In this document: piece after piece, positions 1 to 64,000 of the stretch
Layout of the letters: each line of letters starts with the position of its first letter
Position numbering within the stretch: position 1 is the first letter of the stretch
DNA from: Marinobacter sp. es.042
GTDB lineage: Bacteria; Pseudomonadota; Gammaproteobacteria; Pseudomonadales; Oleiphilaceae
NCBI RefSeq assembly: GCF_900188315.1
Contig: NZ_LT897781.1
Location: forward strand, 992,001-1,056,000
Direction: 5' to 3'
Length of the DNA stretch: 64,000 nucleotides
Position numbers and translations under genes: made by a program
Notes under the pieces: model-generated
Databases searched by the model: none
Seen by the model: only the letters and a program-made list of their open reading frames with translations
Told to the model about the DNA's origin: nothing

Positions 1-2
1 GG

Positions 3-1091
3 TCAGTTGTTGAGAGTGTTGTAAACCAGGTTCGACATATCCGTTTGATCTGAGCCGGGCACTTCAATGTACCGGTCACCGGAACCCCACCATTGCCACC
101 AGGCGCGCTTATTGTAGGTGCGGCTGGCGAAATCCACCTGCAAACCGCCGAGAGTGGTGTTGTTGACCACTGGAACGGAGATATTGCCCGTCTCGGAGCC
201 GAGCACGCCGCTGTGGGTGACGCCCTCGTTCATCAGTACCGGATAGTGGTTGAAGTAAAGAGCGGCCGGGCCATCCTGGCTCGTTACCTTGCCCGCCAGG
301 CTGATGCTGGAAGAGCAGGAATCGATCCCGGCGGCGGAGGTGGCACCACAGGCCGAATGGGTGGGTACCACGCCATCGTCCGTGCCGGCGATGAACGGTT
401 TGGTGATGCCGCCATAGGACGAACCACCAGCCACGAAACGCAGCCTTGGGATTCCATTGGGGCTCACCGCCAGGTTACGGGCTGCGTTGGTTTGCAGGTC
501 GTTTACCACGCCCAGCTTGCCGGGTTCCGGCTCAATGCCGGTGAAGGCTTCTACTGCTGCCCGGAGGGGCCAGTTGTACCAGCTGTCGTTGTAGGCAAGG
601 CTGAGTGCCAGGTTGGCCAGTTCAGTGCCGCCGCCGGCGCCGGAGTAATCCAGGGTTGCCAGGATTTTCAACGGCTGAAGGCCCTCCGATTGAAGCCAGC
701 GTGCCTGGTTTTCCAGCAGATACCGGGTAACGAGATCCCCGGTAGAGTGAGAAACAACGATGCAAAAGTCATTGCACAGACCTTGCTGACTGATCTGACG
801 CATCTGTTCGTAGGCTTGCTGGGCAATACCACCTTCAACGCGCCCGTCACTGCCCCAGTCGATACGGGCTTCGGCTCGGGAGAGCCAGAAAGTGCGCCAA
901 TAGTCCTCGCCGGCGTTCTTCACCTCCTGCAGATTGGCAGGAGGGTTGGCCAGGTCTTGTTGCTGGAATCCGTGAACCAGGATCACGTTGTGCCCGGCCA
1001 GTTGTGCCTGGGCGGTGCCGGCAAACAAGCTGCCGGTGATAGCGACCGCCAAGGCGGCCTTACAGGCATTTCCGATCTTTGTTGTTTTCAT
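3..1091 (-). CDS. secreted lipase / alpha-beta hydrolase
   Basis: A 362-residue protein with an N-terminal signal peptide (residues 1-29, ending GTAQA) and an alpha/beta-hydrolase core. The oxyanion segment VILVHGF lies at residues 36-42. The nucleophile elbow VSHSTG places the catalytic Ser at residue 116. D238/D239 in a GTDDGVVP segment and H293 in GVTHSG are likely acid and base. This matches bacterial triacylglycerol lipases and acts outside the inner membrane on esters of long-chain acids. The usual first Gly of GxSxG is Ser here. It is 102 bp downstream of a membrane-anchored periplasmic protein on the same strand and is probably cotranscribed with it. The start is ATG directly followed by a clear signal sequence. 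The stop is just inside the left edge, so the gene is complete. Substrate range cannot be read from the sequence. Confidence 0.85.
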   Translation of the reverse strand: MKTTKIGNACKAALAVAITGSLFAGTAQAQLAGHNVILVHGFQQQDLANPPANLQEVKNAGEDYWRTFWLSRAEARIDWGSDGRVEGGIAQQAYEQMRQISQQGLCNDFCIVVSHSTGDLVTRYLLENQARWLQSEGLQPLKILATLDYSGAGGGTELANLALSLAYNDSWYNWPLRAAVEAFTGIEPEPGKLGVVNDLQTNAARNLAVSPNGIPRLRFVAGGSSYGGITKPFIAGTDDGVVPTHSACGATSAAGIDSCSSSISLAGKVTSQDGPAALYFNHYPVLMNEGVTHSGVLGSETGNISVPVVNNTTLGGLQVDFASRTYNKRAWWQWWGSGDRYIEVPGSDQTDMSNLVYNTLNN

Positions 1092-1193
1092 AGTTGCTCC
1101 GTCTTTGCTGCTTTATTGTTGTCACAAGACGTTTATCCGCCACTTGTAGCGGGACAGCCCGGCGTTAGCCGGTGCAGAGCCTGCGCCCTGCCA

Positions 1194-2264
1194 TCAGAAC
1201 TTGTCGGCAAGCTGCCGCAGCAGAGCCGCGCGCTGTTCTGATTCGGGATTTACCGCCGGTGTATCGGTTAGACTGCCGAGATCCGGCGGTGTGAAAGCGT
1301 AGCCCTCGTCGGGGCCGAAAGCGTAATTAGTCCGGTCGCCTGGCCGGGCGGGAAGCTGCCGAATCTGCAGGTTTTTCAGCTGTAGCTGGCTTTCCACCGT
1401 CTGATTGGCCAATACGGTGCCGTGTGCCTTCAGATTGATCGTGTTCGAGGTGCTGTCCAGCCTTTTCTCCATCTGCAATTGAGCAACCGGGCGTTGGCCA
1501 ATGAACAGCTGCGCCGAAAGCGCGTAATAGCCGGAGTCTTCCGGCGAGAAACGAACGGGAATTATCAGATTGTTATCCTGGATACGGGCATCGCCAAGCC
1601 CCTCGAATTCGCCCAGGTAAGGTTCAATGGCCAGTGTTGAGACATGGCGGACTGGTTTGCCATCAAGCCGGGCCTCGACGATCAGCCGATATTCACCCGG
1701 TGATTCGTCGGCGGACAGAACGCCCTCGAAGTAACCCGGGGCACCCGCCTCCTCCAATGTGGTGCCGGCGATGGCATCCCGGCTTTCCGGCTTCTCCAGC
1801 GTTGCAGACAGCGGGCGACCGACCACCTGAGAGCCCCGGATAGCCGCTGCAACAAGAATTTGTTCCCCTGCAGTAAACCGGTATTTCTCCAGCGTTACGG
1901 TGAACTGCCCGTCACCTTCAAGGGGCAGACTGACCGGCTCGTAGTGATTGCCACGGTAGGCGTTCGCCTGCTCCGGGGAGAGAGGTACAGACCATGGAGG
2001 GTATCGGGCAGTTTGAGCGTATTGATCCGCAACGCTGGCCAGCATGAACCCGAGGGCATTATCCGAGGGTGGTTCCGGCTCAGCCGAGGGAACGGTAAAA
2101 GACTGCTCTGCCAGACCTGCGCTTTGGACAGGCGCCGTCTTGGCCGAGTCGGCCACCTTCGCAAACCAGCTGAAATCTGTGTGGTTGTCAGCGGAGAGCA
2201 GATACCCAGTGCCAACCACGCCAGCAGTTACCAGTGTAAGAAGAAGAGCGACCTTGCCCGGCAT
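1194..2264 (-). CDS. membrane-anchored periplasmic protein upstream of lipase, unknown function
   Basis: A 356-residue protein with one N-terminal hydrophobic segment (residues 4-23) and no obvious signal cleavage site, so it is probably anchored in the inner membrane and exposed to the periplasm. The rest is rich in short beta-strand-like stretches (for example residues ~115-225 and ~225-300), resembling tandem immunoglobulin-like domains and possibly DUF4785-type proteins. It precedes the lipase on the same strand. The position recalls the lipase foldase LifO of Pseudomonas and Burkholderia, but the helical LifO fold and its RxxFDY motif are absent. An accessory role for the lipase is inferred from position only. 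The ATG has an AGGGA Shine-Dalgarno 8 bases upstream. Confidence 0.6.
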   Translation of the reverse strand: MPGKVALLLTLVTAGVVGTGYLLSADNHTDFSWFAKVADSAKTAPVQSAGLAEQSFTVPSAEPEPPSDNALGFMLASVADQYAQTARYPPWSVPLSPEQANAYRGNHYEPVSLPLEGDGQFTVTLEKYRFTAGEQILVAAAIRGSQVVGRPLSATLEKPESRDAIAGTTLEEAGAPGYFEGVLSADESPGEYRLIVEARLDGKPVRHVSTLAIEPYLGEFEGLGDARIQDNNLIIPVRFSPEDSGYYALSAQLFIGQRPVAQLQMEKRLDSTSNTINLKAHGTVLANQTVESQLQLKNLQIRQLPARPGDRTNYAFGPDEGYAFTPPDLGSLTDTPAVNPESEQRAALLRQLADKF

Positions 2265-2396
2265 GAGGCGGTTCCCTTGATTATTGTTGTAGCTCTAAAG
2301 ATAACGGGATTTCCGCCGCACCCCAAAAATCCGTACTGTTTGTGTAACAGAACGTGTCCGTGTTGTGCGGCGGTTCACATTCCGAGTAGCCGGTGA

Positions 2397-3014
2397 TCAG
2401 AACATGCCGGATTCCCGAATGGCCTCGAAGCCAAAATGCAATTTCACTTCATCACCGACCATCGCGCCATCAAGGCCGTAGGTCATGCCCCATTCACTGC
2501 GTTTCAGAGTGGTGGAGGCGCTGATGCCCAGTGTGTATTCCTCATGGCCAAAGGGGTAGACGTCTGCCTTGTTGAGGGTCACATCCAGCACCACGGGCCG
2601 TTTCTGGCCGAGTAACTCCAGATCGCCGGTTACCTTGCCCGTGTTTTCCCCCGTGGTTTCGAAATCGGTAACAGTGAAGATGATCTCTGGGTACTCGTCG
2701 GCATCGAGAAAATCCGCATTGCGAACGTGGTCGTCACGTTTCTTATGATTTGTGAACACGCTGTCGCTCTGGAACACCAGTTGACCGGATTTCAGCTCCC
2801 TGGCTTCCTCATCGTAAACAAATTGTCCCTCGACTTCGCGGAACATCCCCATCACCGGGGCGTAGCCGATATGCATGATCTCGAAGAACATTGAAAAGTG
2901 CTCGTCGTCGACGACAAAATCTGTTGGCTCGGCCATGGCTGCCGGGCTCAGTGCGAGTGCAGCAGGGAGGGCGATGGCAGAACGGGTAAGGGTCTTCCGG
3001 TTAATGAACATCAT
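2397..3014 (-). CDS. YceI family periplasmic protein
   Basis: About 205 residues from the ATG at 3014. That start has an AGGAG sequence 8 bases upstream; longer in-frame extensions overlap the upstream gene far more and have no ribosome site. A signal peptide (INRKTLTRSAIALPAALALS, then PAAMA) is followed by a YceI-like lipocalin-type domain: the DDEHFSMFFEIMHIGY strand at the start, a central segment with GQLVFQSDSVFTNHKKRD, and NADFLDADEYPEIIFTV, the most typical YceI stretch. YceI proteins bind isoprenoid or amphiphilic ligands in the periplasm; the ligand here is unknown. The start overlaps the end of the upstream CDP-alcohol phosphatidyltransferase gene by 14 bases, so the two are translationally linked. 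Confidence 0.85.
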   Translation of the reverse strand: MMFINRKTLTRSAIALPAALALSPAAMAEPTDFVVDDEHFSMFFEIMHIGYAPVMGMFREVEGQFVYDEEARELKSGQLVFQSDSVFTNHKKRDDHVRNADFLDADEYPEIIFTVTDFETTGENTGKVTGDLELLGQKRPVVLDVTLNKADVYPFGHEEYTLGISASTTLKRSEWGMTYGLDGAMVGDEVKLHFGFEAIRESGMF

Positions 3015-3735
3015 GGTGATGTCTCCTCTGATAAAGCCAGTGAATATCCAGGAAAAACGACCACACAAGTAGTGCGAGAGCAGTGGCAAGCGTGATACTG
3101 GCGAATAGCGCATTGACCGGCGGCAACACGGCCACCAGCAGGGTAACGATCTGCCAAACGCAAACCGTCTTGCGTCTGAAACTCTCCGGCAGCGGGGCAT
3201 TCAGCCAATCGAGGAAATGACTGGCAATAACGAAGGCATACCGAATAAGGCCAAGGGCCAGAACCCAGGGACCGGCCTTGCCGAGCGCCAGCACAGCCAC
3301 GCTGAGACCGAGAATAAACAGAGCATCCAGTTCCATGTCGAAGCGAGCGCCAAATTCGCTCTGGGAGCCGGTGGCCCTTGCGACTTTGCCGTCTACGCCA
3401 TCCAGAATCAGCGCCAGCAATGCCATCCAGCCATAGAGCCAGAGACTATCGGTAAGGTGGTCGGCAAAGGGGGCCAGCGCCACTAAAACTATCACCAGAC
3501 TGCCTCTGAGCAGCGTCGCCCGGTTTGCCCACCCGAAATCCAGGGCCTCGGGCCAGAACCGGATGATCAGGGCACAAAGCGCCAGGTAAAGCACCGCTGA
3601 CAGCAAGTAGAAAAGGACGGGGGGCTGGGTTAACCAGCCGGTGACTGCACAGAACAGGACGACAAGCCCCGAGCCCCAGACGAGATCCAGGGAAAGTGGC
3701 ATCCTTTGCGACGCTGAATGGCCGTTAGAATCCAT
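3001..3735 (-). CDS. CDP-alcohol phosphatidyltransferase family protein
   Basis: An integral membrane protein of about 244 residues with several hydrophobic segments. It carries the full family signature D-x2-DG-x2-AR-x8-G-x3-D-x3-D, read as DGVDGKVAR then ATGSQSEF, GARFD and MELD. Members transfer a phosphoalcohol from a CDP-activated donor to an acceptor alcohol in the membrane; the acceptor cannot be told from sequence. The ATG at 3735 (MDSNGHS) is preferred because GGAG lies 7 bases upstream; an in-frame ATG at 3792 has no such site. It overlaps yceI downstream and is divergent from the dehydrogenase operon at 3913. Head-to-head placement next to a pterin/glycosyltransferase-type operon suggests a role in the same lipid-linked pathway (inference). 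Confidence 0.85.
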   Translation of the reverse strand: MDSNGHSASQRMPLSLDLVWGSGLVVLFCAVTGWLTQPPVLFYLLSAVLYLALCALIIRFWPEALDFGWANRATLLRGSLVIVLVALAPFADHLTDSLWLYGWMALLALILDGVDGKVARATGSQSEFGARFDMELDALFILGLSVAVLALGKAGPWVLALGLIRYAFVIASHFLDWLNAPLPESFRRKTVCVWQIVTLLVAVLPPVNALFASITLATALALLVWSFFLDIHWLYQRRHHHDVH

Positions 3736-3912
3736 CAATGAACTCCAGCGTATAGGTTTGCAGGCATCAAATACCCCGGATGCGCTGTACACTGACTATA
3801 GTTGAGATAACTGAACATGCTTACGAGCATAGACCGCGTTCAGACCTGAAGGTTCAGCCCTGGAAGGGCGACGACCAATACGTTTGCGAAGACTGCCAAA
3901 AAGGAGCTCCAT

Positions 3913-4920
3913 TTGCATCGCGACCCTGATGAACCGAACACCGAATCGATGGCCCGAGCCTGGTGGGTAACCGGCGCCGGGAAGGGCGAGATTCTGGAAA
4001 CGCCACTGGCGACGTCCGTTGAGAAAAATAAAGAAGAATTGGTCACGGTGCAGGCGCTGTATTCGGGTATCAGCCGGGGCACGGAATCACTGGTTTTCCA
4101 TGGCCGGGTACCAAAGAGCGAATACGCAGCCATGCGGGCGCCGTTTCAGGAGGGTGATTTTCCCTGGCCGGTAAAGTACGGCTACGCCAGCGTCGGCAAA
4201 GTAGTGGAAGGGCCTGCCGAGTTAGTCGGCCAAACGGTGTTCTGCCTTTACCCTCACCAGAATTGCTACCGGGTGCCGGCGTCGGCGTTGACGCTTTTGC
4301 CCAAAGACCTGCCCGCCGAGCGAGCAATACTTGCCGCCAACATGGAAACCGCTGTAAACGGCCTCTGGGATGGAGCGCCAGCAGTCGGTGACCGCATTGC
4401 CGTGGTTGGTCTCGGTGTTGTTGGCTTGCTCGTCGCCTGGCTGGCGAGTCGTATCCCGGGAGCCCGTGTCACCGCGATTGATACGAATCCAGAGAGACAG
4501 GCCGTTGCCGAACAGCTCGGTTTGACCTTCAGTAGTGAGTCGGCCCCTGATGATCACGACCTTGTCATCCATGCCAGTGGCCACCCCTCGGGCCTGGAGA
4601 CCGCCCTGGGACTGGCAGGGCAGGAGTCGACCATTGTGGAAATGAGCTGGTACGGGGATCAACTGGTATCTGCACCGTTGGGGGCCGCATTCCATCCGCG
4701 GCGTCTGACGCTAAAGTCCAGCCAGGTGGGCCAGATTGTGCCATCTCGAGTCCCACGGTGGGACTATCGCAAACGCCTGGCGCTCGCATTGGAACTGCTC
4801 CAGAACGATGCACTGGATGCGCTGATTACCGGCGAGTGCCGGTTCGACGACCTGCCAAAATCCATGGCGCGAATTCTGATTGATGGCCGGGACACTCTGT
4901 GCCATCGCGTTGTTTACTGA
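3913..4920 (+). CDS. MDR-family (zinc-type) alcohol dehydrogenase, likely zinc-independent
   Basis: 335 residues from a TTG start at 3913, chosen because AAGGAG ends 6 bases before it; an ATG at 3949 would remove 12 residues and has no better site. The N-terminal GroES-like domain contains GISRGTE (residues 52-58), where many zinc alcohol dehydrogenases have a catalytic Cys. The Rossmann motif VVGLGVVGLL lies at ~164-173, followed by an acidic end of strand 2 in TAIDTNPERQ. The same GISRGTE segment occurs in BchC-like members of the MDR superfamily. No structural four-Cys zinc lobe is seen. It should be an NAD(P)-dependent oxidoreductase of unknown substrate. It is first in a four-gene plus-strand operon with PTPS-like, GT-methyltransferase and UPF0104 genes. 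Confidence 0.75.
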   Translation: MHRDPDEPNTESMARAWWVTGAGKGEILETPLATSVEKNKEELVTVQALYSGISRGTESLVFHGRVPKSEYAAMRAPFQEGDFPWPVKYGYASVGKVVEGPAELVGQTVFCLYPHQNCYRVPASALTLLPKDLPAERAILAANMETAVNGLWDGAPAVGDRIAVVGLGVVGLLVAWLASRIPGARVTAIDTNPERQAVAEQLGLTFSSESAPDDHDLVIHASGHPSGLETALGLAGQESTIVEMSWYGDQLVSAPLGAAFHPRRLTLKSSQVGQIVPSRVPRWDYRKRLALALELLQNDALDALITGECRFDDLPKSMARILIDGRDTLCHRVVY

Positions 4921-4950
4921 GAACCCAAAATTGCCTGCTAAGGAGAGAGT

Positions 4951-5349
4951 ATGTTTGGTTTGACGGTCCGGGACCATATGATGATTGCCCACAGCTTTAA
5001 CGGAGAGATCTTTGGTCCTGCCCAGAAGGTTCATGGTGCCACCTATGTGGTCGACGTGACCTTTGAACGTAACCAACTGGATAAGGACGACCTGGTCGTC
5101 GACATAGGCCTGGCTTCCGAACTTCTCAAAAGCATTCTTTCCGAATTCAACATGCAGAACCTGGACGAGCTGCCAGAACTGCGTGGCCGGAATACCACCA
5201 CCGAATTCATGGCCAAACTGGTTTTTGATCGCATGGCGGCAGCCATTCACGGTGGCCGTCTTGGCGAGACAGGAGAAGGGATTGTCAGCCTGAAAGTCAC
5301 TCTCTCGGAATCCCACATTGCCTGGGCGAGCTACCATGCCGGAATCTGA
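4951..5349 (+). CDS. 6-pyruvoyl-tetrahydropterin synthase / QueD-like protein with altered active site
   Basis: 132 residues with the T-fold pattern of PTPS/QueD proteins: IAHSFNGEIFGP, VHGATYVVDVTF, a VVDIGLASELLKSIL helix, an NTTTEF segment (compare NPTAE) and a terminal SESHIAWASY. Key residues are changed. The catalytic Cys four residues before the first His of HGH is Ala24. HGH is HGA (H28, A30), so one zinc ligand is lost. The LDH catalytic motif reads LDE. It therefore probably does not make 6-pyruvoyl- or 6-carboxytetrahydropterin by the standard mechanism and may act on another pterin-like substrate (inference). AAGGAGAG precedes the ATG. The 3' end overlaps the next gene by 14 bases, indicating translational coupling. 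Confidence 0.75.
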   Translation: MFGLTVRDHMMIAHSFNGEIFGPAQKVHGATYVVDVTFERNQLDKDDLVVDIGLASELLKSILSEFNMQNLDELPELRGRNTTTEFMAKLVFDRMAAAIHGGRLGETGEGIVSLKVTLSESHIAWASYHAGI

Positions 5350-7276
5350 CAAACCGGGCTTCCTGGAGTTTTTCGTTCCGGGTGATCCGGAACAGAACAC
5401 GGGCGGCTACCGGTATGTCCGCAACCTGGTGGAGGCTATGAGCGACGCCGGTTGCAAAGCCCGGGTCAATGGGTTGCCCGGGCAGTTTCCACGCCCGGAC
5501 AGGGTTGCCCGTAATGGGATGGATCAGAAGCTCGCGAGCCTGCCTGATGGGGCCTCTGTGGTACTCGATGGCCTTGCCATGGGTGGCCTGCCGGAAGTCG
5601 TCGAAAAGCATTCCCGGCGCCTGAATCTGATTGCCCTCGTACACCACCCCCTGGCTGACGAAACAGGTATCAGCGAAGCCAATAGACAGTGGTTTTTTGA
5701 ATCAGAAACGCGTGCGCTCGGATTTGTAAACGGGGTAATCACCACCAGCCAACACACCGCCGCCCGGCTGGCCGATTACGAGGTGCCCGCTGAGATAATC
5801 AGGGTTGCCGAGCCGGGCGTCACCCGAGCCGCAACCCCGAGAGGCTTTGGTGAGTCGTCGCAAACCGGTACCCCGCACATTCTGTGCGTTGCTCATCTGT
5901 CACCCCGAAAGGCCCAGCATCAATTGGTGGAGGCGCTGGAAAACCTGAAGGACGTGTCGTGGCAATGCACGTTGGCAGGGTCTGACAGTCGTGATCCGGA
6001 ATACAGCCAGCGGGTTCGCCGGGCGATTGCAGAAGCGGGCCTTGAAGACAGGATTGCGCTGGCAGGGGAAGTCGAAGAAGACGGGCTGGCCGAGTTCTAC
6101 CGCAAGGCGGATCTCTTTGTACTGCCCTCCCTGTACGAGGGCTATGGCATGGTGATTGATGAGGCGTTGGCGGAAGGGCTACCCGTTATTTCCTCCGACG
6201 GTGGCGCCCTTGCCAACACGTCCGCCAGGCCTGGTGTGGTTCAGTATTGTGCGGGCGATGTCAGGGCCCTTGAGGCGCGGCTAAGGAACTGGCTGGAACA
6301 CCCGGAACAGCTTGAGCACGCCCGGAAGCTCGCCGCGAGGGAATCCCGCCGAATCCGCTCATGGGCGGATACCGGCAAAGATGTCTCAGATGCACTGCAC
6401 TACTTCAGTGGTCTTTCCACGCATCTACACCAGCATTCGGAATTCGAAAGCACATGGCTGGCAGCCCGGGAAGCAGCGGATCACCGGGCTCGCTCACAAG
6501 GGCTGACCGATCAGCTCAATCAATGGTTGCTGAATCGTTATGATGGCTTGTCGCCCGAGAGCCACTACCCGATGCAAATTGTCGACATTGGAACCGGTCG
6601 CGGCTCAAACGCGCTTTTCCTGGTGCCTGCGCTGCAGGTGCCGCAAACCTGGCTGGCACTGGATCAGGATTCTGCGTTATTGCGGGAGGCCAGGCAGCGT
6701 GTGGACCGCCTGGATGTGCCGTTTGAAACCCGCACGGCTCAGCTGACGTCGGAAAACATGGAGCAACAACTGCCCCGTGAGGCGGACCTTATAACAGCGT
6801 CGGCACTGATTGATCTGGTTTCCGAGCCATGGCTGGACGCGTTAGCCCTCGCAGCCGCGGGAAGGAAGTCCGCGATGCTCATTGTGCTGAGCTACGCCGG
6901 GCACTTTGAGCTGTCTCCCGAGCACCCTGATGATGACTTGGTTAAGACCCTTGTGAATCGGCACCAGCACGGCGACAAGGGAATCGGTGCCGCGCTCGGG
7001 CCAGAGGCCAGCACTGCGTTGCAAGACCTGATGGTTGCCGAAGGTTACCGGGTTGAACTGGCGGAATCCCCCTGGATACTGAGTGGCGCGGATCACGCCT
7101 TGGCCAAAATGCTGATGCAGGGCTGGATCGATGCGGCCATTGAGCAGTCACCTCACGAGGCGGACCGATTGTCACGCTGGCTGGAGACACGCAATCACCA
7201 GTTATCCGAAGGGGATCTGACGATTGTTGTGAGACATCTGGATCTGCTGGCGTTGCCACCTGAGGCATTGCCTTGA
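5336..7276 (+). CDS. fusion of GT4 glycosyltransferase and SAM-dependent methyltransferase-like domain
   Basis: 646 residues from the ATG at 5336 (MPESDKPGF), preferred over an upstream TTG at 5318; it overlaps the PTPS-like gene by 14 bases. Residues ~10-355 are a GT-B fold, family 4 glycosyltransferase: the QNTGGYRYVRNL N-terminal loop, VAHLSPRKAQHQLVEAL, and the EGYGMVIDEAL donor-binding motif at ~268-278. Residues ~370-640 form a second domain with a class I methyltransferase motif I, VDIGTGRG (416-423), followed by LALDQDSALL. The fusion suggests one protein glycosylates and methylates the same product. Both the donor sugar and the acceptor are unknown. The stop overlaps the TTG start of the next gene. 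Confidence 0.8.
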   Translation: MPESDKPGFLEFFVPGDPEQNTGGYRYVRNLVEAMSDAGCKARVNGLPGQFPRPDRVARNGMDQKLASLPDGASVVLDGLAMGGLPEVVEKHSRRLNLIALVHHPLADETGISEANRQWFFESETRALGFVNGVITTSQHTAARLADYEVPAEIIRVAEPGVTRAATPRGFGESSQTGTPHILCVAHLSPRKAQHQLVEALENLKDVSWQCTLAGSDSRDPEYSQRVRRAIAEAGLEDRIALAGEVEEDGLAEFYRKADLFVLPSLYEGYGMVIDEALAEGLPVISSDGGALANTSARPGVVQYCAGDVRALEARLRNWLEHPEQLEHARKLAARESRRIRSWADTGKDVSDALHYFSGLSTHLHQHSEFESTWLAAREAADHRARSQGLTDQLNQWLLNRYDGLSPESHYPMQIVDIGTGRGSNALFLVPALQVPQTWLALDQDSALLREARQRVDRLDVPFETRTAQLTSENMEQQLPREADLITASALIDLVSEPWLDALALAAAGRKSAMLIVLSYAGHFELSPEHPDDDLVKTLVNRHQHGDKGIGAALGPEASTALQDLMVAEGYRVELAESPWILSGADHALAKMLMQGWIDAAIEQSPHEADRLSRWLETRNHQLSEGDLTIVVRHLDLLALPPEALP

Positions 7277-8196
7277 CCGAACTGCGTCAAAGGCAGGTGA
7301 AGCTGGCGGCCCGTTGGTTATTGACGGTTCTCGTTATTGGATTCGTGATCCGTTCTATCGATGCAGGTGAGCTCTGGCAGGAGCTTGCCCGCTTTTCTCC
7401 TTATGTCCTGGTTCCCGCACTGGCGCTTACGGTCTTTCAGGTGGCGTTGTCTGCCTGGCGATGGCGTTACACCGTCGAACGGCTCGGGCTGCCCCTGGCC
7501 TATGGAGTAGCGGTGCGAGAGTACTATCTGGCGACGTTTCTGAACCAGGTGTTGCCGGGAGGCGTGCTCGGCGACGTAAACCGGGCCTGGCGACATGGCA
7601 GCGGCGCCGGAGAGCGCCTCTCCGCGGTGCACGGGGTGGCCATCGAGCGACTTTCAGGCCAACTGGTGTTGGCGCTGGTGGTTGTCATATCGGTCAGCTG
7701 GCTGCTCGGTACCGGACGGGTAACGGCTGGTCAATGGAATGGCGGGTTCTGGCTGGTCGTCGGCGTTATTGCGGTGTTTGTTGCACTCTGGTTGGCCCTG
7801 AAAACCGGGCTGGCGGCTTATCTTCAGCGGCTCAGGCGGGATCTCTATCAGTCTTTGCTAAACCGAACGGTGTTGCCGGTTCAGATCGGTTCATCTTTAT
7901 TGGTGCTGGCGAGCTATCTTGGGGTGTTTCTCTGCCTGGCCTGGGGCGCAGGCTATATCGAAAGCACAGAGTCGGCGGCCATCATTGTCAGTCTGGGCAG
8001 TATCCTGCTGTTGAGCATGGTGGTACCGCTGACCGTTGCCGGTTGGGGCATCCGCGAGGGCGCGGCAGCTTTGCTGTGGCCGATGGCGGGATTGCCTGCG
8101 GAGCAGGGCGTGGCATTGAGCGTTGGGTACGGGGCGTTGGTACTGGTGTCCAGTTTGCCAGGGGCTGCTTTTTTTCGACCTACGTATCACGGGTAA
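7273..8196 (+). CDS. UPF0104 / lysylphosphatidylglycerol synthase-type membrane protein
   Basis: A 307-residue, strongly hydrophobic protein with about eight membrane segments, matching the transmembrane flippase-like half of MprF (UPF0104, LPG_synthase_TM). The family hallmark loop NQVLPGGVLGDVNRAWRHG lies at ~95-115, and the second conserved segment LSMVVPLTVAGWGIREGAAA at ~250-270. It has no C-terminal aminoacyl-transferase domain, so the likely role is moving a lipid or glycolipid across the membrane. The TTG start overlaps the preceding TGA (TTGA), so it depends on translational coupling. It is the last gene of the dehydrogenase-PTPS-GT operon and converges with the RibD-like gene, overlapping it by 17 bases. 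Confidence 0.85.
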   Translation: MTELRQRQVKLAARWLLTVLVIGFVIRSIDAGELWQELARFSPYVLVPALALTVFQVALSAWRWRYTVERLGLPLAYGVAVREYYLATFLNQVLPGGVLGDVNRAWRHGSGAGERLSAVHGVAIERLSGQLVLALVVVISVSWLLGTGRVTAGQWNGGFWLVVGVIAVFVALWLALKTGLAAYLQRLRRDLYQSLLNRTVLPVQIGSSLLVLASYLGVFLCLAWGAGYIESTESAAIIVSLGSILLLSMVVPLTVAGWGIREGAAALLWPMAGLPAEQGVALSVGYGALVLVSSLPGAAFFRPTYHG

Positions 8197-9052
8197 AATC
8201 GAGGTCGAACAGCATATCGCTGCCGAGGTTTATAAGCTGGGCGTGGGGCCGCAAGGCATCATCCAGAAAATCGATCTCGGGAAGCGAAAAGGCTGGCCTG
8301 CCGCTGCCGATGATCATGGGCGCGACCATCACGTGCAGGCGATCCAGCAAGCCAGCGTTCAGGAAGCATGAAACGGTAACACCGCCCCCTTCCACAAAGA
8401 CTTTTTTCAGCCCAAGGTCTGCGAGAACCTCAAGGATTAATTTCGGATCGACGGCATCTTCGGATTCGGCATCCCCGAGACAGGGAATTTCGGTAACCCC
8501 GGAACCGATCGATGGATTCTTTGCTTTCTCGTAAGTACCTGCCACCAACCTCAGGGTCGGGGCTTCGCCATCGGTGAACAGGTGATGGCTGTCCGGTACG
8601 CGATGGTGGCGGTCAATGACCACGCGCACAGGGTTGCGGCCACTCGTGCGGCGAACGGTCAAACGGGGATTGTCGGTAGCGGCGGTTCCCGCCCCGACAA
8701 CAACTGCATCCGACACTGCGCGGATCCGGTGCAGATGGGTAATCCCATCGTCGCCATTGATGAAACGGGAGCGACCGGTAACCGTGGCAATGCGTCCATC
8801 CAGGCTTTGGCCCAGCTGACCAATGACTTTTGAGCCGCCATCGTCTGGCACGGGCCGGCAAAGGGGCAGGAATACCGAGAGCAGATCCTTCGCTTCTCGC
8901 GTGGCCGGTTGCATCAGGTGCCAGGCCCCGTGGCCGTTGAGTTTTACCGCTTCTTTGTCGGTTCCCGGCAATGGCAATGTCACATTGCTGCGGTTAACTG
9001 CGCTAAGCACCAACTCCCACGCCGAGTCGATATCCAGAGTTCTTGCCGCCAT
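8180..9052 (-). CDS. RibD C-terminal-domain reductase (dihydrofolate reductase-like)
   Basis: 290 residues. From about residue 75 the protein matches the RibD reductase domain: GQLGQSLDGRIA near the start (compare SLDG in RibD), VVGAGTAATDNPRLTVR for the NADPH site, and FVEGGGVTVSCFL near the end. The N-terminal ~75 residues are unrelated to the RibD deaminase, and the zinc-binding HAE/PCxxC deaminase motifs are missing. It is thus a stand-alone reductase for a pyrimidine- or pterin-like ribosylamine. It could serve riboflavin synthesis, but its place facing the PTPS-like operon suggests the same specialised pathway (inference). The end overlaps the convergent UPF0104 gene. AGGG lies 6 bases before the ATG. 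Confidence 0.8.
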   Translation of the reverse strand: MAARTLDIDSAWELVLSAVNRSNVTLPLPGTDKEAVKLNGHGAWHLMQPATREAKDLLSVFLPLCRPVPDDGGSKVIGQLGQSLDGRIATVTGRSRFINGDDGITHLHRIRAVSDAVVVGAGTAATDNPRLTVRRTSGRNPVRVVIDRHHRVPDSHHLFTDGEAPTLRLVAGTYEKAKNPSIGSGVTEIPCLGDAESEDAVDPKLILEVLADLGLKKVFVEGGGVTVSCFLNAGLLDRLHVMVAPMIIGSGRPAFSLPEIDFLDDALRPHAQLINLGSDMLFDLDFTRDT

Positions 9053-9193
9053 AAATACCCTGTTTGGTTGTTGCCATCTTCAGTATAGGCAGATTGTGTG
9101 CAAAGCTATAGGTACGTTACATTTCCAGATTGATTCACTTCGCAGGGCATTATCGGGACGAGTATCCCGGCTTGGATGACGAGGTAAGTGGCC

Positions 9194-9430
9194 ATGCAGC
9201 ATGCGCAACCCATTCAGCACTGGGAGCCAGAAAAGCCTGAGGACCATGGGCAACTTGAGCTGCCCGGTATTGCCCTGGATAAGAGCGACGAACTTCTTGA
9301 GTCGCTGGATGAGCTGGAACAAGTCCTTGATAAGGTTCAGTTGACCACGGAAGAAGCCGAGCTTCTTCGCCGGTTCCGCAGAACAAGTGCGGAAAACCGG
9401 CGAATGATTCTGCAAATCCTGGGCAACTGA
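9194..9430 (+). CDS. small conserved-looking protein of unknown function
   Basis: 78 residues from the ATG at 9194, which has GAGG 9 bases upstream; a GTG at 9188 would sit directly on that site. The protein is acidic and soluble. It has a predicted helical stretch LDKSDELLESLDELEQVLDKVQ followed by a basic helix (LLRRFRRTSAENRRMILQIL). There is no signal peptide or recognisable domain. It lies alone on the plus strand between the minus-strand ribD-like gene and galU. The regular amphipathic pattern and good ribosome site favour a real gene; no function can be proposed. Confidence 0.55.
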   Translation: MQHAQPIQHWEPEKPEDHGQLELPGIALDKSDELLESLDELEQVLDKVQLTTEEAELLRRFRRTSAENRRMILQILGN

Positions 9431-9446
9431 TCCCGCCCCGCGTGTC

Positions 9447-10283
9447 TTACTTGCCTTTCTTGTAGATATTCTCGTAAACGTAGTTGGTGGCTTCCACAAA
9501 GCCATCAATGCTGCCGCAATCGAACCGGCGCCCTTTGAACTGATAAGCCAGCACGCAACCGTTTTTCGCCTGCTCAAGAAGGGCATCGGTGATCTGGACT
9601 TCACCGTTCTTGCCCGCTGGTGTCCGCTCGATGATGTCGAAAATATCTGGCGTAAGAATATAGCGGCCAATAATGGCGAGATTACTGGGCGCATCTTCCG
9701 GAGCCGGCTTTTCTACCATGTCTGTGATCCGGTAGAGGCCATCTTTCATGGATTCACCGGCGATCACCCCGTACTTGTGGGTTTCATCAGCCGGCACTTC
9801 TTCAATGGCAACAATAGAGCATCGGAACTGGTTGTAGAGCTTCACCATCTGCGCCAGGACGCCATCTTCACCATCGGGGCCAATGCAGAAGTCATCCGCC
9901 AGCACGACCGCAAACGGGTTGTCACCCACCAGGTTGCGACCGGTCAGTATGGCGTGGCCGAGGCCCTTCATTTCATTCTGCCGAGTGAAGGCAAAACTGT
10001 TGTGGTCGATCAGCTCGCGGATGGAGGTCAGCAGCTCTTCCTTGCCAGAGCCCGCAATCTGTTGTTCGAGCTCGTAGCTGATGTCGAAATGATCCTCGAT
10101 AGCCCGCTTGCCCCGACCGGTTACGAAGCCGAATTCGTGAATACCTGCTTCGGAGGCTTCCTCAACGCCGTACTGAACCAGGGGTTTGTTCACTACCGGC
10201 AGGATCTCCTTGGGCATCGCCTTGGTGGCCGGAAGAAAGCGGGTGCCGTAGCCGGCGACGGGAAACAGGCATTTTTTGATCAT
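9447..10283 (-). CDS. galU: UTP-glucose-1-phosphate uridylyltransferase
   Basis: 278 residues, the usual GalU length, from the ATG at 10283 with AAGGAC upstream. The nucleotidyltransferase signature AGYGTRFLPATKAMPKEILP is at the N-terminus (residues ~9-28). VLADDFCIG carries the metal-binding Asp, and FDIIERTPAGKNGEVQITDAL is the typical C-terminal segment. GalU converts UTP and glucose-1-phosphate to UDP-glucose, the precursor for osmoregulated glucans, lipopolysaccharide and exopolysaccharide. Divergent opgD, a periplasmic glucan protein, uses products of the UDP-glucose pathway, which fits this neighbourhood. Confidence 0.95.
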   Translation of the reverse strand: MIKKCLFPVAGYGTRFLPATKAMPKEILPVVNKPLVQYGVEEASEAGIHEFGFVTGRGKRAIEDHFDISYELEQQIAGSGKEELLTSIRELIDHNSFAFTRQNEMKGLGHAILTGRNLVGDNPFAVVLADDFCIGPDGEDGVLAQMVKLYNQFRCSIVAIEEVPADETHKYGVIAGESMKDGLYRITDMVEKPAPEDAPSNLAIIGRYILTPDIFDIIERTPAGKNGEVQITDALLEQAKNGCVLAYQFKGRRFDCGSIDGFVEATNYVYENIYKKGK

Positions 10284-10666
10284 ATCGTTCGTCCTTTGAT
10301 GGTCGGTTTCACGCCCTGTGGGCTGCTTCACGCATCTGCGTAAGCCTATCAACAATTGTTCTATCACAAAGTGTGCCGAGTTTACCCAAGTTGTAACGAC
10401 AAATGCAGGGCGGTGTTGGAAATTGTAAGTTTTAGCAAAGAGCTATGGCGCTTTAGAGGAGGGTTATTCAGGTTTACCATCACCAAAAATTTCTCTGATC
10501 AGAGGTCTCTCAGTGGGATCTTCATTGATTGCTTGCACTCATTTGGTGCGCTTCCGGGAGCGTGGGTTCCTTATCCGAATAGGCTCTCTACCTTTTATTG
10601 TTCGTACATAGTCCACGTGATCTTCTCTATGGCAATCTATAGCCCGGTATAGGAGGGGCGAGAACA
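10284..10666. other. intergenic region between galU and opgD
   Basis: This 383-base gap separates divergent galU and opgD and should hold both promoters. I find no convincing gene in it: an open frame at 10356-10652 has no ribosome site and its translation shows no domain features. I see no clear -35/-10 pair, hairpin terminator or repeat. Confidence 0.5.
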
Positions 10667-12253
10667 ATGGACAGACGAACGCTGATCAAGGGGCTGGTAG
10701 CACTGGTAAGTGCCGGCGTGTTACCACTGTCGCCCCTTGTGAAAGGTGCCGGCCTTAAACCAGTAGCTGGCAGCAGTCCCCGTGCCTTCAGCTACGCCTG
10801 GCTCAAAGGTCGGGCCCGGGCACTGGCAGCTGAGGCGTATGTCTCCCATAAAGATGAATTGCCCCAATCCCTGAAATCCATTTCCTGGGACGACTACCAG
10901 GCTATCGCCTTCAGGCCCGACCGCGCGCTCTGGCGCGACGACGATACTGCTTTCCAGATCCAGCTCTTCCATCTTGGCCTGTACTTCCAGCAACCCGTCA
11001 GAATCCATGAAGTCATCGATGGCGAGGCGGCTGAGTTGGCCTATCAACAGGATCTGTTCCGGTACAACGGCGATCAGCCCCTGGGCGATTTGCCAGAAGA
11101 CCTGGGCTACGCCGGTTTTCGGATCCACTACCATAAAAACTTTGCCCTGGATCTCGCCGCCTTCCTGGGCGCCAGCTATTTTCGGGCGGTGGGCGCAGAG
11201 ATGCAGTACGGCCTGTCGGCCAGAGGGCTGGCCATTGATACCGGCATGGACCGCAAAGAAGAGTTTCCCAGGTTTTCCGAGTTCTGGCTGGAGAAACCGG
11301 CCCCGGGCAGCCAGCTACTTAGGGTGTGGGCTCTGCTGGATTCTCCCAGCACCACCGGCGCCTACGCATTCGTGCTGGACCCCGGGCGCAACATGGTCAT
11401 GGACGTGGATGTAGCGCTTTACCCCAGAACGGAAATCACGAGGGCAGGGATTGCGCCGCTCACCAGCATGTACCAGGTGGGTGAAAATGACGATCGGATG
11501 GGCTACGACTGGCGGCCGGAAATACACGATTCCGACGGCCTGGCCATACGCAACGGCAACGGCGAGTGGTTGTGGCGGCCGTTGGTGAATCCCGTCAATC
11601 TCCGGTTCAACAGTTTCCAGGATAACAACCCCGTCGGCTTCGGCCTGTTGCAGCGCGACAGGAATTTCGACCACTACCAGGATGATGGCGTGTTTTACGA
11701 TCGCCGGCCCAGCCTTTGGGTGGAGCCCCGGGGAGACTGGGGGCGGGGCAGTGTTGATCTGGTGGAAATCCCTACCGTGGATGAGACCTTCGACAACATC
11801 GTCGCCTTCTGGCACCCGCAGGAACCTCTGTTGCCAGGCCGGGAATACCTCTACAGCTACCGCCTGCACTGGGGCGAGCACGCTCCGTTGCAACCTTATG
11901 AATTAGCCACGGTGCAGGCAACCAGGACCGGGCTGGGCGGTGTCGTGGGCCAGAAGCGCACCTATTTCTCTTGGCGCTTTGCCGTTGATTTCGCCGGCGG
12001 CGCGCTTGAAATGCTCGCCAAGGATGCTGAGGTAGAGCCGGTCATAACCGTGAGCCGCGGAGAGGTTGAAATCACTTCCGCAAGACCATTGTCTGCAATC
12101 GACGGCTACCGGGCCATGTTTGACCTTGTGCCGGATGACTCCATTGCACCAATCAATATCCGCCTGTACCTCAGGCTGGGCGGCGAGACGCTGACGGAGA
12201 CCTGGCTATATCAATACACACCGCCACCGGTTGCCGAACGCCAGATCTATTGA
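10667..12253 (+). CDS. opgD: glucan biosynthesis protein D (periplasmic, Tat-exported)
   Basis: 528 residues, close to the length of OpgD/MdoD. A twin-arginine signal peptide starts MDRRTLIKGLVALVSAG. The mature part has the MdoG/OpgD features: FSYAWLKGRARALAAEAY, AFRPDRALWRDDDTAFQIQL, FGLLQRDRNFDHYQDDGVFY and a C-terminal Ig-like domain. OpgD acts in the periplasm on the branching or length of osmoregulated periplasmic glucans. No opgG or opgH lies alongside, so the glucan backbone synthase must be elsewhere. AGGAGG lies about 10 bases before the ATG. Its end abuts the operator region of the propionate regulator. Confidence 0.93.
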   Translation: MDRRTLIKGLVALVSAGVLPLSPLVKGAGLKPVAGSSPRAFSYAWLKGRARALAAEAYVSHKDELPQSLKSISWDDYQAIAFRPDRALWRDDDTAFQIQLFHLGLYFQQPVRIHEVIDGEAAELAYQQDLFRYNGDQPLGDLPEDLGYAGFRIHYHKNFALDLAAFLGASYFRAVGAEMQYGLSARGLAIDTGMDRKEEFPRFSEFWLEKPAPGSQLLRVWALLDSPSTTGAYAFVLDPGRNMVMDVDVALYPRTEITRAGIAPLTSMYQVGENDDRMGYDWRPEIHDSDGLAIRNGNGEWLWRPLVNPVNLRFNSFQDNNPVGFGLLQRDRNFDHYQDDGVFYDRRPSLWVEPRGDWGRGSVDLVEIPTVDETFDNIVAFWHPQEPLLPGREYLYSYRLHWGEHAPLQPYELATVQATRTGLGGVVGQKRTYFSWRFAVDFAGGALEMLAKDAEVEPVITVSRGEVEITSARPLSAIDGYRAMFDLVPDDSIAPINIRLYLRLGGETLTETWLYQYTPPPVAERQIY

Positions 12254-12265
12254 TTGATTACATCT

Positions 12266-12277
12266 ATTGTAAACAAT
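12266..12277. promoter_or_regulatory. GntR operator-like palindrome 1 (ATTGTAAACAAT)
   Basis: A perfect palindrome of the form ATTGT-N2-ACAAT, 33 bases centre-to-centre from the second copy. The shared form and location upstream of a GntR-family gene suggest a binding site for its product. Confidence 0.65.
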
Positions 12278-12298
12278 CACGCACTCAATTTGGCCAAT

Positions 12299-12310
12299 AT
12301 TGTTGACAAT
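12299..12310. promoter_or_regulatory. GntR operator-like palindrome 2 (ATTGTTGACAAT)
   Basis: A second ATTGT-N2-ACAAT palindrome, whose symmetry extends one more base on each side. It includes a TTGACA -35 hexamer (12303-12308), so bound regulator would block polymerase. Confidence 0.7.
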
Positions 12311-12331
12311 ATGACCGCTCAGGCGTAGCTT
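12303..12331 (+). promoter_or_regulatory. probable sigma-70 promoter of the prp operon
   Basis: A consensus -35 TTGACA at 12303-12308, a 17-base spacer and a weak -10 TAGCTT at 12326-12331. The start codon of the regulator follows at 12365. The -35 lies inside operator-like palindrome 2. The -10 is poor, so the call rests mainly on the -35, the spacing and the overlapping operator. Confidence 0.5.
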
Positions 12332-12350
12332 TGCTCAAAATCAACCCGGT

Positions 12351-12362
12351 TTTGTTGACAAC
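12351..12362. promoter_or_regulatory. GntR operator-like palindrome 3 (TTTGTTGACAAC)
   Basis: A third, imperfect copy sharing the 10-base core TTGTTGACAA with palindrome 2. It ends two bases before the ATG of the regulator, so it may act as a roadblock or autoregulatory site. Confidence 0.55.
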
Positions 12363-12364
12363 CT

Positions 12365-13045
12365 ATGGCTGAGTTACTGTCTACCACCTACACCCGCGCC
12401 GATGAGGCGTTTGATTGTCTGCAAACGGCAATCGTCAAAGGGGAACTGGCGCCCGGCGAGAAGATTGGCGAACTGGAGCTTTGTTCCCGCTTTAACCTCA
12501 CGCGCGGCCCGCTCCGGGAAGCGCTGGGTCGTCTTGAATCCCGCGGCCTTCTGGTGCGCCGTCCCCACGCCGGCGTCAAGGTGGTTTCAGTCAGCGCCTC
12601 CGAGTTAATGGAGCTCTACCGCATACGCGAAGTCATGGAGGGGCTGGCCGCTCGACAGGCCGCCGAGCGCATGACCGACCAGGAAATTGCCGACCTTCAG
12701 GCCACCCTCGACACCCACGAACGCATGATCGACGAAGCCCAGGGCCAGGCCTATTACCAGGCCGAAGGGGATTACGACTTCCACCACAGAATCGCCACCG
12801 GAAGCCGCAATACCAAACTTGCCCAGATGCTGCTGGGTGATCTTTATTACATGGTACGGATGTACCGATATCGTCTTAGCACCTCCACCGGGCGCCCCCA
12901 GCGTGCGCTCGGTGAACACCGTCGTATCGTCGAGGCCATCGCTCAGCGCGATGGCGAACTCGCCGAATTTCTGATGAAACGCCATATCAACGCAGCAAGA
13001 CAGAACATCGAGAAAAAGATCGAGGAAGGCGAGCTCACAATTTGA
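12365..13045 (+). CDS. GntR-family (FCD) transcriptional regulator of the prp operon
   Basis: 226 residues. A winged-helix DNA-binding domain covers residues ~10-75 (AIVKGELAPGEKIGELELC, TRGPLREALGRLESRGLL). A C-terminal FCD effector domain follows, with metal-type residues in DYDFHHRIA and EHRRIVEAI. It is first in the methylcitrate operon, only 75 bases before prpB, and is likely its local repressor responding to a cycle intermediate such as 2-methylcitrate (known for this gene order, not shown here). Three matching palindromes upstream suggest autoregulation. It differs from the sigma-54-dependent PrpR of Salmonella. Confidence 0.88.
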   Translation: MAELLSTTYTRADEAFDCLQTAIVKGELAPGEKIGELELCSRFNLTRGPLREALGRLESRGLLVRRPHAGVKVVSVSASELMELYRIREVMEGLAARQAAERMTDQEIADLQATLDTHERMIDEAQGQAYYQAEGDYDFHHRIATGSRNTKLAQMLLGDLYYMVRMYRYRLSTSTGRPQRALGEHRRIVEAIAQRDGELAEFLMKRHINAARQNIEKKIEEGELTI

Positions 13046-13049
13046 ACAA

Positions 13050-13076
13050 GGGGTCTGACCCCGGGGGTCAGACCCC
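13050..13076. repeat. GGGGTC/GACCCC hairpin repeat 1 (regulator-prpB gap)
   Basis: Inverted repeat of GGGGTCTGACCCC (13050-13062) and GGGGTCAGACCCC (13064-13076) around one central G, flanked by TGAA on the left and TTCAC on the right. It is one of six related hairpins in the prp operon. No U-tract follows, so it is not a standard intrinsic terminator. Confidence 0.85.
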
Positions 13077-13120
13077 CATTTCACGCACAAATTTACGAAT
13101 AACCAAGAGAGGCCAACACC

Positions 13121-14008
13121 ATGTCCAACAAACTCAGCCCCGGCGCCCGCTTCCGCAAGGCGCTCAAAGATAATCAGCCCCTGCAGATTGTCGGCACCAT
13201 CAACGCCTACGCCGCCATGATGGCCGAGAAAGTCGGCCACCAGGCCATTTATCTTTCCGGCGGCGGCGTCGCTAACGCTTCCTATGGTCTGCCGGATCTG
13301 GGCATGACCTCCATGAACGATGTGGTTGAAGACGTTCGCCGTATTACCGCAGCTACCGACGTACCGCTGCTGGTGGACATCGACACCGGCTGGGGTGGCG
13401 CCTTCAACATTGGCCGTACCATCCGCGAGATGGAGCGTGCCGGAGCAGCCGCTGTCCACATTGAAGACCAGGTTGCCCAGAAGCGCTGTGGTCACCGCCC
13501 GAACAAGGAAATTGTCTCCCAGGAAGAAATGGTCGACCGCATCAAGGCCGCCGTGGATGCCCGTGAAGACAAAGACTTCTTTATCATGGCCCGTACCGAC
13601 GCGTTCCAAAAAGAGGGCCTCGAAGCCGCTATCGAGCGCGCCAAGGCCTGCATCGAAGCCGGCGCCGACGGCATCTTTGCCGAAGCGGTCACGGAGCTCG
13701 AGCACTACAAAGCCTTTTCGGAAGCCCTGGACGTGCCCATCCTGGCCAACATCACCGAATTTGGTGCCACACCGCTATACAACCGCAAGGAACTGGCCGA
13801 AGCCGGCGCCGACATGGTTCTGTATCCGCTCAGCGCCTTCCGCGCCATGAACAAGGCCGCCCTGACTGTCTACCAGAACATCCTGGAGAAGGGCGACCAG
13901 AAAGACGTGGTTGACCTGATGCAGACTCGGATGGAGCTATACGATTTCCTGAACTACCACGATTTCGAGCAGAAGCTGGACCAACTGTTCCAGCAGAGCA
14001 AAGGCTAA
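13121..14008 (+). CDS. prpB: 2-methylisocitrate lyase
   Basis: 295 residues, the standard PrpB length. The isocitrate lyase superfamily motif is KRCGH within [10 protein letters not shown] (residues ~123-132), carrying the catalytic Cys. Metal-binding acidic residues lie in [11 protein letters not shown] and VHIEDQ, and FIMARTDAF is typical of PrpB. It cleaves 2-methylisocitrate to pyruvate and succinate, the last step of the methylcitrate cycle for propionyl-CoA. It lies in the plus-strand operon between its regulator and prpC, separated from each by GGGGTC hairpins. AAGAGAGG precedes the ATG. Confidence 0.97.
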
Positions 14009-14019
14009 CAACGGAACCT

Positions 14020-14049
14020 GGGGTCAGAAGAACGCCTTCTTCTGACCCC
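14020..14049. repeat. GGGGTC/GACCCC hairpin repeat 2a (prpB-prpC gap)
   Basis: A 13-base perfect stem, GGGGTCAGAAGAA (14020-14032) with TTCTTCTGACCCC (14037-14049), around a CGCC loop. It is followed by GCCTTCAC. This is the longer AGAAGAA subtype of the family. Confidence 0.88.
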
Positions 14050-14080
14050 GCCTTCACAAGACTGAGAATGAGCTGAAACT

Positions 14081-14110
14081 GGGGTCAGAAGAAAGCGTTC
14101 TTCCGACCCC
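14081..14110. repeat. GGGGTC/GACCCC hairpin repeat 2b (prpB-prpC gap)
   Basis: A second AGAAGAA-subtype hairpin: GGGGTCAGAAGAA (14081-14093), loop AGCG, then TTCTTCCGACCCC (14098-14110) with one mismatch. It is preceded by TGAAACT and followed by GCCTTCA, like copy 2a. Confidence 0.88.
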
Positions 14111-14142
14111 GCCTTCAGGCTCCAATAAGATGGGAGACAACA

Positions 14143-15273
14143 ATGGCTGAAGCAAAACAACTAAGCGGTGCAGGCCTCCGTGGCCAGGTAGCTGGTGAAA
14201 CCGCCCTGTGCACCGTCGGCAAAAGCGGCGCCGGCCTGACATACCGCGGCTATGACATCGCAGATCTGGCTGAGAAGGCCCAGTTTGAAGAAATCGCTTA
14301 CCTTCTGCTTCGGGGCAAACTGCCAAATCGGCAGGAGCTGGATACCTATACCAAAAAACTCCAGAGCCTGCGTGGCCTGCCGGCTGCCCTGAAAACCGTG
14401 CTTGAGCAGATCCCCAAAGACGCGCACCCGATGGATGTGATGCGTACCGGCTGCTCCATGCTGGGCAACCTGGAAACCGAAGAAGATTTCAGCGAGCAGG
14501 ACGACAAGATCGACCGCATGCTGGCGGTGTTCCCGTCCATCATCACTTACTGGTACCGCTTCGCCCACGAAGGCGTCCGGATCGAAACCGAGAGCGACGT
14601 GGATTCCATCGGCGGCCATTTCCTGGAGCTGCTTCACGGCAAGAAGCCCAGCGAGCTGCACGAGCGCGTGATGAACGTCTCTCTGATCCTGTACGCAGAG
14701 CACGAATTCAACGCCTCCACGTTCACTGCCCGAGTCTGTGCGTCCACCTTGTCTGACATTCACAGCTGTGTGACCGGTGCGATCGGTTCACTGCGCGGTC
14801 CTCTGCACGGCGGTGCCAACGAGGCCGCCATGGCGCTGATCCAGAAGTTCAAGACCCCGGAAGAGGCGGAAGAAGGCCTGATGGGCATGCTCGAGCGGAA
14901 AGAAAAGATCATGGGCTTCGGTCACGCGATCTATAAAGAGTCCGACCCGCGGAACGCCATCATCAAACAGTGGTCCAAGAAGCTGGCTGAAGAAGTGGGC
15001 GATACCGTGCTGTATCCGGTATCCGAGCGCTGTGAAGCGGTTATGTGGCGCGAGAAGAAGCTGTTCTGTAACGCGGACTTCTTCCATGCATCCGCCTACC
15101 ACTTCATGGGCATTCCAACCGAACTGTTTACACCGATCTTCGTGATGTCCCGGGTATCCGGCTGGACCGCCCACGTGAAAGAGCAGCGTGAGAACAACCG
15201 CATCATTCGCCCAAGCGCCGATTACACCGGCCCGGCGGATGCCAATTGGGTGCCAATCGACGAGCGGCCGTAA
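14143..15273 (+). CDS. prpC: 2-methylcitrate synthase
   Basis: 376 residues of the citrate synthase family in the short PrpC form. It has the catalytic His segments GPLHGGANEAAM and GFGHAIYK, the Asp-containing NADFFHASAYHFMGIP segment, and the CoA/substrate stretch MSRVSGWTAHVKEQ. N-terminal AGETALCTVGKSGAGLTYRGYDI is the classic PrpC start. It condenses propionyl-CoA with oxaloacetate to 2-methylcitrate. GGGAG lies just before the ATG. Upstream and downstream gaps hold two and one GGGGTC hairpins respectively. Confidence 0.97.
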   Translation: MAEAKQLSGAGLRGQVAGETALCTVGKSGAGLTYRGYDIADLAEKAQFEEIAYLLLRGKLPNRQELDTYTKKLQSLRGLPAALKTVLEQIPKDAHPMDVMRTGCSMLGNLETEEDFSEQDDKIDRMLAVFPSIITYWYRFAHEGVRIETESDVDSIGGHFLELLHGKKPSELHERVMNVSLILYAEHEFNASTFTARVCASTLSDIHSCVTGAIGSLRGPLHGGANEAAMALIQKFKTPEEAEEGLMGMLERKEKIMGFGHAIYKESDPRNAIIKQWSKKLAEEVGDTVLYPVSERCEAVMWREKKLFCNADFFHASAYHFMGIPTELFTPIFVMSRVSGWTAHVKEQRENNRIIRPSADYTGPADANWVPIDERP

Positions 15274-15289
15274 CCCTCAGGATGAAAAA

Positions 15290-15317
15290 GGGGTCTGACC
15301 CTGCAGGGTCAGACCCC
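15290..15317. repeat. GGGGTC/GACCCC hairpin repeat 3 (prpC-acnD gap), perfect 28-base palindrome
   Basis: Left half GGGGTCTGACCCTG and right half CAGGGTCAGACCCC form a perfect 28-base palindrome with no loop bases. It is flanked by GATGAAAAA on the left and ATCTTCAC on the right. This is the short subtype shared with repeat 1. Confidence 0.9.
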
Positions 15318-15343
15318 ATCTTCACATTACCGAGTTGCTGACC

Positions 15344-17941
15344 ATGAATACTGAATACCGCAAACCCCTACCAGGCACCGACCTGGACTATTTCGATACT
15401 CGCCAGGCCGTGGAAGACATCCAGGCCGGCGCGTACGACAAGCTCCCGTACACCTCCAAGATCCTGGCTGAGCAACTGGTTCGCCGGTGCGATCCCGAGG
15501 TGCTGACGGATTCCCTGAAACAGCTGATCGAACGCAAGCGCGACCTGGATTTCCCCTGGTATCCCGCACGCGTGGTATGCCACGATATTCTCGGCCAGAC
15601 TGCTCTAGTGGATCTGGCAGGTTTGCGTGACGCCATTGCCGAGAAGGGCGGTGACCCCGCCAAGGTGAACCCGGTAGTGCCCACACAGCTGATCGTGGAT
15701 CACTCGCTGGCCGTTGAGCACGCGGGTTTCGAGAAGGACGCGTTCGAGAAGAACCGTGAGATTGAAGACCGTCGAAACGATGACCGTTTCCACTTCATCA
15801 ACTGGACCAAGACCGCGTTCAAAAACGTAGACGTGATCCCTCCCGGCAACGGCATCATGCACCAGATTAACCTGGAAAAGATGTCTCCGGTGGTTCAGAA
15901 CCGTGACGGTGTAGCTTTCCCGGATACCTGTGTCGGCACTGACAGCCACACCCCGATGGTTGATGCTCTGGGTGTCATCTCTGTCGGCGTTGGTGGCCTG
16001 GAAGCCGAGAGCGTTATGTTGGGGCGTGCCTCCATGATGCGCCTGCCGGATATCGTGGGCGTTGAACTGACTGGCAAGCTGCAGCCGGGTATCACCAGTA
16101 CCGACATGGTCCTGGCCATCACCGAGTTCCTGCGCAAGGAGAAAGTGGTAGGCGCTTACCTGGAGTTCTATGGCGAAGGCGCAGACAGCCTGAGCGTGGG
16201 CGACCGCGCCACCATCTCCAACATGACTCCGGAGTATGGTGCCACCGCAGCGATGTTCTACATCGACGGTCAGACCATCGACTACCTGAAGCTGACCGGC
16301 CGTGAGGACGATCAGGTGGCCCTGGTCGAGAAATTCGCCAAGGAAACCGGTCTCTGGGCAGACAGCATGAAAAACGCGGAATACGAGCGCGTGCTGAAGT
16401 TTGACCTGTCCAAAGTCACTCGCACACTGGCTGGCCCCTCCAACCCTCATGCGCACCTGCCCACCTCCGAGCTGGCAGCGCGTGGCATTGCCGGTGAATG
16501 GGAACAGGAAGAGGGCAAAATGCCGGATGGCGCCTGCATCATCGCCGCCATCACCAGCTGCACGAATACCAGTAACCCCCGCAACATGGTGGCTGCAGGC
16601 CTGATTGCCCGCAACGCCAACAAGCTGGGCCTGACCCGGAAGCCCTGGGTGAAAACTTCCCTGGCGCCGGGCTCCAAAACCGTCAAGATGTACCTGGAAG
16701 AGGCCAAACTCCTGCCTGAGCTGGAACAACTCGGCTTCGGCGTGGTGGCTTTTGCCTGCACCACCTGTAACGGCATGAGCGGTGCCCTGGATCCGAAGAT
16801 CGCGCAGGAAATCATGGATCGCGATCTGTTTTCCACCGCCGTGCTTTCCGGTAACCGGAACTTCGACGGCCGGATTCACCCATACGCCAAGCAGGCGTTC
16901 CTCGCGTCGCCACCGCTGGTGGTTGCCTATGCGATTGCGGGTACCATCCGTTTCGATATCGAGAAAGATGCCCTGGGCTACGATCAAGACGGCAACCCCG
17001 TCACCCTGAAGGACATTTGGCCGGACGATGCGGAAATCGATGCCATCGTGAAATCCAGCGTGAAGCCGGAACAGTTCCGCAGCACTTACATCCCGATGTT
17101 CGACATTACTCGGGATGCCCAGGCGAACACCAACCCGCTGTATGAGTGGCGTCCCCAGAGCACCTACATCCGTCGCCCGCCGTATTGGGAAGGTGGCATG
17201 GTAGGTGAGAAAACGCTCAAGGGCATGCGCCCGCTGGCTGTGTTGCCGGACAACATCACCACCGACCACCTGTCGCCCTCAAACGCGATCATGATGAACA
17301 GTGCCGCTGGTGAGTACCTGCACAAGATGGGCGTGCCGGAGGAAGACTTTAACTCCTACGCAACCCACCGTGGTGATCACCTGACAGCACAGCGCGCTAC
17401 GTTTGCCAACCCCAAACTGTTCAACGAAATGGTTCGGGATGAAAACGGCAACGTGAAGCAGGGTTCCCTCGCCCGCATCGAGCCGGAAGGCAAGGTTGTC
17501 CGCATGTGGGAAGCCATCGAAACCTACATGGAGCGCAAGCAGCCACTGATCATCATCGCCGGTGCTGATTACGGGCAGGGCTCCTCCCGTGACTGGGCCG
17601 CCAAGGGCGTCGCACTGGCAGGTGTAGAAGCCATCGTGGCCGAGGGCTTCGAGCGGATTCACCGCACCAACCTGATCGGTATGGGGGTTATGCCCCTGCA
17701 GTTCGAGGAAGGCACAACCCGCAAGACTCTCGGCATCGACGGCACCGAAACCTACGATGTGGAAGGCACCCCGGCGCCCCGCGCCGAGCTCACGCTGGTC
17801 ATCCATCGGAAGAACGGCAGCACGGAGCGCATTCCGGTAATCTGCCGCCTGGATACCGCTGAAGAAGTGTCTATCTACAGCGCCGGTGGAGTGTTGCAGC
17901 GGTTTGCCGAGGATTTCCTGCAGTCCGAAGGGGCGGCGTGA
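15344..17941 (+). CDS. acnD: Fe/S-dependent 2-methylcitrate dehydratase (AcnD)
   Basis: About 865 residues, aconitase superfamily. Cluster-binding Cys residues appear in ITSCTNTSNPRNM and ACTTCNGMSG. The C-terminal swivel domain has GADYGQGSSRDWAAKG. DSHTPMVDALGVISVGVGG is the typical substrate-domain segment. AcnD dehydrates 2-methylcitrate to 2-methyl-trans-aconitate and needs PrpF to give the cis isomer; prpF follows directly. The ATG at 15344 (MNTEYRKPLPG) is preferred over a TTG at 15335. The gene order prpB-prpC-acnD-prpF is the common proteobacterial alternative to a prpD-only cycle. Confidence 0.96.
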   Translation: MNTEYRKPLPGTDLDYFDTRQAVEDIQAGAYDKLPYTSKILAEQLVRRCDPEVLTDSLKQLIERKRDLDFPWYPARVVCHDILGQTALVDLAGLRDAIAEKGGDPAKVNPVVPTQLIVDHSLAVEHAGFEKDAFEKNREIEDRRNDDRFHFINWTKTAFKNVDVIPPGNGIMHQINLEKMSPVVQNRDGVAFPDTCVGTDSHTPMVDALGVISVGVGGLEAESVMLGRASMMRLPDIVGVELTGKLQPGITSTDMVLAITEFLRKEKVVGAYLEFYGEGADSLSVGDRATISNMTPEYGATAAMFYIDGQTIDYLKLTGREDDQVALVEKFAKETGLWADSMKNAEYERVLKFDLSKVTRTLAGPSNPHAHLPTSELAARGIAGEWEQEEGKMPDGACIIAAITSCTNTSNPRNMVAAGLIARNANKLGLTRKPWVKTSLAPGSKTVKMYLEEAKLLPELEQLGFGVVAFACTTCNGMSGALDPKIAQEIMDRDLFSTAVLSGNRNFDGRIHPYAKQAFLASPPLVVAYAIAGTIRFDIEKDALGYDQDGNPVTLKDIWPDDAEIDAIVKSSVKPEQFRSTYIPMFDITRDAQANTNPLYEWRPQSTYIRRPPYWEGGMVGEKTLKGMRPLAVLPDNITTDHLSPSNAIMMNSAAGEYLHKMGVPEEDFNSYATHRGDHLTAQRATFANPKLFNEMVRDENGNVKQGSLARIEPEGKVVRMWEAIETYMERKQPLIIIAGADYGQGSSRDWAAKGVALAGVEAIVAEGFERIHRTNLIGMGVMPLQFEEGTTRKTLGIDGTETYDVEGTPAPRAELTLVIHRKNGSTERIPVICRLDTAEEVSIYSAGGVLQRFAEDFLQSEGAA

Positions 17942-17945
17942 AAAT

Positions 17946-17974
17946 GGGGTCAGAAGAAAAGTTCTTCTGACCCC
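17946..17974. repeat. GGGGTC/GACCCC hairpin repeat 4a (acnD-prpF gap)
   Basis: Stem GGGGTCAGAAGAA (17946-17958) with TTCTTCTGACCCC (17962-17974) around an AAG loop, starting five bases after the acnD stop codon. Outer arms GTGAA and TTCAC also pair, extending the structure across a short internal mismatch. Confidence 0.88.
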
Positions 17975-17995
17975 AACTTCACCAACGCCAAACAA

Positions 17996-18025
17996 GGGGT
18001 CAGAAGAAAGCCTTCTTCTGACCCC
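17996..18025. repeat. GGGGTC/GACCCC hairpin repeat 4b (acnD-prpF gap)
   Basis: Stem GGGGTCAGAAGAA (17996-18008) with TTCTTCTGACCCC (18013-18025) around an AGCC loop, followed by ATCTTCAC. It is 27 bases upstream of the prpF start codon. Confidence 0.88.
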
Positions 18026-18052
18026 ATCTTCACGGATACAGAGAGTAAAACC

Positions 18053-19231
18053 ATGCCCCACGCTCCCCAGATCAAAATCCCCGCCACCTACATGCGTGGT
18101 GGAACCTCAAAAGGCGTTTTCTTCCGGCTGAAGGATTTGCCGGAAGCCTGCCAGAGCCCGGGCGAAGCCCGGGACAAACTCCTGCTGCGAGTGATCGGCA
18201 GCCCCGACCCCTACCAGAAGCAAATCGACGGCATGGGCGGCGCTACCTCCAGCACCAGCAAGACTGTGATCCTGGCAGAACCCACCCAGCCGGATCACGA
18301 CGTCGACTACCTGTTCGGCCAGGTCTCCATCGACAAGCCCTTTGTGGACTGGAGTGGCAACTGCGGCAACCTCACGGCAGCCGTAGGCGCTTTCGCCATC
18401 AATAGTGGCTTCGTTGCCAAAGACCGTATTCCGGAAAATGGCACCTGCACCGTGCGCATCTGGCAGGCCAACATCAACAAAACAATCGTTGCCCACGTGC
18501 CCATCACCAACGGTGAAGTGCAGGAAACCGGCGATTTCGAGCTCGACGGCGTGACCTTCCCGGCCGCGGAAGTGCAGGTGGAATTCATGGACCCGGCCGA
18601 CGGCGAAGGTTCCATGTTCCCGACCGGCAACCTGGTAGACGACCTGGAAGTGCCCGGTGTCGGAACCCTGAAAGCCACTATGATCAATGCCGGTATCCCG
18701 ACCATCTTCGTGAACGCTGAAGACATCGGGTACAAAGGCACGGAGCTGCAGGACGACATTAACTCCGATCCCAAAGCCCTGGCGATGTTCGAAACCATCC
18801 GGGCCTACGGCGCGGTAAAAATGGGGCTGATCAAGAACATTGAAGAAGCCGCGAATCGACAGCACACCCCGAAAGTGGCCTTCGTGGCGAAGCCTTCGGA
18901 TTACGTTTCTTCAAGCGGCAAGAACATCGGGGCAGGGGATGTGGATGTCCTGGTCCGAGCTCTGTCCATGGGCAAGCTCCACCACGCCATGATGGGTACG
19001 GCAGCTGTCGCCATTGCTACGGCATCCGCCGTTCCCGGAACCCTCGTAAACCTTGCGGCAGGCGGTGGCGACAGAACCCATGTGACCTTTGGTCACCCAT
19101 CAGGCACTTTGCGTGTAGGGGCAGAAGCGAAGGAAGTGAATGGTCAGTGGACCGCAACCAAAGCCATTATGAGCCGCAGTGCGCGGGTTTTGATGGAAGG
19201 TTGGGTGAGGGTGCCTGGGGACAGCTTTTAA
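18053..19231 (+). CDS. prpF: 2-methylaconitate cis-trans isomerase
   Basis: 392 residues of the PrpF family (diaminopimelate epimerase-like fold). The N-terminal IPATYMRGGTSKGVFF carries the conserved Lys, GNCGNLTAAVGAFAI the Cys-containing active-site strand, and GGGDRTHVTFGHPSG the C-terminal signature. PrpF converts the trans-methylaconitate made by AcnD into the cis form used by aconitase. It is the last gene of the contiguous prp operon; a PEP-CTERM gene separates it from prpD. Confidence 0.95.
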   Translation: MPHAPQIKIPATYMRGGTSKGVFFRLKDLPEACQSPGEARDKLLLRVIGSPDPYQKQIDGMGGATSSTSKTVILAEPTQPDHDVDYLFGQVSIDKPFVDWSGNCGNLTAAVGAFAINSGFVAKDRIPENGTCTVRIWQANINKTIVAHVPITNGEVQETGDFELDGVTFPAAEVQVEFMDPADGEGSMFPTGNLVDDLEVPGVGTLKATMINAGIPTIFVNAEDIGYKGTELQDDINSDPKALAMFETIRAYGAVKMGLIKNIEEAANRQHTPKVAFVAKPSDYVSSSGKNIGAGDVDVLVRALSMGKLHHAMMGTAAVAIATASAVPGTLVNLAAGGGDRTHVTFGHPSGTLRVGAEAKEVNGQWTATKAIMSRSARVLMEGWVRVPGDSF

Positions 19232-19241
19232 GCTTCTCCAA

Positions 19242-19258
19242 TGTCAGCTTTATTTACA
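19242..19258. promoter_or_regulatory. upstream motif TGTCAG-N4-ATTTACA, copy 1 (candidate PrsR-type site)
   Basis: TGTCAG, CTTT, ATTTACA. All 13 fixed bases and the 4-base spacer recur upstream of the other PEP-CTERM gene at 23919-23935. It sits 64 bases before the -24 element of a sigma-54 promoter, a normal distance for an enhancer-binding protein site. Confidence 0.6.
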
Positions 19259-19322
19259 TCGTGTTTTGCCAATGAACATGTGTAGTCAATAAGCTGCTGT
19301 TTTCAGTGTTATCCGTCGTTCA

Positions 19323-19338
19323 TGGCGCGCGATTTGCG
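19323..19338 (+). promoter_or_regulatory. sigma-54 (-24/-12) promoter of PEP-CTERM gene 1
   Basis: TGGCGCG, four bases, then TTGCG: the -24 GG and -12 GC have exact RpoN spacing, and only one base of the TGGCACG element differs from consensus. The start codon follows 80 bases later. This promoter separates the gene from the upstream prp operon. Confidence 0.75.
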
Positions 19339-19418
19339 CATTGTTTACCCCGGTTCTCTCGCGAGAACTCTGATAAGCAGGAATGAATCCTGACAAACAG
19401 GACTAATAGGGTCACGCT

Positions 19419-20069
19419 ATGAAGTATGGAAAACTCCTCACCGCAGCTGCAGCGGCCGGTTTATTGGCCAGTGGCAGCGCCAATGCCCTTCTGATTACTG
19501 TTGAAGCCGGCGGCGTATACAACAGTAGTGTTGCAGGCGCCACCGAAATCGATTTCAGCAGTGGCTGTAGTTACGCAGGAGGCTGCACAGGAAGCTACGA
19601 TGTTGTCACAGGAAGCCAGAGCGGCCAGTATGCGGCGCCTTTCAATCTGGGACCCGACAATGAGTATCTGACCGTGCCCGAGCCTTACACCAACGGTGTG
19701 TCGGCGACTCTGGATCCAGGCGGTTCATACAACTATTTCGGCTTGTTCTGGGGTTCAATCGACAACTATAACTCGATCAAGTTCTCTAACTCGGTGTCTG
19801 GTGACAACTGGCTTGTTACCGGGTCGCAACTTCAGGCCGTCGATCCCGACATTCTGGTTGAGGGCAATCAGGTTAACCTGAACGATAACCGCTATGTGAA
19901 CTTCTTCTTCGGTTCAGAGCTTTTCGACACCATTGAGTTGATCAGCACAGGCAAAGCATTTGAGACCGACAACCATGCGTTTGCAAGCGTTCCCGAGCCT
20001 GGAACCCTTGCGCTGCTTGGCTTGGGCCTCGCAGGCCTCGGTTTGAGCAGAAGAAAGCGTCAAGCCTGA
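19419..20069 (+). CDS. PEP-CTERM exosortase-dependent surface protein
   Basis: 216 residues. A signal peptide (residues 1-23, ending SANA) leads a beta-rich domain. The C-terminal sorting signal is complete: VPEP at ~195, a hydrophobic helix (TLALLGLGLAGLGL), then the basic tail SRRKRQA. The segment SYNYFGLFWGSIDNYNSIKF resembles the Npun_F0296 exosortase-dependent family. The product should be exported, cleaved by exosortase A and released or anchored with the exopolysaccharide. It lies between prpF and prpD but has its own sigma-54 promoter, so it belongs functionally with the locus at 24-34 kb. AGGG lies 7 bases before the ATG. Confidence 0.88.
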   Translation: MKYGKLLTAAAAAGLLASGSANALLITVEAGGVYNSSVAGATEIDFSSGCSYAGGCTGSYDVVTGSQSGQYAAPFNLGPDNEYLTVPEPYTNGVSATLDPGGSYNYFGLFWGSIDNYNSIKFSNSVSGDNWLVTGSQLQAVDPDILVEGNQVNLNDNRYVNFFFGSELFDTIELISTGKAFETDNHAFASVPEPGTLALLGLGLAGLGLSRRKRQA

Positions 20070-20080
20070 TCTGAGAAATA

Positions 20081-20114
20081 GTGCCGGGTATCGAAGCCAT
20101 TTGGTATCCGGCAC
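20081..20114 (+). terminator. hairpin after PEP-CTERM gene 1
   Basis: GTGCCGG (20081-20087) pairs with CCGGCAC (20108-20114), 12 bases after the stop codon. There is no U-tract after it, so it may be a Rho-linked or RNA-stabilising hairpin rather than an intrinsic terminator. Confidence 0.35.
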
Positions 20115-20207
20115 CACCCTTCAATTTATCTCCTTTGATCTTTGGGCCTTGTTGCCCGGTGGGCTAGGCTTAATTGAGCAGACACCAAAATCGAAGGAGC
20201 CGCTGCC

Positions 20208-21692
20208 ATGTCAGCAACATTCGATCTCAATGAACGCCCTGAGTACGATGAAGTCCTGCAGGAAATCGCGGATTATGTACTGGCCTACGAAGTAACCAGC
20301 GAAGAAGCCTGGAAGACCGCCCGCTACTGCCTGATGGACACCCTCGGCTGCGGTTTGCTTGCGCTTCGGTTTCCTGAATGCACCAAACACCTCGGTCCCA
20401 TAGTCGAAGGCACAACTGTACCTCAAGGGGCCCGTGTGCCCGGCACCTCATACCGGCTGGACCCGGTGAAAGCTGCCTGGGACATCGGTTGCATCATCCG
20501 CTGGCTGGATTACAACGACACCTGGCTGGCGGCAGAGTGGGGGCATCCATCAGACAACCTGGGAGCCATATTGGCTGTGGCGGATCATCTATCCCAGAAG
20601 CGTGTATCAGAAGGCAAAGAGCCCCTCACCATGCGCGTGGTGTTGGAATCGATGATTATGGCCCATGAGATACAGGGCGTTCTTGCGCTTGAGAATTCTT
20701 TTAACCGCGTTGGGCTTGATCATGTTCTTCTGGTTAAGGTGGCATCAACAGCGGTGTCAGCGAAGTTGATGGGGGCAAACCGGGAGCAGATGCTTTCCGC
20801 ACTGTCTCACGCCTGGGTCGATGGACAGGCCCTGCGAACATATCGCCACGCGCCCAACGCAGGATCACGAAAATCGTGGGCAGCTGGGGACGCAACGTCA
20901 AGGGCTGTCAGGCTGGCTGACATTGCGATGCGAGGCGAAATGGGGATACCCGGTGTTCTGACAGCGCCTCAGTGGGGCTTTTACGATGTTCTGTTTAGCA
21001 AAACCAACAAGGATCAGAAAATTAAACCTGAAGGGGAACGAGCGCTTTCAATCCCACAGGAATTCGGCTCCTATGTGATGGAGAACATACTGTTCAAGAT
21101 TTCCTTCCCGGCTGAGTTTCATGCACAAACGGCTGCGGAGGCGGCAGTGACCCTTCATCCGGAAGTAAAAAACCGCCTTGATGACATCGATAAAATTGTA
21201 ATCACCACCCATGAATCAGCCATCCGGATTATTTCAAAAGTTGGCAAACTCGCGAACGCCGCAGACAGGGATCACTGCCTGCAGTACATGACTGCTGTGC
21301 CACTCATCTTCGGAAGTCTGCAAGCCGAGCATTATGAGGACGACTTCCACGAGGCGAATCCGATTATTGATAGGCTTCGGAACAAAATGGAGGTGGTTGA
21401 GGATGAGCGCTATACGAGGGAATACCTCGAGCCCGAAAAACGTTCGATTGCCAATGCTATTCAAGTTTTCTTCAAGGATGGCTCCAGCAGCGAAAACGTA
21501 GCTGTGGAGTACCCCATCGGTCATCGACGGCGTCGTGAGGAAGGCATTCCGTTGCTACGGGAAAAATACAGTACTAACTTATCAACACGTTTCCCCGCGC
21601 AAAGACGTGACGCTATCCTGAAGCTATGTAATGACCAAAAAACATTGGAGAGCACCCCGGTTCAGCAATTCATGGATCTGTTCGTTATTTGA
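20208..21692 (+). CDS. prpD: 2-methylcitrate dehydratase (PrpD/MmgE family)
   Basis: 494 residues, the length of PrpD. It has the family segments [57 protein letters not shown] and the C-terminal [12 protein letters not shown]. It dehydrates 2-methylcitrate to cis-2-methylaconitate without an iron-sulfur cluster. The same chromosome region already has AcnD plus PrpF for that step, so this is a second route. It is separated from prpF by the PEP-CTERM gene. AAGGAG lies upstream of the ATG. Its end is one base from the end of the convergent lipoprotein gene, with no terminator between. Confidence 0.93.
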
Positions 21693-21693
21693 A

Positions 21694-23673
21694 TTACTGA
21701 ACCTGCTTACTGGCCACATCGGAATACTCACTGGCCAGGCCGTTGGTATCTATAACTCTGATTGAGAAGTACCAGATACCAGCGGCCAGTCCGGTTATCT
21801 CTGTGCTCGTCTCAGCTCCGTCGACCATCATGGAGTTATCAAGATTTGTGGGGGACGTTCCATAAGCTATCTCGTAACTGTCGATTTCGCTCAATGGTAT
21901 GGAACTGCCATCTACTCGAGTCAATGGAGCCGTCCAGGTCAGTGTCGCTTTAGAGGTTGTGGGGGGCGGAGAAACACTTGTTTCGCCATCGTCGACAGTG
22001 GGGCTTTCTGGGGAAGCCTGAGGCTCCAGGGTCCAGGGACTCACGGAAGTCTGAAATGCTCCCAGGTTGGTCACTCCTCCGTTGTTATTGATATCGGAAG
22101 CATCGTTGCTCCAGGGTGAGAGGCCATTCCTAAGTTCCCAAGTATCGGGTATCCCATCACTGTCAGAATCCGTGGTTGCTGGCATACTTAGATCTGGAGA
22201 CCTGACAACATTGCTTATTATAAGGTTGCTGCCCGTTGAATCGTCACTAATCGAGAGCTCGGCAACGGCCAACCCACCACGCTCGTAGTATTCCATTAAT
22301 AAGTCGACATTTTGCTGCGGTTGTAGCGGTAAGGTTTTTGTGTAGGTAGTTGCGCCTTGGTCTAGCCAAGCCGAAATTTGCTGCTCGCCGTCAATATAAA
22401 GCCTTGCGCCATCATCAACCCGAATTCTGAAAGTGTAGTTTCTGCTGCTGCTCGAGTGGGGTGCTACAAATTGACCGTACCATCTGGCGCTGAAATTATC
22501 GTTCGATTGTCTATCTACAAATGAACCTGTACCAGCTGAATACTGAATGGCCTGGTCCTGTCGAGCCAGTAGGAAATTATCGAAGTTCCTTCCCTCAAAA
22601 TACTGACCTACAAAGCCTCGCGTATAGTTCAGCTGGACGGTTTCAGCAGGGAAGGATTGAGCATCGTTCAGGTCGGTTTCTGCAATGAATTCATCAAGGT
22701 TGCTGACCCCATCATCATCCAGATCTTCTTGAGCATCGGATGGATTCAGGGGGTCTAATGAAGAGGCGTACTCGGCTCCATCCGGGATGCCGTCGCCATC
22801 GGAGTCGGGATTATTTTCCATTGTACCCAGTAAAAATTCGTCTGCTGCAACCAGTAGATCGTTGTCAGGATCGGAATTTGCGTCATCTGGATCTTCGGGG
22901 TTTAAGCCATGCACTGTTTCCCAGTTGTCGTATATGCCGTCCTGATCGCCATCAAGCGGAGGGTATTCTGGATTGAAAGCCAGGCCTTCCGATCCATCAA
23001 GGAAACCGACAGAGTACCCAAGCCTGAAACTCGCCTCAGAACCGGCTCCCTCATCGGCGGAAGAAGTCTCTCCTGCGTAGCTGGCAATGTTCTGTCCAGC
23101 AATAATTTCGCGGCTAAAGCTTGGGCCTTCCCAGGCAACGCTAAAATGGTCGCCGCCTCCACCTTCTTTATGAATGATCTCAAAGTAATATCTTTTTCCA
23201 ACATTAAGTTCTATCGAGCCCGAGCTCTGAGAGCTGTATTTGGAGTATTCCAAAACATTCGTCCAGCCGGTCACCTCGGCCACTTTGCTTTTCTTGGAAG
23301 GATCGGATGATGGGCTTAGCCAAAATTCGGTCTGGTCATCGCCGCTTACAAAGAATCGATAGAGACCTGTCTCAGGGGCGATAATGTACCCCCGCACAAA
23401 GCTTCCGTAATTATCTCCCCTCCCTGTTGGCCCCCTGAGCTCGCCGAGCATCTGAGTCACATCGGGGCTATCAGGAAATGCTTCATAAGACGTAAGCGCT
23501 TGGACGCTGGTGCCAGATAGGTTGTCCCATAAAAAGACCTGAACCTCTCCCAGAGTACTCGTAGAGGGGAGTGCAGCAGTAGGCGGGAGTCTGTTCGGGT
23601 CTTGAGGAGGCCAGCTCTGGCATCCTGTGATCAGCGCAACGGAACACGCCAGTGACAGTTTATGGCGAAGCAT
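21694..23673 (-). CDS. large outer-membrane-type lipoprotein with PA14 domains, calcium-type repeats and FN3
   Basis: About 659 residues from the ATG at 23673 (MLRHKLSLACSVALITGC), with GGGAG 7 bases upstream. The lipobox LITGC gives a lipidated Cys at residue 18. Next come a PA14-like domain at ~35-200 (GDNYGSFVRGYIIAPETGLYRF), then aspartate-rich thrombospondin type 3-like repeats at ~240-340 (DGDQDGIYDNWE, DSDGDGIPDGAE, DLDDDGVSNLDEF). A second PA14-like domain spans ~350-480, another Asp repeat follows near 520, and a fibronectin III domain lies at the end. PA14 domains often bind glycans, and the repeats bind calcium. It is divergent from PEP-CTERM gene 2. A matrix-binding role at the cell surface is an inference. 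Confidence 0.82.
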   Translation of the reverse strand: MLRHKLSLACSVALITGCQSWPPQDPNRLPPTAALPSTSTLGEVQVFLWDNLSGTSVQALTSYEAFPDSPDVTQMLGELRGPTGRGDNYGSFVRGYIIAPETGLYRFFVSGDDQTEFWLSPSSDPSKKSKVAEVTGWTNVLEYSKYSSQSSGSIELNVGKRYYFEIIHKEGGGGDHFSVAWEGPSFSREIIAGQNIASYAGETSSADEGAGSEASFRLGYSVGFLDGSEGLAFNPEYPPLDGDQDGIYDNWETVHGLNPEDPDDANSDPDNDLLVAADEFLLGTMENNPDSDGDGIPDGAEYASSLDPLNPSDAQEDLDDDGVSNLDEFIAETDLNDAQSFPAETVQLNYTRGFVGQYFEGRNFDNFLLARQDQAIQYSAGTGSFVDRQSNDNFSARWYGQFVAPHSSSSRNYTFRIRVDDGARLYIDGEQQISAWLDQGATTYTKTLPLQPQQNVDLLMEYYERGGLAVAELSISDDSTGSNLIISNVVRSPDLSMPATTDSDSDGIPDTWELRNGLSPWSNDASDINNNGGVTNLGAFQTSVSPWTLEPQASPESPTVDDGETSVSPPPTTSKATLTWTAPLTRVDGSSIPLSEIDSYEIAYGTSPTNLDNSMMVDGAETSTEITGLAAGIWYFSIRVIDTNGLASEYSDVASKQVQ

Positions 23674-23918
23674 TTTGACTCTCCCTGAAAGCGTTATTCG
23701 CTGGATACCGAAAGTATTGTTTCGAGAGAACCATCTCGCCACTTGAACGAAGGAACATTTTGGAATGTGAAGGAGACGCTTAGAATGGAATCAACGCTAG
23801 TCAAACCAAGACGGTGGTATACCTTTACACTGGAAACCGTGAAAACACCTGTCTCGTGTTAAACATCAGGCGAGTCGGATTGCAAGGTGTATCGATTCAC
23901 TCACGAAATCCGAAAAAC

Positions 23919-23935
23919 TGTCAGTAAAATTTACA
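23919..23935. promoter_or_regulatory. upstream motif TGTCAG-N4-ATTTACA, copy 2 (candidate PrsR-type site)
   Basis: TGTCAG, TAAA, ATTTACA, identical in all fixed positions to the copy at 19242. It sits 51 bases before the -24 element. A weak dyad (TGT near one end, ACA at the other) fits a dimeric activator. Confidence 0.6.
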
Positions 23936-23986
23936 AATCTGCAATTAGAATTTTTTAACTAGCTGATTCATAATGTTTTTATTTCT

Positions 23987-24002
23987 TGGCACGCGACCTG
24001 CT
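23987..24002 (+). promoter_or_regulatory. sigma-54 (-24/-12) promoter of PEP-CTERM gene 2
   Basis: TGGCACG, four bases, then CTGCT. The -24 element is a perfect match, the -12 has C for the first T, and the GG-to-GC spacing is exact. The start codon is 51 bases downstream. Confidence 0.75.
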
Positions 24003-24052
24003 TGAACATAGTCAGCATATTCAAAAGAAGTAGGTGTAAAAGGAGCAGTTCA

Positions 24053-24736
24053 ATGAAATTGATTTCGAAGTTGCTAGCAGTCGGCTTGTTTTCAGCCAGT
24101 ATTTCCTTCGCGCATGCCACACCTGTGAGTGTTTTTGACCTGAAAACCGATTCGGGTGCCGATGTTTTTAAAGCTACCGAAAAAGATGGGGCCTTCTACG
24201 ACACGGGCGCTTCGTTTGCCACCCTTAACGACGTTGATGGAACAAACGATTCGGCAGGCGCTTTCCTGCTTTTTGAGTTTGCCGGATTTTCCGCGGCAAA
24301 TAATTTTGGCATCTACGATATTAACGATACCAGCCAGATGCTCCAGGTGTTTTCCGGTGCAGACAGCTCCGGAGGATTGCAGGTCGAGTTCGACCTTGAG
24401 GCAGGTACTGCAAAGGTCGGCGATGCATCGGCCAAAATTGGATCTACGTTCGGTTTCTATCTGCAGCGTGGAGACACTACCTTCTACTCCGATGCCAGTA
24501 TGAATGGTGGAGTAGATATGACCCGGATCTTCGACGTCACTGGCAGCGGGAACACCGCGTTTTATGGCAGCTCACTGATATTAGGATTTGAAGATCTTAT
24601 TAATGGTGATTTTGACTACAACGACTTGATTGTTGGCATTTCCGATGTTCAGGCAGTGCCCGAGCCCGGAACGCTCGCACTGTTGGGCCTCGGCGTATTG
24701 GGTTTGGGCATGGCTCGTCGTCGCAGATCAGCCTGA
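24053..24736 (+). CDS. PEP-CTERM exosortase-dependent protein with DUF4114-like C-terminal region
   Basis: About 227 residues from the ATG at 24053, which has AGGAG 7 bases upstream. A signal peptide (LISKLLAVGLFSASISFAHA) is followed by a beta-rich domain ending LILGFEDLINGDFDYNDLIVGI, an acidic DxDYND pattern like DUF4114. The sorting signal is VPEPGTLALLGLGVLGLG with the basic tail MARRRRSA. It should be a target of exosortase A. It sits just upstream of the exopolysaccharide operon, has its own sigma-54 promoter and is closed off by an intrinsic terminator. Confidence 0.9.
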   Translation: MKLISKLLAVGLFSASISFAHATPVSVFDLKTDSGADVFKATEKDGAFYDTGASFATLNDVDGTNDSAGAFLLFEFAGFSAANNFGIYDINDTSQMLQVFSGADSSGGLQVEFDLEAGTAKVGDASAKIGSTFGFYLQRGDTTFYSDASMNGGVDMTRIFDVTGSGNTAFYGSSLILGFEDLINGDFDYNDLIVGISDVQAVPEPGTLALLGLGVLGLGMARRRRSA

Positions 24737-24750
24737 AGCCCTTAAGCATC

Positions 24751-24785
24751 AAAGACCTCGTTGAAGCTTTAGGCGGGGTCTTTTT
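24751..24785 (+). terminator. intrinsic terminator after PEP-CTERM gene 2
   Basis: AAAGACCTCG (24751-24760) pairs with CGGGGTCTTT (24774-24783) in a 10-base stem with one U-G pair, around a 13-base loop, ending in a run of five T. It separates the PEP-CTERM gene from the exopolysaccharide operon. Confidence 0.8.
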
Positions 24786-24926
24786 GCTTAAGGGGGCCTT
24801 AGGCGGGCACCGAAGAGTCTCACGGTTGATTGCAGTATCATTAAAATGCAGTAAACTCTGTCCAGTGTATTATCTGCCGCATCGGATGCGCAGAAGCGTT
24901 TACATTGGACAGCAAAAGGAGTTGGC

Positions 24927-26339
24927 GTGGCCCACGTCAGATTGTTCAGGCACTACATCCATGTTCCCTTTGTTATTCTGGGCCTCATCGACCTAATTGT
25001 ACTGGTCTCAAGCTTCTCTCTGGCTGCTTTTTTTCGCCACTTTGGTGAAGTCTCGTTCTTTCTAGAGAGCTACCTCTTTCTCCTGCCCTCGGCGCTTGTT
25101 TTCGGGCTGGTAAACCTTTTGATCATGATCTCGCTGGGCGTGCATCAATCCCGTTTGGATGAGGGCATGTCCGGAATGATGCTGAGGACTATTTTCGCCC
25201 TCATCATCGGCGTTCCCGCCTCTGCATTTATTTACATTCTATCGAACGACTGGCTCTGGTATTTGGGCTTCACAGATTTACTGACTTCTGCTTCTGTCTT
25301 CGGTTTCTTTCTTCTGGGCGTTTGCCGCTGGATGTTTTTTGCTCTGGCGGGGAAGGACGCATTTAAAAGAAAAGTACTCGTGCTCGGTGCTGGACACAGG
25401 GCTCGGCAGATTCACGAAGACCTGACAACTCCCTTTAACCGGAAAGGTTTTATTCTCCAGGGGTTTGTCCCGCTGCCAGGCGAGCCTGTTGAGATTCCTG
25501 AAGAACATCTGCTGCGCTTGCCCGCTTCCCTGCATCAATACGTATTGAAGAATCCCGTTCAGGAGATAGTTGTTGCCGTTGATGACAGGCGCAAAGGTCT
25601 TCCAATGGAAGATCTCCTGGAGTGCAAAATGGAAGGGGTCCGAATAGTGGACGGCGCTACTTTCTATGAGAGAGAGTCGAGAAAAGTGGCTTTGGAAATG
25701 GTGACACGGGGATGGCTGGTATTTTCTGACGGCTTCAATCTTTCGTCGGTGTCCGGATTTGGCAAACGGTCTTTAGATATCCTGGCTTCTTCCGTGCTGT
25801 TAGTTGCGGGCTTGCCGCTGATGCTGCTAACGGTTATTGCTATCAAGATTGAGGACGGCCTCAAAGCCCCCGTCTTATATAGCCAGGAACGTGTGGGGTT
25901 GAATGGAAAGGGCTTTAAAGTTTACAAGTTCCGCTCAATGATTACCGATGCTGAAAAGCATGGAGCTGTCTGGGCCAGCCAGAATGATGCAAGGGTAACC
26001 AAAGTTGGTGAAATCATTCGTAAAATACGCGTTGATGAGTTGCCGCAGATATTCAATGTATTGAATGGCACCATGGCCTTTGTCGGGCCCCGCCCCGAAC
26101 GCCCTGTTTTTGTTAAGCAACTTTCGGAGAAAATTCCTTTCTATGACGAGCGCCACAGGGTGAAGCCTGGTTTAACGGGCTGGGCCCAGTTGTGTTTCGC
26201 CTACGCCGACAATGAGGAAGACACCCGAGAGAAGCTTCGTTACGACCTTTATTACATCAAGAATCAAAGTATGTTGCTCGATTTGTTGATTATAATTCAG
26301 ACAGTGGAAGTGGTATTGTTCAAGAAGGGATCCAGATAG
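24927..26339 (+). CDS. undecaprenyl-phosphate sugar phosphotransferase, exosortase-A-locus type
   Basis: 470 residues from a GTG start with AAAAGGAG 6 bases upstream. The N-terminal half has about four membrane segments and a Rossmann-like CoA-binding-type region (KVLVLGAGHRARQIHED, ~150-166). The C-terminal bacterial sugar transferase domain starts near residue 275, with VYKFRSMITDAEKHG, RKIRVDELPQIFNVL and VGPRPERP. It starts a polysaccharide repeat by moving a sugar-1-phosphate onto undecaprenyl phosphate. The architecture matches the EpsB-like transferases (TIGR03013 type) found with PEP-CTERM loci. It is first in the operon that runs to ~34.1 kb. Confidence 0.92.
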   Translation: MAHVRLFRHYIHVPFVILGLIDLIVLVSSFSLAAFFRHFGEVSFFLESYLFLLPSALVFGLVNLLIMISLGVHQSRLDEGMSGMMLRTIFALIIGVPASAFIYILSNDWLWYLGFTDLLTSASVFGFFLLGVCRWMFFALAGKDAFKRKVLVLGAGHRARQIHEDLTTPFNRKGFILQGFVPLPGEPVEIPEEHLLRLPASLHQYVLKNPVQEIVVAVDDRRKGLPMEDLLECKMEGVRIVDGATFYERESRKVALEMVTRGWLVFSDGFNLSSVSGFGKRSLDILASSVLLVAGLPLMLLTVIAIKIEDGLKAPVLYSQERVGLNGKGFKVYKFRSMITDAEKHGAVWASQNDARVTKVGEIIRKIRVDELPQIFNVLNGTMAFVGPRPERPVFVKQLSEKIPFYDERHRVKPGLTGWAQLCFAYADNEEDTREKLRYDLYYIKNQSMLLDLLIIIQTVEVVLFKKGSR

Positions 26340-26399
26340 CTCTGAGCCTGCTTGAGCTGCTAAATGGAAACCCATAAGGAACTTTGGAGAGTAATTACA

Positions 26400-27044
26400 A
26401 TGTCAATTAAATACTCAATCCCTGGATTAGTCGCGTGTCTTGCAATTCTGACGTTCGGTTCGGGTTGTGCCGGGCCAACAGTCTCGACACCCGAGCAGAT
26501 AGAGCGAGCTCTGGCGGTTGATACAACGGATTCCGTTGATGAATACGTGCTAGGGGCAACAGACGTTGTTCGGGTTTCGGTCTGGCGTAACGAGGATCTA
26601 AGCATCTCTGTGCCCGTGCGGCCTGATGGCAAAATATCGGTGCCACTGGTTGGCGATGTTCAGGCATCCGGGCGTACCCCCGAAACACTTGCGAACGATA
26701 TTGAGAACAGCCTGTCAGCTTACATTAGGGAACCTCAGGTCAGTATCGTCGTTACCAGCATGGGTAGTCACGAATTCACAGAGCGTGTCCGTGTTACAGG
26801 CGCTGTTCAGCAACCAACGTCGGTGCCCCATCGGGCTGGTATGACAGTACTTGATATGGTGCTCACTTCCGGTGGTGTAACCCCGTTTGCAGATGCGAAT
26901 AATTCGGTGCTCTATCGGGTTCTTGGTGATGAGGTTGTCGCTATTCCTGTGCGTTTGGACGAGATCCTCTCCCGAGGGGATGTATCAACAAACTACAGGT
27001 TGAGGCCTGGAGACATTCTCACGATACCCGAGAGAAGTCTCTAA
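26400..27044 (+). CDS. polysaccharide export lipoprotein (Wza-like, exosortase-A locus)
   Basis: 214 residues from the ATG at 26400 (MSIKYSIPGL), preferred over an upstream ATG at 26364 because GGAGAG lies about 9 bases before it. The lipobox FGSGC gives a lipidated outer-membrane protein. The polysaccharide export domain (YVLGATDVVRVSVWRNEDLS, ~45-65) and SLBB domain (RVRVTGAVQQPTSVPHRAGMTV) follow. It should form the outer-membrane export channel together with the chain-length protein encoded 51 bases downstream. It is shorter than Wza and lacks its extra C-terminal helix, as is usual for this locus type. Confidence 0.9.
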   Translation: MSIKYSIPGLVACLAILTFGSGCAGPTVSTPEQIERALAVDTTDSVDEYVLGATDVVRVSVWRNEDLSISVPVRPDGKISVPLVGDVQASGRTPETLANDIENSLSAYIREPQVSIVVTSMGSHEFTERVRVTGAVQQPTSVPHRAGMTVLDMVLTSGGVTPFADANNSVLYRVLGDEVVAIPVRLDEILSRGDVSTNYRLRPGDILTIPERSL

Positions 27045-27095
27045 AGCAGTCTTTGCTCAAGTTGCAATTTCGTTTTTGAACAACGGATATCCCAC

Positions 27096-28622
27096 ATGGC
27101 TCTTCCTATAAACCAGTTGCCGAAAGAAATCATCAGAGAGGTGCGCGCTCACAAATGGCTGGCCTTTCTCATGTTTTCGTTAGTCAGTTTTGGCGTTTTG
27201 GCAGCCGGCTTTTTATGGCCTTATAAATACCAATCCGAAGTTATTATATTTATTGATGATAGAAACATCATCCAGCCATTGATGGACGGTCGAGCAGTAG
27301 CGACGGAGGTCAGTGAGGAGATCTCAGCTGCACGAGAGTTGCTTGCATCTCGATTTGTTTTAGAGGGTATCGCTCTAGATCCGGATGTTTTCGAGGATGA
27401 GGGCAAGACTGTTGCGCCGGAGGCTTTGGAAGAAAGGATCGAGGGGTTGAGGAAAAGCATGAAAGTTGGCCAGAGAGGCGACAATTACTTCAGTATCGGC
27501 TACTCATCTTCCTCACCACTAAAAACTTTCAGGATAGCGCAAAAGTTGGGTCAGGCATTTATTGAGGAGAATGCCAGGCGTAAACGAGATGAAAGCCGGT
27601 CAGCTTATGACTTCATTGATAAACAAGTTAAAAATTACGAAGCGCAAATAGCCGAGGTCGAATCAAAGTTGAAACAGTTCCTGTCCGAAAATGTGGACGG
27701 AACTGAAGCTGACGCTAACTCTCGTCTATCGAATCTACAAAGTAGGCTTGAGTTGGCTCAACTGGACAAGGAGGAATTGGAGACTCGGGCGAATTCGCTA
27801 CAAAGAGAGCTAAGTGCAATCAGCCCGACGATAAGGCAAGGTCTTACAGTAGATGCTTACAAGCAACGTATTGACTCAATGAAAGAGCAGTTGGATTCGC
27901 TCAGACTTCGGTACCATGATACGTATCCCGATATTGTGATCCTCCGCGAACAGATTCAGGAGTTGGAAAAACAGCGTGCACAGTCGCAGGAAGACCAAGA
28001 GCCGACGAATGGCTCCTCCGGAGCAGAGAGTGCCCCAAATCCGGTATACCAAGATGTCCGGTCTGAACTGGTCAAGACGAACACGGATGCTCAAACGGTG
28101 GAGACAAGGATTCGATCTATTGAGCGTCTTATCGTGGAGCAAAAACGTCGTATGGAGCGCATTCAGGAGAATAAGGCGCAATATTCAGAGCTTACACGGG
28201 ACATGGAAGTAAATAAGGAAATTTATAATGATCTTCTTCAGCGCCGGGAAAAAGCACGGGTGTCAATGCGACTGGACATTGAAGGTCAGGGGCTGAGTTA
28301 TAAAATTAATGAGGCCGCGCAATTTCCAACAAGTCCCACGGGGCCGAATTTCTCAATGTTTGCAATTTCCGGGCTGTTTCTCGGTGCCGTTGCACCTTTT
28401 GGTGCATTGGCCGGCTTGTTACAGATTGATCCTCGCATTCGTTCCCGCGAGCAACTAGAAGATATACTGGATATTCCTATTCTGGAGCATTTGCCAGATG
28501 TTCGGACACCGTTTGAAAAACGCCGTGACAGAAGAGTCACTAGAGCGGTTATTGTAATGGCAATCCTTGTAGCAGCTGCCTATGTAGCCGTCGCCCTCGC
28601 TGCAATATTTGGAGTTATCTAA
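27096..28622 (+). CDS. chain-length determinant / Wzz-GNVR protein of exosortase-A locus
   Basis: 508 residues, with a first membrane segment at ~20-40 and a second pair near the C-terminus (SMFAISGLFLGAVAPFGALAG and RAVIVMAILVAAAYVAVALAAIF). Between them is a long periplasmic coiled-coil region (~165-390, rich in E, K, Q and L). The Wzz-like start QLPKEIIREVRAHKW and the C-terminal PTSPTGPNF segment are typical. It sets polymer length and links the cytoplasmic BY-kinase-like protein to the export channel. Its stop overlaps the next ATG by one base (TAATG). Confidence 0.9.
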   Translation: MALPINQLPKEIIREVRAHKWLAFLMFSLVSFGVLAAGFLWPYKYQSEVIIFIDDRNIIQPLMDGRAVATEVSEEISAARELLASRFVLEGIALDPDVFEDEGKTVAPEALEERIEGLRKSMKVGQRGDNYFSIGYSSSSPLKTFRIAQKLGQAFIEENARRKRDESRSAYDFIDKQVKNYEAQIAEVESKLKQFLSENVDGTEADANSRLSNLQSRLELAQLDKEELETRANSLQRELSAISPTIRQGLTVDAYKQRIDSMKEQLDSLRLRYHDTYPDIVILREQIQELEKQRAQSQEDQEPTNGSSGAESAPNPVYQDVRSELVKTNTDAQTVETRIRSIERLIVEQKRRMERIQENKAQYSELTRDMEVNKEIYNDLLQRREKARVSMRLDIEGQGLSYKINEAAQFPTSPTGPNFSMFAISGLFLGAVAPFGALAGLLQIDPRIRSREQLEDILDIPILEHLPDVRTPFEKRRDRRVTRAVIVMAILVAAAYVAVALAAIFGVI

Positions 28623-29554
28623 TGACTGATTCCAAAGCAGATAATGACAGAAATGGGAAAACAGATAGCGGCGTACTTTCAGATTTTGAAAAGTGGAAAT
28701 CAGAAAAGCTGGGCAAAGAAGGTGATACCGCTTCTAAGTCAGGTTCGCAAACAGAAAGTAGCCAGTCAGAAATGGTTACCCGCGGCGAGGGCCGGATTAC
28801 GGAGTGGGATGATTCAAGAATGCTTGTGCCAAGTTCTCTTGAGCTCGGAGCAGGAAGCGTAGATAGGTATGTCATCAGCAAGCAGATAGCTCGAATGCAA
28901 GAGCCTCGTCGCCTGACATCAGATGACCTTGAAGAGAGAAGAATAGTTTATCCGGAATCTCCGAACCGCAAACTCGTCAATCATTTTCGAAACCTCCGCA
29001 CCAAGCTGCTTGAAAAATCCGGAGGCAACAATTTTACTTTGGTAGTTAGTGGAGCCTGCGAGGGCGCAGGCTCGTCCTTTGTTGCAATGAACTTGGCCGC
29101 CGCATTTGCATTCGATGAGGCCAAAACTGCATTGATCATAGATTGCAACCTCCGGGAGCCGGCGCTGCATTCCATGCTGGATATAATGCCTGACTCTGGC
29201 CTAACAGACTTTCTTGACGATGCGAATTACGACATTGGACGCATTCTTTATCCCACTGGAATACCTAGGCTAAGGCTGATACCGGCCGGCAGCCGGAGAG
29301 AAACGCCTAGCGAATTTTTCACATCGTTTCGCATGAAACAGTTTCTTCAAGCTGTTCGTCGCCGGTATCCGGATCGCTTTGTCGTTTTAGATACTGCACC
29401 AATAACTGAGTCCCCGGATGCGAGGATACTAACCGAACTCTGCGATTTTGCCATGCTCGTGATTCCTCATGCAGGAATGACCGCAGATGGCATTGAAAAC
29501 GCTGCGGGTGCCTTCAATTCTGAAAAGTTCGTTGGAGCTGTTATTAATGGCTAG
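28622..29554 (+). CDS. BY-kinase-like ATPase of exosortase-A locus with degenerate Walker A
   Basis: 310 residues. A ~110-residue polar N-terminal part precedes a CpsD/CapB-like P-loop domain. The Walker A region reads GACEGAGSS at residues 144-152, so the essential Lys (GKS/GKT) is Ser151 (codon TCG at 29072). The Walker A' strand TALIIDCNLREP keeps its Asp, and VVLDTAPITESPDAR resembles the Walker B region. The C-terminus has no Tyr cluster. Position and order match the tyrosine kinase of PEP-CTERM loci (TIGR03018 type), but ATP use and autophosphorylation are doubtful. Its end overlaps the next gene by 8 bases. Confidence 0.85.
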   Translation: MTDSKADNDRNGKTDSGVLSDFEKWKSEKLGKEGDTASKSGSQTESSQSEMVTRGEGRITEWDDSRMLVPSSLELGAGSVDRYVISKQIARMQEPRRLTSDDLEERRIVYPESPNRKLVNHFRNLRTKLLEKSGGNNFTLVVSGACEGAGSSFVAMNLAAAFAFDEAKTALIIDCNLREPALHSMLDIMPDSGLTDFLDDANYDIGRILYPTGIPRLRLIPAGSRRETPSEFFTSFRMKQFLQAVRRRYPDRFVVLDTAPITESPDARILTELCDFAMLVIPHAGMTADGIENAAGAFNSEKFVGAVING

Positions 29555-30833
29555 TTTTTGCTTGCCAGGAAAGCGCCTTTCCCTGCTCATTGTAGGATTC
29601 TTATGCTTTGATCTGCTGGCTAATTCTGCATCAGCTGCACCACTTACTCTATCAGGCGGGTTAATAAACAAACTCAGTGACAACACTGCGCAGTCATCAA
29701 GCAACGAAATAACCGATATTGAAACTCGGGCAAACCTGAGGGTATCGCACCTAAGCGATCCAGGCCGTTGCTCATCCGAGACTCTTGCAGATCTTGGCTA
29801 TGGAATTTGGCATGAAAAAACCTTCGATCCGGAGACCTATACCTCCCTGGACTTCCAGGGGGGTTGCGACTTAGGGCGTGGATTTAGTTGGGAGTTATCT
29901 GACAACCTACGAGATGTTGCTCTGGACTCCGGAGGCACAGATACACCAGACAATACAACACGGAAAAACGTATTCAGAACAGGGCCTTCTTACACTCTGT
30001 CATTTACCCAGATCGACCAACTCCAGCTATCGGCCAAATACGAAAACACCGAGTTTAGCGAACCGGAAGAGGCAGATAGCGAAAGATACGTTGCATCTGC
30101 AGCTTGGAATCACCTGTTCAGCCAATCGCTTTCTGCGGGGATCTCCCTTTCAACTAATCAGGCAGAGTTTGATACCGGTGCTGAAATTGACACCGATGTG
30201 GCCAGCGTGATCTTTTCGAAAACCTGGTCGACAACACGTATTGCTGGAAGCCTTGGGGTTAGCCAAATAGAGAGTGATTTCGGAGGGAGTAGCCAATCCA
30301 GCGACGGATGGGTAGGTAACATTGAGCTGGAGCGTGACATTAATCCAGTTACCCTCTTTTATTTGAACGCAAGTCGAGAGTTTACAGACCAAACCTCTGA
30401 TTTCGATATTCGATTTGGTGAATTTGTTTTTGACCTGCGAGAACTCAGCGAAGTCGAAGTAACGGCCATTGATACTGGTGTAAGAAGACGGTTCAAGGAC
30501 GCATCGCAACTTGAAATAAGCGTATTTGCCAATCGTGCTGATTACATTAGAGCAAACGAAACTGAAGATGGACTCGGTCTTTCAATCGGTTATCGCCGTC
30601 CGGTCATCCCATTGTTGACCTTTAATTCAACACTCAGATACCAATACGAAACGTTTGACGTGGACAACGTTGATCAGGAAACCGCGAGCCTGGACGCTGC
30701 GCTGACTTATGAACTAACTCGGGATCTCGGTATCACGGGCAGGATTGGCCATACCACCAGAACAAGTGATGCACCTACAAGCGAATATGAAGAGAACTGG
30801 ATATTGATAGGACTGGATTACCGTTTCTTCTGA
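29547..30833 (+). CDS. outer-membrane beta-barrel protein of exosortase-A exopolysaccharide locus
   Basis: About 428 residues from the ATG at 29547, whose codon lies inside the end of the kinase-like gene. A signal peptide ends near NSASAAPL. The remainder is an alternating amphipathic beta pattern with many aromatic turns, ending in the aromatic C-terminus LIGLDYRFF typical of outer-membrane barrels. Such proteins (TIGR03016 type) sit at this place in PEP-CTERM exopolysaccharide loci and probably help the polymer or sorted proteins cross the outer membrane. Sequence identity to the family cannot be measured here. Confidence 0.8.
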   Translation: MASFCLPGKRLSLLIVGFLCFDLLANSASAAPLTLSGGLINKLSDNTAQSSSNEITDIETRANLRVSHLSDPGRCSSETLADLGYGIWHEKTFDPETYTSLDFQGGCDLGRGFSWELSDNLRDVALDSGGTDTPDNTTRKNVFRTGPSYTLSFTQIDQLQLSAKYENTEFSEPEEADSERYVASAAWNHLFSQSLSAGISLSTNQAEFDTGAEIDTDVASVIFSKTWSTTRIAGSLGVSQIESDFGGSSQSSDGWVGNIELERDINPVTLFYLNASREFTDQTSDFDIRFGEFVFDLRELSEVEVTAIDTGVRRRFKDASQLEISVFANRADYIRANETEDGLGLSIGYRRPVIPLLTFNSTLRYQYETFDVDNVDQETASLDAALTYELTRDLGITGRIGHTTRTSDAPTSEYEENWILIGLDYRFF

Positions 30834-30855
30834 GCCACTGCATTCTTAAATATTG

Positions 30856-31743
30856 ATGTTCCATACCCGGAGTACCAAGGAAGTGAGACAAAACGCCCTG
30901 ACTATTGATGTAGAGGACTATTTTCAGGTCGCCGCGCTCGCTGAAGCCGTTGATCGTGATGATTGGCCCTCCATGGAATATCGAGTTGAAGCCAATACTG
31001 AACGGTTGCTGCAGTTGTTTGAAGATCGCAACGTAAGAGCAACTTTCTTCACCCTGGGCTGGGTGGCGGAGCGCTCACCGGAGCTTGTGAGGAAGATTCA
31101 GAAAGCAGGTCACGAGATCGCCAGTCACGGTTATAGCCACCAACTGGTCTATACACAAAGCCCTGAAGTGTTTCGTGAAGAAACGCGCAAGTCCAAACGT
31201 ATTCTGGAAGACATTACTGGTGCGCCTATCACGGGTTACAGGGCTGCGAGCTATTCCATTACTGCACAATCCCGCTGGGCGTTGGATATTCTGTGTGATG
31301 AAGGGTTTACCTGGGACTCTTCCATTTTTCCGGTTCATCACGATCGCTACGGCATGCCTGGCACCCCGCACGAGCCTTATCTTCTCAAAGCCCCTAACGG
31401 CCGGACCCTTACCGAGTTTCCTCTGTCTACCTGCCCCATCGGTAAGTATCGGCTGCCTGTTGCAGGCGGTGGTTATTTCCGCTTGTTCCCCTACTGGCTG
31501 AGCCACTGGGGGCTGGGCAGAATCAACAGAGCAGGGCAGCCCTTTATCTTTTACCTCCACCCCTGGGAAATTGATACAGGACAACCAAGACTGAAAGTCA
31601 AAGCATTCTCTCGCTTTCGGCATTACAACAACCTGGATAAATGTATGGGGAGGCTTGAGCGCCTGCTTACAGATTTCCGGTTTGGCTCCGTCTCTGATGT
31701 CTTGTCCGAGATGGATATTTCCACCAAAGCTGTTGCTGTCTGA
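30856..31743 (+). CDS. polysaccharide deacetylase, exosortase-A locus (DUF3473) type
   Basis: 295 residues from the ATG at 30856. The NodB homology domain starts at once: NALTIDVEDYFQVAAL holds the catalytic Asp pair, RATFFTLGWVAER follows, and the zinc motif is HEIASHGYSHQLVY (HxxxH). TGYRAASYSIT is the next motif. The C-terminal part FIFYLHPWEIDTGQP and FRHYNNLDKCMGRLERLL is the DUF3473 tail used by PEP-CTERM-associated deacetylases. It removes N- or O-acetyl groups from polymer sugars, probably in the periplasm or on lipid-linked units, although no signal peptide is seen. Its usual neighbour, a TIGR03015-type ATPase, is missing upstream. Confidence 0.9.
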   Translation: MFHTRSTKEVRQNALTIDVEDYFQVAALAEAVDRDDWPSMEYRVEANTERLLQLFEDRNVRATFFTLGWVAERSPELVRKIQKAGHEIASHGYSHQLVYTQSPEVFREETRKSKRILEDITGAPITGYRAASYSITAQSRWALDILCDEGFTWDSSIFPVHHDRYGMPGTPHEPYLLKAPNGRTLTEFPLSTCPIGKYRLPVAGGGYFRLFPYWLSHWGLGRINRAGQPFIFYLHPWEIDTGQPRLKVKAFSRFRHYNNLDKCMGRLERLLTDFRFGSVSDVLSEMDISTKAVAV

Positions 31744-31789
31744 GAATGTGCCAGTAGCTACTGTTTGAGAGCTTTCTAAGGATAGTTTG

Positions 31790-33103
31790 ATGGGAACGGA
31801 GTTGCCTATTGCCAACCTGGAGGCCTCCAAGGCCAGGCTGGAAGAGCTCAAGGCGACCAAAGGCCGATTAGGCAGGCTGGTGGGTGAGGCGCGCAAAAAC
31901 GGCGAGAATACCGAAGAACTGGTTAACGAAGTACAACGTGTTGCCGGGGAGATCAAACAGCTCCAAAAGCTGGTCAAAAAGCAGCTTAACCAGGGAGTGG
32001 CCCGGAAGAAGTGGGTTCCAGAGCCCGTTTCCATTCCACACGCCATCGCAAAACAGGCGCTATCCCAACCAGTAACTGTTGAACCAGTTTGCGCTCAGAA
32101 CCTGGACGCTGCTGAAGCCTATGTAGCCGGGAACCCTGGTGCGTCCATCTGGCACAGACCTCGTGTTTCTTCATTTATTGAGAAGACCTACGGCCACGAA
32201 ACCCGATTCCTCTGTGCTTGGGCGCGCGACGGCAGCATTGTTGGAGTTTTACCTCTCGTCCAACTGAAAAGTCGACTGTTCGGCAACTTTCTCGTTTCAA
32301 CGCCCTATTTCAATTATGGCGGTGTGCTGGCAGACAATCGCGAAATTGCAGACGAGCTCCTTACAAAAGCTGAGCAATGGCGCCAAGAGTTGCAGGCCGG
32401 GCACGTTGAACTGAGGTTCTGTCAGGACAATACACTGGGCCTCCCTCAGCGCACCGATAAAGTGACTTTCTGGTTGTCATTGCCTTCCGAAGCAGCCGAC
32501 TTATGGGACAGTTTCCAGCCGAAACTACGGGCTCAGATTCGCCGTGGTGAACGTGAAATGACCGAGTTTGCTATCGGCGGGGAGGAGCTACTCGACGAAT
32601 TCTATCGGGTTTTTTCTGTGAACATGCGTGACCTTGGGACACCAGTGTATGGTAAAGACTTTTTTCGAAATCTGTTGGAAACCCTGAAAGGTGAAGCCTG
32701 GCTTGCAGTGGTCAAGATTCAAGGAAAAGCCGTAGGCTGCGCCTTTTTAACCGGTTATCGGGGCAGAATGGAGATCCCCTGGGCATCAACACTGCGCAAC
32801 TACAATCACACCAGCATCAATATGATTATGTATTGGAAGATACTGGAGTTTGCCGTCCAGCAGGGATTCAGGGTGTTCGATTTTGGCCGTTGTAGCGAAG
32901 ATGCCGGGACTTATCGTTTCAAGCAGCAATGGGGTGCAGAACCCGTCAAGCTGTATTGGGATTACCTGCTGCCAGAGGGCAAAGCCCTGCCGAAACTCAG
33001 TCCCAAAAATCCAAAATTCCGGGTAATGATTGCTGTGTGGCAACGGATGCCTGTCTGGCTGGCCAATCTCATCGGGCCGCGCATTGTGAAGGTCTTGCCC
33101 TAA
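31790..33103 (+). CDS. FemAB-family acyltransferase, PEP-CTERM-locus type
   Basis: About 437 residues from the ATG at 31790, with AAGGA 7 bases upstream. The N-terminal ~75 residues are a charged coiled coil (ANLEASKARLEELKATKGRL). The C-terminal GNAT-like core has SIWHRPRVSSFIEKTYGH, DSFQPKLRAQIRRGEREM and VFDFGRCSEDAGTYRFKQQWGAEP, matching the FemAB proteins (TIGR03019 type) of exosortase loci. FemAB proteins transfer aminoacyl or acyl groups, but the donor here is unknown. Its stop overlaps the next start (TAATG), pairing it with a second GNAT protein. Confidence 0.88.
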   Translation: MGTELPIANLEASKARLEELKATKGRLGRLVGEARKNGENTEELVNEVQRVAGEIKQLQKLVKKQLNQGVARKKWVPEPVSIPHAIAKQALSQPVTVEPVCAQNLDAAEAYVAGNPGASIWHRPRVSSFIEKTYGHETRFLCAWARDGSIVGVLPLVQLKSRLFGNFLVSTPYFNYGGVLADNREIADELLTKAEQWRQELQAGHVELRFCQDNTLGLPQRTDKVTFWLSLPSEAADLWDSFQPKLRAQIRRGEREMTEFAIGGEELLDEFYRVFSVNMRDLGTPVYGKDFFRNLLETLKGEAWLAVVKIQGKAVGCAFLTGYRGRMEIPWASTLRNYNHTSINMIMYWKILEFAVQQGFRVFDFGRCSEDAGTYRFKQQWGAEPVKLYWDYLLPEGKALPKLSPKNPKFRVMIAVWQRMPVWLANLIGPRIVKVLP

Positions 33104-34089
33104 TGAGTCTGTTTCAGACACAGGCGTGGCAAAGTGCTTGGTGGGATACTTGGGGTGCGGAGCATAGTTTGGAATTGCGACGCCCATGGGGGCAGGGCAT
33201 TTCTGGCATCTACTCTACAGAATACAAAATCAAGGGCTTGATCCCGATTAAATCTCTAGAGTTTGTAGGTAGCAGCTATCGGAAAATACGAAGCACGAGG
33301 ACCGAATATAATCGTTTTTCGGTTCTTGGCGAGAGCGCAGATCAAGCCCAGAAAGCCCTTGAAAAAACGCTTTTCTCCTTGGATTGGTCTGAGGCGGTCT
33401 TCAATGATTTGCCACTGGATTCTAGCGATGTCGCGATATTAAAGAAAATTGCTATCAAAAACAAATGGTTGGTACGAACGGTAAACAAAGACTCAGCGTG
33501 GGCGATAAGAACGGAGGGAGGGTTTGAAAACTACCTGAGAGGCTTAGGGTCGAATACAAGACTGCGGCTTTTTAATCGACGTAAAGTTCTCGAGTCTCTC
33601 GGCGAGATCGTCCATGAAAATTACGCTGATAAATGCAATGAGCCAACAAAATTTTTTGAAATATTGAACCGATTCCACCTAAAGCGTTGGGGGAAACCGG
33701 TTTACACCCGTAATGCATTAAAATTCAACTCGCTTTTTTTACGCAGAATAAAGTTGGAGGGTGGGGAACCCCAGCTTTTAATTATGAAGTGCTTTGATGA
33801 ACCTATCTCAGCACTTTATAACGTGAAGTATAACGGTTGCGTTTATAATCTCCAGAGCGGGTTTGAGCAGAGCTTTCATAATAAGCTTGCGCTGGGGACG
33901 TTACATCTGGGCTACGCTATCGAACAAGCATTTCTGAATGAAGGTGTTCAGTTTTTTGATTTTTTGGCCGGGTCAGGTAAGAACGAAAATTATAAAAAAC
34001 GTATTGCGACTGAGTCGATGAGCCTGATTTCTTTAATGATCGTGAGAAGCACTTTACTTAAAACCCTCTACAGTATTAAAGGAATATAA
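33103..34089 (+). CDS. GNAT-family (BioF2/FemAB-like) acetyltransferase
   Basis: 328 residues from the ATG at 33103, which overlaps the preceding stop; the frame stays open far upstream inside the FemAB gene, but that extension is out of frame with a real product. The C-terminal GNAT domain shows RTEGGFENYLRGLGSNTRLRLF, an FEILNRFHLKRWGKP segment, ALYNVKYNGCVYNLQSGF and FFDFLAGSGKNENYKKRI. This is typical of acetyltransferases in capsule and exopolysaccharide clusters. It is probably a polysaccharide-modifying enzyme. Followed by a strong terminator, it is the last gene of the conserved exopolysaccharide core. Confidence 0.8.
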   Translation: MSLFQTQAWQSAWWDTWGAEHSLELRRPWGQGISGIYSTEYKIKGLIPIKSLEFVGSSYRKIRSTRTEYNRFSVLGESADQAQKALEKTLFSLDWSEAVFNDLPLDSSDVAILKKIAIKNKWLVRTVNKDSAWAIRTEGGFENYLRGLGSNTRLRLFNRRKVLESLGEIVHENYADKCNEPTKFFEILNRFHLKRWGKPVYTRNALKFNSLFLRRIKLEGGEPQLLIMKCFDEPISALYNVKYNGCVYNLQSGFEQSFHNKLALGTLHLGYAIEQAFLNEGVQFFDFLAGSGKNENYKKRIATESMSLISLMIVRSTLLKTLYSIKGI

Positions 34090-34090
34090 A

Positions 34091-34129
34091 GCGGATTAAA
34101 CGTCTTTTGTCCGCCCGTTTTTTCTTTTT
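34091..34129 (+). terminator. intrinsic terminator after exopolysaccharide core operon
   Basis: GCGGA (34091-34095) pairs with TCCGC (34110-34114), followed closely by T6-C-T5 (34118-34129). The stem is short but the U-tract is long. It lies between convergent genes. Confidence 0.6.
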
Positions 34130-34142
34130 AGGGTATTGTGTT

Positions 34143-35162
34143 TTAAACCACCGCTATGCGCTCTTTCGCGTACTCCAACCAACTACAATACTGTTTAAAG
34201 TAAGTAATATCGTTGGGAAAACTGAATCGCTTCAAAGAAAACAAGTTGTTGTTTGACGGATTGGCCAGATCCACATATCCCGCGTCGGCAGATAGGGCAG
34301 CACTAAAACCGGCTCTCGCAACTATTTGCTGCTCTCTGGCCCCGAAGTCGATGCCCTCACGGCCACTGGGATAACAGAAAACGGGGAGAGGATTCGTGAG
34401 GTTTTTCGATACAGCTTCCCAGCTTCCAAGTATTTCGTTCTCTGCTTCCTGTTCGGTCACTCGAGATAAAATAACATGTCTTTTCGAGTGAGGTCCGAAC
34501 TCGACAAAGTCTGATTCGAGACTTCGAGCGAGCTTCCATGACATAGGCTCATATTCCTCTGGAGCTTTTTCAGGAATCTCAACCTCAAGTCGTCTGGAAA
34601 ATTCAGCTACAGCTGACTCTGCCTGATCATTGGGTATTTGTTTGTGAATCTTTTTCAAGTTCCTGATGAGAATTCGTCTGTCATTGGGGTCTGAAAAATT
34701 CACCATAGAAAGGCCGGTTCCCAAATCAAGTTCCAAACTGTGGACCGATGTATTTCTGAAAATGTACTCGAGCTTGTAATCCCAGGACCAATGGCGCTTC
34801 TCAAGCATATCCGTTGCTAAAAACAGAGTGACAGGCGCTTGAAAGCTCTCAAAAACCGGCAGCATCCTGGCCTGATCGCAAAACCCATCATCAAGTGTAA
34901 ACGCCACGGAGCGGGGCGGTAATGGCGTTCGATTAATTATTGCTTCCACCACTTGTCGTACCGAAACCACCGTGTACCCGTGAGAACGGAGGTAGGTTAG
35001 CGCTGCTTCCAGATGCTCCTGAGTATGGCCATGGATGGTTCGGTGGTGATCCGTGAATCGGTGCAATAAAAATATCGGTACAACCCTCTTCCTGAGCGGC
35101 TGCATAAGACAGCAGACGGGAGAGCTGGTCAGCGTATTGATCGCTGCTCTGGCAAATGTCAT
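34143..35162 (-). CDS. polysaccharide deacetylase family protein
   Basis: 339 residues from the ATG at 35162 (MTFARAAINTL), which has AAGGAG 8 bases upstream; an ATG at 35180 is less well served. NodB-type motifs are RSVAFTLDDGFCDQARMLPVF (Asp pair), PVTLFLATDMLE, and VEFGPHSKRHVILSRV (zinc HxxxxH-like segment). PVFCYPSGREGIDFG and FSAALSADAGYVDL are later motifs. It resembles deacetylases of lipid-linked or secreted polysaccharides. With the upstream ATP-grasp gene it forms a small minus-strand unit within a mostly plus-strand locus. Confidence 0.85.
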   Translation of the reverse strand: MTFARAAINTLTSSPVCCLMQPLRKRVVPIFLLHRFTDHHRTIHGHTQEHLEAALTYLRSHGYTVVSVRQVVEAIINRTPLPPRSVAFTLDDGFCDQARMLPVFESFQAPVTLFLATDMLEKRHWSWDYKLEYIFRNTSVHSLELDLGTGLSMVNFSDPNDRRILIRNLKKIHKQIPNDQAESAVAEFSRRLEVEIPEKAPEEYEPMSWKLARSLESDFVEFGPHSKRHVILSRVTEQEAENEILGSWEAVSKNLTNPLPVFCYPSGREGIDFGAREQQIVARAGFSAALSADAGYVDLANPSNNNLFSLKRFSFPNDITYFKQYCSWLEYAKERIAVV

Positions 35163-35218
35163 GCTCCGTACTCCTTCCATAGAACGCGCGCTTTGCAGAT
35201 CCGGAAATCAATTGGTTT

Positions 35219-36397
35219 TTATTTTTTTAGCGCCTGGATATATTGTTTTAATTCGATCCATGCAGGCTTCAAGTCGCCCAGTCGGTTAACTTCATGCTTC
35301 TGGTGTCTTATCTTCACCGAAAGAAACCTGCAAACCTGTAGAAGCTTACGTTGCCAGGAATGAGGCCTCTTGAGAAACAGATAAAGGCTGTCTAAATCGC
35401 CCAGAAGCCACCTTAATCTTTGATCATAGCGGTAATTAAGCGTTTGTTCTATCGGTCGCCCCAGGTGGAGATTCGCAAGCATTAGGGGAAAATCGATACC
35501 GGCGTCAATGGCCAGTTGAAGCGAGCCCCAAAAACGCGTGTTGATTTCCATCAGGTAGGCAGTGCCGTCGTTGGAAATCCGAAACTCAACCATTGCAACG
35601 CCGTGCCATTGCACTTCGCTTAGCAATTTCTCCGCGGCTTGTTTTAACTCCTTGTCCACTGGCACGCTTCGGCTCAGTACACTCACTCCGCCCTCCGGTG
35701 GTTTCTCTCGCAAACGCTGATGGGCGAAGAATTGGACGGGGCGACCTTTATCATATAAGCAAAATACTCCACCGCCGTGCCCGGGAATAAATTCCTGCAG
35801 CATGAACGGGTTATCTTGGAGATAGGGCATGTCCTCCAGAGCTTCTTGCCATTCCACTAAACTCTGTACGACTCGGACCTGGGTATGCAACCAATGACCT
35901 TTCTTGTAGATTCGAGACAGTGCAGGTTTGATTACGACTGGAAAGCGTAGATCCTCCGGTCTTACCTCTTCCGAACTCTGAAACGCAGAGCTTTGAGGAA
36001 CGGTGACACCGTTTGACTTGGCAAGTTTGACAAGGGAGATCTTGTCCGCGAGCTTCATAACGCGGTCATAAGAGGCGAACGGAAGATTGGCCTCTGGCAG
36101 CTCTGATTGGCAGTAAAGTATAAGTTGGCTGGTTATCTCTGTGGTGGGCATGACCAGCTCGAAAGCGTACTCTGAGACGATGTTGCGTAACCAACTAACG
36201 AATTCTCGCGGGTAGTGAATTGGATCGGGGTAACGGAAATAATGCTTGCTGAATCGGGAGGCACCTGCCAGAGCTATTTGTATTGAATCCGCCGTGTAGA
36301 CAGAAAATTGTCCAGACCTACCCAGAGAGCGTGTAACTGCTAGTGCACTACGTTGATTCGCATCAAGAACGAGTACTCTTGGAGCGCCGACTTCCAT
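35219..36397 (-). CDS. ATP-grasp ligase
   Basis: 392 residues. The N-terminal pre-ATP-grasp domain (RVLVLDANQRSALAVTRSLGRSG) leads the ATP-grasp core: FPVVIKPALSRIYKKGH (ATP-binding Lys), PFMLQEFIPGHGGGVFCLYD, and MVEFRISNDGTAYLMEINTRFWGSLQLA (metal-binding Glu/Asn). These enzymes join a carboxylate to an amine or thiol through an acyl-phosphate. Members in surface-polysaccharide loci probably attach an amino acid to a sugar or make its precursor; the substrates here are unknown. The ATG at 36397 has AGGAG 9 bases upstream. Confidence 0.82.
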   Translation of the reverse strand: MEVGAPRVLVLDANQRSALAVTRSLGRSGQFSVYTADSIQIALAGASRFSKHYFRYPDPIHYPREFVSWLRNIVSEYAFELVMPTTEITSQLILYCQSELPEANLPFASYDRVMKLADKISLVKLAKSNGVTVPQSSAFQSSEEVRPEDLRFPVVIKPALSRIYKKGHWLHTQVRVVQSLVEWQEALEDMPYLQDNPFMLQEFIPGHGGGVFCLYDKGRPVQFFAHQRLREKPPEGGVSVLSRSVPVDKELKQAAEKLLSEVQWHGVAMVEFRISNDGTAYLMEINTRFWGSLQLAIDAGIDFPLMLANLHLGRPIEQTLNYRYDQRLRWLLGDLDSLYLFLKRPHSWQRKLLQVCRFLSVKIRHQKHEVNRLGDLKPAWIELKQYIQALKK

Positions 36398-36531
36398 TCG
36401 AGAAATCTCCTATGATTGTGGGAGTAGTCTAGCAGACTCTAGGGTACGCCAGAACTAGCCTGGTGAAGAGTGCTGGGGTACTATGTCAGTGGCCCGAAGC
36501 CTATAGGATCAACGGAGTGATCAGGAGCAAT

Positions 36532-37626
36532 ATGGAACCTACCGTACTACATGTAATTGATACCACCGGCCCAGGTGGTGCGGAAACTGTTTTTTTGGAT
36601 TTAGCCGAAGAGTGCATGCGCCGGGGCTATGGAAGTATCGCTTTAATTCGGGGCCCTGGGTGGGTAGAAGATCAGCTAAAAAGGCGTGGAATTCCTTATG
36701 AGGTAAGGGAAAGTAAGGGCAGCATGAATTTGCGCTTCCTCTTGGCTCTTATATCGTTGGTAAGGCGTTACAGGGTCACTCACATCCAATCCCACTTGCT
36801 GGGCTCCAATGTCTACACATCCTTAGTCGGGATGTTCCTGAATATTCCTGTAGTTTCGGTTTTCCATGGCCATGTTGATATTTCAGACAAAGAACGTTTT
36901 CGAAACGCAAAAATGGCCATTATTCGAGCTGGTTCCAGACATGTCGTTTCAGTCACTGATGACCTCAAGCAATCCATAAACCGAACGACCAATGGTTGGT
37001 CCCGCCTTAATGCTACGGTCATTCCCAATGGTATTGATGTAAGGGCGCTCGAGACTCTTCCAATAAAATCATTGGACAAAGGGAACGAGAACGTTGTTTT
37101 TGGTTGCCTGGGAAATATTCGCCCAGCCAAAAACTACCGCTTAGCGGTCGACTTTATCACTTTACTGCAACGTGAAGGCCTAAATGCAGTGCTTCGTATT
37201 GCGGGTGACGATAGCAAACCCGAGGCAGAAGAGCTAAAACAGTATTGTATCGATAGCGGTTTGGAGAGCAGCGTGGAGTTCTTGGGGTTTATCGACAATG
37301 TTCCGGAATTTATGGACGCTATTGATATATTTTTGATGACATCAACCACTGAGGGTCACCCGTTGGCTTTAACTCAAGCATTATCTGCGGGCAAACCGGT
37401 GATTTCAACGCGAAATGGGATTGAAAAACTCGTGCCCGAGGACTTGGTCTTTCTTGCGAAGGAGGATACTCCAGAAGCATTGGCCGAAAGTAAAAACGTG
37501 TTACTCGGTACTGAACAGCTTAACGAATTGTTGGCTCGTGGCCGTAAGTACGTGCGAGAAAACTATAGTTTGAGCGTAATGTTCGCTCGTTATTTCCAGC
37601 TTTATGAGTTGCGGGATAGGCCATGA
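36532..37626 (+). CDS. GT4 glycosyltransferase
   Basis: 364 residues from the ATG at 36532 (MEPTVLHVIDTTGPGGAETVF), with AGGAG 5 bases upstream. It is GT-B fold: the N-terminal GPGGAE loop, VIPNGIDVRALE and GCLGNIRPAKNYRLAVDFI at the domain linker, and the C-terminal MTSTTEGHPLALTQALSAGKPVI donor-binding motif with the E-x7-E pattern. It adds a sugar to the lipid-linked repeat in the cytoplasm. Linkage and donor cannot be told. It overlaps the phosphatase gene by four bases (ATGA). Confidence 0.9.
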   Translation: MEPTVLHVIDTTGPGGAETVFLDLAEECMRRGYGSIALIRGPGWVEDQLKRRGIPYEVRESKGSMNLRFLLALISLVRRYRVTHIQSHLLGSNVYTSLVGMFLNIPVVSVFHGHVDISDKERFRNAKMAIIRAGSRHVVSVTDDLKQSINRTTNGWSRLNATVIPNGIDVRALETLPIKSLDKGNENVVFGCLGNIRPAKNYRLAVDFITLLQREGLNAVLRIAGDDSKPEAEELKQYCIDSGLESSVEFLGFIDNVPEFMDAIDIFLMTSTTEGHPLALTQALSAGKPVISTRNGIEKLVPEDLVFLAKEDTPEALAESKNVLLGTEQLNELLARGRKYVRENYSLSVMFARYFQLYELRDRP

Positions 37627-38174
37627 TTGAAGACTTAATCAAAGATAAATACGGCAGTAGAAGAGGGCTTATCCAGTACCATTGGGATGGGCTTCTTACT
37701 CGGGTCGGTGCATACCAACATAGATTACCTTCAGTTCAAGAAATAAGAAAAGTAGTATTTGTTTGCCAGGGCAATATCTGCAGAAGTGCGCTGGCAGAGG
37801 TGGTGTTCAAAAAGCATTCCAATGTAGAGTCTACGTCAGTGGGGCTCAAAACTTCTACAGGAAAGCCGGCCAACTCCAGAGTGGTGAAGTACGCGTCCAG
37901 TAAGGCCTCTGTTGATCTCTCCAAGCATCGAACTACTCGCTTGGAAGACTACGAAGTGCTTCCCTTTGATCTGTTCGTTTGTATGGAAATTCGTCAAATC
38001 CGAGAGTTAAGAAAGCGTGGAATAAAAAATGTTTGCGTTTTGCTGGGCTCCTTTGGGGAAAGGCAACAGGCGCGAATTAATGACCCATATTCCGCTAATG
38101 ATCGATACATGGAAAAGACTGTCGAGGATATTGTTTACCACACAGTTGAACTGGCGAAATGCCTAGAGAGGTAA
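37623..38174 (+). CDS. low-molecular-weight protein tyrosine phosphatase
   Basis: 183 residues. The P-loop VCQGNICRSALAE (CX5R) begins near residue 49, and the general acid lies in the DPY motif of INDPYSAND. The N-terminal ~40 residues, before the phosphatase fold, are an extension not found in Wzb. Such enzymes dephosphorylate BY-kinases that control polymer export. The only kinase-like protein in view lacks its Walker A Lys and Tyr tail, so the target may be another protein. It is translationally coupled to the GT4 gene upstream and followed after 3 bases by the polymerase gene. Confidence 0.88.
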   Translation: MIEDLIKDKYGSRRGLIQYHWDGLLTRVGAYQHRLPSVQEIRKVVFVCQGNICRSALAEVVFKKHSNVESTSVGLKTSTGKPANSRVVKYASSKASVDLSKHRTTRLEDYEVLPFDLFVCMEIRQIRELRKRGIKNVCVLLGSFGERQQARINDPYSANDRYMEKTVEDIVYHTVELAKCLER

Positions 38175-38177
38175 ACT

Positions 38178-39458
38178 GTGTTTTCGACGGTCAAAGATGA
38201 TCTAAACGCATTTCGCGAAGCGTTAAAAGGTCAAGATTTGATCTTTTATCTCGGACTAAGCTTTATCATACTTTATTATCTGCGCCCGCAGGTGATCATT
38301 TCCGGTCTTGATGTTATACCTTGGCTACAGATAACGATTTTGGGTGGATTTCTCGCTATGATCGCGAGAAACAGACTAAAATTTACTGGCACTCATTTTT
38401 TAGTATTTTTGTTTGCTGCTCTAGCCTGGCTTTCGGCAAAAAATTCGCTTTACCCCGAAATTTCCTCCCGCGATATAACTACACCCTTCATCTTTGCACT
38501 TGAAGTATTGTTTCTGTCGAATTGCGTAAAAAACGTTAATCAGCTCAAATTGCTACTAATTGTTTTCTTCTTGTGTATTTTTAAGATGTCTTTCTTCGGA
38601 GCTCGTGTTTGGGCGGCACGTGGTTTCGGTTTTACCGAATGGGGCATTCAGGGACCTGCTGGGTTTTTCCAGAACAGTGGAGAATTTAGTCTACTAATGG
38701 CAATGTGTGCGGTAATGTCAATACCATTAATCCTGCAAATGAGCCCTAAAACGAAGCTTTACTGGCTGTTACCGATAACTGCAATTATGACGGTGCTCGG
38801 TGCAAGCTCCCGGGGGGGGCAGCTAGCACTTGTCATCGGGCTTGTGTATTTATTGTTGGCATATAAAAAATTAGGCTTAAAAAGCATTGTGTATCTGGTG
38901 GTCTTTTGTTCAGTGGTTTGGGCTATTTTCCCACAGGAACAGAAGCAGCGCTTTGAAACTGCGGGCTCGGATACGACTTCTACGAGCCGCTTAAATTATT
39001 GGTCGGCAGGGATCGACATGGCGATGGAGCACCCATTACTAGGAGTGGGACTAAATGCATTTCCTGAGCATTATTACATCTATTACAGAGAAAACGATGG
39101 AAGCTATCTTTCAAACAGAAAAGAAGTTTCACACAACTCTCTCATCCAGATTGCCTCAACGCTAGGAATTCCAGCTCTATTATTATATCTGTGGTTCCAC
39201 TTCTCCGTGTTTTCAAATTTCTCGATTATGAAAAATAAAACAGAGAAAACGTCTGATCTTATTTTTTTAGAGAGCCTTAGAGTTTCTTTAAATGGTGGCG
39301 TCCTGACCTATTTTATAGGAGCCAGCTTTATGTCCATCGCCTTCTATCCATATATTTATTTATTGTTGGCTTTGACCATCATTAAAAATCGTGTCTATAA
39401 AGAGTTAGTACCGACTGTAGGCAGGAGACACAATTTGGCTATAAAATCCTTCGATTAG
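38178..39458 (+). CDS. O-antigen ligase / Wzy-like polymerase
   Basis: 426 residues from a GTG start with GAGAGG upstream. About ten to eleven hydrophobic membrane segments surround a long periplasmic loop near residues ~255-320 that contains SRLNYWSAGIDMAMEHPLLGVGLNAFPEHY, then HNSLIQIASTLGIPALLLYLW. This is the Wzy_C/WaaL signature. In this context it most likely polymerises the exopolysaccharide repeat in the periplasm. The gene marks the beginning of an AT-rich stretch. Confidence 0.85.
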   Translation: MFSTVKDDLNAFREALKGQDLIFYLGLSFIILYYLRPQVIISGLDVIPWLQITILGGFLAMIARNRLKFTGTHFLVFLFAALAWLSAKNSLYPEISSRDITTPFIFALEVLFLSNCVKNVNQLKLLLIVFFLCIFKMSFFGARVWAARGFGFTEWGIQGPAGFFQNSGEFSLLMAMCAVMSIPLILQMSPKTKLYWLLPITAIMTVLGASSRGGQLALVIGLVYLLLAYKKLGLKSIVYLVVFCSVVWAIFPQEQKQRFETAGSDTTSTSRLNYWSAGIDMAMEHPLLGVGLNAFPEHYYIYYRENDGSYLSNRKEVSHNSLIQIASTLGIPALLLYLWFHFSVFSNFSIMKNKTEKTSDLIFLESLRVSLNGGVLTYFIGASFMSIAFYPYIYLLLALTIIKNRVYKELVPTVGRRHNLAIKSFD

Positions 39459-39539
39459 CGCTGAGCTTTCGTCCAGTCTTTGTTATATATTGCTGTTGAG
39501 TCAAAAAGTCTGTTGAAATTAAAAACTTCGAGGTGCCGT

Positions 39540-40550
39540 ATGAGGCTTTTGTTCGTAGGCGATGTCAATTTGGGTGAATATTATTTAACATTTGGGCATG
39601 GTCCCAAAACTACCCTCGAAACAGTGGATATCTTCGAGGACTTACGACAGGTTTTGTATGATGCCGATGTGGTTGCTGGCAATCTCGAGGCGTCACTAAC
39701 TAATAGTCAGCTAGACCCTAATGATCCTGAGCGAATGGTGCTAAGAGGCGATCCTAAGCAGGCGGAATACTTAAGAAATAGTGGATTTAATGTGTTCCAA
39801 GTTGCTAATAATCATACTGTCCAACACGGTCGTGAAGGATTTGAGGAGACAGTAGAAGTTTTGAGACAATCAGAGATACTTCCGATTGGCTTAGCTGGTC
39901 AGGATCTGCAGATCATCCGGATTCAAGAAAAAACTATAGGTTTTTTTGCAGCCTCTGATGTGCCAGACAACACTGATAAGGACCAAAAAAGCTATCAAAG
40001 ACTCGATAGAGATTTCATCGAACGGATAAAAGGATCAATTAAAAAAGTTGATTATTTGTTCGTAATGTTGCATTGGGGACTTGAGGAATCTACTCATCCA
40101 ATGAGTTATCAGCGCGCTTTGATAGATGAACTTGTAGAAGCCGGTGTTACCGGAATTATTGGAAGCCACCCACATCTATTTTATGAGGTATGGAGGCAAG
40201 GGAATTCAATTGTCGCGCCCTCTCTTGGAAATTTTGTATTTGATCTTTGCTGGGATTCGCGTCTTTTAAAGACAGGAATTTTAGAGGTCGTGATAGATGA
40301 CGCTAACTTGGAGGCGAAGATTTGGCCTATCGAGATTACGCGATATGGTGCTGTACCAAAATTGACGGGAGTTGCTCAGGAGGTCGCTGATTCAGTGATG
40401 CTGTATGACTTGGGTACAAAGATGGATTATCAGGCTATTCGCAAAATTGGGTATTTTTTCAGGAATATTCATAAAGGTAAAATTAAATTGAAAATAAAAT
40501 TTATATTTAGAAAGCTGATCAATCGATTCACAACAGTCCCAAAACATTGA
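39540..40550 (+). CDS. CapA-family protein (PGA_cap, metallophosphatase-like)
   Basis: 336 residues from the ATG at 39540 (MRLLFVGDVNLGEYYL). Motifs are GDVNLG, ADVVAGNLEASL, FNVFQVANNHTVQHGREGF, FVMLHWGLEE and IIGSHPHLFYEV, the CapA order of GD, GNLE, NNH, HWG and GSHPH. CapA proteins belong to poly-gamma-glutamate and polysaccharide systems, where they are thought to act in transport or anchoring through a metallophosphoesterase fold. No signal peptide is evident, and the C-terminal ~40 residues are strongly basic. It sits beside a CapK-like adenylating enzyme. Confidence 0.85.
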   Translation: MRLLFVGDVNLGEYYLTFGHGPKTTLETVDIFEDLRQVLYDADVVAGNLEASLTNSQLDPNDPERMVLRGDPKQAEYLRNSGFNVFQVANNHTVQHGREGFEETVEVLRQSEILPIGLAGQDLQIIRIQEKTIGFFAASDVPDNTDKDQKSYQRLDRDFIERIKGSIKKVDYLFVMLHWGLEESTHPMSYQRALIDELVEAGVTGIIGSHPHLFYEVWRQGNSIVAPSLGNFVFDLCWDSRLLKTGILEVVIDDANLEAKIWPIEITRYGAVPKLTGVAQEVADSVMLYDLGTKMDYQAIRKIGYFFRNIHKGKIKLKIKFIFRKLINRFTTVPKH

Positions 40551-40766
40551 GTACAAACGCGGGCCTAGCGGAAAGGGTTTATGTGCTTTGCAAGGTTGGG
40601 CATTTTTAATAAATAAGCTCCGAGGTAATTAACGTTGTCCGGTTGACAAAGGTTTTCTAGCTGTCATGGACGGCTAAGGCGTTGTGGTCGAGGAGAAAAC
40701 GTAAACCTTATTAATCTGTCGTCTTATTTTCCGAGATAGGATTAATTCATTTACTGAAGGTAGAAA

Positions 40767-42053
40767 ATGCACAAGCGTCTCGCAAAACAACTATTTGAGT
40801 TAGGGGCAAAAGCACGGAACCCATCTCTGTTCGGACTTTATGATGCCCTAAAAGAAACTGAATGGCTGAATAGAAAGCAGCTTCAAGACTTTCAGAATGA
40901 AAAAGCGCGCATGTTTCTTTCCTTTGCGAGTGAAAATTCACCATTTTATAAACAGTTATTTCAAAAAATTGGATTTAGGCCAGATAAATATACTGGGATA
41001 AAAGACCTGGCCTGCATTCCCGAGATTGATAAACTGTGTCTTATAGAAAATAACGCCTCGATTCATTCCCAGAATATTTCTGAAAAGGTCAGGTTGGCTG
41101 AAACCTCAGGTACATCGGGACAGTCACTTAGTTTCAATAGGGCAGAAAGTTGGGATTCGCAAAACAGAGCCGCAATGATGCGAGCTTATGACTGGTATGA
41201 GGTGAAACCTTGGGATAGAAATGGTTATTTATGGGGTTATAATATATCACGGAGGCAACATCTAAAGGTTAAGTTTTTAGATATCCTCCAAAATCGTTTC
41301 AGAATTTTTGATTATTCCGAAAAAGAAATTGACGGTTTCGCAAGAAGGCTTTGCAGTGCGCAATTTTTGAATGGTTACTCTTCGATGGTTTATGAAGTAG
41401 CGAGATTAATTAATGAAAGGGGCATTGATATACCGAATTTGAAGCTGGTAAAAGGCACCTCTGAAATAATCTTGGATATTCACCATGCGGAGAGCATCAA
41501 GGCTTTTGGTCGAAGAGTTACAAGTGAGTATGGTGCGGCAGAAGCAGGATTGATAGCCTTTGAGTGCCCATACGGTGGACTGCATATAAATGTCGAAACA
41601 GTTATTCTTGAGCAAAACTCCGCGGGCGAAGCGCTTGTAACTAATCTTGCCTCACATTCCTTTCCTATAATTCGATATAATCTTGGTGATATAATATCCT
41701 TCAGTGATGATTATTGTTTGTGCGGACGTTCGCATCCGCTTTTAAAAGATGTTAAAGGGAGAAAAGGAAAAAACGTAGTTGGATTTAAAAGAAAATACCC
41801 AGGCCTCACATTTTATTACGTTTTCAAAAATATTGCTCTTGAGAATAGCGTTTTGATAAACTACAAGGTAGTTCAACGAGAAGTTGGGAAGGTTGTCGTT
41901 TTGATCGAGGGTCTACGATCAGCGAAAACAGTAGGCCTTGTTCAGGAACAGTTAGATCGCTATTTTGGTTCTGATGTGGAATTCGAAATAGAGTTTGTAG
42001 AAAAATTCGGCCTTGAACTTAAGAAAAGACAATATTTTGAATCGGATTTTTAA
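40767..42053 (+). CDS. CapK/PaaK-like AMP-dependent adenylating enzyme
   Basis: 428 residues related to phenylacetate-CoA ligase and capsule CapK proteins. The ATP loop is AETSGTSGQSLSF (~112-124), the A5-type motif SEYGAAEAGLIAFECPYGG, and the hinge region LKDVKGRKGKNVVGF. It should adenylate a carboxylate, but CapK-type members have no proven acceptor. In this locus it may supply an acyl or amino-acid decoration of the polymer (inference). GAAGG lies before the ATG. The 216-base upstream gap shows a TTGACA at 40643 without a good -10. Confidence 0.82.
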   Translation: MHKRLAKQLFELGAKARNPSLFGLYDALKETEWLNRKQLQDFQNEKARMFLSFASENSPFYKQLFQKIGFRPDKYTGIKDLACIPEIDKLCLIENNASIHSQNISEKVRLAETSGTSGQSLSFNRAESWDSQNRAAMMRAYDWYEVKPWDRNGYLWGYNISRRQHLKVKFLDILQNRFRIFDYSEKEIDGFARRLCSAQFLNGYSSMVYEVARLINERGIDIPNLKLVKGTSEIILDIHHAESIKAFGRRVTSEYGAAEAGLIAFECPYGGLHINVETVILEQNSAGEALVTNLASHSFPIIRYNLGDIISFSDDYCLCGRSHPLLKDVKGRKGKNVVGFKRKYPGLTFYYVFKNIALENSVLINYKVVQREVGKVVVLIEGLRSAKTVGLVQEQLDRYFGSDVEFEIEFVEKFGLELKKRQYFESDF

Positions 42054-42139
42054 ATTTATCCTTTGATCGTATCAGTAACTAAAAAATTAACGGATTTTTA
42101 TTTTCTCGTTATTTTAACATATTTTTACAGGAGCTTAAT

Positions 42140-43111
42140 TTGATTAGTGCTCGACCGTTTCTATCTATAATTATACCTGTATTCAACGAACAAAGATATA
42201 TTGGCTCGTGTTTGGACTCCATTTTTCAAAACGACATTGAACGTCATTTTTATGAAGTAATTGTAGTCGATAACGGTTCTGTAGACGATACGGTAGCTAT
42301 CGTTAATAGATATGAGGTTTCGTTGTGGGTGGATGAGGCCTCTAATGTCGGTGGCGTGAGAAATTACGGGGCGAAAAAAGCGGTCGGCGAAAATTTGGTT
42401 TTCTTAGATGCAGACTGCGTGATTGATGAAGGTTGGATTTCTAGAGCTGTTGGGAGAATTTCGAAAAGTAAAAATAATGTTTATGGTGGGCAGTATTTAT
42501 TAAGAGAAAATCCGTCGTGGTTGGAAAAAAATTGGGTGTTAAACGATAATTCAGAAACGGTGGAGCAGACCACTTTAGTTGGTGGGTGTATAGTTATTCC
42601 TAAAGAGATATTCGATGACGCTGGTGGATTCGATGAGCGTTTGGTGTCCGGTGAAGATAGTGAACTGACCAACAGATTGCGAAGGCAGGGCTACGTCGTG
42701 GAAATCGATCCTGCTTTGAGTGTTATTCATCTAGGTTATCCAGCGACGGTAGTTGAGTTTTTGCGAAGGCAGATTTGGCACTCACTTGATTATATTCGTA
42801 ATTTTCCAAAGTCTTTATTTGATAAGGTGTTTCTTGTAACCCTTGTTTTTATCGTAGGCTTCTTCTTCATTTTCTTCGCAATTTTTTGGGGCCCTTACTG
42901 CTTTGGTTTTGGGAGTTCGCTGATTTTACTTTCTACATTGGCACTTTCAGCTAAAAGAATAGGAAGGAGCGGTAAGAAGGTTGTGAAGGCTTCGAGGCTT
43001 TTGCCTATATTCGCCGTCGATTTCTTATATTTATTAGGTAGGTCGTTGGGTGTGCTCTCGGGATTGGCAAGGTTGCTTGGGGTTCGTTTTCTTTATTTTG
43101 AAAAAGGGTGA
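42140..43111 (+). CDS. GT2 glycosyltransferase with C-terminal membrane segments
   Basis: 323 residues from a TTG start, supported by AGGAG 6 bases upstream and by the GT2 start IIIPVFNEQRYIGSCLDSIF immediately after. The DxD-type metal site is VFLDADCVIDEGW, and the catalytic region is SGEDSELTNRLRRQGY. Two hydrophobic segments follow at ~230-275. It is probably an inner-membrane glycosyltransferase adding sugars on the cytoplasmic side. The donor is unknown. The flanking DNA is very AT-rich. Confidence 0.88.
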   Translation: MISARPFLSIIIPVFNEQRYIGSCLDSIFQNDIERHFYEVIVVDNGSVDDTVAIVNRYEVSLWVDEASNVGGVRNYGAKKAVGENLVFLDADCVIDEGWISRAVGRISKSKNNVYGGQYLLRENPSWLEKNWVLNDNSETVEQTTLVGGCIVIPKEIFDDAGGFDERLVSGEDSELTNRLRRQGYVVEIDPALSVIHLGYPATVVEFLRRQIWHSLDYIRNFPKSLFDKVFLVTLVFIVGFFFIFFAIFWGPYCFGFGSSLILLSTLALSAKRIGRSGKKVVKASRLLPIFAVDFLYLLGRSLGVLSGLARLLGVRFLYFEKG

Positions 43112-43388
43112 CACCAGAGGATGAGGCGAGATGGTTGGCTTGAATGTATTCCATGCTTTCTGTGTGGCGTACGCATCTGATTTTCCCGATTTTCCTTTTC
43201 CCGAATGGGTTCTTTTTCAAGGGCTTAAAGCTTTAATAACAAAAGGTAATGTTTAGAAAATTTTAGGGACAATTTGTAGTTTGACCTGACGTCGCGACAG
43301 GTGAATAATTCTCTCTAGTGCGTGTTTGCGAGCAGCTTCGAGAGTTTCGATGGGAGGCGAAGCTTCTTTTTTTACTGAGGGTTAGGAT

Positions 43389-44231
43389 ATGGTTTTAGGG
43401 TCAGTGCGTCTACTCCGTTGTCTATTTGCGTTTTATCTGTCTTTCCTTGTCGGTGTGTCTTCTGCCCATGGCGAGATCATCTTCGAAGATGACTTCACTG
43501 GGTTTGATTTTAGCAAATCTATGTCGGGTGCTGGGTGGGACAGTCAACGTTCTGTGAATGTTGTGGATGCGCCGAGTGTTGTCAATGCCGGTGTGGCGCA
43601 ATTTTTATTTGAAGGAAGCAGCGACGCCAGCGGGGACGCTTTTTCTGAACTTAGATTCGATTTGGGAAAGCTTTACCCTGAGGTATGGCTACAATATTAT
43701 TTGTTCATTCCTGCAAATTATTTTCATAGAGACGCACCGGGGCCAGATAATAATAAGATATTGAGGGTATGGGGCACGAGCTATGATGATGTGGAAAAGG
43801 TCGGTTTGTCTGTTTGGGCTGGTTCGTCAGGCGATTCTCGGCTAATCGTGGATTGGAATCGTGGCGGTGATGGAATTGGGCCAAAAGGAGAGGGTGTAGG
43901 CTCGTTTATCGGCGCCTCAGATCGTGGTAAGTGGATGAAAATTCGTGTTCATTTGGTTGCAGCCAAATCGTCTGCCTCGCCTGGGTCTATTCGGGTCTGG
44001 AAGAACAACAATCTGATTATCAATGAGCTCCAAACAGTTAATAACTTTTACAGTGGAGAGGCGCATGCCTACCGTTACGGATATCTGATGGGCTGGTCAA
44101 ATTCCGGATTTGACGAGGCAACTCGGATTAATATTGATGGTGTCGTATTCGCTACCTCAGCGGACGATTTGGAAAACGGTCAGGGGGCCGTTCAGTTTCC
44201 CCCGAGTCCACCTCAGATTAATGTTGAATGA
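43389..44231 (+). CDS. secreted lectin-like / polysaccharide lyase-like jelly-roll protein
   Basis: 280 residues with a signal peptide (residues ~1-28, ending SSAHG). The mature part is beta-rich: EIIFEDDFTGFDFS, SELRFDLGKLYPEVWLQYYLF, GSIRVWKNNNLIINELQTV and a terminal Pro-rich tail. It resembles concanavalin-like folds of polysaccharide lyases and glycan-binding proteins, but no catalytic residues can be assigned. Its place next to exopolysaccharide genes suggests a polymer-binding or trimming protein. AGGAT lies just before the ATG, and a hairpin terminator follows at 44310. Confidence 0.6.
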   Translation: MVLGSVRLLRCLFAFYLSFLVGVSSAHGEIIFEDDFTGFDFSKSMSGAGWDSQRSVNVVDAPSVVNAGVAQFLFEGSSDASGDAFSELRFDLGKLYPEVWLQYYLFIPANYFHRDAPGPDNNKILRVWGTSYDDVEKVGLSVWAGSSGDSRLIVDWNRGGDGIGPKGEGVGSFIGASDRGKWMKIRVHLVAAKSSASPGSIRVWKNNNLIINELQTVNNFYSGEAHAYRYGYLMGWSNSGFDEATRINIDGVVFATSADDLENGQGAVQFPPSPPQINVE

Positions 44232-44607
44232 TGAGCTAAACGTTGCTTCGCGCTTCGGAATATTAGTAGAGCGGGTCTTTGCTCTGGAAAATTTGCCCGA
44301 TCAGATTATAAAACTCGTCTGGGCCTCAGCCGAGTTTTATAGTCTGGGAATTGTACTTTTTGTACTTTAATTCTCTCCCACGATTGTATCTAAATTCTGC
44401 GTGCTCCCCCCACGGTGATGGCTTAGCCCTGTTCTCGCGTTTATAGTTTAATTTCGTCTTCTCTTCTGGGCGCCTGACTGTTAACAGCGGTTACTCCTAC
44501 GATTCAATTATATGTCGTGGCGAACCGAACTTATTTAAGTCATTGTCGTAACCTAGGATGTCTAATTTGTCCGGTTAGGCCCTTCCAATAGCTAATCTGA
44601 AAGATAA
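44232..44607. other. intergenic region with terminator
   Basis: A 376-base gap between convergent genes. It holds a bipartite hairpin at 44310-44338 and otherwise no gene or repeat I can support. Confidence 0.5.
44310..44338 (+). terminator. hairpin terminator downstream of lectin-like gene
   Basis: AAAACTCG (44310-44317) pairs with CGAGTTTT (44331-44338), and an inner CTG/CAG pair adds three bases. The A-rich left arm and T-rich right arm allow it to act in both directions between convergent genes. Confidence 0.6.
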
Positions 44608-45723
44608 TTAAATATTGTTGTAAACCTCGGCGTACTTTCGGGAATTGGCTCCAACTCCGAAAATGCTTCGGACCTGCATTAAGCCACTAACGCTTTTTTG
44701 TTCGCGGTCCGTGACTTCTGTAAAAACCTGCTTTAACGCTCTGGTGTAACCTTCCGGAGAGTGGTCCTTAACCAACCATCCGCACCCCCCATTGCCTAGT
44801 ACTTCAGGGATGCCCCCTACATCGTGTGATACGACAGGGACCTCAAGTGCCAGCGCTTCCAGAAGAGTCATGGGCAGTCCTTCATGATCGGAGGGCATCA
44901 GCAGTACATCAAGCTTCGTCATTTCGGCGGCCGGTGGGCTAACAAAGCCCATGAACGCGATTTTGTCGGCTATGCCTAGTTCGTTGGCGAGTTGTTTCAG
45001 TTCGGCCTCCATAGGGCCGCCGCCGATGACAACGCCCTCGCACTCAAGCCCTTGTTGGTTAAGTAGCGCTATGGTTTTAAGAAAGATGTCTATCCGTTTC
45101 ACAGGGACCAACCGCCCGACAATACCAATACGAGGCCTTTCTGCGTTGGTTTCAGCGCGTCTTTTCCACTGGCGCCTTATGTTGTCAACATCGATAAAGT
45201 TGAAGATTTTATGGACCTTGCCCGGGAATAGCTTCTCCAGCCTTTCTTCCAGTTGCGTCGACACCGCAATAATAGCCTGCTGGCGAAGCCGCCCCAGCAT
45301 CACGTCCAGTTTCTGAATCAGCCATTTGTGCGGTCGTTTAAGTGTAAATGCCGTTTCCGGGTTGCCATGCACGGTTCGGACCGATGCCGGCACGCCGGCA
45401 AGTTCTTTGCCGAGAATACCAAGCACATTTTCTTTGAATCCGTGGGTATGCACGATTCCAGTTCGGTGTTCGCGGCAGTGAGCGGCGATGGCGCGGGCGA
45501 TGGCTATGGGGCCAAGGCGCGTTTCATCCGCGAGGGTGACGGGAATACCCAGTTTCTGCAGTTTCTCGTGCAGGATGCCATCGTTGAATACAACCGCTGT
45601 CGGTAAAACCTGATTGCTGGTCAGAAGCGCCTCGCAAAGGTTGTATACCTGAACTTCCGCCCCTGCCCATAGATCGCCGGATACAACATGGGTTACAACC
45701 CGTGTGGCGTCATTTTGCATCAT
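44608..45723 (-). CDS. GT4 glycosyltransferase
   Basis: 371 residues of the GT-B fold: the N-terminal VVSGDLWAGAEVQVYNL loop, HTHGFKENVLG, RIGIVGRLVPVKRIDIFLKTI at the linker, and the C-terminal MPSDHEGLPMTLLEALALEVPVVSHDVGGIPE motif with the E-x7-E pair. It adds a sugar from a nucleotide donor in the cytoplasm. The ATGA overlap with the upstream deacetylase gene shows they form an operon on the minus strand, opposite to most of the locus. Confidence 0.9.
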   Translation of the reverse strand: MMQNDATRVVTHVVSGDLWAGAEVQVYNLCEALLTSNQVLPTAVVFNDGILHEKLQKLGIPVTLADETRLGPIAIARAIAAHCREHRTGIVHTHGFKENVLGILGKELAGVPASVRTVHGNPETAFTLKRPHKWLIQKLDVMLGRLRQQAIIAVSTQLEERLEKLFPGKVHKIFNFIDVDNIRRQWKRRAETNAERPRIGIVGRLVPVKRIDIFLKTIALLNQQGLECEGVVIGGGPMEAELKQLANELGIADKIAFMGFVSPPAAEMTKLDVLLMPSDHEGLPMTLLEALALEVPVVSHDVGGIPEVLGNGGCGWLVKDHSPEGYTRALKQVFTEVTDREQKSVSGLMQVRSIFGVGANSRKYAEVYNNI

Positions 45724-46751
45724 AGAAGACCGCGCCCGATTGTGGCCAGCAAGGCCCGTTTGCTGTGGCTATTACCGTCGTGAAGGTTAAAGCGGCGAAG
45801 ATCGTAAGGGTTGCAGCCTGTATGGTTCCAGCCGGTCTTGGTGGTGCAGGCGGCCTTATAGGTACTTGAAACCAGGTTTTGCCCCTTGCCCGTTATGTTC
45901 CCATTGGGATAACAGAACACCGGTATCGCGGACTTGCCAAGGCGCCTGAGGTCGTCAAGACAGTCCACGATTTCCTCTTTGAGTGTCTTCTCATCCTTGA
46001 GGCGGTTAAGACGGAAGTGGTGCCTGGTGTGCGCACCGAACATCACAAGGCCGTCTTGGGACATTTCGGTCAGTTCGGAACTGTTAAGAATGGATCTGGC
46101 GGTTGGCGTGGGGGCGAGTTCCGGATGCGATTCGTATACCTTTTCAAGCGAATCGATGATCGTGGCGTCTTCCAGCGACTTTAACTGGGCAACGACCTCG
46201 TCGGCCTCCAGAAGGGAAAGCCGATGGTTCCCTCCGGGATCCGATTTGGTGGGCAGGTAAGGTCGCAGCCATTCAAAGGCCGGGGCGTTATCCGGAATGG
46301 CTTTCGTGGTTACCAGGCTGAGCACCTGTTCTGGCCAAAAGGTTTTGTCGGTGCCGATCATTCTGGTAACCAGGAAAATGGTAGCCGGTGCATTTTGTGC
46401 TTTAAGTTTTGGGTAGGCGTACTGATAGTTATCTCGCCAGCCATCATCAAAAGTGAACGCGACAGACAGGTGGGGCAGCTTCTCTCCCTTTTCGTTGCGT
46501 TCCAGCCATTCGTTCAGATGAATTAGTTCCGCCCCGAGCTTTCGGGCAAACCGGATATGCTCCTCCAGCGCTTCGGGCGTGGTTAGCATTCCTGGCTGCT
46601 CTGCGGCGCGCTCGGGCGCATCGGAGGGAAGGATTCTGTGGTAGGTAAGGATAAGAAGCGTGGGCTGGTTTGAAAAGCGGATACGCAGCCAACCATAGGC
46701 CGCCAGCAGCGTCAGAGCGCCAGACTTCAAGAATGATCTAATGAATGCCAC
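45720..46751 (-). CDS. polysaccharide deacetylase family protein
   Basis: 343 residues from a GTG at 46751 (VAFIRSFLKSG), chosen because GGAGG lies 8 bases upstream; longer in-frame starts run into the divergent gene. An N-terminal hydrophobic segment is followed by the NodB domain: LLILTYHRILP, VAFTFDDGWRDNYQYAYPKL (Asp pair), ATIFLVTRMIG, VMFGAHTRHHFRLNRL (zinc HxxxH-type), and FCYPNGN. It likely removes acetyl groups from polymer or lipid-linked sugars. It is coupled to the GT4 gene downstream. Confidence 0.83.
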   Translation of the reverse strand: MAFIRSFLKSGALTLLAAYGWLRIRFSNQPTLLILTYHRILPSDAPERAAEQPGMLTTPEALEEHIRFARKLGAELIHLNEWLERNEKGEKLPHLSVAFTFDDGWRDNYQYAYPKLKAQNAPATIFLVTRMIGTDKTFWPEQVLSLVTTKAIPDNAPAFEWLRPYLPTKSDPGGNHRLSLLEADEVVAQLKSLEDATIIDSLEKVYESHPELAPTPTARSILNSSELTEMSQDGLVMFGAHTRHHFRLNRLKDEKTLKEEIVDCLDDLRRLGKSAIPVFCYPNGNITGKGQNLVSSTYKAACTTKTGWNHTGCNPYDLRRFNLHDGNSHSKRALLATIGRGLL

Positions 46752-46869
46752 ACCGAAGGCCTCCGTCGGCTTCGCCAATGGTTTTGGCTTGTTCGTCCAT
46801 GTATAGTTTATCGCCAAAGAGATTCTGCCAGTAGTGTGCAGAGATGTCATCCACAAGGGTTCACAGGGA

Positions 46870-48015
46870 ATGGGAGCGATGCTGGTTATTTTATTCTGGC
46901 TTGCGGCATTTGGAGCGCTGTTCAGTTACTTTATTTATCCTTTTATCCTTCGGTTTATGCCCTGTCGTCCGAAATCGGGCCAAAAAGACGGCCAACCAAA
47001 CGCTCCGTTTGCCGTTTCGCTGATCGTTACAGCCCATAACGAAGCCCATCGAATCCGGGATAAGATCGAAAACTGTCTTGCTCTGAATTACCCAGGCCTG
47101 GAAATTATCATTGCATCGGATGCCTCCAGCGATGAAACCGACCAAATCGTCGGGGAGTACGCAAAGCGTGGCGTTAAGTTGGCTCGCGCTGAGGAGCGGA
47201 AGGGTAAAGAGCATGCCCAACTGCAGGCGATTCGTGCCGCGACAGGTGAAATTCTGATCTTCTCGGATGTTGCTACCTCTATACCCGAAGATGCGATTGG
47301 CCGGATGGTGGCTTATTTCAATGACCCCACAGTGGGCGCTGTTTCCAGCGAGGATCGCTTCATCAGCCGTGATGGCTCTGTTGTAGGTGAGGGCGCATAC
47401 GTCCGATATGAAATGTGGCTCAGAGGCCTTGAGTCGGCACGTGCCGGTCTTGTTGGATTGAGCGGTTCATTCTTTGCGGCCCGGCGTGAGGTGTGTGAAG
47501 AGGACTGGGATATCCACTCTCCCAGTGACTTTAACACGGCCCTGAACAGTGCCCGTAAAGGGCTGGTCGCAGTAACGGCGCCTGATGTGCTCGGCTACTA
47601 TCAGGATGTAGCTGACGCATCAAAGGAATATCAGCGTAAGGTTCGTACGATCATCCGGGGGCTGACTGCGATTAGCCGCCACCCGGAGGTGCTCAACCCC
47701 TTCAAGTTTGGCCGTTTTGCGTTCCAGGTATTTGGGCATAAGCTGATGCGTTGGGCGGTCCCGTGGTTCCAGCTTCTATTGTTTTGCATCTCTTTTGCAG
47801 TAGCGTCCAAAGGTGGGGTTTATGCGTTGGCACTGTTGGTTCAGTTGTTATTCTATGGATGTGTGCTGGCAGGGCACTTTTTACCGGCGATGCGCGAGAG
47901 AACGCTGATAAAAATTCCTTATTTCTTTGTTCAAGTGAACCTCGCGATTGCTCATGCTACCGTTAATTTCCTCATGGGCAGAAGGATGACGGTTTGGACG
48001 CCTTCTAAGCGTTAG
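46870..48015 (+). CDS. GT2 glycosyltransferase, membrane-bound
   Basis: About 381 residues from the ATG at 46870 (MGAMLVILFW); a further ATG at 46879 is possible. An N-terminal membrane segment leads the GT2 core: FAVSLIVTAHNEAHRIRDKI, IIIASDASSDETDQIV, ILIFSDVATSIPEDAIGRMV (DxD-like site) and SGSFFAARREVCEEDW. The C-terminal part has two to three membrane segments. The architecture resembles BcsA- or HasA-like processive enzymes but is shorter, and the QxxRW motif is not clear, so a simple transferase is more likely. It is followed by the DegT gene. Confidence 0.85.
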   Translation: MGAMLVILFWLAAFGALFSYFIYPFILRFMPCRPKSGQKDGQPNAPFAVSLIVTAHNEAHRIRDKIENCLALNYPGLEIIIASDASSDETDQIVGEYAKRGVKLARAEERKGKEHAQLQAIRAATGEILIFSDVATSIPEDAIGRMVAYFNDPTVGAVSSEDRFISRDGSVVGEGAYVRYEMWLRGLESARAGLVGLSGSFFAARREVCEEDWDIHSPSDFNTALNSARKGLVAVTAPDVLGYYQDVADASKEYQRKVRTIIRGLTAISRHPEVLNPFKFGRFAFQVFGHKLMRWAVPWFQLLLFCISFAVASKGGVYALALLVQLLFYGCVLAGHFLPAMRERTLIKIPYFFVQVNLAIAHATVNFLMGRRMTVWTPSKR

Positions 48016-48033
48016 TCGAGGAAATGCCCGTTT

Positions 48034-49191
48034 ATGATAGGTAAACTCCGGCCGGTGGGAAGTCACGTACCTTTACCTCTAAAAAAAGAAGGAGGTTCGG
48101 TTCCACCATGGGAACTTCCATATCGGACCTATTTTATGGGGTCCGGTACAGAGGCGCTTTCTGCTGCTATTAAAATTGCGATCAGGCGGAAACCTCGAAT
48201 CCTCAAACCAGAAGTGGTTGTACCTGCTTACGGTTGTCCCGATCTGATTGCAGCAATTGTTGCACAGGGTGCCAAGCCGGTTCTGGTCGACCTGGAGCCA
48301 AATTCTTCTTTCATGAATGAAGATGGTATTCGGCAAGCGATTTCGTCGTCCACGGTTGCAGTGGTAGGCGTTGGGTTCCTTGGAATCACGGAACGACTCG
48401 AGCTACTCGCCCATATTTGCTGCGAAAATAGGTTGTTCCTCATTGAGGACTCTGCGCAGTGTTTTCCACCTGCAAGGAAGCATTCCTTGGCAGATTGTAT
48501 AGTGCTTAGCTTTGGTCGGGGAAAGCCTATCAACCTTATGGGCGGTGGCGCTTTGTTGGTGCGGAGGGCCATTGCAGAGGACGCGAACGCGACTCTTGGA
48601 AGTTACCCTTTGAAGTTATTAAAAGTGGATGCTGTGTGGCATATCCGGAGGGTGGTATTCAATCTACTTCTAGGCCGTATTTCATATGACCTACTGGAGC
48701 GCCTGCCACAACTGCGAATTGGAGAGACGAGATTCAATAGAATCGAGAAAATCGTTCGGCTCAAGGTCCCTGTCAGTCTTTTATTGAAGGGTATCCAGGA
48801 TTTTCGGTTGCGCCCGCGCATTCATTTGAAGTACGACCAGCAGTTGTCCGCGTTAGAAACAAAAGGTTGGGTAATGCTCTCTCGGAACCTCCACAAAGCT
48901 GATGGGGCTGCGGATAGTCAGGTTATGCTCCGATATCCTCTTCTTGCTCCTGACAGAGAAACAAGGAATAGAGCGATCCAAATGCTGAATTCACGCGGCA
49001 TCGGTGCTAGCAAATTTTATGAACGCCCCATTGCAGAGATTGAAGGTGTGGGAGAGTTTTTACCAAGAGGTCATTATCCGGTCGCCAAAGATATCTCGGA
49101 AAGATTGCTGACTTTGCCGACACATGAGGACGTCAAGCAACACCATATCGATTTGATCGATGAAATTCTCTCATCAATTTCCCAAAATTGA
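48034..49191 (+). CDS. DegT/DnrJ/EryC1-family aminotransferase
   Basis: 385 residues of the PLP-dependent sugar aminotransferase family. The MGSGTEALSAAIKIA segment binds the cofactor phosphate, VPAYGCPDLIAAIVAQGAKP is the family core, LIEDSAQCFPP carries the cofactor Asp, and LSFGRGKPINLMGGGALL carries the PLP Lys. The usual N-terminal residues before GSGTEAL are shorter than normal, and the C-terminal YERPIAEIEGV segment is kept. It should make an amino sugar for the polysaccharide, matching the several deacetylases. The start ATG has GAGGAA somewhat far upstream. Confidence 0.85.
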   Translation: MIGKLRPVGSHVPLPLKKEGGSVPPWELPYRTYFMGSGTEALSAAIKIAIRRKPRILKPEVVVPAYGCPDLIAAIVAQGAKPVLVDLEPNSSFMNEDGIRQAISSSTVAVVGVGFLGITERLELLAHICCENRLFLIEDSAQCFPPARKHSLADCIVLSFGRGKPINLMGGGALLVRRAIAEDANATLGSYPLKLLKVDAVWHIRRVVFNLLLGRISYDLLERLPQLRIGETRFNRIEKIVRLKVPVSLLLKGIQDFRLRPRIHLKYDQQLSALETKGWVMLSRNLHKADGAADSQVMLRYPLLAPDRETRNRAIQMLNSRGIGASKFYERPIAEIEGVGEFLPRGHYPVAKDISERLLTLPTHEDVKQHHIDLIDEILSSISQN

Positions 49192-49437
49192 TTCGCCACA
49201 GGCAACCAGGTTTCGATCTTCGAACAAAGAAAAACCTATAAAAGCAAACTATCAAAGGGCAGAATGTAAAGTTGGAGTTAAAAATTAGGTTGCGCAGGAC
49301 TCCATAGACTCTTGATACGATGGTCGAACTCAAGCGCGCTTGAACATTAAGTGCATCCCGATCCGTCTCGTCCAAGGACGCAACCATCGAAAAGAATCCA
49401 ATCGCGTCCTGCTGAATGGGCATCTAAAATTACAAAC

Positions 49438-51273
49438 TTACGGCGTTTTACATTGTCCACTGCCGTCTTCTATGGGTTCATCCGCTGTATTGGCATCAAT
49501 CAAGCGCCTGAAGGTCTGAGATTTGTGTGCCAACTCATCATAGCTACCACCTGCCTCTACTTTCCCTCCGTTGAATACAAGAATGTTTTGTGCCTGTTCC
49601 ACCGTTGTTAGCCTGTGCGCGATCATTACAACAGTATGAGATTTCGCCAAGTTGACTATGTCTCTCATTATGTTTCGCTCGGTGACATTGTCGAGTGCAC
49701 TTGTTGCCTCGTCAAAAATCAAGATAGAGGGGTTTTCATATAGCGCACGCGCAATACCAATCCTCTGCTTTTGCCCTCCACTCAGGCGTGCGCCTCTCTC
49801 GCCCAGATTAAATTCAAGCTGACCTTCGCACTCAAATATAAAATCGTATATATCAGCAAGTTTAGCCGCTCGAATTACTTGGTCATCGTCTATTTCTTCT
49901 GGCGGCACGCCAAATGCAATATTCTCTCTGAACGAGGCGTCGAGAATGAATATATCTTGCGCAACATAACCGATCTTTTGTCGCCAGGACCTGATGTTGC
50001 GTTTTTCAAGAGTCTTGGTGCCTATCTTCACTTCACCATGATCTGGAACCAGTAATCCAAGCAAAATATCCACTGCCGTACTTTTGCCAGCGCCGGAAGG
50101 TCCTACAAATGCTGTAATCGCATTGCGCTCAATAACGAAAGAGCAGTTTTGCAAGGCAGGGGACTTGCCGCCAGGATAAGAAAATCCAACATCCCTGAAC
50201 TCTATATCAGACTCTGGAATAACTTCTGTTCCAGGGTCCTTTAATTGATTATTGAAGGTTTTACTTCTTCTAATTTCATCATGAATCTCAGACACCACTG
50301 AAGCGTTAGCTCTGATCGCGGAAAAAGACTTATAGATCTGTTGGGCAGCAGGAAGCAATTTATAACCAGCGATGGCATATAAACTAATAATGCTTAGAGC
50401 ATCGCCAGCGGTGCCCGAAATCAGAACTATATAAATAGAAAGCCCCAGAATCGCACTGAAAACGACAGTTTCTACAACGAACTTCGGTAGGTCGCCAGCG
50501 AGCTCAATATACGCCAGTGCTGAAAGTCCTGCTCTTGTTATCTCATCGACTTTTTTCTTATAGTAAGATTCGTTTCCTTTCAACTTTACTTCTTTTATCC
50601 CGGCAATACTTTCATTCAGATATCTAAGTTTTTTGCTGTTAAGAAGAGTAATAGTTTTACCTTTCTGAACGACTTGAGAGCGAACGATACGAAAGATTAA
50701 AAAGTACGAAGCGCAGACTATCAGCGTTGCGATAAGAGCTATTTCTATGTCGACCAACAGTAGTGCCGAAATGATGAGAGTGGCGATAAAAATCTGGGAT
50801 ATCATCGTCAAGATCGGCTGTATGACCATATACACCATTCTCGGGATTTCTTGAGTTACCGTAGATATCAGATGACTACTGTTGTTCATGGCAAAAAAAG
50901 TGAAATCGTTGTCTAGATAGCTTTGGTACACGGTCCTTTGGATATCGGCCCCCACAGACATAGATGTTTTGAATAGTCTCCAAAGTGCATAAGAAGAAAT
51001 AACATTACCGATGACTAAAAGAATAACAACAAAGCCGGCGTATGCCACTACAAACTGCTTTGTTGAGTCGAAATCGTAAGAGGAGTGAAGGAATGACAAA
51101 ATTGTGTTGGTTTCTATAGAGGTAAGATCATTGATCAGTGTGATAAAAGGTGCAATTGATGCAATTCCAGCTACCTGTAGAAAAGCTGAGATCAGGAACA
51201 GTATCTGAAGTAACGCGAGTTTAATCTGATTTTCTTTTCCAATCAGTGAGAGGAGTGACCGAAGTAAAGTCAT
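49438..51273 (-). CDS. ABC transporter with fused ATPase (PglK/MsbA-like flippase)
   Basis: 611 residues: six membrane segments in the first ~320, then an ATPase domain with Walker A GPSGAGKST, Q-loop YVAQDIFILDASFRENIAF, signature LSGGQKQRIGIARAL, Walker B SILIFDEATSALD and H-loop AHRLTTVEQ. The N-terminal region (LISAFLQVAGIASIAPFITLI) resembles PglK-type flippases for lipid-linked oligosaccharides more than lipid A MsbA. No MOP-family Wzx appears in the window, so this is the best candidate flippase. Export of the NRPS product is the alternative. It overlaps the upstream GT4 gene (ATGA). Confidence 0.88.
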   Translation of the reverse strand: MTLLRSLLSLIGKENQIKLALLQILFLISAFLQVAGIASIAPFITLINDLTSIETNTILSFLHSSYDFDSTKQFVVAYAGFVVILLVIGNVISSYALWRLFKTSMSVGADIQRTVYQSYLDNDFTFFAMNNSSHLISTVTQEIPRMVYMVIQPILTMISQIFIATLIISALLLVDIEIALIATLIVCASYFLIFRIVRSQVVQKGKTITLLNSKKLRYLNESIAGIKEVKLKGNESYYKKKVDEITRAGLSALAYIELAGDLPKFVVETVVFSAILGLSIYIVLISGTAGDALSIISLYAIAGYKLLPAAQQIYKSFSAIRANASVVSEIHDEIRRSKTFNNQLKDPGTEVIPESDIEFRDVGFSYPGGKSPALQNCSFVIERNAITAFVGPSGAGKSTAVDILLGLLVPDHGEVKIGTKTLEKRNIRSWRQKIGYVAQDIFILDASFRENIAFGVPPEEIDDDQVIRAAKLADIYDFIFECEGQLEFNLGERGARLSGGQKQRIGIARALYENPSILIFDEATSALDNVTERNIMRDIVNLAKSHTVVMIAHRLTTVEQAQNILVFNGGKVEAGGSYDELAHKSQTFRRLIDANTADEPIEDGSGQCKTP

Positions 51274-52427
51274 GTACGCTCCTGAATTGGCTTTACAATA
51301 CTATTGTCTACGCTCACGTTTGGGGAGATGAGATCGGCGATCTGGTTAATCTGAGTGTTAACTGAGAATAATTCTTCGACCCTTGACCTAGCCGCCCTTG
51401 AGTGTCGATTGCGTAAATCTGCATTATTCACATAATTTGTCCATATACTCGCCAGCGTCTCATAGTCTCCGGGCTGAATATAATAACCACAAACTTCGTC
51501 TTCGATGGTCTCGGCCAGGCCCTGTAAGTTCGAGACGACGAGGGGAAGTCCTGATGCCATCATCTCTATACTCGACATGGTAAACGAATCCCAGCCAGTT
51601 GAGGCGATTGTTCCTAAATAGGCAGATCGCATCAGTTGCGGCATGTCGGACCTGTAGCCGCCGAAAGTTACGTGATCTTTTGCCTTCGACGATTGAAGCA
51701 TTGCCTCATAAATTTGGCTTTGATCTCCTTCATCGCCGCAGATTAAAAGATGGATATCTTCCAATTGCTGCCTCCGCTCTAATTCAAGCATCGCGCTGAT
51801 AAGGACTCGGACACCCTTTCGTTCTTCCATATGGCCCGAATAAATTACTATTTTGCGCGTGCGGGGAATATCAAAAATGCTATGAGTGTAGCCGTCCTCA
51901 GATGTGGGAACATAAACAGATGTGTCCACACCCAAAGGAATAACGGTGGTTCGGCTTTTAGGTATCCCTCGCCCGTGTGTCGCTGTACGCTGCATTGCAC
52001 GGGACTCGAAGATGAATAAATCTGGTGAAATATTGGCCTGTAGCAGCCACTGGCAACGTTTGAGAAATAGTTTGAGCCCGCCGTTGATGGAGCTCATGCT
52101 GGCCCCCCAGTATGCCAAAATTTTTGATACCTTTGCCGCCCGGGCTACTCGTACGATTTCTGATGGTTGTGGTAAATCGAAAGCCAAGATAGTTTCGACA
52201 TTTTTCTCGTTGATAAGTTGACGAAGCGTTTTGATGTCTTCAGAAGAGTGGTAATCAATTTTTAAGACATTTTCAGAGGGCGAGAAGACCTCTTTGAAGG
52301 AAACGTATATGTTTTCTGCGGAAAAGCCTGCCTTTGAGGCGGCTTCTTCAAAAACCTTCTCCAACGTACCGATTGCATATCCAGTATTCTGTTTACAGTG
52401 GAACATAATTAGGATTGATACTGACAT
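51270..52427 (-). CDS. GT4 glycosyltransferase
   Basis: 385 residues of the GT-B fold: TTVIPLGVDTSVYVPT and KIVIYSGHMEERKGVRVLISA at the linker, then TIASTGWDSFTMSSIEMMASGLPLVVSNLQGLAETI at the donor site, where S-x-E-M replaces the more common EGxPxxxxE. The N-terminal ILIMFHCKQNTGYAIGTLEKVF is typical of family 4. It is the first gene of a two-gene minus-strand operon with the ABC flippase, which suggests it works on the same lipid-linked glycan. A 596-base gap lies upstream. Confidence 0.87.
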   Translation of the reverse strand: MSVSILIMFHCKQNTGYAIGTLEKVFEEAASKAGFSAENIYVSFKEVFSPSENVLKIDYHSSEDIKTLRQLINEKNVETILAFDLPQPSEIVRVARAAKVSKILAYWGASMSSINGGLKLFLKRCQWLLQANISPDLFIFESRAMQRTATHGRGIPKSRTTVIPLGVDTSVYVPTSEDGYTHSIFDIPRTRKIVIYSGHMEERKGVRVLISAMLELERRQQLEDIHLLICGDEGDQSQIYEAMLQSSKAKDHVTFGGYRSDMPQLMRSAYLGTIASTGWDSFTMSSIEMMASGLPLVVSNLQGLAETIEDEVCGYYIQPGDYETLASIWTNYVNNADLRNRHSRAARSRVEELFSVNTQINQIADLISPNVSVDNSIVKPIQERT

Positions 52428-53023
52428 AAAGCTACACCTGTTCCATTCCTTGAAGCGTGGCGATCTTGCGTCGACAAATTATCACGAGGCTCAGACGTGC
52501 TTGGATGCAAGAGCTGGGCAGACATCCTGATTACGGCGCCGGTACTCGCGTCGAGAACAGTATAAGGCCATCGGTAAAGATACAAAAATTTTTCAGGTGG
52601 TTACAGCGTATTCTTGACGGTTTCAAAAGCATCCTTACAACGCTTTTTCAGTAAGGTTTTACTGTTTAACCTGGCTGTACTCACGTGTGATCCTGCGACA
52701 AGACAATGAAATGGGGCAGGTCAGAACGCATGTTCCAAGGCGGCACGAGAACGGGGCGGATGAGACTGCGAACCCTCTTCCTCGCTTTAGGAATGGGCTC
52801 GGTGTGCGGGAAGGCTCCTTGAATTGCAGAGATAATCCTGTTTCGTTGTGCAGATCAGCAAGCGCTGGGGGCTGGCTTCATGCTTACCGGGACGATGAAA
52901 AAACTGTTCTACCGAGTGGAACTATTGACCTGGTCAATGCACGGGGGCTGGGAAGTAGGTCCTGTTGTTTTGTAACTTCTCCTCAATTTGAGATTAGGGG
53001 GAATCGCACTCCTCGCTCTTAAT
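52428..53023. other. long intergenic region between GT4-ABC operon and PPTase gene
   Basis: 596 bases with no gene I can support; a plus-strand open frame at 52687-53022 has no ribosome site or domain. A small CAGTAA/TTACTG hairpin lies at 52649-52664. The region should contain the promoter of the GT4-ABC operon, but no clear hexamers stand out. Confidence 0.45.
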
Positions 53024-53776
53024 TCAGACCTTGATATGGGTCAACGTAAAGATGTGTGAATTATCTATAGTGTACTGACCAATAACTTCGCGAAATCCAA
53101 CTTTTTCTGCAATTCGCAACGGCAGTAAAGCTGTAAAAAAACGATCGAGTTGATCAAACTGTAGGGCTACCTCGTGAAAATCGAAATATACACCTGCCAT
53201 TGGGAAAATGCATTTAAAAACACTTTCCTTGGCACTAAATATGAGAGTTTCTAAATGTTTAACACCATTAACGCAGTGGTTATTTTCGGCTTCTTCTGAG
53301 GATAGGATCAGCTCGGCTACGTCGATTGGTAACGGTTTATTTAGCTCTACATCAACGCCGATGCTTCGGTAATGTAGGTTAGAAGCCGCAACTGCAACGA
53401 TTAATGAGTCACAGTGGCTGATACTACCTGAAGTGCCATTCGGCCAGAGCGGTTCGCGATTTTTGCCAGGCGGAATAGGGCACGACGATATTCCCAATTC
53501 CATCAAAGCCTGTCTTGCAAGGTAGCGACCGGTTCGGAATTCAGATTTCCGCTTTTCGATGGCGTTTGAAATATAAGCTTCTTCAATCAGAAATATAGAG
53601 GGAGCCCTACGACATTCTGTAGTCGTCCGGATAATAACGTTGTTCGGCATCCGAGAAGTTAAATACTCATGAGGTTGCGGACTTTTTGTCATGTGACGTC
53701 TGGCTGATGATGTCAGTTTTTGGACCAATAACATGATTTTGCAGCAAAGTGGATTTAAAGAATCAAAAATCATCAT
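53024..53776 (-). CDS. 4'-phosphopantetheinyl transferase (Sfp type)
   Basis: Up to 250 residues; the start is uncertain, with in-frame ATGs at 53776, 53734 and 53692 and no clear ribosome site. Family motifs are present: RTGRYLARQAL, SISHCDSLIVAVAA, IGVDVELNKPL (Mg-binding Asp and Glu) and FSAKESVFKCIFP (KESxxK). It transfers the phosphopantetheine arm of CoA to carrier-domain Ser residues. It is last in the minus-strand unit led by the NRPS and should activate its two carrier domains. Linked PPTases are common in NRPS clusters. Confidence 0.87.
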   Translation of the reverse strand: MMIFDSLNPLCCKIMLLVQKLTSSARRHMTKSPQPHEYLTSRMPNNVIIRTTTECRRAPSIFLIEEAYISNAIEKRKSEFRTGRYLARQALMELGISSCPIPPGKNREPLWPNGTSGSISHCDSLIVAVAASNLHYRSIGVDVELNKPLPIDVAELILSSEEAENNHCVNGVKHLETLIFSAKESVFKCIFPMAGVYFDFHEVALQFDQLDRFFTALLPLRIAEKVGFREVIGQYTIDNSHIFTLTHIKV

Positions 53777-53836
53777 CGGTCTTGATGGAAAACTCTAAGC
53801 GATTGGTTGCAGTGCCTACTGCGATCAGAATATCTG

Positions 53837-54703
53837 TCAAATTGTTGCTCTCATCTTTAACCAAGAGCGCCATAAACCGGATTTGAATGAATCTCGAACT
53901 TCAGACCGACCAACTGGATGAGGCGCAATATTGAAGGGACTCATCAGTTTTCTGGCACGGTGATTAAAGTTCAGAGCTCTTCTTAGCATCATCGAGTTGC
54001 GTGTATTGAATATCACTGACATAGAGATCGAAATATCGTCAGGGCCGTTCTTGACGTGGTGCCCCGAGACAAATGGGATGTGCAGTGCCTCTCCTGGCCG
54101 GAAATCAAAACAGGTGAACAGACGTTCCTTTTCATTACTCCATTGTAAGTCAGTACTAGCATAAGACATGTAGGCCTCTCGGCTCGCGTCTGAAACTACT
54201 CTAGTGTCCCACGGTTCTGCCACAAAAACTTTTTTGGAACCCCTGAACTGGAACAGAAAGGTGGAGTATCGATCGATATGAAACGGCGTGATGCTATTTG
54301 GAGAGGCAATGAATAAGTACAAGGTTGGCATGAAAATCCTTCTTTTGGGGTCACGCTTGGCAACCAGCTCTTCAATGCTTTCCATGATTCTCTGGTAAAT
54401 CGGTTGAAAGACAGGGTCGACTTCTGGCGAATTGACCATTATCAGCGAATTCGATTGTTTGAGGTCTCTTAGCGTGCTCTCCAGAGATAAGTCTGTGTCG
54501 TTTTTCTTGAAAGCGGCCTCAAAATTATCCTGTGTACTCAGTCTAGAGTTTTTATAGAAAACCTGCTCCTTCGGCAGACGCAGGAGCGTTTCCTTCAAGG
54601 AGTCCAGGGTCAGTGCTTCGTTGTCCAGAAGGGTATGTTGCAGTTTAAACGGCGAGACATCCAGTTCCTGCTCATCAAGTTGGTCCAAAAAGACACCGGC
54701 CAT
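53837..54703 (-). CDS. cupin/JmjC-like Fe(II)/2-oxoglutarate oxygenase
   Basis: 288 residues. A double-stranded beta-helix has the iron-binding triad HxD in ITPFHIDRYSTFLFQFRG and the distal His in GEALHIPFVSGHHVKNG. KKVFVAEPWD lies between, as in cupin-8/JmjC-like hydroxylases. Such enzymes hydroxylate amino-acid side chains of proteins or of carrier-bound peptides. Between the acyltransferase and the PPTase genes on the NRPS strand, the natural reading is a tailoring oxygenase for the peptide (inference). No close functional homologue can be named from the sequence. Confidence 0.78.
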   Translation of the reverse strand: MAGVFLDQLDEQELDVSPFKLQHTLLDNEALTLDSLKETLLRLPKEQVFYKNSRLSTQDNFEAAFKKNDTDLSLESTLRDLKQSNSLIMVNSPEVDPVFQPIYQRIMESIEELVAKRDPKRRIFMPTLYLFIASPNSITPFHIDRYSTFLFQFRGSKKVFVAEPWDTRVVSDASREAYMSYASTDLQWSNEKERLFTCFDFRPGEALHIPFVSGHHVKNGPDDISISMSVIFNTRNSMMLRRALNFNHRARKLMSPFNIAPHPVGRSEVRDSFKSGLWRSWLKMRATI

Positions 54704-54758
54704 AGCTTTTTTCTCCTTGCTGTATGTTAACTATGATGGCATTTATCGCGACCGGAGT

Positions 54759-55910
54759 TCAGCCTTTTATACGAGAAATTGTCTGATCTCCCAGGGACGG
54801 TCGTAGGACCCGGGGCTTCAACAATTTGCGCATTGGCTCTTCTACGAATCGATAAGTCATAGCTGATAGTCCTATAACCACGACGAGCATCATTGTTATT
54901 ACGGCGAATTGAGCGAATAGGGGGAGGTCCTGATGGGCTGGCGTGCCAGTAAAGAATTGTGTCCCTTCTTTTAAAAGGTCTATTAGCAGCCAGTGTACAA
55001 GATAAATTGAGTATGAAATCTTTCCGAAATAGAGAAGCAGGGGATGGTTAAATACGTGGTGGCTTTCTTTCGGTAAACGAGATGCACACAGTACTAACCA
55101 GAAAAAGCTAACAACTGAAATCACGCCTGGGCCCGGGACGGCCAGTATAACGAGGTTTAGTATGAAAACAGGCAACAGATGTTTTGAGGATGCAAGGCGC
55201 GCGATGCTGCCCATCTGATACAAGCGGAAGGCTATGATGCCCAGAGTGGCCTCACAGAGGCACCTTACGAGCATTGGCCAACCAGCATAATAAAGCCCAA
55301 GGTCACCAAAATACGACTCAATGGCGACAAGGGGTATGAGGGCCAGAGCAGCGACGAAGAAATATGTTTGCTTCTGAAGGCGAAGCAATGGCTGCAACAG
55401 AAATGGTAGGAAAAAATACATAATCCACTCGGCACTGATAGACCAGGCCGGTTCATTCCAATAGGTGGCCCAGTGAAGAGTCTGTACCAATAGCAGGTTC
55501 GTGACCAAGGTTTCAACGCTTTGTTTGCCGGTAAATGGGGCAGCGAGGTTCTCCATTCCCGATGCATCGAAATAGCTGAGAAACCATTGCAGGCCTTCAA
55601 AGCCAACGAAGAGCAGAAGCATGAACAGGTGCAAAGGATAAATGCGGGCGAACCGGGATTGAATGAAATCGCGATATTGCGGGCCAGTTATTCTAATCCG
55701 GAAGGTGTCATGATAAATGTAGGCCAGCACAAAGCCGCTGAGCATAAAAAATAGGTCAACCCATAGGTACGACTTTTCAAACAGGCGAGTAGGAGTAATC
55801 GCTGCAACATCAGGCATGGCGACAAACATAAAGTGATGCCACACCACGAAGATGGCGGCAATACCTCGAAGGGAAGTAAGCGCGGTTAATTCCGGTTTGC
55901 GTGCATGCAT
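54759..55910 (-). CDS. acyltransferase 3 (OafA/YrhL family)
   Basis: 383 residues, with about ten membrane segments. The family start LTSLRGIAAIFVVWHHFMF holds the conserved R and catalytic-type His, and LWVDLFFMLSGFVLAYIYHD, RFARIYPLHLFMLLL and WSISAEWIMYFFLPFLL follow. These enzymes O-acylate sugars or lipids at the membrane. It sits between the exosortase-associated hydrolase 1 gene (5 bases upstream) and the cupin gene. It may acylate the exopolysaccharide or the peptide product. Confidence 0.9.
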   Translation of the reverse strand: MHARKPELTALTSLRGIAAIFVVWHHFMFVAMPDVAAITPTRLFEKSYLWVDLFFMLSGFVLAYIYHDTFRIRITGPQYRDFIQSRFARIYPLHLFMLLLFVGFEGLQWFLSYFDASGMENLAAPFTGKQSVETLVTNLLLVQTLHWATYWNEPAWSISAEWIMYFFLPFLLQPLLRLQKQTYFFVAALALIPLVAIESYFGDLGLYYAGWPMLVRCLCEATLGIIAFRLYQMGSIARLASSKHLLPVFILNLVILAVPGPGVISVVSFFWLVLCASRLPKESHHVFNHPLLLYFGKISYSIYLVHWLLIDLLKEGTQFFTGTPAHQDLPLFAQFAVITMMLVVVIGLSAMTYRFVEEPMRKLLKPRVLRPSLGDQTISRIKG

Positions 55911-55915
55911 AGACT

Positions 55916-56803
55916 TTATCTGTGGGCGACCTCATCCTGTTTAGTTATGGGATCTGGAGGTTGCCTCATCAGATCCTTAACCCAATTTGTGATGGACTCG
56001 ACGACGGCATTTCTGTCCTCGGGTTCTGAGAGGATGTGAGTCGCATAGGGTTTGTGGAGCACGGTCAGGTTGTCGCCGAAGGTGACGGGTTTGAAACAGT
56101 CCTCAAATTGCTTCTCGTAGACATAATAATCATTGCCAAAGAAAACATAGAGCATGTCCAGCCCTCGGCGATTCAGTGTCTGAAGGCCTTGTTTGACTTC
56201 GTCCCGAGGGGGGTAGTTCGCAAAGTTTGGCACTTCCAGAAAACGTTCATCAATACCGGAAACCTCAACTCCCTTTTTTACTTTTCTTAGTCCCAGCTTT
56301 CGCAATACAAAATTGGCCCAGCGGGAGAGGGATAGCAGTTTCGGACCATAGTGCAGGACGTAACTCTTCCATGTCATGTAACAGTATCCGTCGAGTTGTA
56401 CGGTGCCAATTACCCTTTGATCACTGAGTGCTGTCCGGTAAGAAGCGAAGGCTCCGGAACACAGTCCATACAGAATAAAGCGCTCAAACTGTTTCGTTTG
56501 ACCAAGATAGTCCATGACTTCCTGTACTTCTTCGACCGCTGCTTGGGCAGCAGTCAAGTTACCGCGACGTGCTTCGCTGTCGCCGATTCCGGAAAAATCG
56601 AATCGAAAGGTTGAAACACCTGCCTTGGTGGAAAGCGCTCGAGCTAACGTAACCGATAGGCGGCACGAACCTACGCGATGGATTACGCCGGAGTTCAGCA
56701 GGATAACTGCGGTTCCTGGGTGTGCTCTCTGAGCCGGATCGGGCTCAGAGAGCACACCAACCAAAGGCAGGTGGTCACCGATCATTACAGCCTGTTCGCG
56801 CAT
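55916..56803 (-). CDS. alpha/beta hydrolase, exosortase-A-system-associated type 1
   Basis: 295 residues from the ATG at 56803 (MREQAVMIGDHLPLVG), with AAGGAG 5 bases upstream; a longer frame to 56851 overlaps the upstream gene. The alpha/beta-hydrolase core has ILLNSGVIHRVGSCRLSVTLARAL, FRFDFSGIGDSE and the nucleophile elbow YGLCSGAFAS (Ser within GLCSGA). The combination VIHRVGSCRL and GLCSGA is the pattern of the hydrolase 1 family linked to exosortase A (TIGR03100 type). With hydrolase 2 it may release or edit the product of the upstream NRPS, which lacks a thioesterase. Confidence 0.85.
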   Translation of the reverse strand: MREQAVMIGDHLPLVGVLSEPDPAQRAHPGTAVILLNSGVIHRVGSCRLSVTLARALSTKAGVSTFRFDFSGIGDSEARRGNLTAAQAAVEEVQEVMDYLGQTKQFERFILYGLCSGAFASYRTALSDQRVIGTVQLDGYCYMTWKSYVLHYGPKLLSLSRWANFVLRKLGLRKVKKGVEVSGIDERFLEVPNFANYPPRDEVKQGLQTLNRRGLDMLYVFFGNDYYVYEKQFEDCFKPVTFGDNLTVLHKPYATHILSEPEDRNAVVESITNWVKDLMRQPPDPITKQDEVAHR

Positions 56804-56816
56804 GCTTGCTCCTTGT

Positions 56817-57605
56817 TTACCGTAGCATCGGTTTGCTGAAATAGTGCTCAATGGCGTCTATAACGGGCTTGGGCCAGAGGATACCGCCAACATGATCCAC
56901 GTAATTCCAGTCGTGAGGAGCCGGCGCCAGCTTGTAGTAGAAGTCTTCTTGTTGGGATAACTGCTCCTTCAGCGCTGCAAAAGAAGCTGACTCGTGGGAA
57001 ACAATCTGTGCGATGGAGCCAGGTATTGAGGGAATGATTTCATTTAGGCGCCAGTCTGAAAGGGTTTCCTGAAAGGCGGGCGGCATCGCAAAACCGTTGA
57101 AGTGCAGGGAGCCATCGGCCTCCAGAATACGAGATCGGCTACCCTGACTTTGGGCCAGGAGGATGTCGGATCTGATGCTTGCAACGTATTCTGCCCCATC
57201 CGTTATTGGGTCCCAGAAGACGAGCCGGGAAACCTGTTTATGTTGGCTTGCCGCCTTGGCTGCAACCAAGGCACCCAAGCGCAGACCCACCAGAGTGACT
57301 TTGGGTACGACGGCCATATCCATGACTTCCTGAATAGCGTGACCGACATCTTCTACCCAGTTGTCGGCGGTGACTCCGTTAAGGTCTCCTGCTGAATCTC
57401 CAGTACCGCGGTAATCGAACCGTAGCACCGGGTATCCAAGATTTGCCAGGTTTAGTGCGAGCCGCCGCATTGATTTATGAGCTCTCAGGTATTCCTGGCC
57501 GAATGGGTTGCATAGAACGATAGCCTCATTTCGATTTGCGTTGCATCGGGGGTGAAACAACCCGAACAGATAACTTTCAGACGGACCAAAGTAAAACGCT
57601 TCCAA
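56817..57605 (-). CDS. alpha/beta hydrolase, exosortase-A-system-associated type 2
   Basis: 262 residues. CNPFGQEYLRAHKSMRRLALNLA, VLRFDYRGTGDSAGD and VTLVGLRLGALVAAKAA identify the hydrolase 2 family of exosortase A loci (TIGR03101 type). The usual Ser nucleophile is replaced: the elbow reads GLRLGA, so classical esterase activity is doubtful. DHVGGILWPKPVIDAI near the end may hold the His-bearing loop. It lies 80 bases after the NRPS stop and 13 bases before hydrolase 1, so the three are probably one operon. Confidence 0.85.
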   Translation of the reverse strand: MEAFYFGPSESYLFGLFHPRCNANRNEAIVLCNPFGQEYLRAHKSMRRLALNLANLGYPVLRFDYRGTGDSAGDLNGVTADNWVEDVGHAIQEVMDMAVVPKVTLVGLRLGALVAAKAASQHKQVSRLVFWDPITDGAEYVASIRSDILLAQSQGSRSRILEADGSLHFNGFAMPPAFQETLSDWRLNEIIPSIPGSIAQIVSHESASFAALKEQLSQQEDFYYKLAPAPHDWNYVDHVGGILWPKPVIDAIEHYFSKPMLR

Positions 57606-57685
57606 TAGTCACTCCTAGATACTACCGTTCTGCCTGACCGATACGGGCCTTTGTTTTTTTCTGCCCCTGAACTTTAGTGATGTCA

Positions 57686-60600
57686 TCACTCGGGTCCAAA
57701 CAGCCTTCTGAAGACATTCTTTCTGTGTTTTTTAGGTTTTGTATTTGACTCGGCCCTGGGCTCTTCGGTGTTCGATGCCGGAAGCTTTTGCTCTACCAGC
57801 TTGGCCAGTTGCTCGAGGGTGTTCACCCAAAGATCCTGGGGCATCAGTTTAGCGCCGGTCATATGCTCAATATCCACGATGACCTTAAGAGCGAGCAGGG
57901 AATGGCCGCCGACCTCCAGAAACTGATCATCCAATGCTATTTCGTCAATTTGGAGTACTGTTTTCCAGATTGAGATCAATTGCCCTTCCGTTTTCGTTGG
58001 TTCCCGATTCTCAGCTTTTTTGGTGGCAGGGCCGCTCTTGGTCTGCATCAAAAGCTTTCGATTGACCTTACCTGAGGGCAGCAACGGCAAATGATCGTGG
58101 GCCGTGAATAATTGGGGCATCATATAGTCAGGCAGGGAGTGTCTGAGGTGCTTGCGTAACTCGCTGCTTGTCGGCTTCTCGTCCCTTGAATAGACAATAT
58201 GAGCGATGAGTCGCTGGTCATCTGCCTCAAAAGTTTGTACAACCACGGCTGCGTCTGCGATGGCTGGGTGTACCCGAAGCTTGATCTCAATTTCTTCCAG
58301 CTCGATGCGGTACCCGCGAACCTTGACCTGGTTATCGATACGGTCGCCGAACTCAATTTGGCCGTCCCATGTCCAGCGCGCTAAATCACCCGTGCGGTAG
58401 AGGTGCTGGCCATTGGAAAACCGTATGAACCGCTCGGCGGTCTGCTCCGGGTTGCCTCGGTAACCATTGGCCAGACCGGCCCCACTAATGCATAGTTCGC
58501 CATAAACACCCAGCGGCATTGTGTTGCCCTGTTCATCCAAGACATGCAACTGTGTATTGGCAAGAGGCCTACCAATCAGTATGCGCGGCAATGCCCCTTC
58601 ACCCCTGCCGGGAGGGATGCGGTAACAGCTGGTCCAGACGGTGGCTTCGGTCGGGCCGTACATATTCCAGAGTTCGACGCCTCTCTGGACCAGTAGATTG
58701 GCAAGATCGGCCGGCAATTTCTCGCCCCCTATAAGCCCCTTCAGGGGCTCCTGGATTGTAAGGTCCACGTTCATCAATAACCGCCAGGTGGCCGGCGTCG
58801 CCTGCAGGGTCGTAATCCCATGCTGCTCAATCAACGACTTGAGCTGATAAGGGTCACTACTCTGGTTTGTCGTCGCGATGACCACTGTCGCGCCCACACT
58901 GAGCGGCAGAAATAGTTCCAGCAGTGAGATGTCGAAGGCCAGGGTGGTGATGGCCAGTAATTGGTCTTTCTCACCAAGGCCGGGCTTCTCAGCAACTGCC
59001 ATAAGAAAGTTGTGTAGTGCGCCATGACTGATTTCAACGCCCTTGGGAACGCCGGTGGAGCCAGAAGTGAATATGACATAGGCCAGTTGTTCGCTCTGTA
59101 ATGCGAACGTGACGGGGCTTTCATCATATTCGTGACTCGCCTGAGTTTCGGCATCCAATAACAGGGTTTTCGTATCCTGTACGAGGTTCGTCGTAACCAG
59201 GTTGGAACAAGTTACGAGTAAACGGGCTTGTGCTACTTCCAGGATCAACCGGATACGTTCGTCGGGATAACTCGCATCCAGCGGCACATAAGCGGCCCCT
59301 AATTTCCAGATTGCTATGATAGCGGCTGGCATATCGACATTGCGTTCCAGCAGAAGGGCCACTACGTCACCCTGCTGAACCCCTCTTGAGGCGAAGAATC
59401 TCGCCAACTGGTTAGACCGCTGGTCAAGTTCTTGGAAACTGAAGGCGTTCTCCCCTGAGCGGCAGCTTACTTTATCGGGGTGCGCTGTAACTTGTTGCTC
59501 AAAAGCTGACAAGAATCCCTCACCAAAAGCCCATTCGCGCGCGGTGTTGTTCCAGTCAGATATCCTGCTTTTCTCGTCCTCGCTGGCGCAAACCAGCCGC
59601 TGGAGGTTAATCTCGTCCTGTTCCTCTGAAAGCACCTTGATACTATCCTTAAAGCTCTCTACGAATCCTTCGATCGTGGCCTGCCGGAATAGCTCAATGG
59701 GATATTCAAAGCCTGCCTCAATGCCCTCCCGTTGTCGCTTGAACCAGACGTCGAGGTCCGTTTCTACTCCAGTCCGATCGAGGTTTATCTGGGATCTTTG
59801 AATACCCTCCATCTGATCTTGCCGGTTTCTGACGTCCTGATAGTTGAAGAGCGTCTGGGCTATGGGATTCCTTGCTGAATCGCGCGGTGGGTTGATGGTT
59901 CGTACAAGTGTTTCAAAGGGTACATCCTGGTGGTCGATTGCAGTGAGTACTGTTTCTTTGACGTGTTGAACGAGTTCGTCAAACGATTGATCTTGCGAGA
60001 TCCGGAAGCGGCATACCAGTAAGTTTATGAACGGTCCGACCAGGCCACTTAACTCATCCTCGTTTCGCGCGTAGACAGGCACATTGATGATCAGGTCTGA
60101 TTGTCGACTAAAGCGGTGTAGCATCAAGACGTACAATGACATCAGCACCAGAAAGAGAGTGGTTTGATGACGTACCGCCAGGGTTTCAAGCGTTTTTGTG
60201 GTTGCCTCATCGATTTCAAACTTGATCCCTTTGGAGCGGTGCGGCTGAACATGAGGCCGGTCAAAATCAAGAGGCAAACTCAGGATTGGTAAATCCCCGG
60301 CTAACTTCTGTTTCCAGTAGTTCAGTTGTGCCTCCAACGCCTCGCTTTGCAGCCACTCCTGTTGCCAGATTGCGAAATCTTGAAACTGCACGGGCAGGTC
60401 GGCTAGGGGGTTCTCCAAACCTTTGGTGTAGGCATTGTATAGGGCACACATTTCCTTTAGCAGCAGGTCAAATGACCAGCCATCGAACACCAAGTGATGG
60501 ATCAGTAGGAACAGGACATGATCTTGTTCAGACACTTGAATTAATTTCGCTTTGAATAACGGGCCTGACTCGATGTTGAAGCTTGTTGAAACTTCGGTCA

Positions 60601-63600
60601 TTAGAGCTCTCTCAAGAGAGGCTATGTCAGAAATACCGAATTCTGATATCGGTTTTGGGGTCAATTGGATCGACTGTGAATCATCAACGAGGATCTGCAC
60701 CTGACCGTCGATATTTCTGAACTGGGCGCGCAGGATTTCGTGTCGTTGTAATACAGTGTTTATGGCCTGTTCCAATGCAGAAATGTCCAGAGAGCCTTGG
60801 AAGCGGAAAACCGCAGGTAAATTGAAGGCAAATGACTCGGGAACAATCTTTTCATAAAGGAACCATACCTGCTGCTGCGGCGTGGCGTGGACCACCGAGT
60901 CCTTCGGTCTGGCTTGAATACGATGTGTGCGTTGGCCATGTTGGAGTTCTTGCTCAATCAAGCGAGCCATCGCATGAATAGTCGGTGCTTCAAAGAGCTT
61001 TCCCAGCCCCAGTACGATACCGTATTGGCTCTTTATGCGGGCCAACATCTGGGTTCCGAGAAGTGAATGCCCCCCCAGATCAAAAAAGTTGGCATGAGTG
61101 CTTATGCTTGGCAGACCGAGGATGTTGCACCAAAGATCAGAAAGCTCCGACTCCAGGGGAGATTCTGGCTCCACATGGTCTGCACCGGATGAGATTGTTA
61201 GATCCGGCGCAGGAAGGGCTTTCCGGTCTACCTTGCCGCTTGAAGTCAGTGGCAGGGCCGGTAATTGAAGAAAATGCTGTGGCAGCATGTAGTCAGGCAG
61301 GTTTTGGCCGATATGTGCTTTCAGCGCCAGTAACTCTCCTTCCAATTCGAAACCAGCAACAATATAGGCAACGAGACGCTGGTCATTCACCCGGTCTTCC
61401 CTGGCCAAGACAGCACACTGGGTAATGCCCGGGTAGCGCAGGATGATGGATTCAATTTCCCCCAGCTCAATACGGAGCCCCCTGAGCTTGACCTGGAAAT
61501 CGTTCCTGCCGATGTATTCGAGCACACCATCCGTGCGCATCTTGACTAGGTCCCCAGTGTGGTAGGCTTTAAACGATTCGCTTGAAAAGGGGTCTTCAAC
61601 AAATCGTTCAGCCGTTAGCTCTGGGCGAGCAATATAGCCTCGGGCGACCTGAACCCCGCCGATCAGCAGCTCGCCTGCAAGTCCTGGGGAGAGCAGATTG
61701 CCTTGGCTATCCACAACGTAAAGCCTTGTATTGGGCAGCGCCTTGCCGATGGGAACAGTAAAGTCGACTTGCTCCTGACCGCAAAGCCAACTGCTGGCAT
61801 GAACGGCTGCCTCGGTCGGGCCATAGAGGTTCCAGCATTCGGCGTCGGGAAATGCATTCGTGAATCGGGCTTCCAGCTCGGTACTTACTGCTTCACCGGT
61901 CAGGAGAAAGCGCCGGATGCTGGGGCAATCTTCTTGGTGGCAAACATCAAGGAAGAGGTAGGCCAGGGACGGAACAAAATGGATTTGCGTGATCTGGTGT
62001 TGCTGAATGAGCTCGGCCAGATAAAGCGGGTCTTTATGTCCACCCGGCCGGGCGATGACAAGTCGGCTTCCGGTCATCAATGGCAAGAAGAGTTCGCAAA
62101 GGGAGACATCAAAAGTATAGGGAGTTTTCAGCACGACGGAATCGGCTTGATCAAGCGGAAACGTTTCTTTCATCCATAGCATGTGGTTGCATATGGATTG
62201 GTGCTCCAACATGACTCCTTTGGGTTTCCCAGTAGAGCCCGAGGTATACATTACATATGCAAGCTGATCTGGTGAGCAGGGCAGATTGGGCCGCGTTTTA
62301 CTGAACTGGCTCAAATCGAAAGCATTGCTGTCAATGGCTACGGCTTCGACGTTCCCCGGTACCCGATCTTTCAGAGCCGTCTGGGTCAGGACAAATTTAG
62401 CTTTCACCTCGTCAATAATGAAAGCCAACCGATCGTGCGGGTGGTCAGGATCCAATGGCAGGTATGCGCCGCCGGCTTTCAGAACCCCGTTGATTGCCAC
62501 CAGCATTGTCAGGGACCGGTCCATTAGAATAGGTACTATGGTTTCAGCCTTTACTCCCTGTGCATTCAACCAGTGCGCCAGGCTGTTAGCCTGTTCGTCC
62601 AGCTCCCTATAGCTCAGCTCTTTTCCTTCATAGATCAGTGCGCACCGATCGGGAAATTGATCTACCGCTACTTCGATCAGCCCATGAAGGCTTTTTCTTG
62701 TTAGGTCATAGGGGCGGCAGACGGATTCCCACTGCGCCTGGTAGAGGGCCAGATCAGCGCTTCGTAAAATGTTTAGTTGACCTAGTTCTGATTCCGGCTT
62801 GGTACTGACGCCTCGTAGCAGCAACAACAACTCGTCCAGTCTACGGTCAATCGTTTCTGTATTCCAAAGGTGAAGGTTGTGTGTGCATTCCATCACTGCC
62901 GATTGACTAGAGATGGTGATGTTCAGGTTAAGATCGAAATTCTCGGATACTCTCGGGTTGGACTCGAAGCTCGCATCCAATCCGGTAAATTGAAAATCAG
63001 ATTCATTGGTAAGGTCTACGTTGAACAGGATCGAGACCAATGGTGGCTTGGATGGGTCACGAGATACGCCAAGTGTCTGCAACAAAGTGCCATAGGTTAG
63101 ATATTGGTGCTCGAAGGCATCCAGCATGCACTGTTGTGTTCTATGCAGCAGGGCCCTGAAGGAGTCCTCTCCTGACACTTTGATATGTAGCGGAATGATG
63201 TTGACGCAGTGTCCGACGAGATTATGTTCTTCCTTGGCCATTTGACCGGCGAAGGGAATACCGAGGACGATATCCTCACAGCCGGAAATGCGGTGAATGT
63301 AGCCCGCAAATGCAGCCATCAGTGTTGTGGTAATGGTGCTATTGTTCTTTGCGGAAAGGGCTTTAAGTTCAGCAAGGAGGCTTAAAGGCAAATCTTTGTC
63401 CAGGCGAAAGGCCGAGAAACTGCGACTCAATAGTCGTGGCCTGTCGAACGGTAAATCTAGCGTTGGGATGCCGTCAGCGAACCGCCTTGTCCAGTAATCT
63501 ATGCTCTGCTCCCGTAATGAACGGGTTTCGTCACTGCGTTCCCATTCTGCGTAATCAATGAAGCTGGGCGCGGGTTCGAGTCCCGCTGATAATGAAGGCT

Positions 63601-64000
63601 CGCACTCACGCGAGTACAATTCACCCAGTTCACTGGCCAGGATGTATAGCGACCACCCATCACAAACCGAGTGGTGCAATGTCAAAAGCACCCTGGTGTC
63701 GTCTTCGGTGAACCGAATTATGTCGAATTGGGCGAGTGGACCGTTGGCCAGGTCAAAAGGGACGGAGACAGCCCTTTGCGCGAGCAAAGTCAGCTGTTCC
63801 TCTTGGTTTTTAGGCGTCAGTGTTGAAATGTCGTGATGTGTGACAGGGGCGGGTCGATCATAGTAGATAACCATTTCCTTGCCATCATCACTAAAACACC
63901 CTCGAATGGCTTGGTGGCGCTGCCACAGCGCCTCGAGAGCTTTTTTAAGGGCCGGCTGATTGACCCGGCCCTTAAGTCTCAAAAACACCGACTCATTAAA
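57686..64000 (-). CDS. nonribosomal peptide synthetase, 5' end beyond window (C-A-T-C-A-T)
   Basis: The frame is open to the right edge, so the true start is outside; at least 2,100 residues are visible. Counting from the GTG codon at 63988: condensation domain 1 (HHSVCDG at 105-111), adenylation 1 (YTSGSTGKPKG at 581-591), carrier 1 (FFDLGGHSLLG, Ser975), condensation 2 (HHLVFDG at 1164-1170), adenylation 2, and carrier 2 (FLEVGGHSLLA, near 2040). There is no thioesterase or reductase; it ends in a basic tail (KPKKHRKNVFRRL). The A2 specificity code reads DILQIGMVW, close to the known glycine code. The A1 code DVCHLGLVH shares positions with both serine and threonine codes. Hydrolases, oxygenase, acyltransferase and PPTase follow. 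Confidence 0.93.
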   Translation of the reverse strand, partial: FNESVFLRLKGRVNQPALKKALEALWQRHQAIRGCFSDDGKEMVIYYDRPAPVTHHDISTLTPKNQEEQLTLLAQRAVSVPFDLANGPLAQFDIIRFTEDDTRVLLTLHHSVCDGWSLYILASELGELYSRECEPSLSAGLEPAPSFIDYAEWERSDETRSLREQSIDYWTRRFADGIPTLDLPFDRPRLLSRSFSAFRLDKDLPLSLLAELKALSAKNNSTITTTLMAAFAGYIHRISGCEDIVLGIPFAGQMAKEEHNLVGHCVNIIPLHIKVSGEDSFRALLHRTQQCMLDAFEHQYLTYGTLLQTLGVSRDPSKPPLVSILFNVDLTNESDFQFTGLDASFESNPRVSENFDLNLNITISSQSAVMECTHNLHLWNTETIDRRLDELLLLLRGVSTKPESELGQLNILRSADLALYQAQWESVCRPYDLTRKSLHGLIEVAVDQFPDRCALIYEGKELSYRELDEQANSLAHWLNAQGVKAETIVPILMDRSLTMLVAINGVLKAGGAYLPLDPDHPHDRLAFIIDEVKAKFVLTQTALKDRVPGNVEAVAIDSNAFDLSQFSKTRPNLPCSPDQLAYVMYTSGSTGKPKGVMLEHQSICNHMLWMKETFPLDQADSVVLKTPYTFDVSLCELFLPLMTGSRLVIARPGGHKDPLYLAELIQQHQITQIHFVPSLAYLFLDVCHQEDCPSIRRFLLTGEAVSTELEARFTNAFPDAECWNLYGPTEAAVHASSWLCGQEQVDFTVPIGKALPNTRLYVVDSQGNLLSPGLAGELLIGGVQVARGYIARPELTAERFVEDPFSSESFKAYHTGDLVKMRTDGVLEYIGRNDFQVKLRGLRIELGEIESIILRYPGITQCAVLAREDRVNDQRLVAYIVAGFELEGELLALKAHIGQNLPDYMLPQHFLQLPALPLTSSGKVDRKALPAPDLTISSGADHVEPESPLESELSDLWCNILGLPSISTHANFFDLGGHSLLGTQMLARIKSQYGIVLGLGKLFEAPTIHAMARLIEQELQHGQRTHRIQARPKDSVVHATPQQQVWFLYEKIVPESFAFNLPAVFRFQGSLDISALEQAINTVLQRHEILRAQFRNIDGQVQILVDDSQSIQLTPKPISEFGISDIASLERALMTEVSTSFNIESGPLFKAKLIQVSEQDHVLFLLIHHLVFDGWSFDLLLKEMCALYNAYTKGLENPLADLPVQFQDFAIWQQEWLQSEALEAQLNYWKQKLAGDLPILSLPLDFDRPHVQPHRSKGIKFEIDEATTKTLETLAVRHQTTLFLVLMSLYVLMLHRFSRQSDLIINVPVYARNEDELSGLVGPFINLLVCRFRISQDQSFDELVQHVKETVLTAIDHQDVPFETLVRTINPPRDSARNPIAQTLFNYQDVRNRQDQMEGIQRSQINLDRTGVETDLDVWFKRQREGIEAGFEYPIELFRQATIEGFVESFKDSIKVLSEEQDEINLQRLVCASEDEKSRISDWNNTAREWAFGEGFLSAFEQQVTAHPDKVSCRSGENAFSFQELDQRSNQLARFFASRGVQQGDVVALLLERNVDMPAAIIAIWKLGAAYVPLDASYPDERIRLILEVAQARLLVTCSNLVTTNLVQDTKTLLLDAETQASHEYDESPVTFALQSEQLAYVIFTSGSTGVPKGVEISHGALHNFLMAVAEKPGLGEKDQLLAITTLAFDISLLELFLPLSVGATVVIATTNQSSDPYQLKSLIEQHGITTLQATPATWRLLMNVDLTIQEPLKGLIGGEKLPADLANLLVQRGVELWNMYGPTEATVWTSCYRIPPGRGEGALPRILIGRPLANTQLHVLDEQGNTMPLGVYGELCISGAGLANGYRGNPEQTAERFIRFSNGQHLYRTGDLARWTWDGQIEFGDRIDNQVKVRGYRIELEEIEIKLRVHPAIADAAVVVQTFEADDQRLIAHIVYSRDEKPTSSELRKHLRHSLPDYMMPQLFTAHDHLPLLPSGKVNRKLLMQTKSGPATKKAENREPTKTEGQLISIWKTVLQIDEIALDDQFLEVGGHSLLALKVIVDIEHMTGAKLMPQDLWVNTLEQLAKLVEQKLPASNTEEPRAESNTKPKKHRKNVFRRLFGPE

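Follow-up and report, generated by a model that had tools for sequence, protein, structure and literature searches.

A multi-module NRPS of Marinobacter sp. es.042 was found to be one part of a PKS-NRPS hybrid assembly line with an aminotransferase module (a PKS-AMT protein plus the NRPS), linked to an exopolysaccharide (EPS) locus of the XrtA type. The earlier note had described the NRPS beside genes for two hydrolases, an acyltransferase, a cupin protein, and a PPTase; this observation was confirmed and is larger than described. Its interpretation, a peptide or lipopeptide made together with the EPS and the PEP-CTERM system, was partly supported: the assembly line belongs to the EPS locus, a lipopeptide is not supported, and the PEP-CTERM link is only local. 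I tentatively prefer the reading that the cassette serves the EPS locus as a functional module and that its product is put on the polysaccharide. A free metabolite is a close second.

The cassette and its EPS locus

The window, the whole stretch of 64,000 nucleotides that was analysed, covers bases 992001-1056000 of a 3.94-Mb Marinobacter chromosome. As had been noted, the cassette genes lie tightly spaced on one strand: six ORFs occupy 53024-64000 on the minus strand with intergenic gaps of 60, 55, 5, 13, and 80 bp. The features are as follows, in window coordinates.

24927..33103, plus strand: XrtA-type EPS core (EpsB, export protein, chain length, tyrosine kinase, BBP2 porin, deacetylase, FemAB)
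45720-46856, minus strand: PgaB-like deacetylase
46834-48015, plus strand: GT2 glycosyltransferase
48034..49191, plus strand: DegT-type aminotransferase, the first conserved EPS gene past the cassette slot in related loci
49438-51273: ABC transporter near the cassette, varying between loci
53024..53776, minus strand: 4'-phosphopantetheinyl transferase, PPTase (Pfam)
53837..54703, minus strand: Cupin_8 (JmjC-like) protein, possible hydroxylase (PF13621, 34.9 bits, cut-off 27.4)
54759..55910, minus strand: acyltransferase 3 family membrane protein (Pfam PF01757, Acyl_transf_3, 98 bits)
55916..56803, minus strand: Hydr1, TIGR03100-like, Cys nucleophile with His and Asp (TIGR03100 profile, alignment, predicted structure)
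56817..57605, minus strand: Hydr2, TIGR03101-like, Arg109 at the nucleophile position (TIGR03101 profile, alignment, predicted structure)
57686..64138 (window edge 64000), minus strand: NRPS, C-A-T-C-A-T, no thioesterase (Pfam: 2 C, 2 A, 2 T)
64142-70675, outside the window, 3 bp upstream of the NRPS: PKS-AMT protein, 2177 aa, A-T-KS-AT-T-AMT
Between the PKS-AMT gene and XrtA, outside the window: divergent trio of cupin, GNAT, and formyltransferase
74972-76684, outside the window: XrtA (TIGR03109, 223.8 bits, cut-off 208)

The NRPS start had rightly been placed outside the window; extension of the contig puts it at 64138, 138 bases beyond the edge. For Hydr1, the ATG at 56803 is favoured, and the longest ORF reaches 56851. 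The locus is an XrtA/PEP-CTERM EPS locus, as had been supposed from the window. In its core, EpsB, the export protein, the chain length protein, the deacetylase, and FemAB (five families) score above XrtA-specific cut-offs, and the tyrosine kinase scores slightly under its own (204.6 vs 230.65). XrtA is followed by PrsR and PrsK (TIGR02915, 665 bits; TIGR02916, 669 bits). A PrsT-like TPR protein lies between XrtA and PrsR/PrsK (143.7 bits, below the cut-off of 312), and the protein adjoining PrsK has a C-terminal PEP-CTERM tail by eye. The glycosyltransferase set of 34000-52427 differs among relatives. An Rfam search of the whole window gave no match.

Linkage in the genus Marinobacter

I surveyed 124 Marinobacter genomes, with the NRPS searched at 1e-100 and PKS-AMT at 1e-70. 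XrtA was matched in 112 genomes, and above the cut-off in 30. The NRPS was matched in 27, of which 22 have it linked to XrtA, three (G103, G107, G110) have it on short contigs, and two have it elsewhere. In all 22 genomes with both genes on one contig, the NRPS lies 1.1-25.9 kb from XrtA, and all 22 fall within the 30 with XrtA above the cut-off. The PKS-AMT search matched 20 genomes, namely 18 carriers, G004 (a KS-AT match), and G127, where the match is the NRPS. Of the carriers, 13 are close, namely that of the window and 12 others with 69-76% identity, and five are at 38-42%. PKS-AMT lies 1.1-5.6 kb from XrtA in 15 of the 18 carriers; the other three are the short-contig genomes (6.7-19.4 kb). 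Outside the linkage counts stand G003 and G012, whose matches are other NRPSs (31-37% identity) on contigs other than that of XrtA, the G003 assembly being in about 440 pieces; likewise G004 and the short contigs of G103, G107, G110, and, in the order, G424 and G208. G094, with XrtA above the cut-off on a 14-kb contig, was left unclassed.

The short distance in 22 genomes indicates that the neighbourhood is more than chance. A mobile NRPS island that happened to enter an EPS hot spot would explain the patchy presence of the cassette, the fall in G+C content from 57.8% at the window start (1-20000) to 45.8% in the EPS part (34000-52427) and 50.2% in 53024-64000, and the two transposase-like ORFs seen by eye in one relative's locus (G126). 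However, besides the linkage within the genus, the arrangement recurs in other families, and catalytic motifs are retained at about 70% identity. Such a chance neighbourhood is thus most improbable and was largely refuted by the genus survey, in which orthologous cassettes away from EPS genes were not seen.

Three designs in two slots

The cassettes fall into three designs. Type 1, found in the window and 10 further contiguous loci, lies between XrtA and DegT. Type 2 (G131, G126, G083, G040) lies in the same slot, with an NRPS of C-A-T-C (domains from G131). Type 3 (G066, G116, G056, G090, G062) lies immediately after FemAB on the same strand, inside the EPS core operon, in all five loci; its NRPS reads A-T-C-A-T-TE and thus has its own TE (domains from G090 alone). 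G021 and G127 have a type 1 NRPS without PKS-AMT. In seven loci (G007, G057, G130, G114, G024, G052, G015), the XrtA-to-DegT slot holds no NRPS, and no NRPS match was found genome-wide at 1e-100; G114 and G052 were also covered through the EPS core. All 11 type 1 loci that have PKS-AMT carry the trio of cupin, GNAT, and formyltransferase, as do three of the four type 2 loci, G126 being the exception. The trio was not seen in the type 3 loci, the seven NRPS-free loci, G021, or G127.

A locus tree was built from GT2, DegT, and XrtA by a quick method (28 rows, some forks weak, G116 missing). On this tree, NRPS presence takes two changes, type 3 (four rows) forms one clade, and type 2 takes three changes among type 1, the two types being intermixed. 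This pattern suggests that different cassettes replace each other at one place, and I read the cassettes as interchangeable there.

Other genes also vary around the slot. In G021 (L076, 10467-11879) and G127, both lacking PKS-AMT, an ATP-grasp-like protein stands between the PPTase and the NRPS; that of L076 has 25% identity to the product of window positions 35219-36397 and no Pfam match. In the type 2 locus of G131 (L047, 6672-9389), a secreted-looking S15 peptidase-like and a methyltransferase-like ORF follow the hydrolases (by eye; no Pfam match). A lipoprotein-like ORF near DegT (L047, 11654-13636), with TSP3, PA14, and fn3 domains in G131, has similar counterparts in G016, G083, G129, G136, G007, G057, and G130, and is thus found with and without an NRPS.

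The assembly line

The full NRPS of the earlier note is indeed multi-module, but it has to be corrected to a PKS-NRPS hybrid. Its C, A, T, KS, and AT domains are present with intact catalytic motifs; the pattern for the KS Cys motif failed on G000, though the G000 sequence reads SACSTS. A C-terminal TE is absent from the window's NRPS by Pfam. The class III aminotransferase of PKS-AMT matches that of mycosubtilin synthase subunit A (3.3e-111). As in the iturin/mycosubtilin PKS-NRPS (MycA), a KS, a carrier, and a class-III AMT making a beta-amino unit are combined. Unlike those systems, the present one has an amino-acid-like loading code, an in-cis AT, a predicted short product, no TE, and a place in an EPS locus. 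The PKS-AMT gene of G097 is broken up into two reading frames, with an overlap of about 10 bases.

The first C domain (C1) has an intact HHxxxDG motif in 11/11 type 1 NRPSs with PKS-AMT, while the motif is altered, by different residues, in both NRPSs without it. This fits the use of the PKS-AMT product by C1. The second (terminal) C domain of the type 2 NRPS reads HQxxxDG in 4/4.

The A-domain codes were taken as nine positions by motif, and their substrate readings are predictions from recall. The loading domain has DVQFIAQVV in type 1 and DALWLGGTF in type 2, which I take to be Pro-like and Val-like, respectively. The second A domain has DVCH(L/I/V)(T/A)LVH, presumably Ser-like with no firm assignment, and the last has DILQLGMVW, presumably Gly-like. 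Outside Marinobacter, the predicted Val- or Pro-like code for loading and the Gly-like code in the NRPS recur in several relatives, and others differ. With general Pfam models, a separate part for loading a lipid was not seen, and the code of the loading domain is amino-acid-like; a lipopeptide product is therefore not supported.

The hydrolase pair

Hydr1 and Hydr2 had been called exosortase-A-type hydrolases 1 and 2. Judged by their profiles they are relatives of these families, beneath the curated cut-offs: Hydr1 scores 84.6 bits against TIGR03100 (cut-off 168.45) and Hydr2 110.7 bits against TIGR03101 (cut-off 202.75). Their predicted structures are esterase-like alpha/beta hydrolases (pLDDT 82 for Hydr1 and 89 for Hydr2). 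Aligned with its relatives, Hydr1 shows a Cys nucleophile in 36/36, His in 35/36, and Asp (28) or Asn (8) at the acid position. Hydr2 has Arg at the nucleophile position in 54/54; seven of the 61 rows of the Hydr2 table were excluded, since they have Cys and map to the Hydr1 place, five of them occurring in the Hydr1 table as well.

The earlier note had tied the pair to exosortase-A loci. This was corrected: in Marinobacter the pair tracks the TE-less NRPSs (19/124 genomes) and not XrtA (112/124). Hydr2 scores 69-113 bits in these 19 genomes and adjoins the NRPS in each; the next best match has 41 bits and lies elsewhere. In the type 3 genomes, no Hydr2 match above 25 bits was found. Since the type 3 NRPS has a TE, I infer that, in lines that lack a TE, release or transfer is the task of the hydrolase pair.

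The cluster outside Marinobacter

A wider genome scan gave a list of the best 80 loci, 79 of them outside Marinobacter. Among these 79, at least 11 have the gene order PKS, NRPS, Hydr2, Hydr1, including loci of Variovorax, Xylophilus, Aquabacterium, Lysobacter, Luteimonas, Dokdonella, and Pseudoxanthomonas; L127 has this order with no aminotransferase match. Among the best 80, exosortase and EpsB were looked for in 25 and TIGR03101 in 15, which were selected by cluster content and not at random. An exosortase match is absent from 16 of the 25 genomes, and EpsB is above the cut-off in 12. In seven of these 12 (L096, L112, L123, L125, L127, L145, L146), EpsB is part of the cluster or adjoins it, the hydrolase pair being about 18 kb further along in L096 and L146. 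In the other five, EpsB is unlinked, on short contigs, or of unsettled linkage. None of the seven genomes with the cluster beside EpsB gave an exosortase match, two of the seven being MAGs that may be incomplete. The earlier note had named NRPS clusters lacking exosortase genes as evidence against the link; such clusters were not encountered in Marinobacter, but outside it these seven genomes have the cluster with no exosortase match. This suggests that the tie is to the polysaccharide and that the PEP-CTERM link is local. More distant clusters of PKS-AMT and NRPS with similar domain order occur in cyanobacteria (L095, L098, L104) and Bacteroidota (L097, L099, L116, L120), some with cupin or AcylT3 relatives.

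These seven genomes also bear on the idea that the product modifies PEP-CTERM proteins or works with the exosortase. XrtA, PrsR, PrsK, and a PEP-CTERM protein are indeed neighbours of the cassette, but 90 of the 112 XrtA-bearing Marinobacter genomes have no linked NRPS, and the seven clusters stand beside EpsB with no exosortase match. I consider this role very unlikely, and the exosortase was set aside as a necessary partner, although in Aquabacterium (G142) the contig that bears Hydr2 also carries an exosortase about 33 kb away.

In an order survey of 293 genomes, a strong Hydr2 (146 bits or more) was found in 14 non-Marinobacter genomes, of which 12 were testable and two have contigs that end too early. 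PKS/NRPS genes lie beside it in 10 of the 12, on the other strand in G394 and in one of the two G168 loci. G176, with EpsB beside the pair, and G393 have no nearby NRPS/PKS. In G295, from another family, a PKS-NRPS cassette stands inside an XrtA-type locus that also contains EpsB, Wza, FemAB, and a homologue of XrtA (29% identity). G316, also from another family of the order, has two Hydr2-Hydr1 pairs and two PKS/NRPS clusters next to each other, adjoining PrsR/PrsK homologues (L260, L236, L255).

The classical exosortase-A set consists of an acyl-CoA ligase (TIGR03098), a PLP decarboxylase (TIGR03099), and hydrolases TIGR03100 and TIGR03101. The company of the hydrolases and a ligase, stated in the earlier note, found support elsewhere in the order: 10 of the 15 genomes with a weaker Hydr2 were examined, and eight have a match to one adenylation domain within a few kb. 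These classical-like loci have the same Cys in Hydr1 and Arg in Hydr2, and both systems place a Hydr2-Hydr1 pair in EPS loci. In contrast to the classical set, a multi-module PKS-NRPS replaces one ligase here, and the hydrolases are under the family cut-offs.

A possible modification of the polysaccharide

For the preferred reading, I infer the substrates, the order of the chemistry, the transfer step, and the acceptor as follows. The PPTase would activate the carrier domains. The PKS-AMT protein would load one amino acid (Pro-like code), and one malonyl extension with beta-keto amination would yield a beta,gamma-diamino acyl chain. The NRPS may append one residue (Ser-like code) and then glycine. 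As this NRPS has no thioesterase, the carrier-bound chain would be passed to the Cys nucleophile of Hydr1, with Hydr2 as a putative non-catalytic partner. The acceptor to which Hydr1 would transfer the chain is most probably a free amino group on the polysaccharide, which the deacetylases of the locus may expose or DegT may make. The cupin, GNAT, formyltransferase, and acyltransferase may tailor the product.

Several results argue for a module of the EPS locus: a distance of 1.1-25.9 kb separates the NRPS and XrtA in 22 of the 27 Marinobacter genomes with an NRPS match; three designs occupy two slots of one locus, and types 1 and 2 intermix on the tree; Hydr2 adjoins the NRPS in each of 19 genomes, and type 3, with its own TE, has no Hydr2 above 25 bits; C1 integrity follows PKS-AMT presence (11/11 vs 2/2); Cys and Arg are invariant in Hydr1 and Hydr2; the cluster adjoins EpsB where no exosortase was found; and deacetylases occur in the locus. 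On the other hand, the seven XrtA loci of the same kind without an NRPS indicate that the polymer does not need it. The HQxxxDG motif of the type 2 terminal C domain (4/4) and the two of 12 testable order loci without a nearby NRPS (G176, G393) also count against the reading, and Hydr1 might merely hydrolyse.

Instead, the product may be a small molecule that stays free of the polymer and acts as a matrix signal, an antibiotic, or an inhibitor; it would be made with EPS expression and released by Hydr1 or by the TE. I regard this as possible. Assembly lines that are complete and keep their motifs typically point to secreted metabolites, and type 3 has a TE. However, the surroundings of the cassette showed no recognisable gene dedicated to resistance or export, the ABC transporter at 49438-51273 varying between loci; the cassettes are swapped within the EPS locus; and one design is located inside the EPS core operon. 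Decoration of the polymer remains the preferred reading.

In the accessible text of the literature (including PMC8233155, PMC4897644, PMC6602434, PMC11800396, and PMC8776678), which largely leaves out subscription journals, no description of an NRPS in an exosortase/EpsB locus was found. PMC1569441 mentions neither a hydrolase nor a ligase. N-acyl amino acid synthases have been linked to PEP-CTERM/exosortase (Craig 2011, as cited in a passage of PMC4897644), and going by that passage they resemble the present system in tying a small acylated amino acid product, here a predicted one, to exosortase loci. The present system differs in its thiotemplate assembly line. The N-acyl amino acid synthase is reportedly a single acyltransferase.

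More speculatively, and with some doubt, the cassette may represent a new polysaccharide modification, in which a diamino-acyl peptide that a PKS-NRPS builds on a carrier is moved to the amino sugars of an exported polymer by a two-subunit transferase consisting of a Cys hydrolase and an Arg pseudo-hydrolase. The classical hydrolase 1/2 set would then be a one-adenylation version of this system, and Marinobacter may diversify its polymer via cassette swaps. If true, thiotemplate peptide synthesis would be tied to extracellular polymer production, the exosortase-A hydrolase 1/2 pair, made up of a Cys enzyme and its Arg pseudo-enzyme, would gain a testable role, and among the orphan NRPS clusters near EpsB some would count as matrix genes and not as antibiotic clusters.
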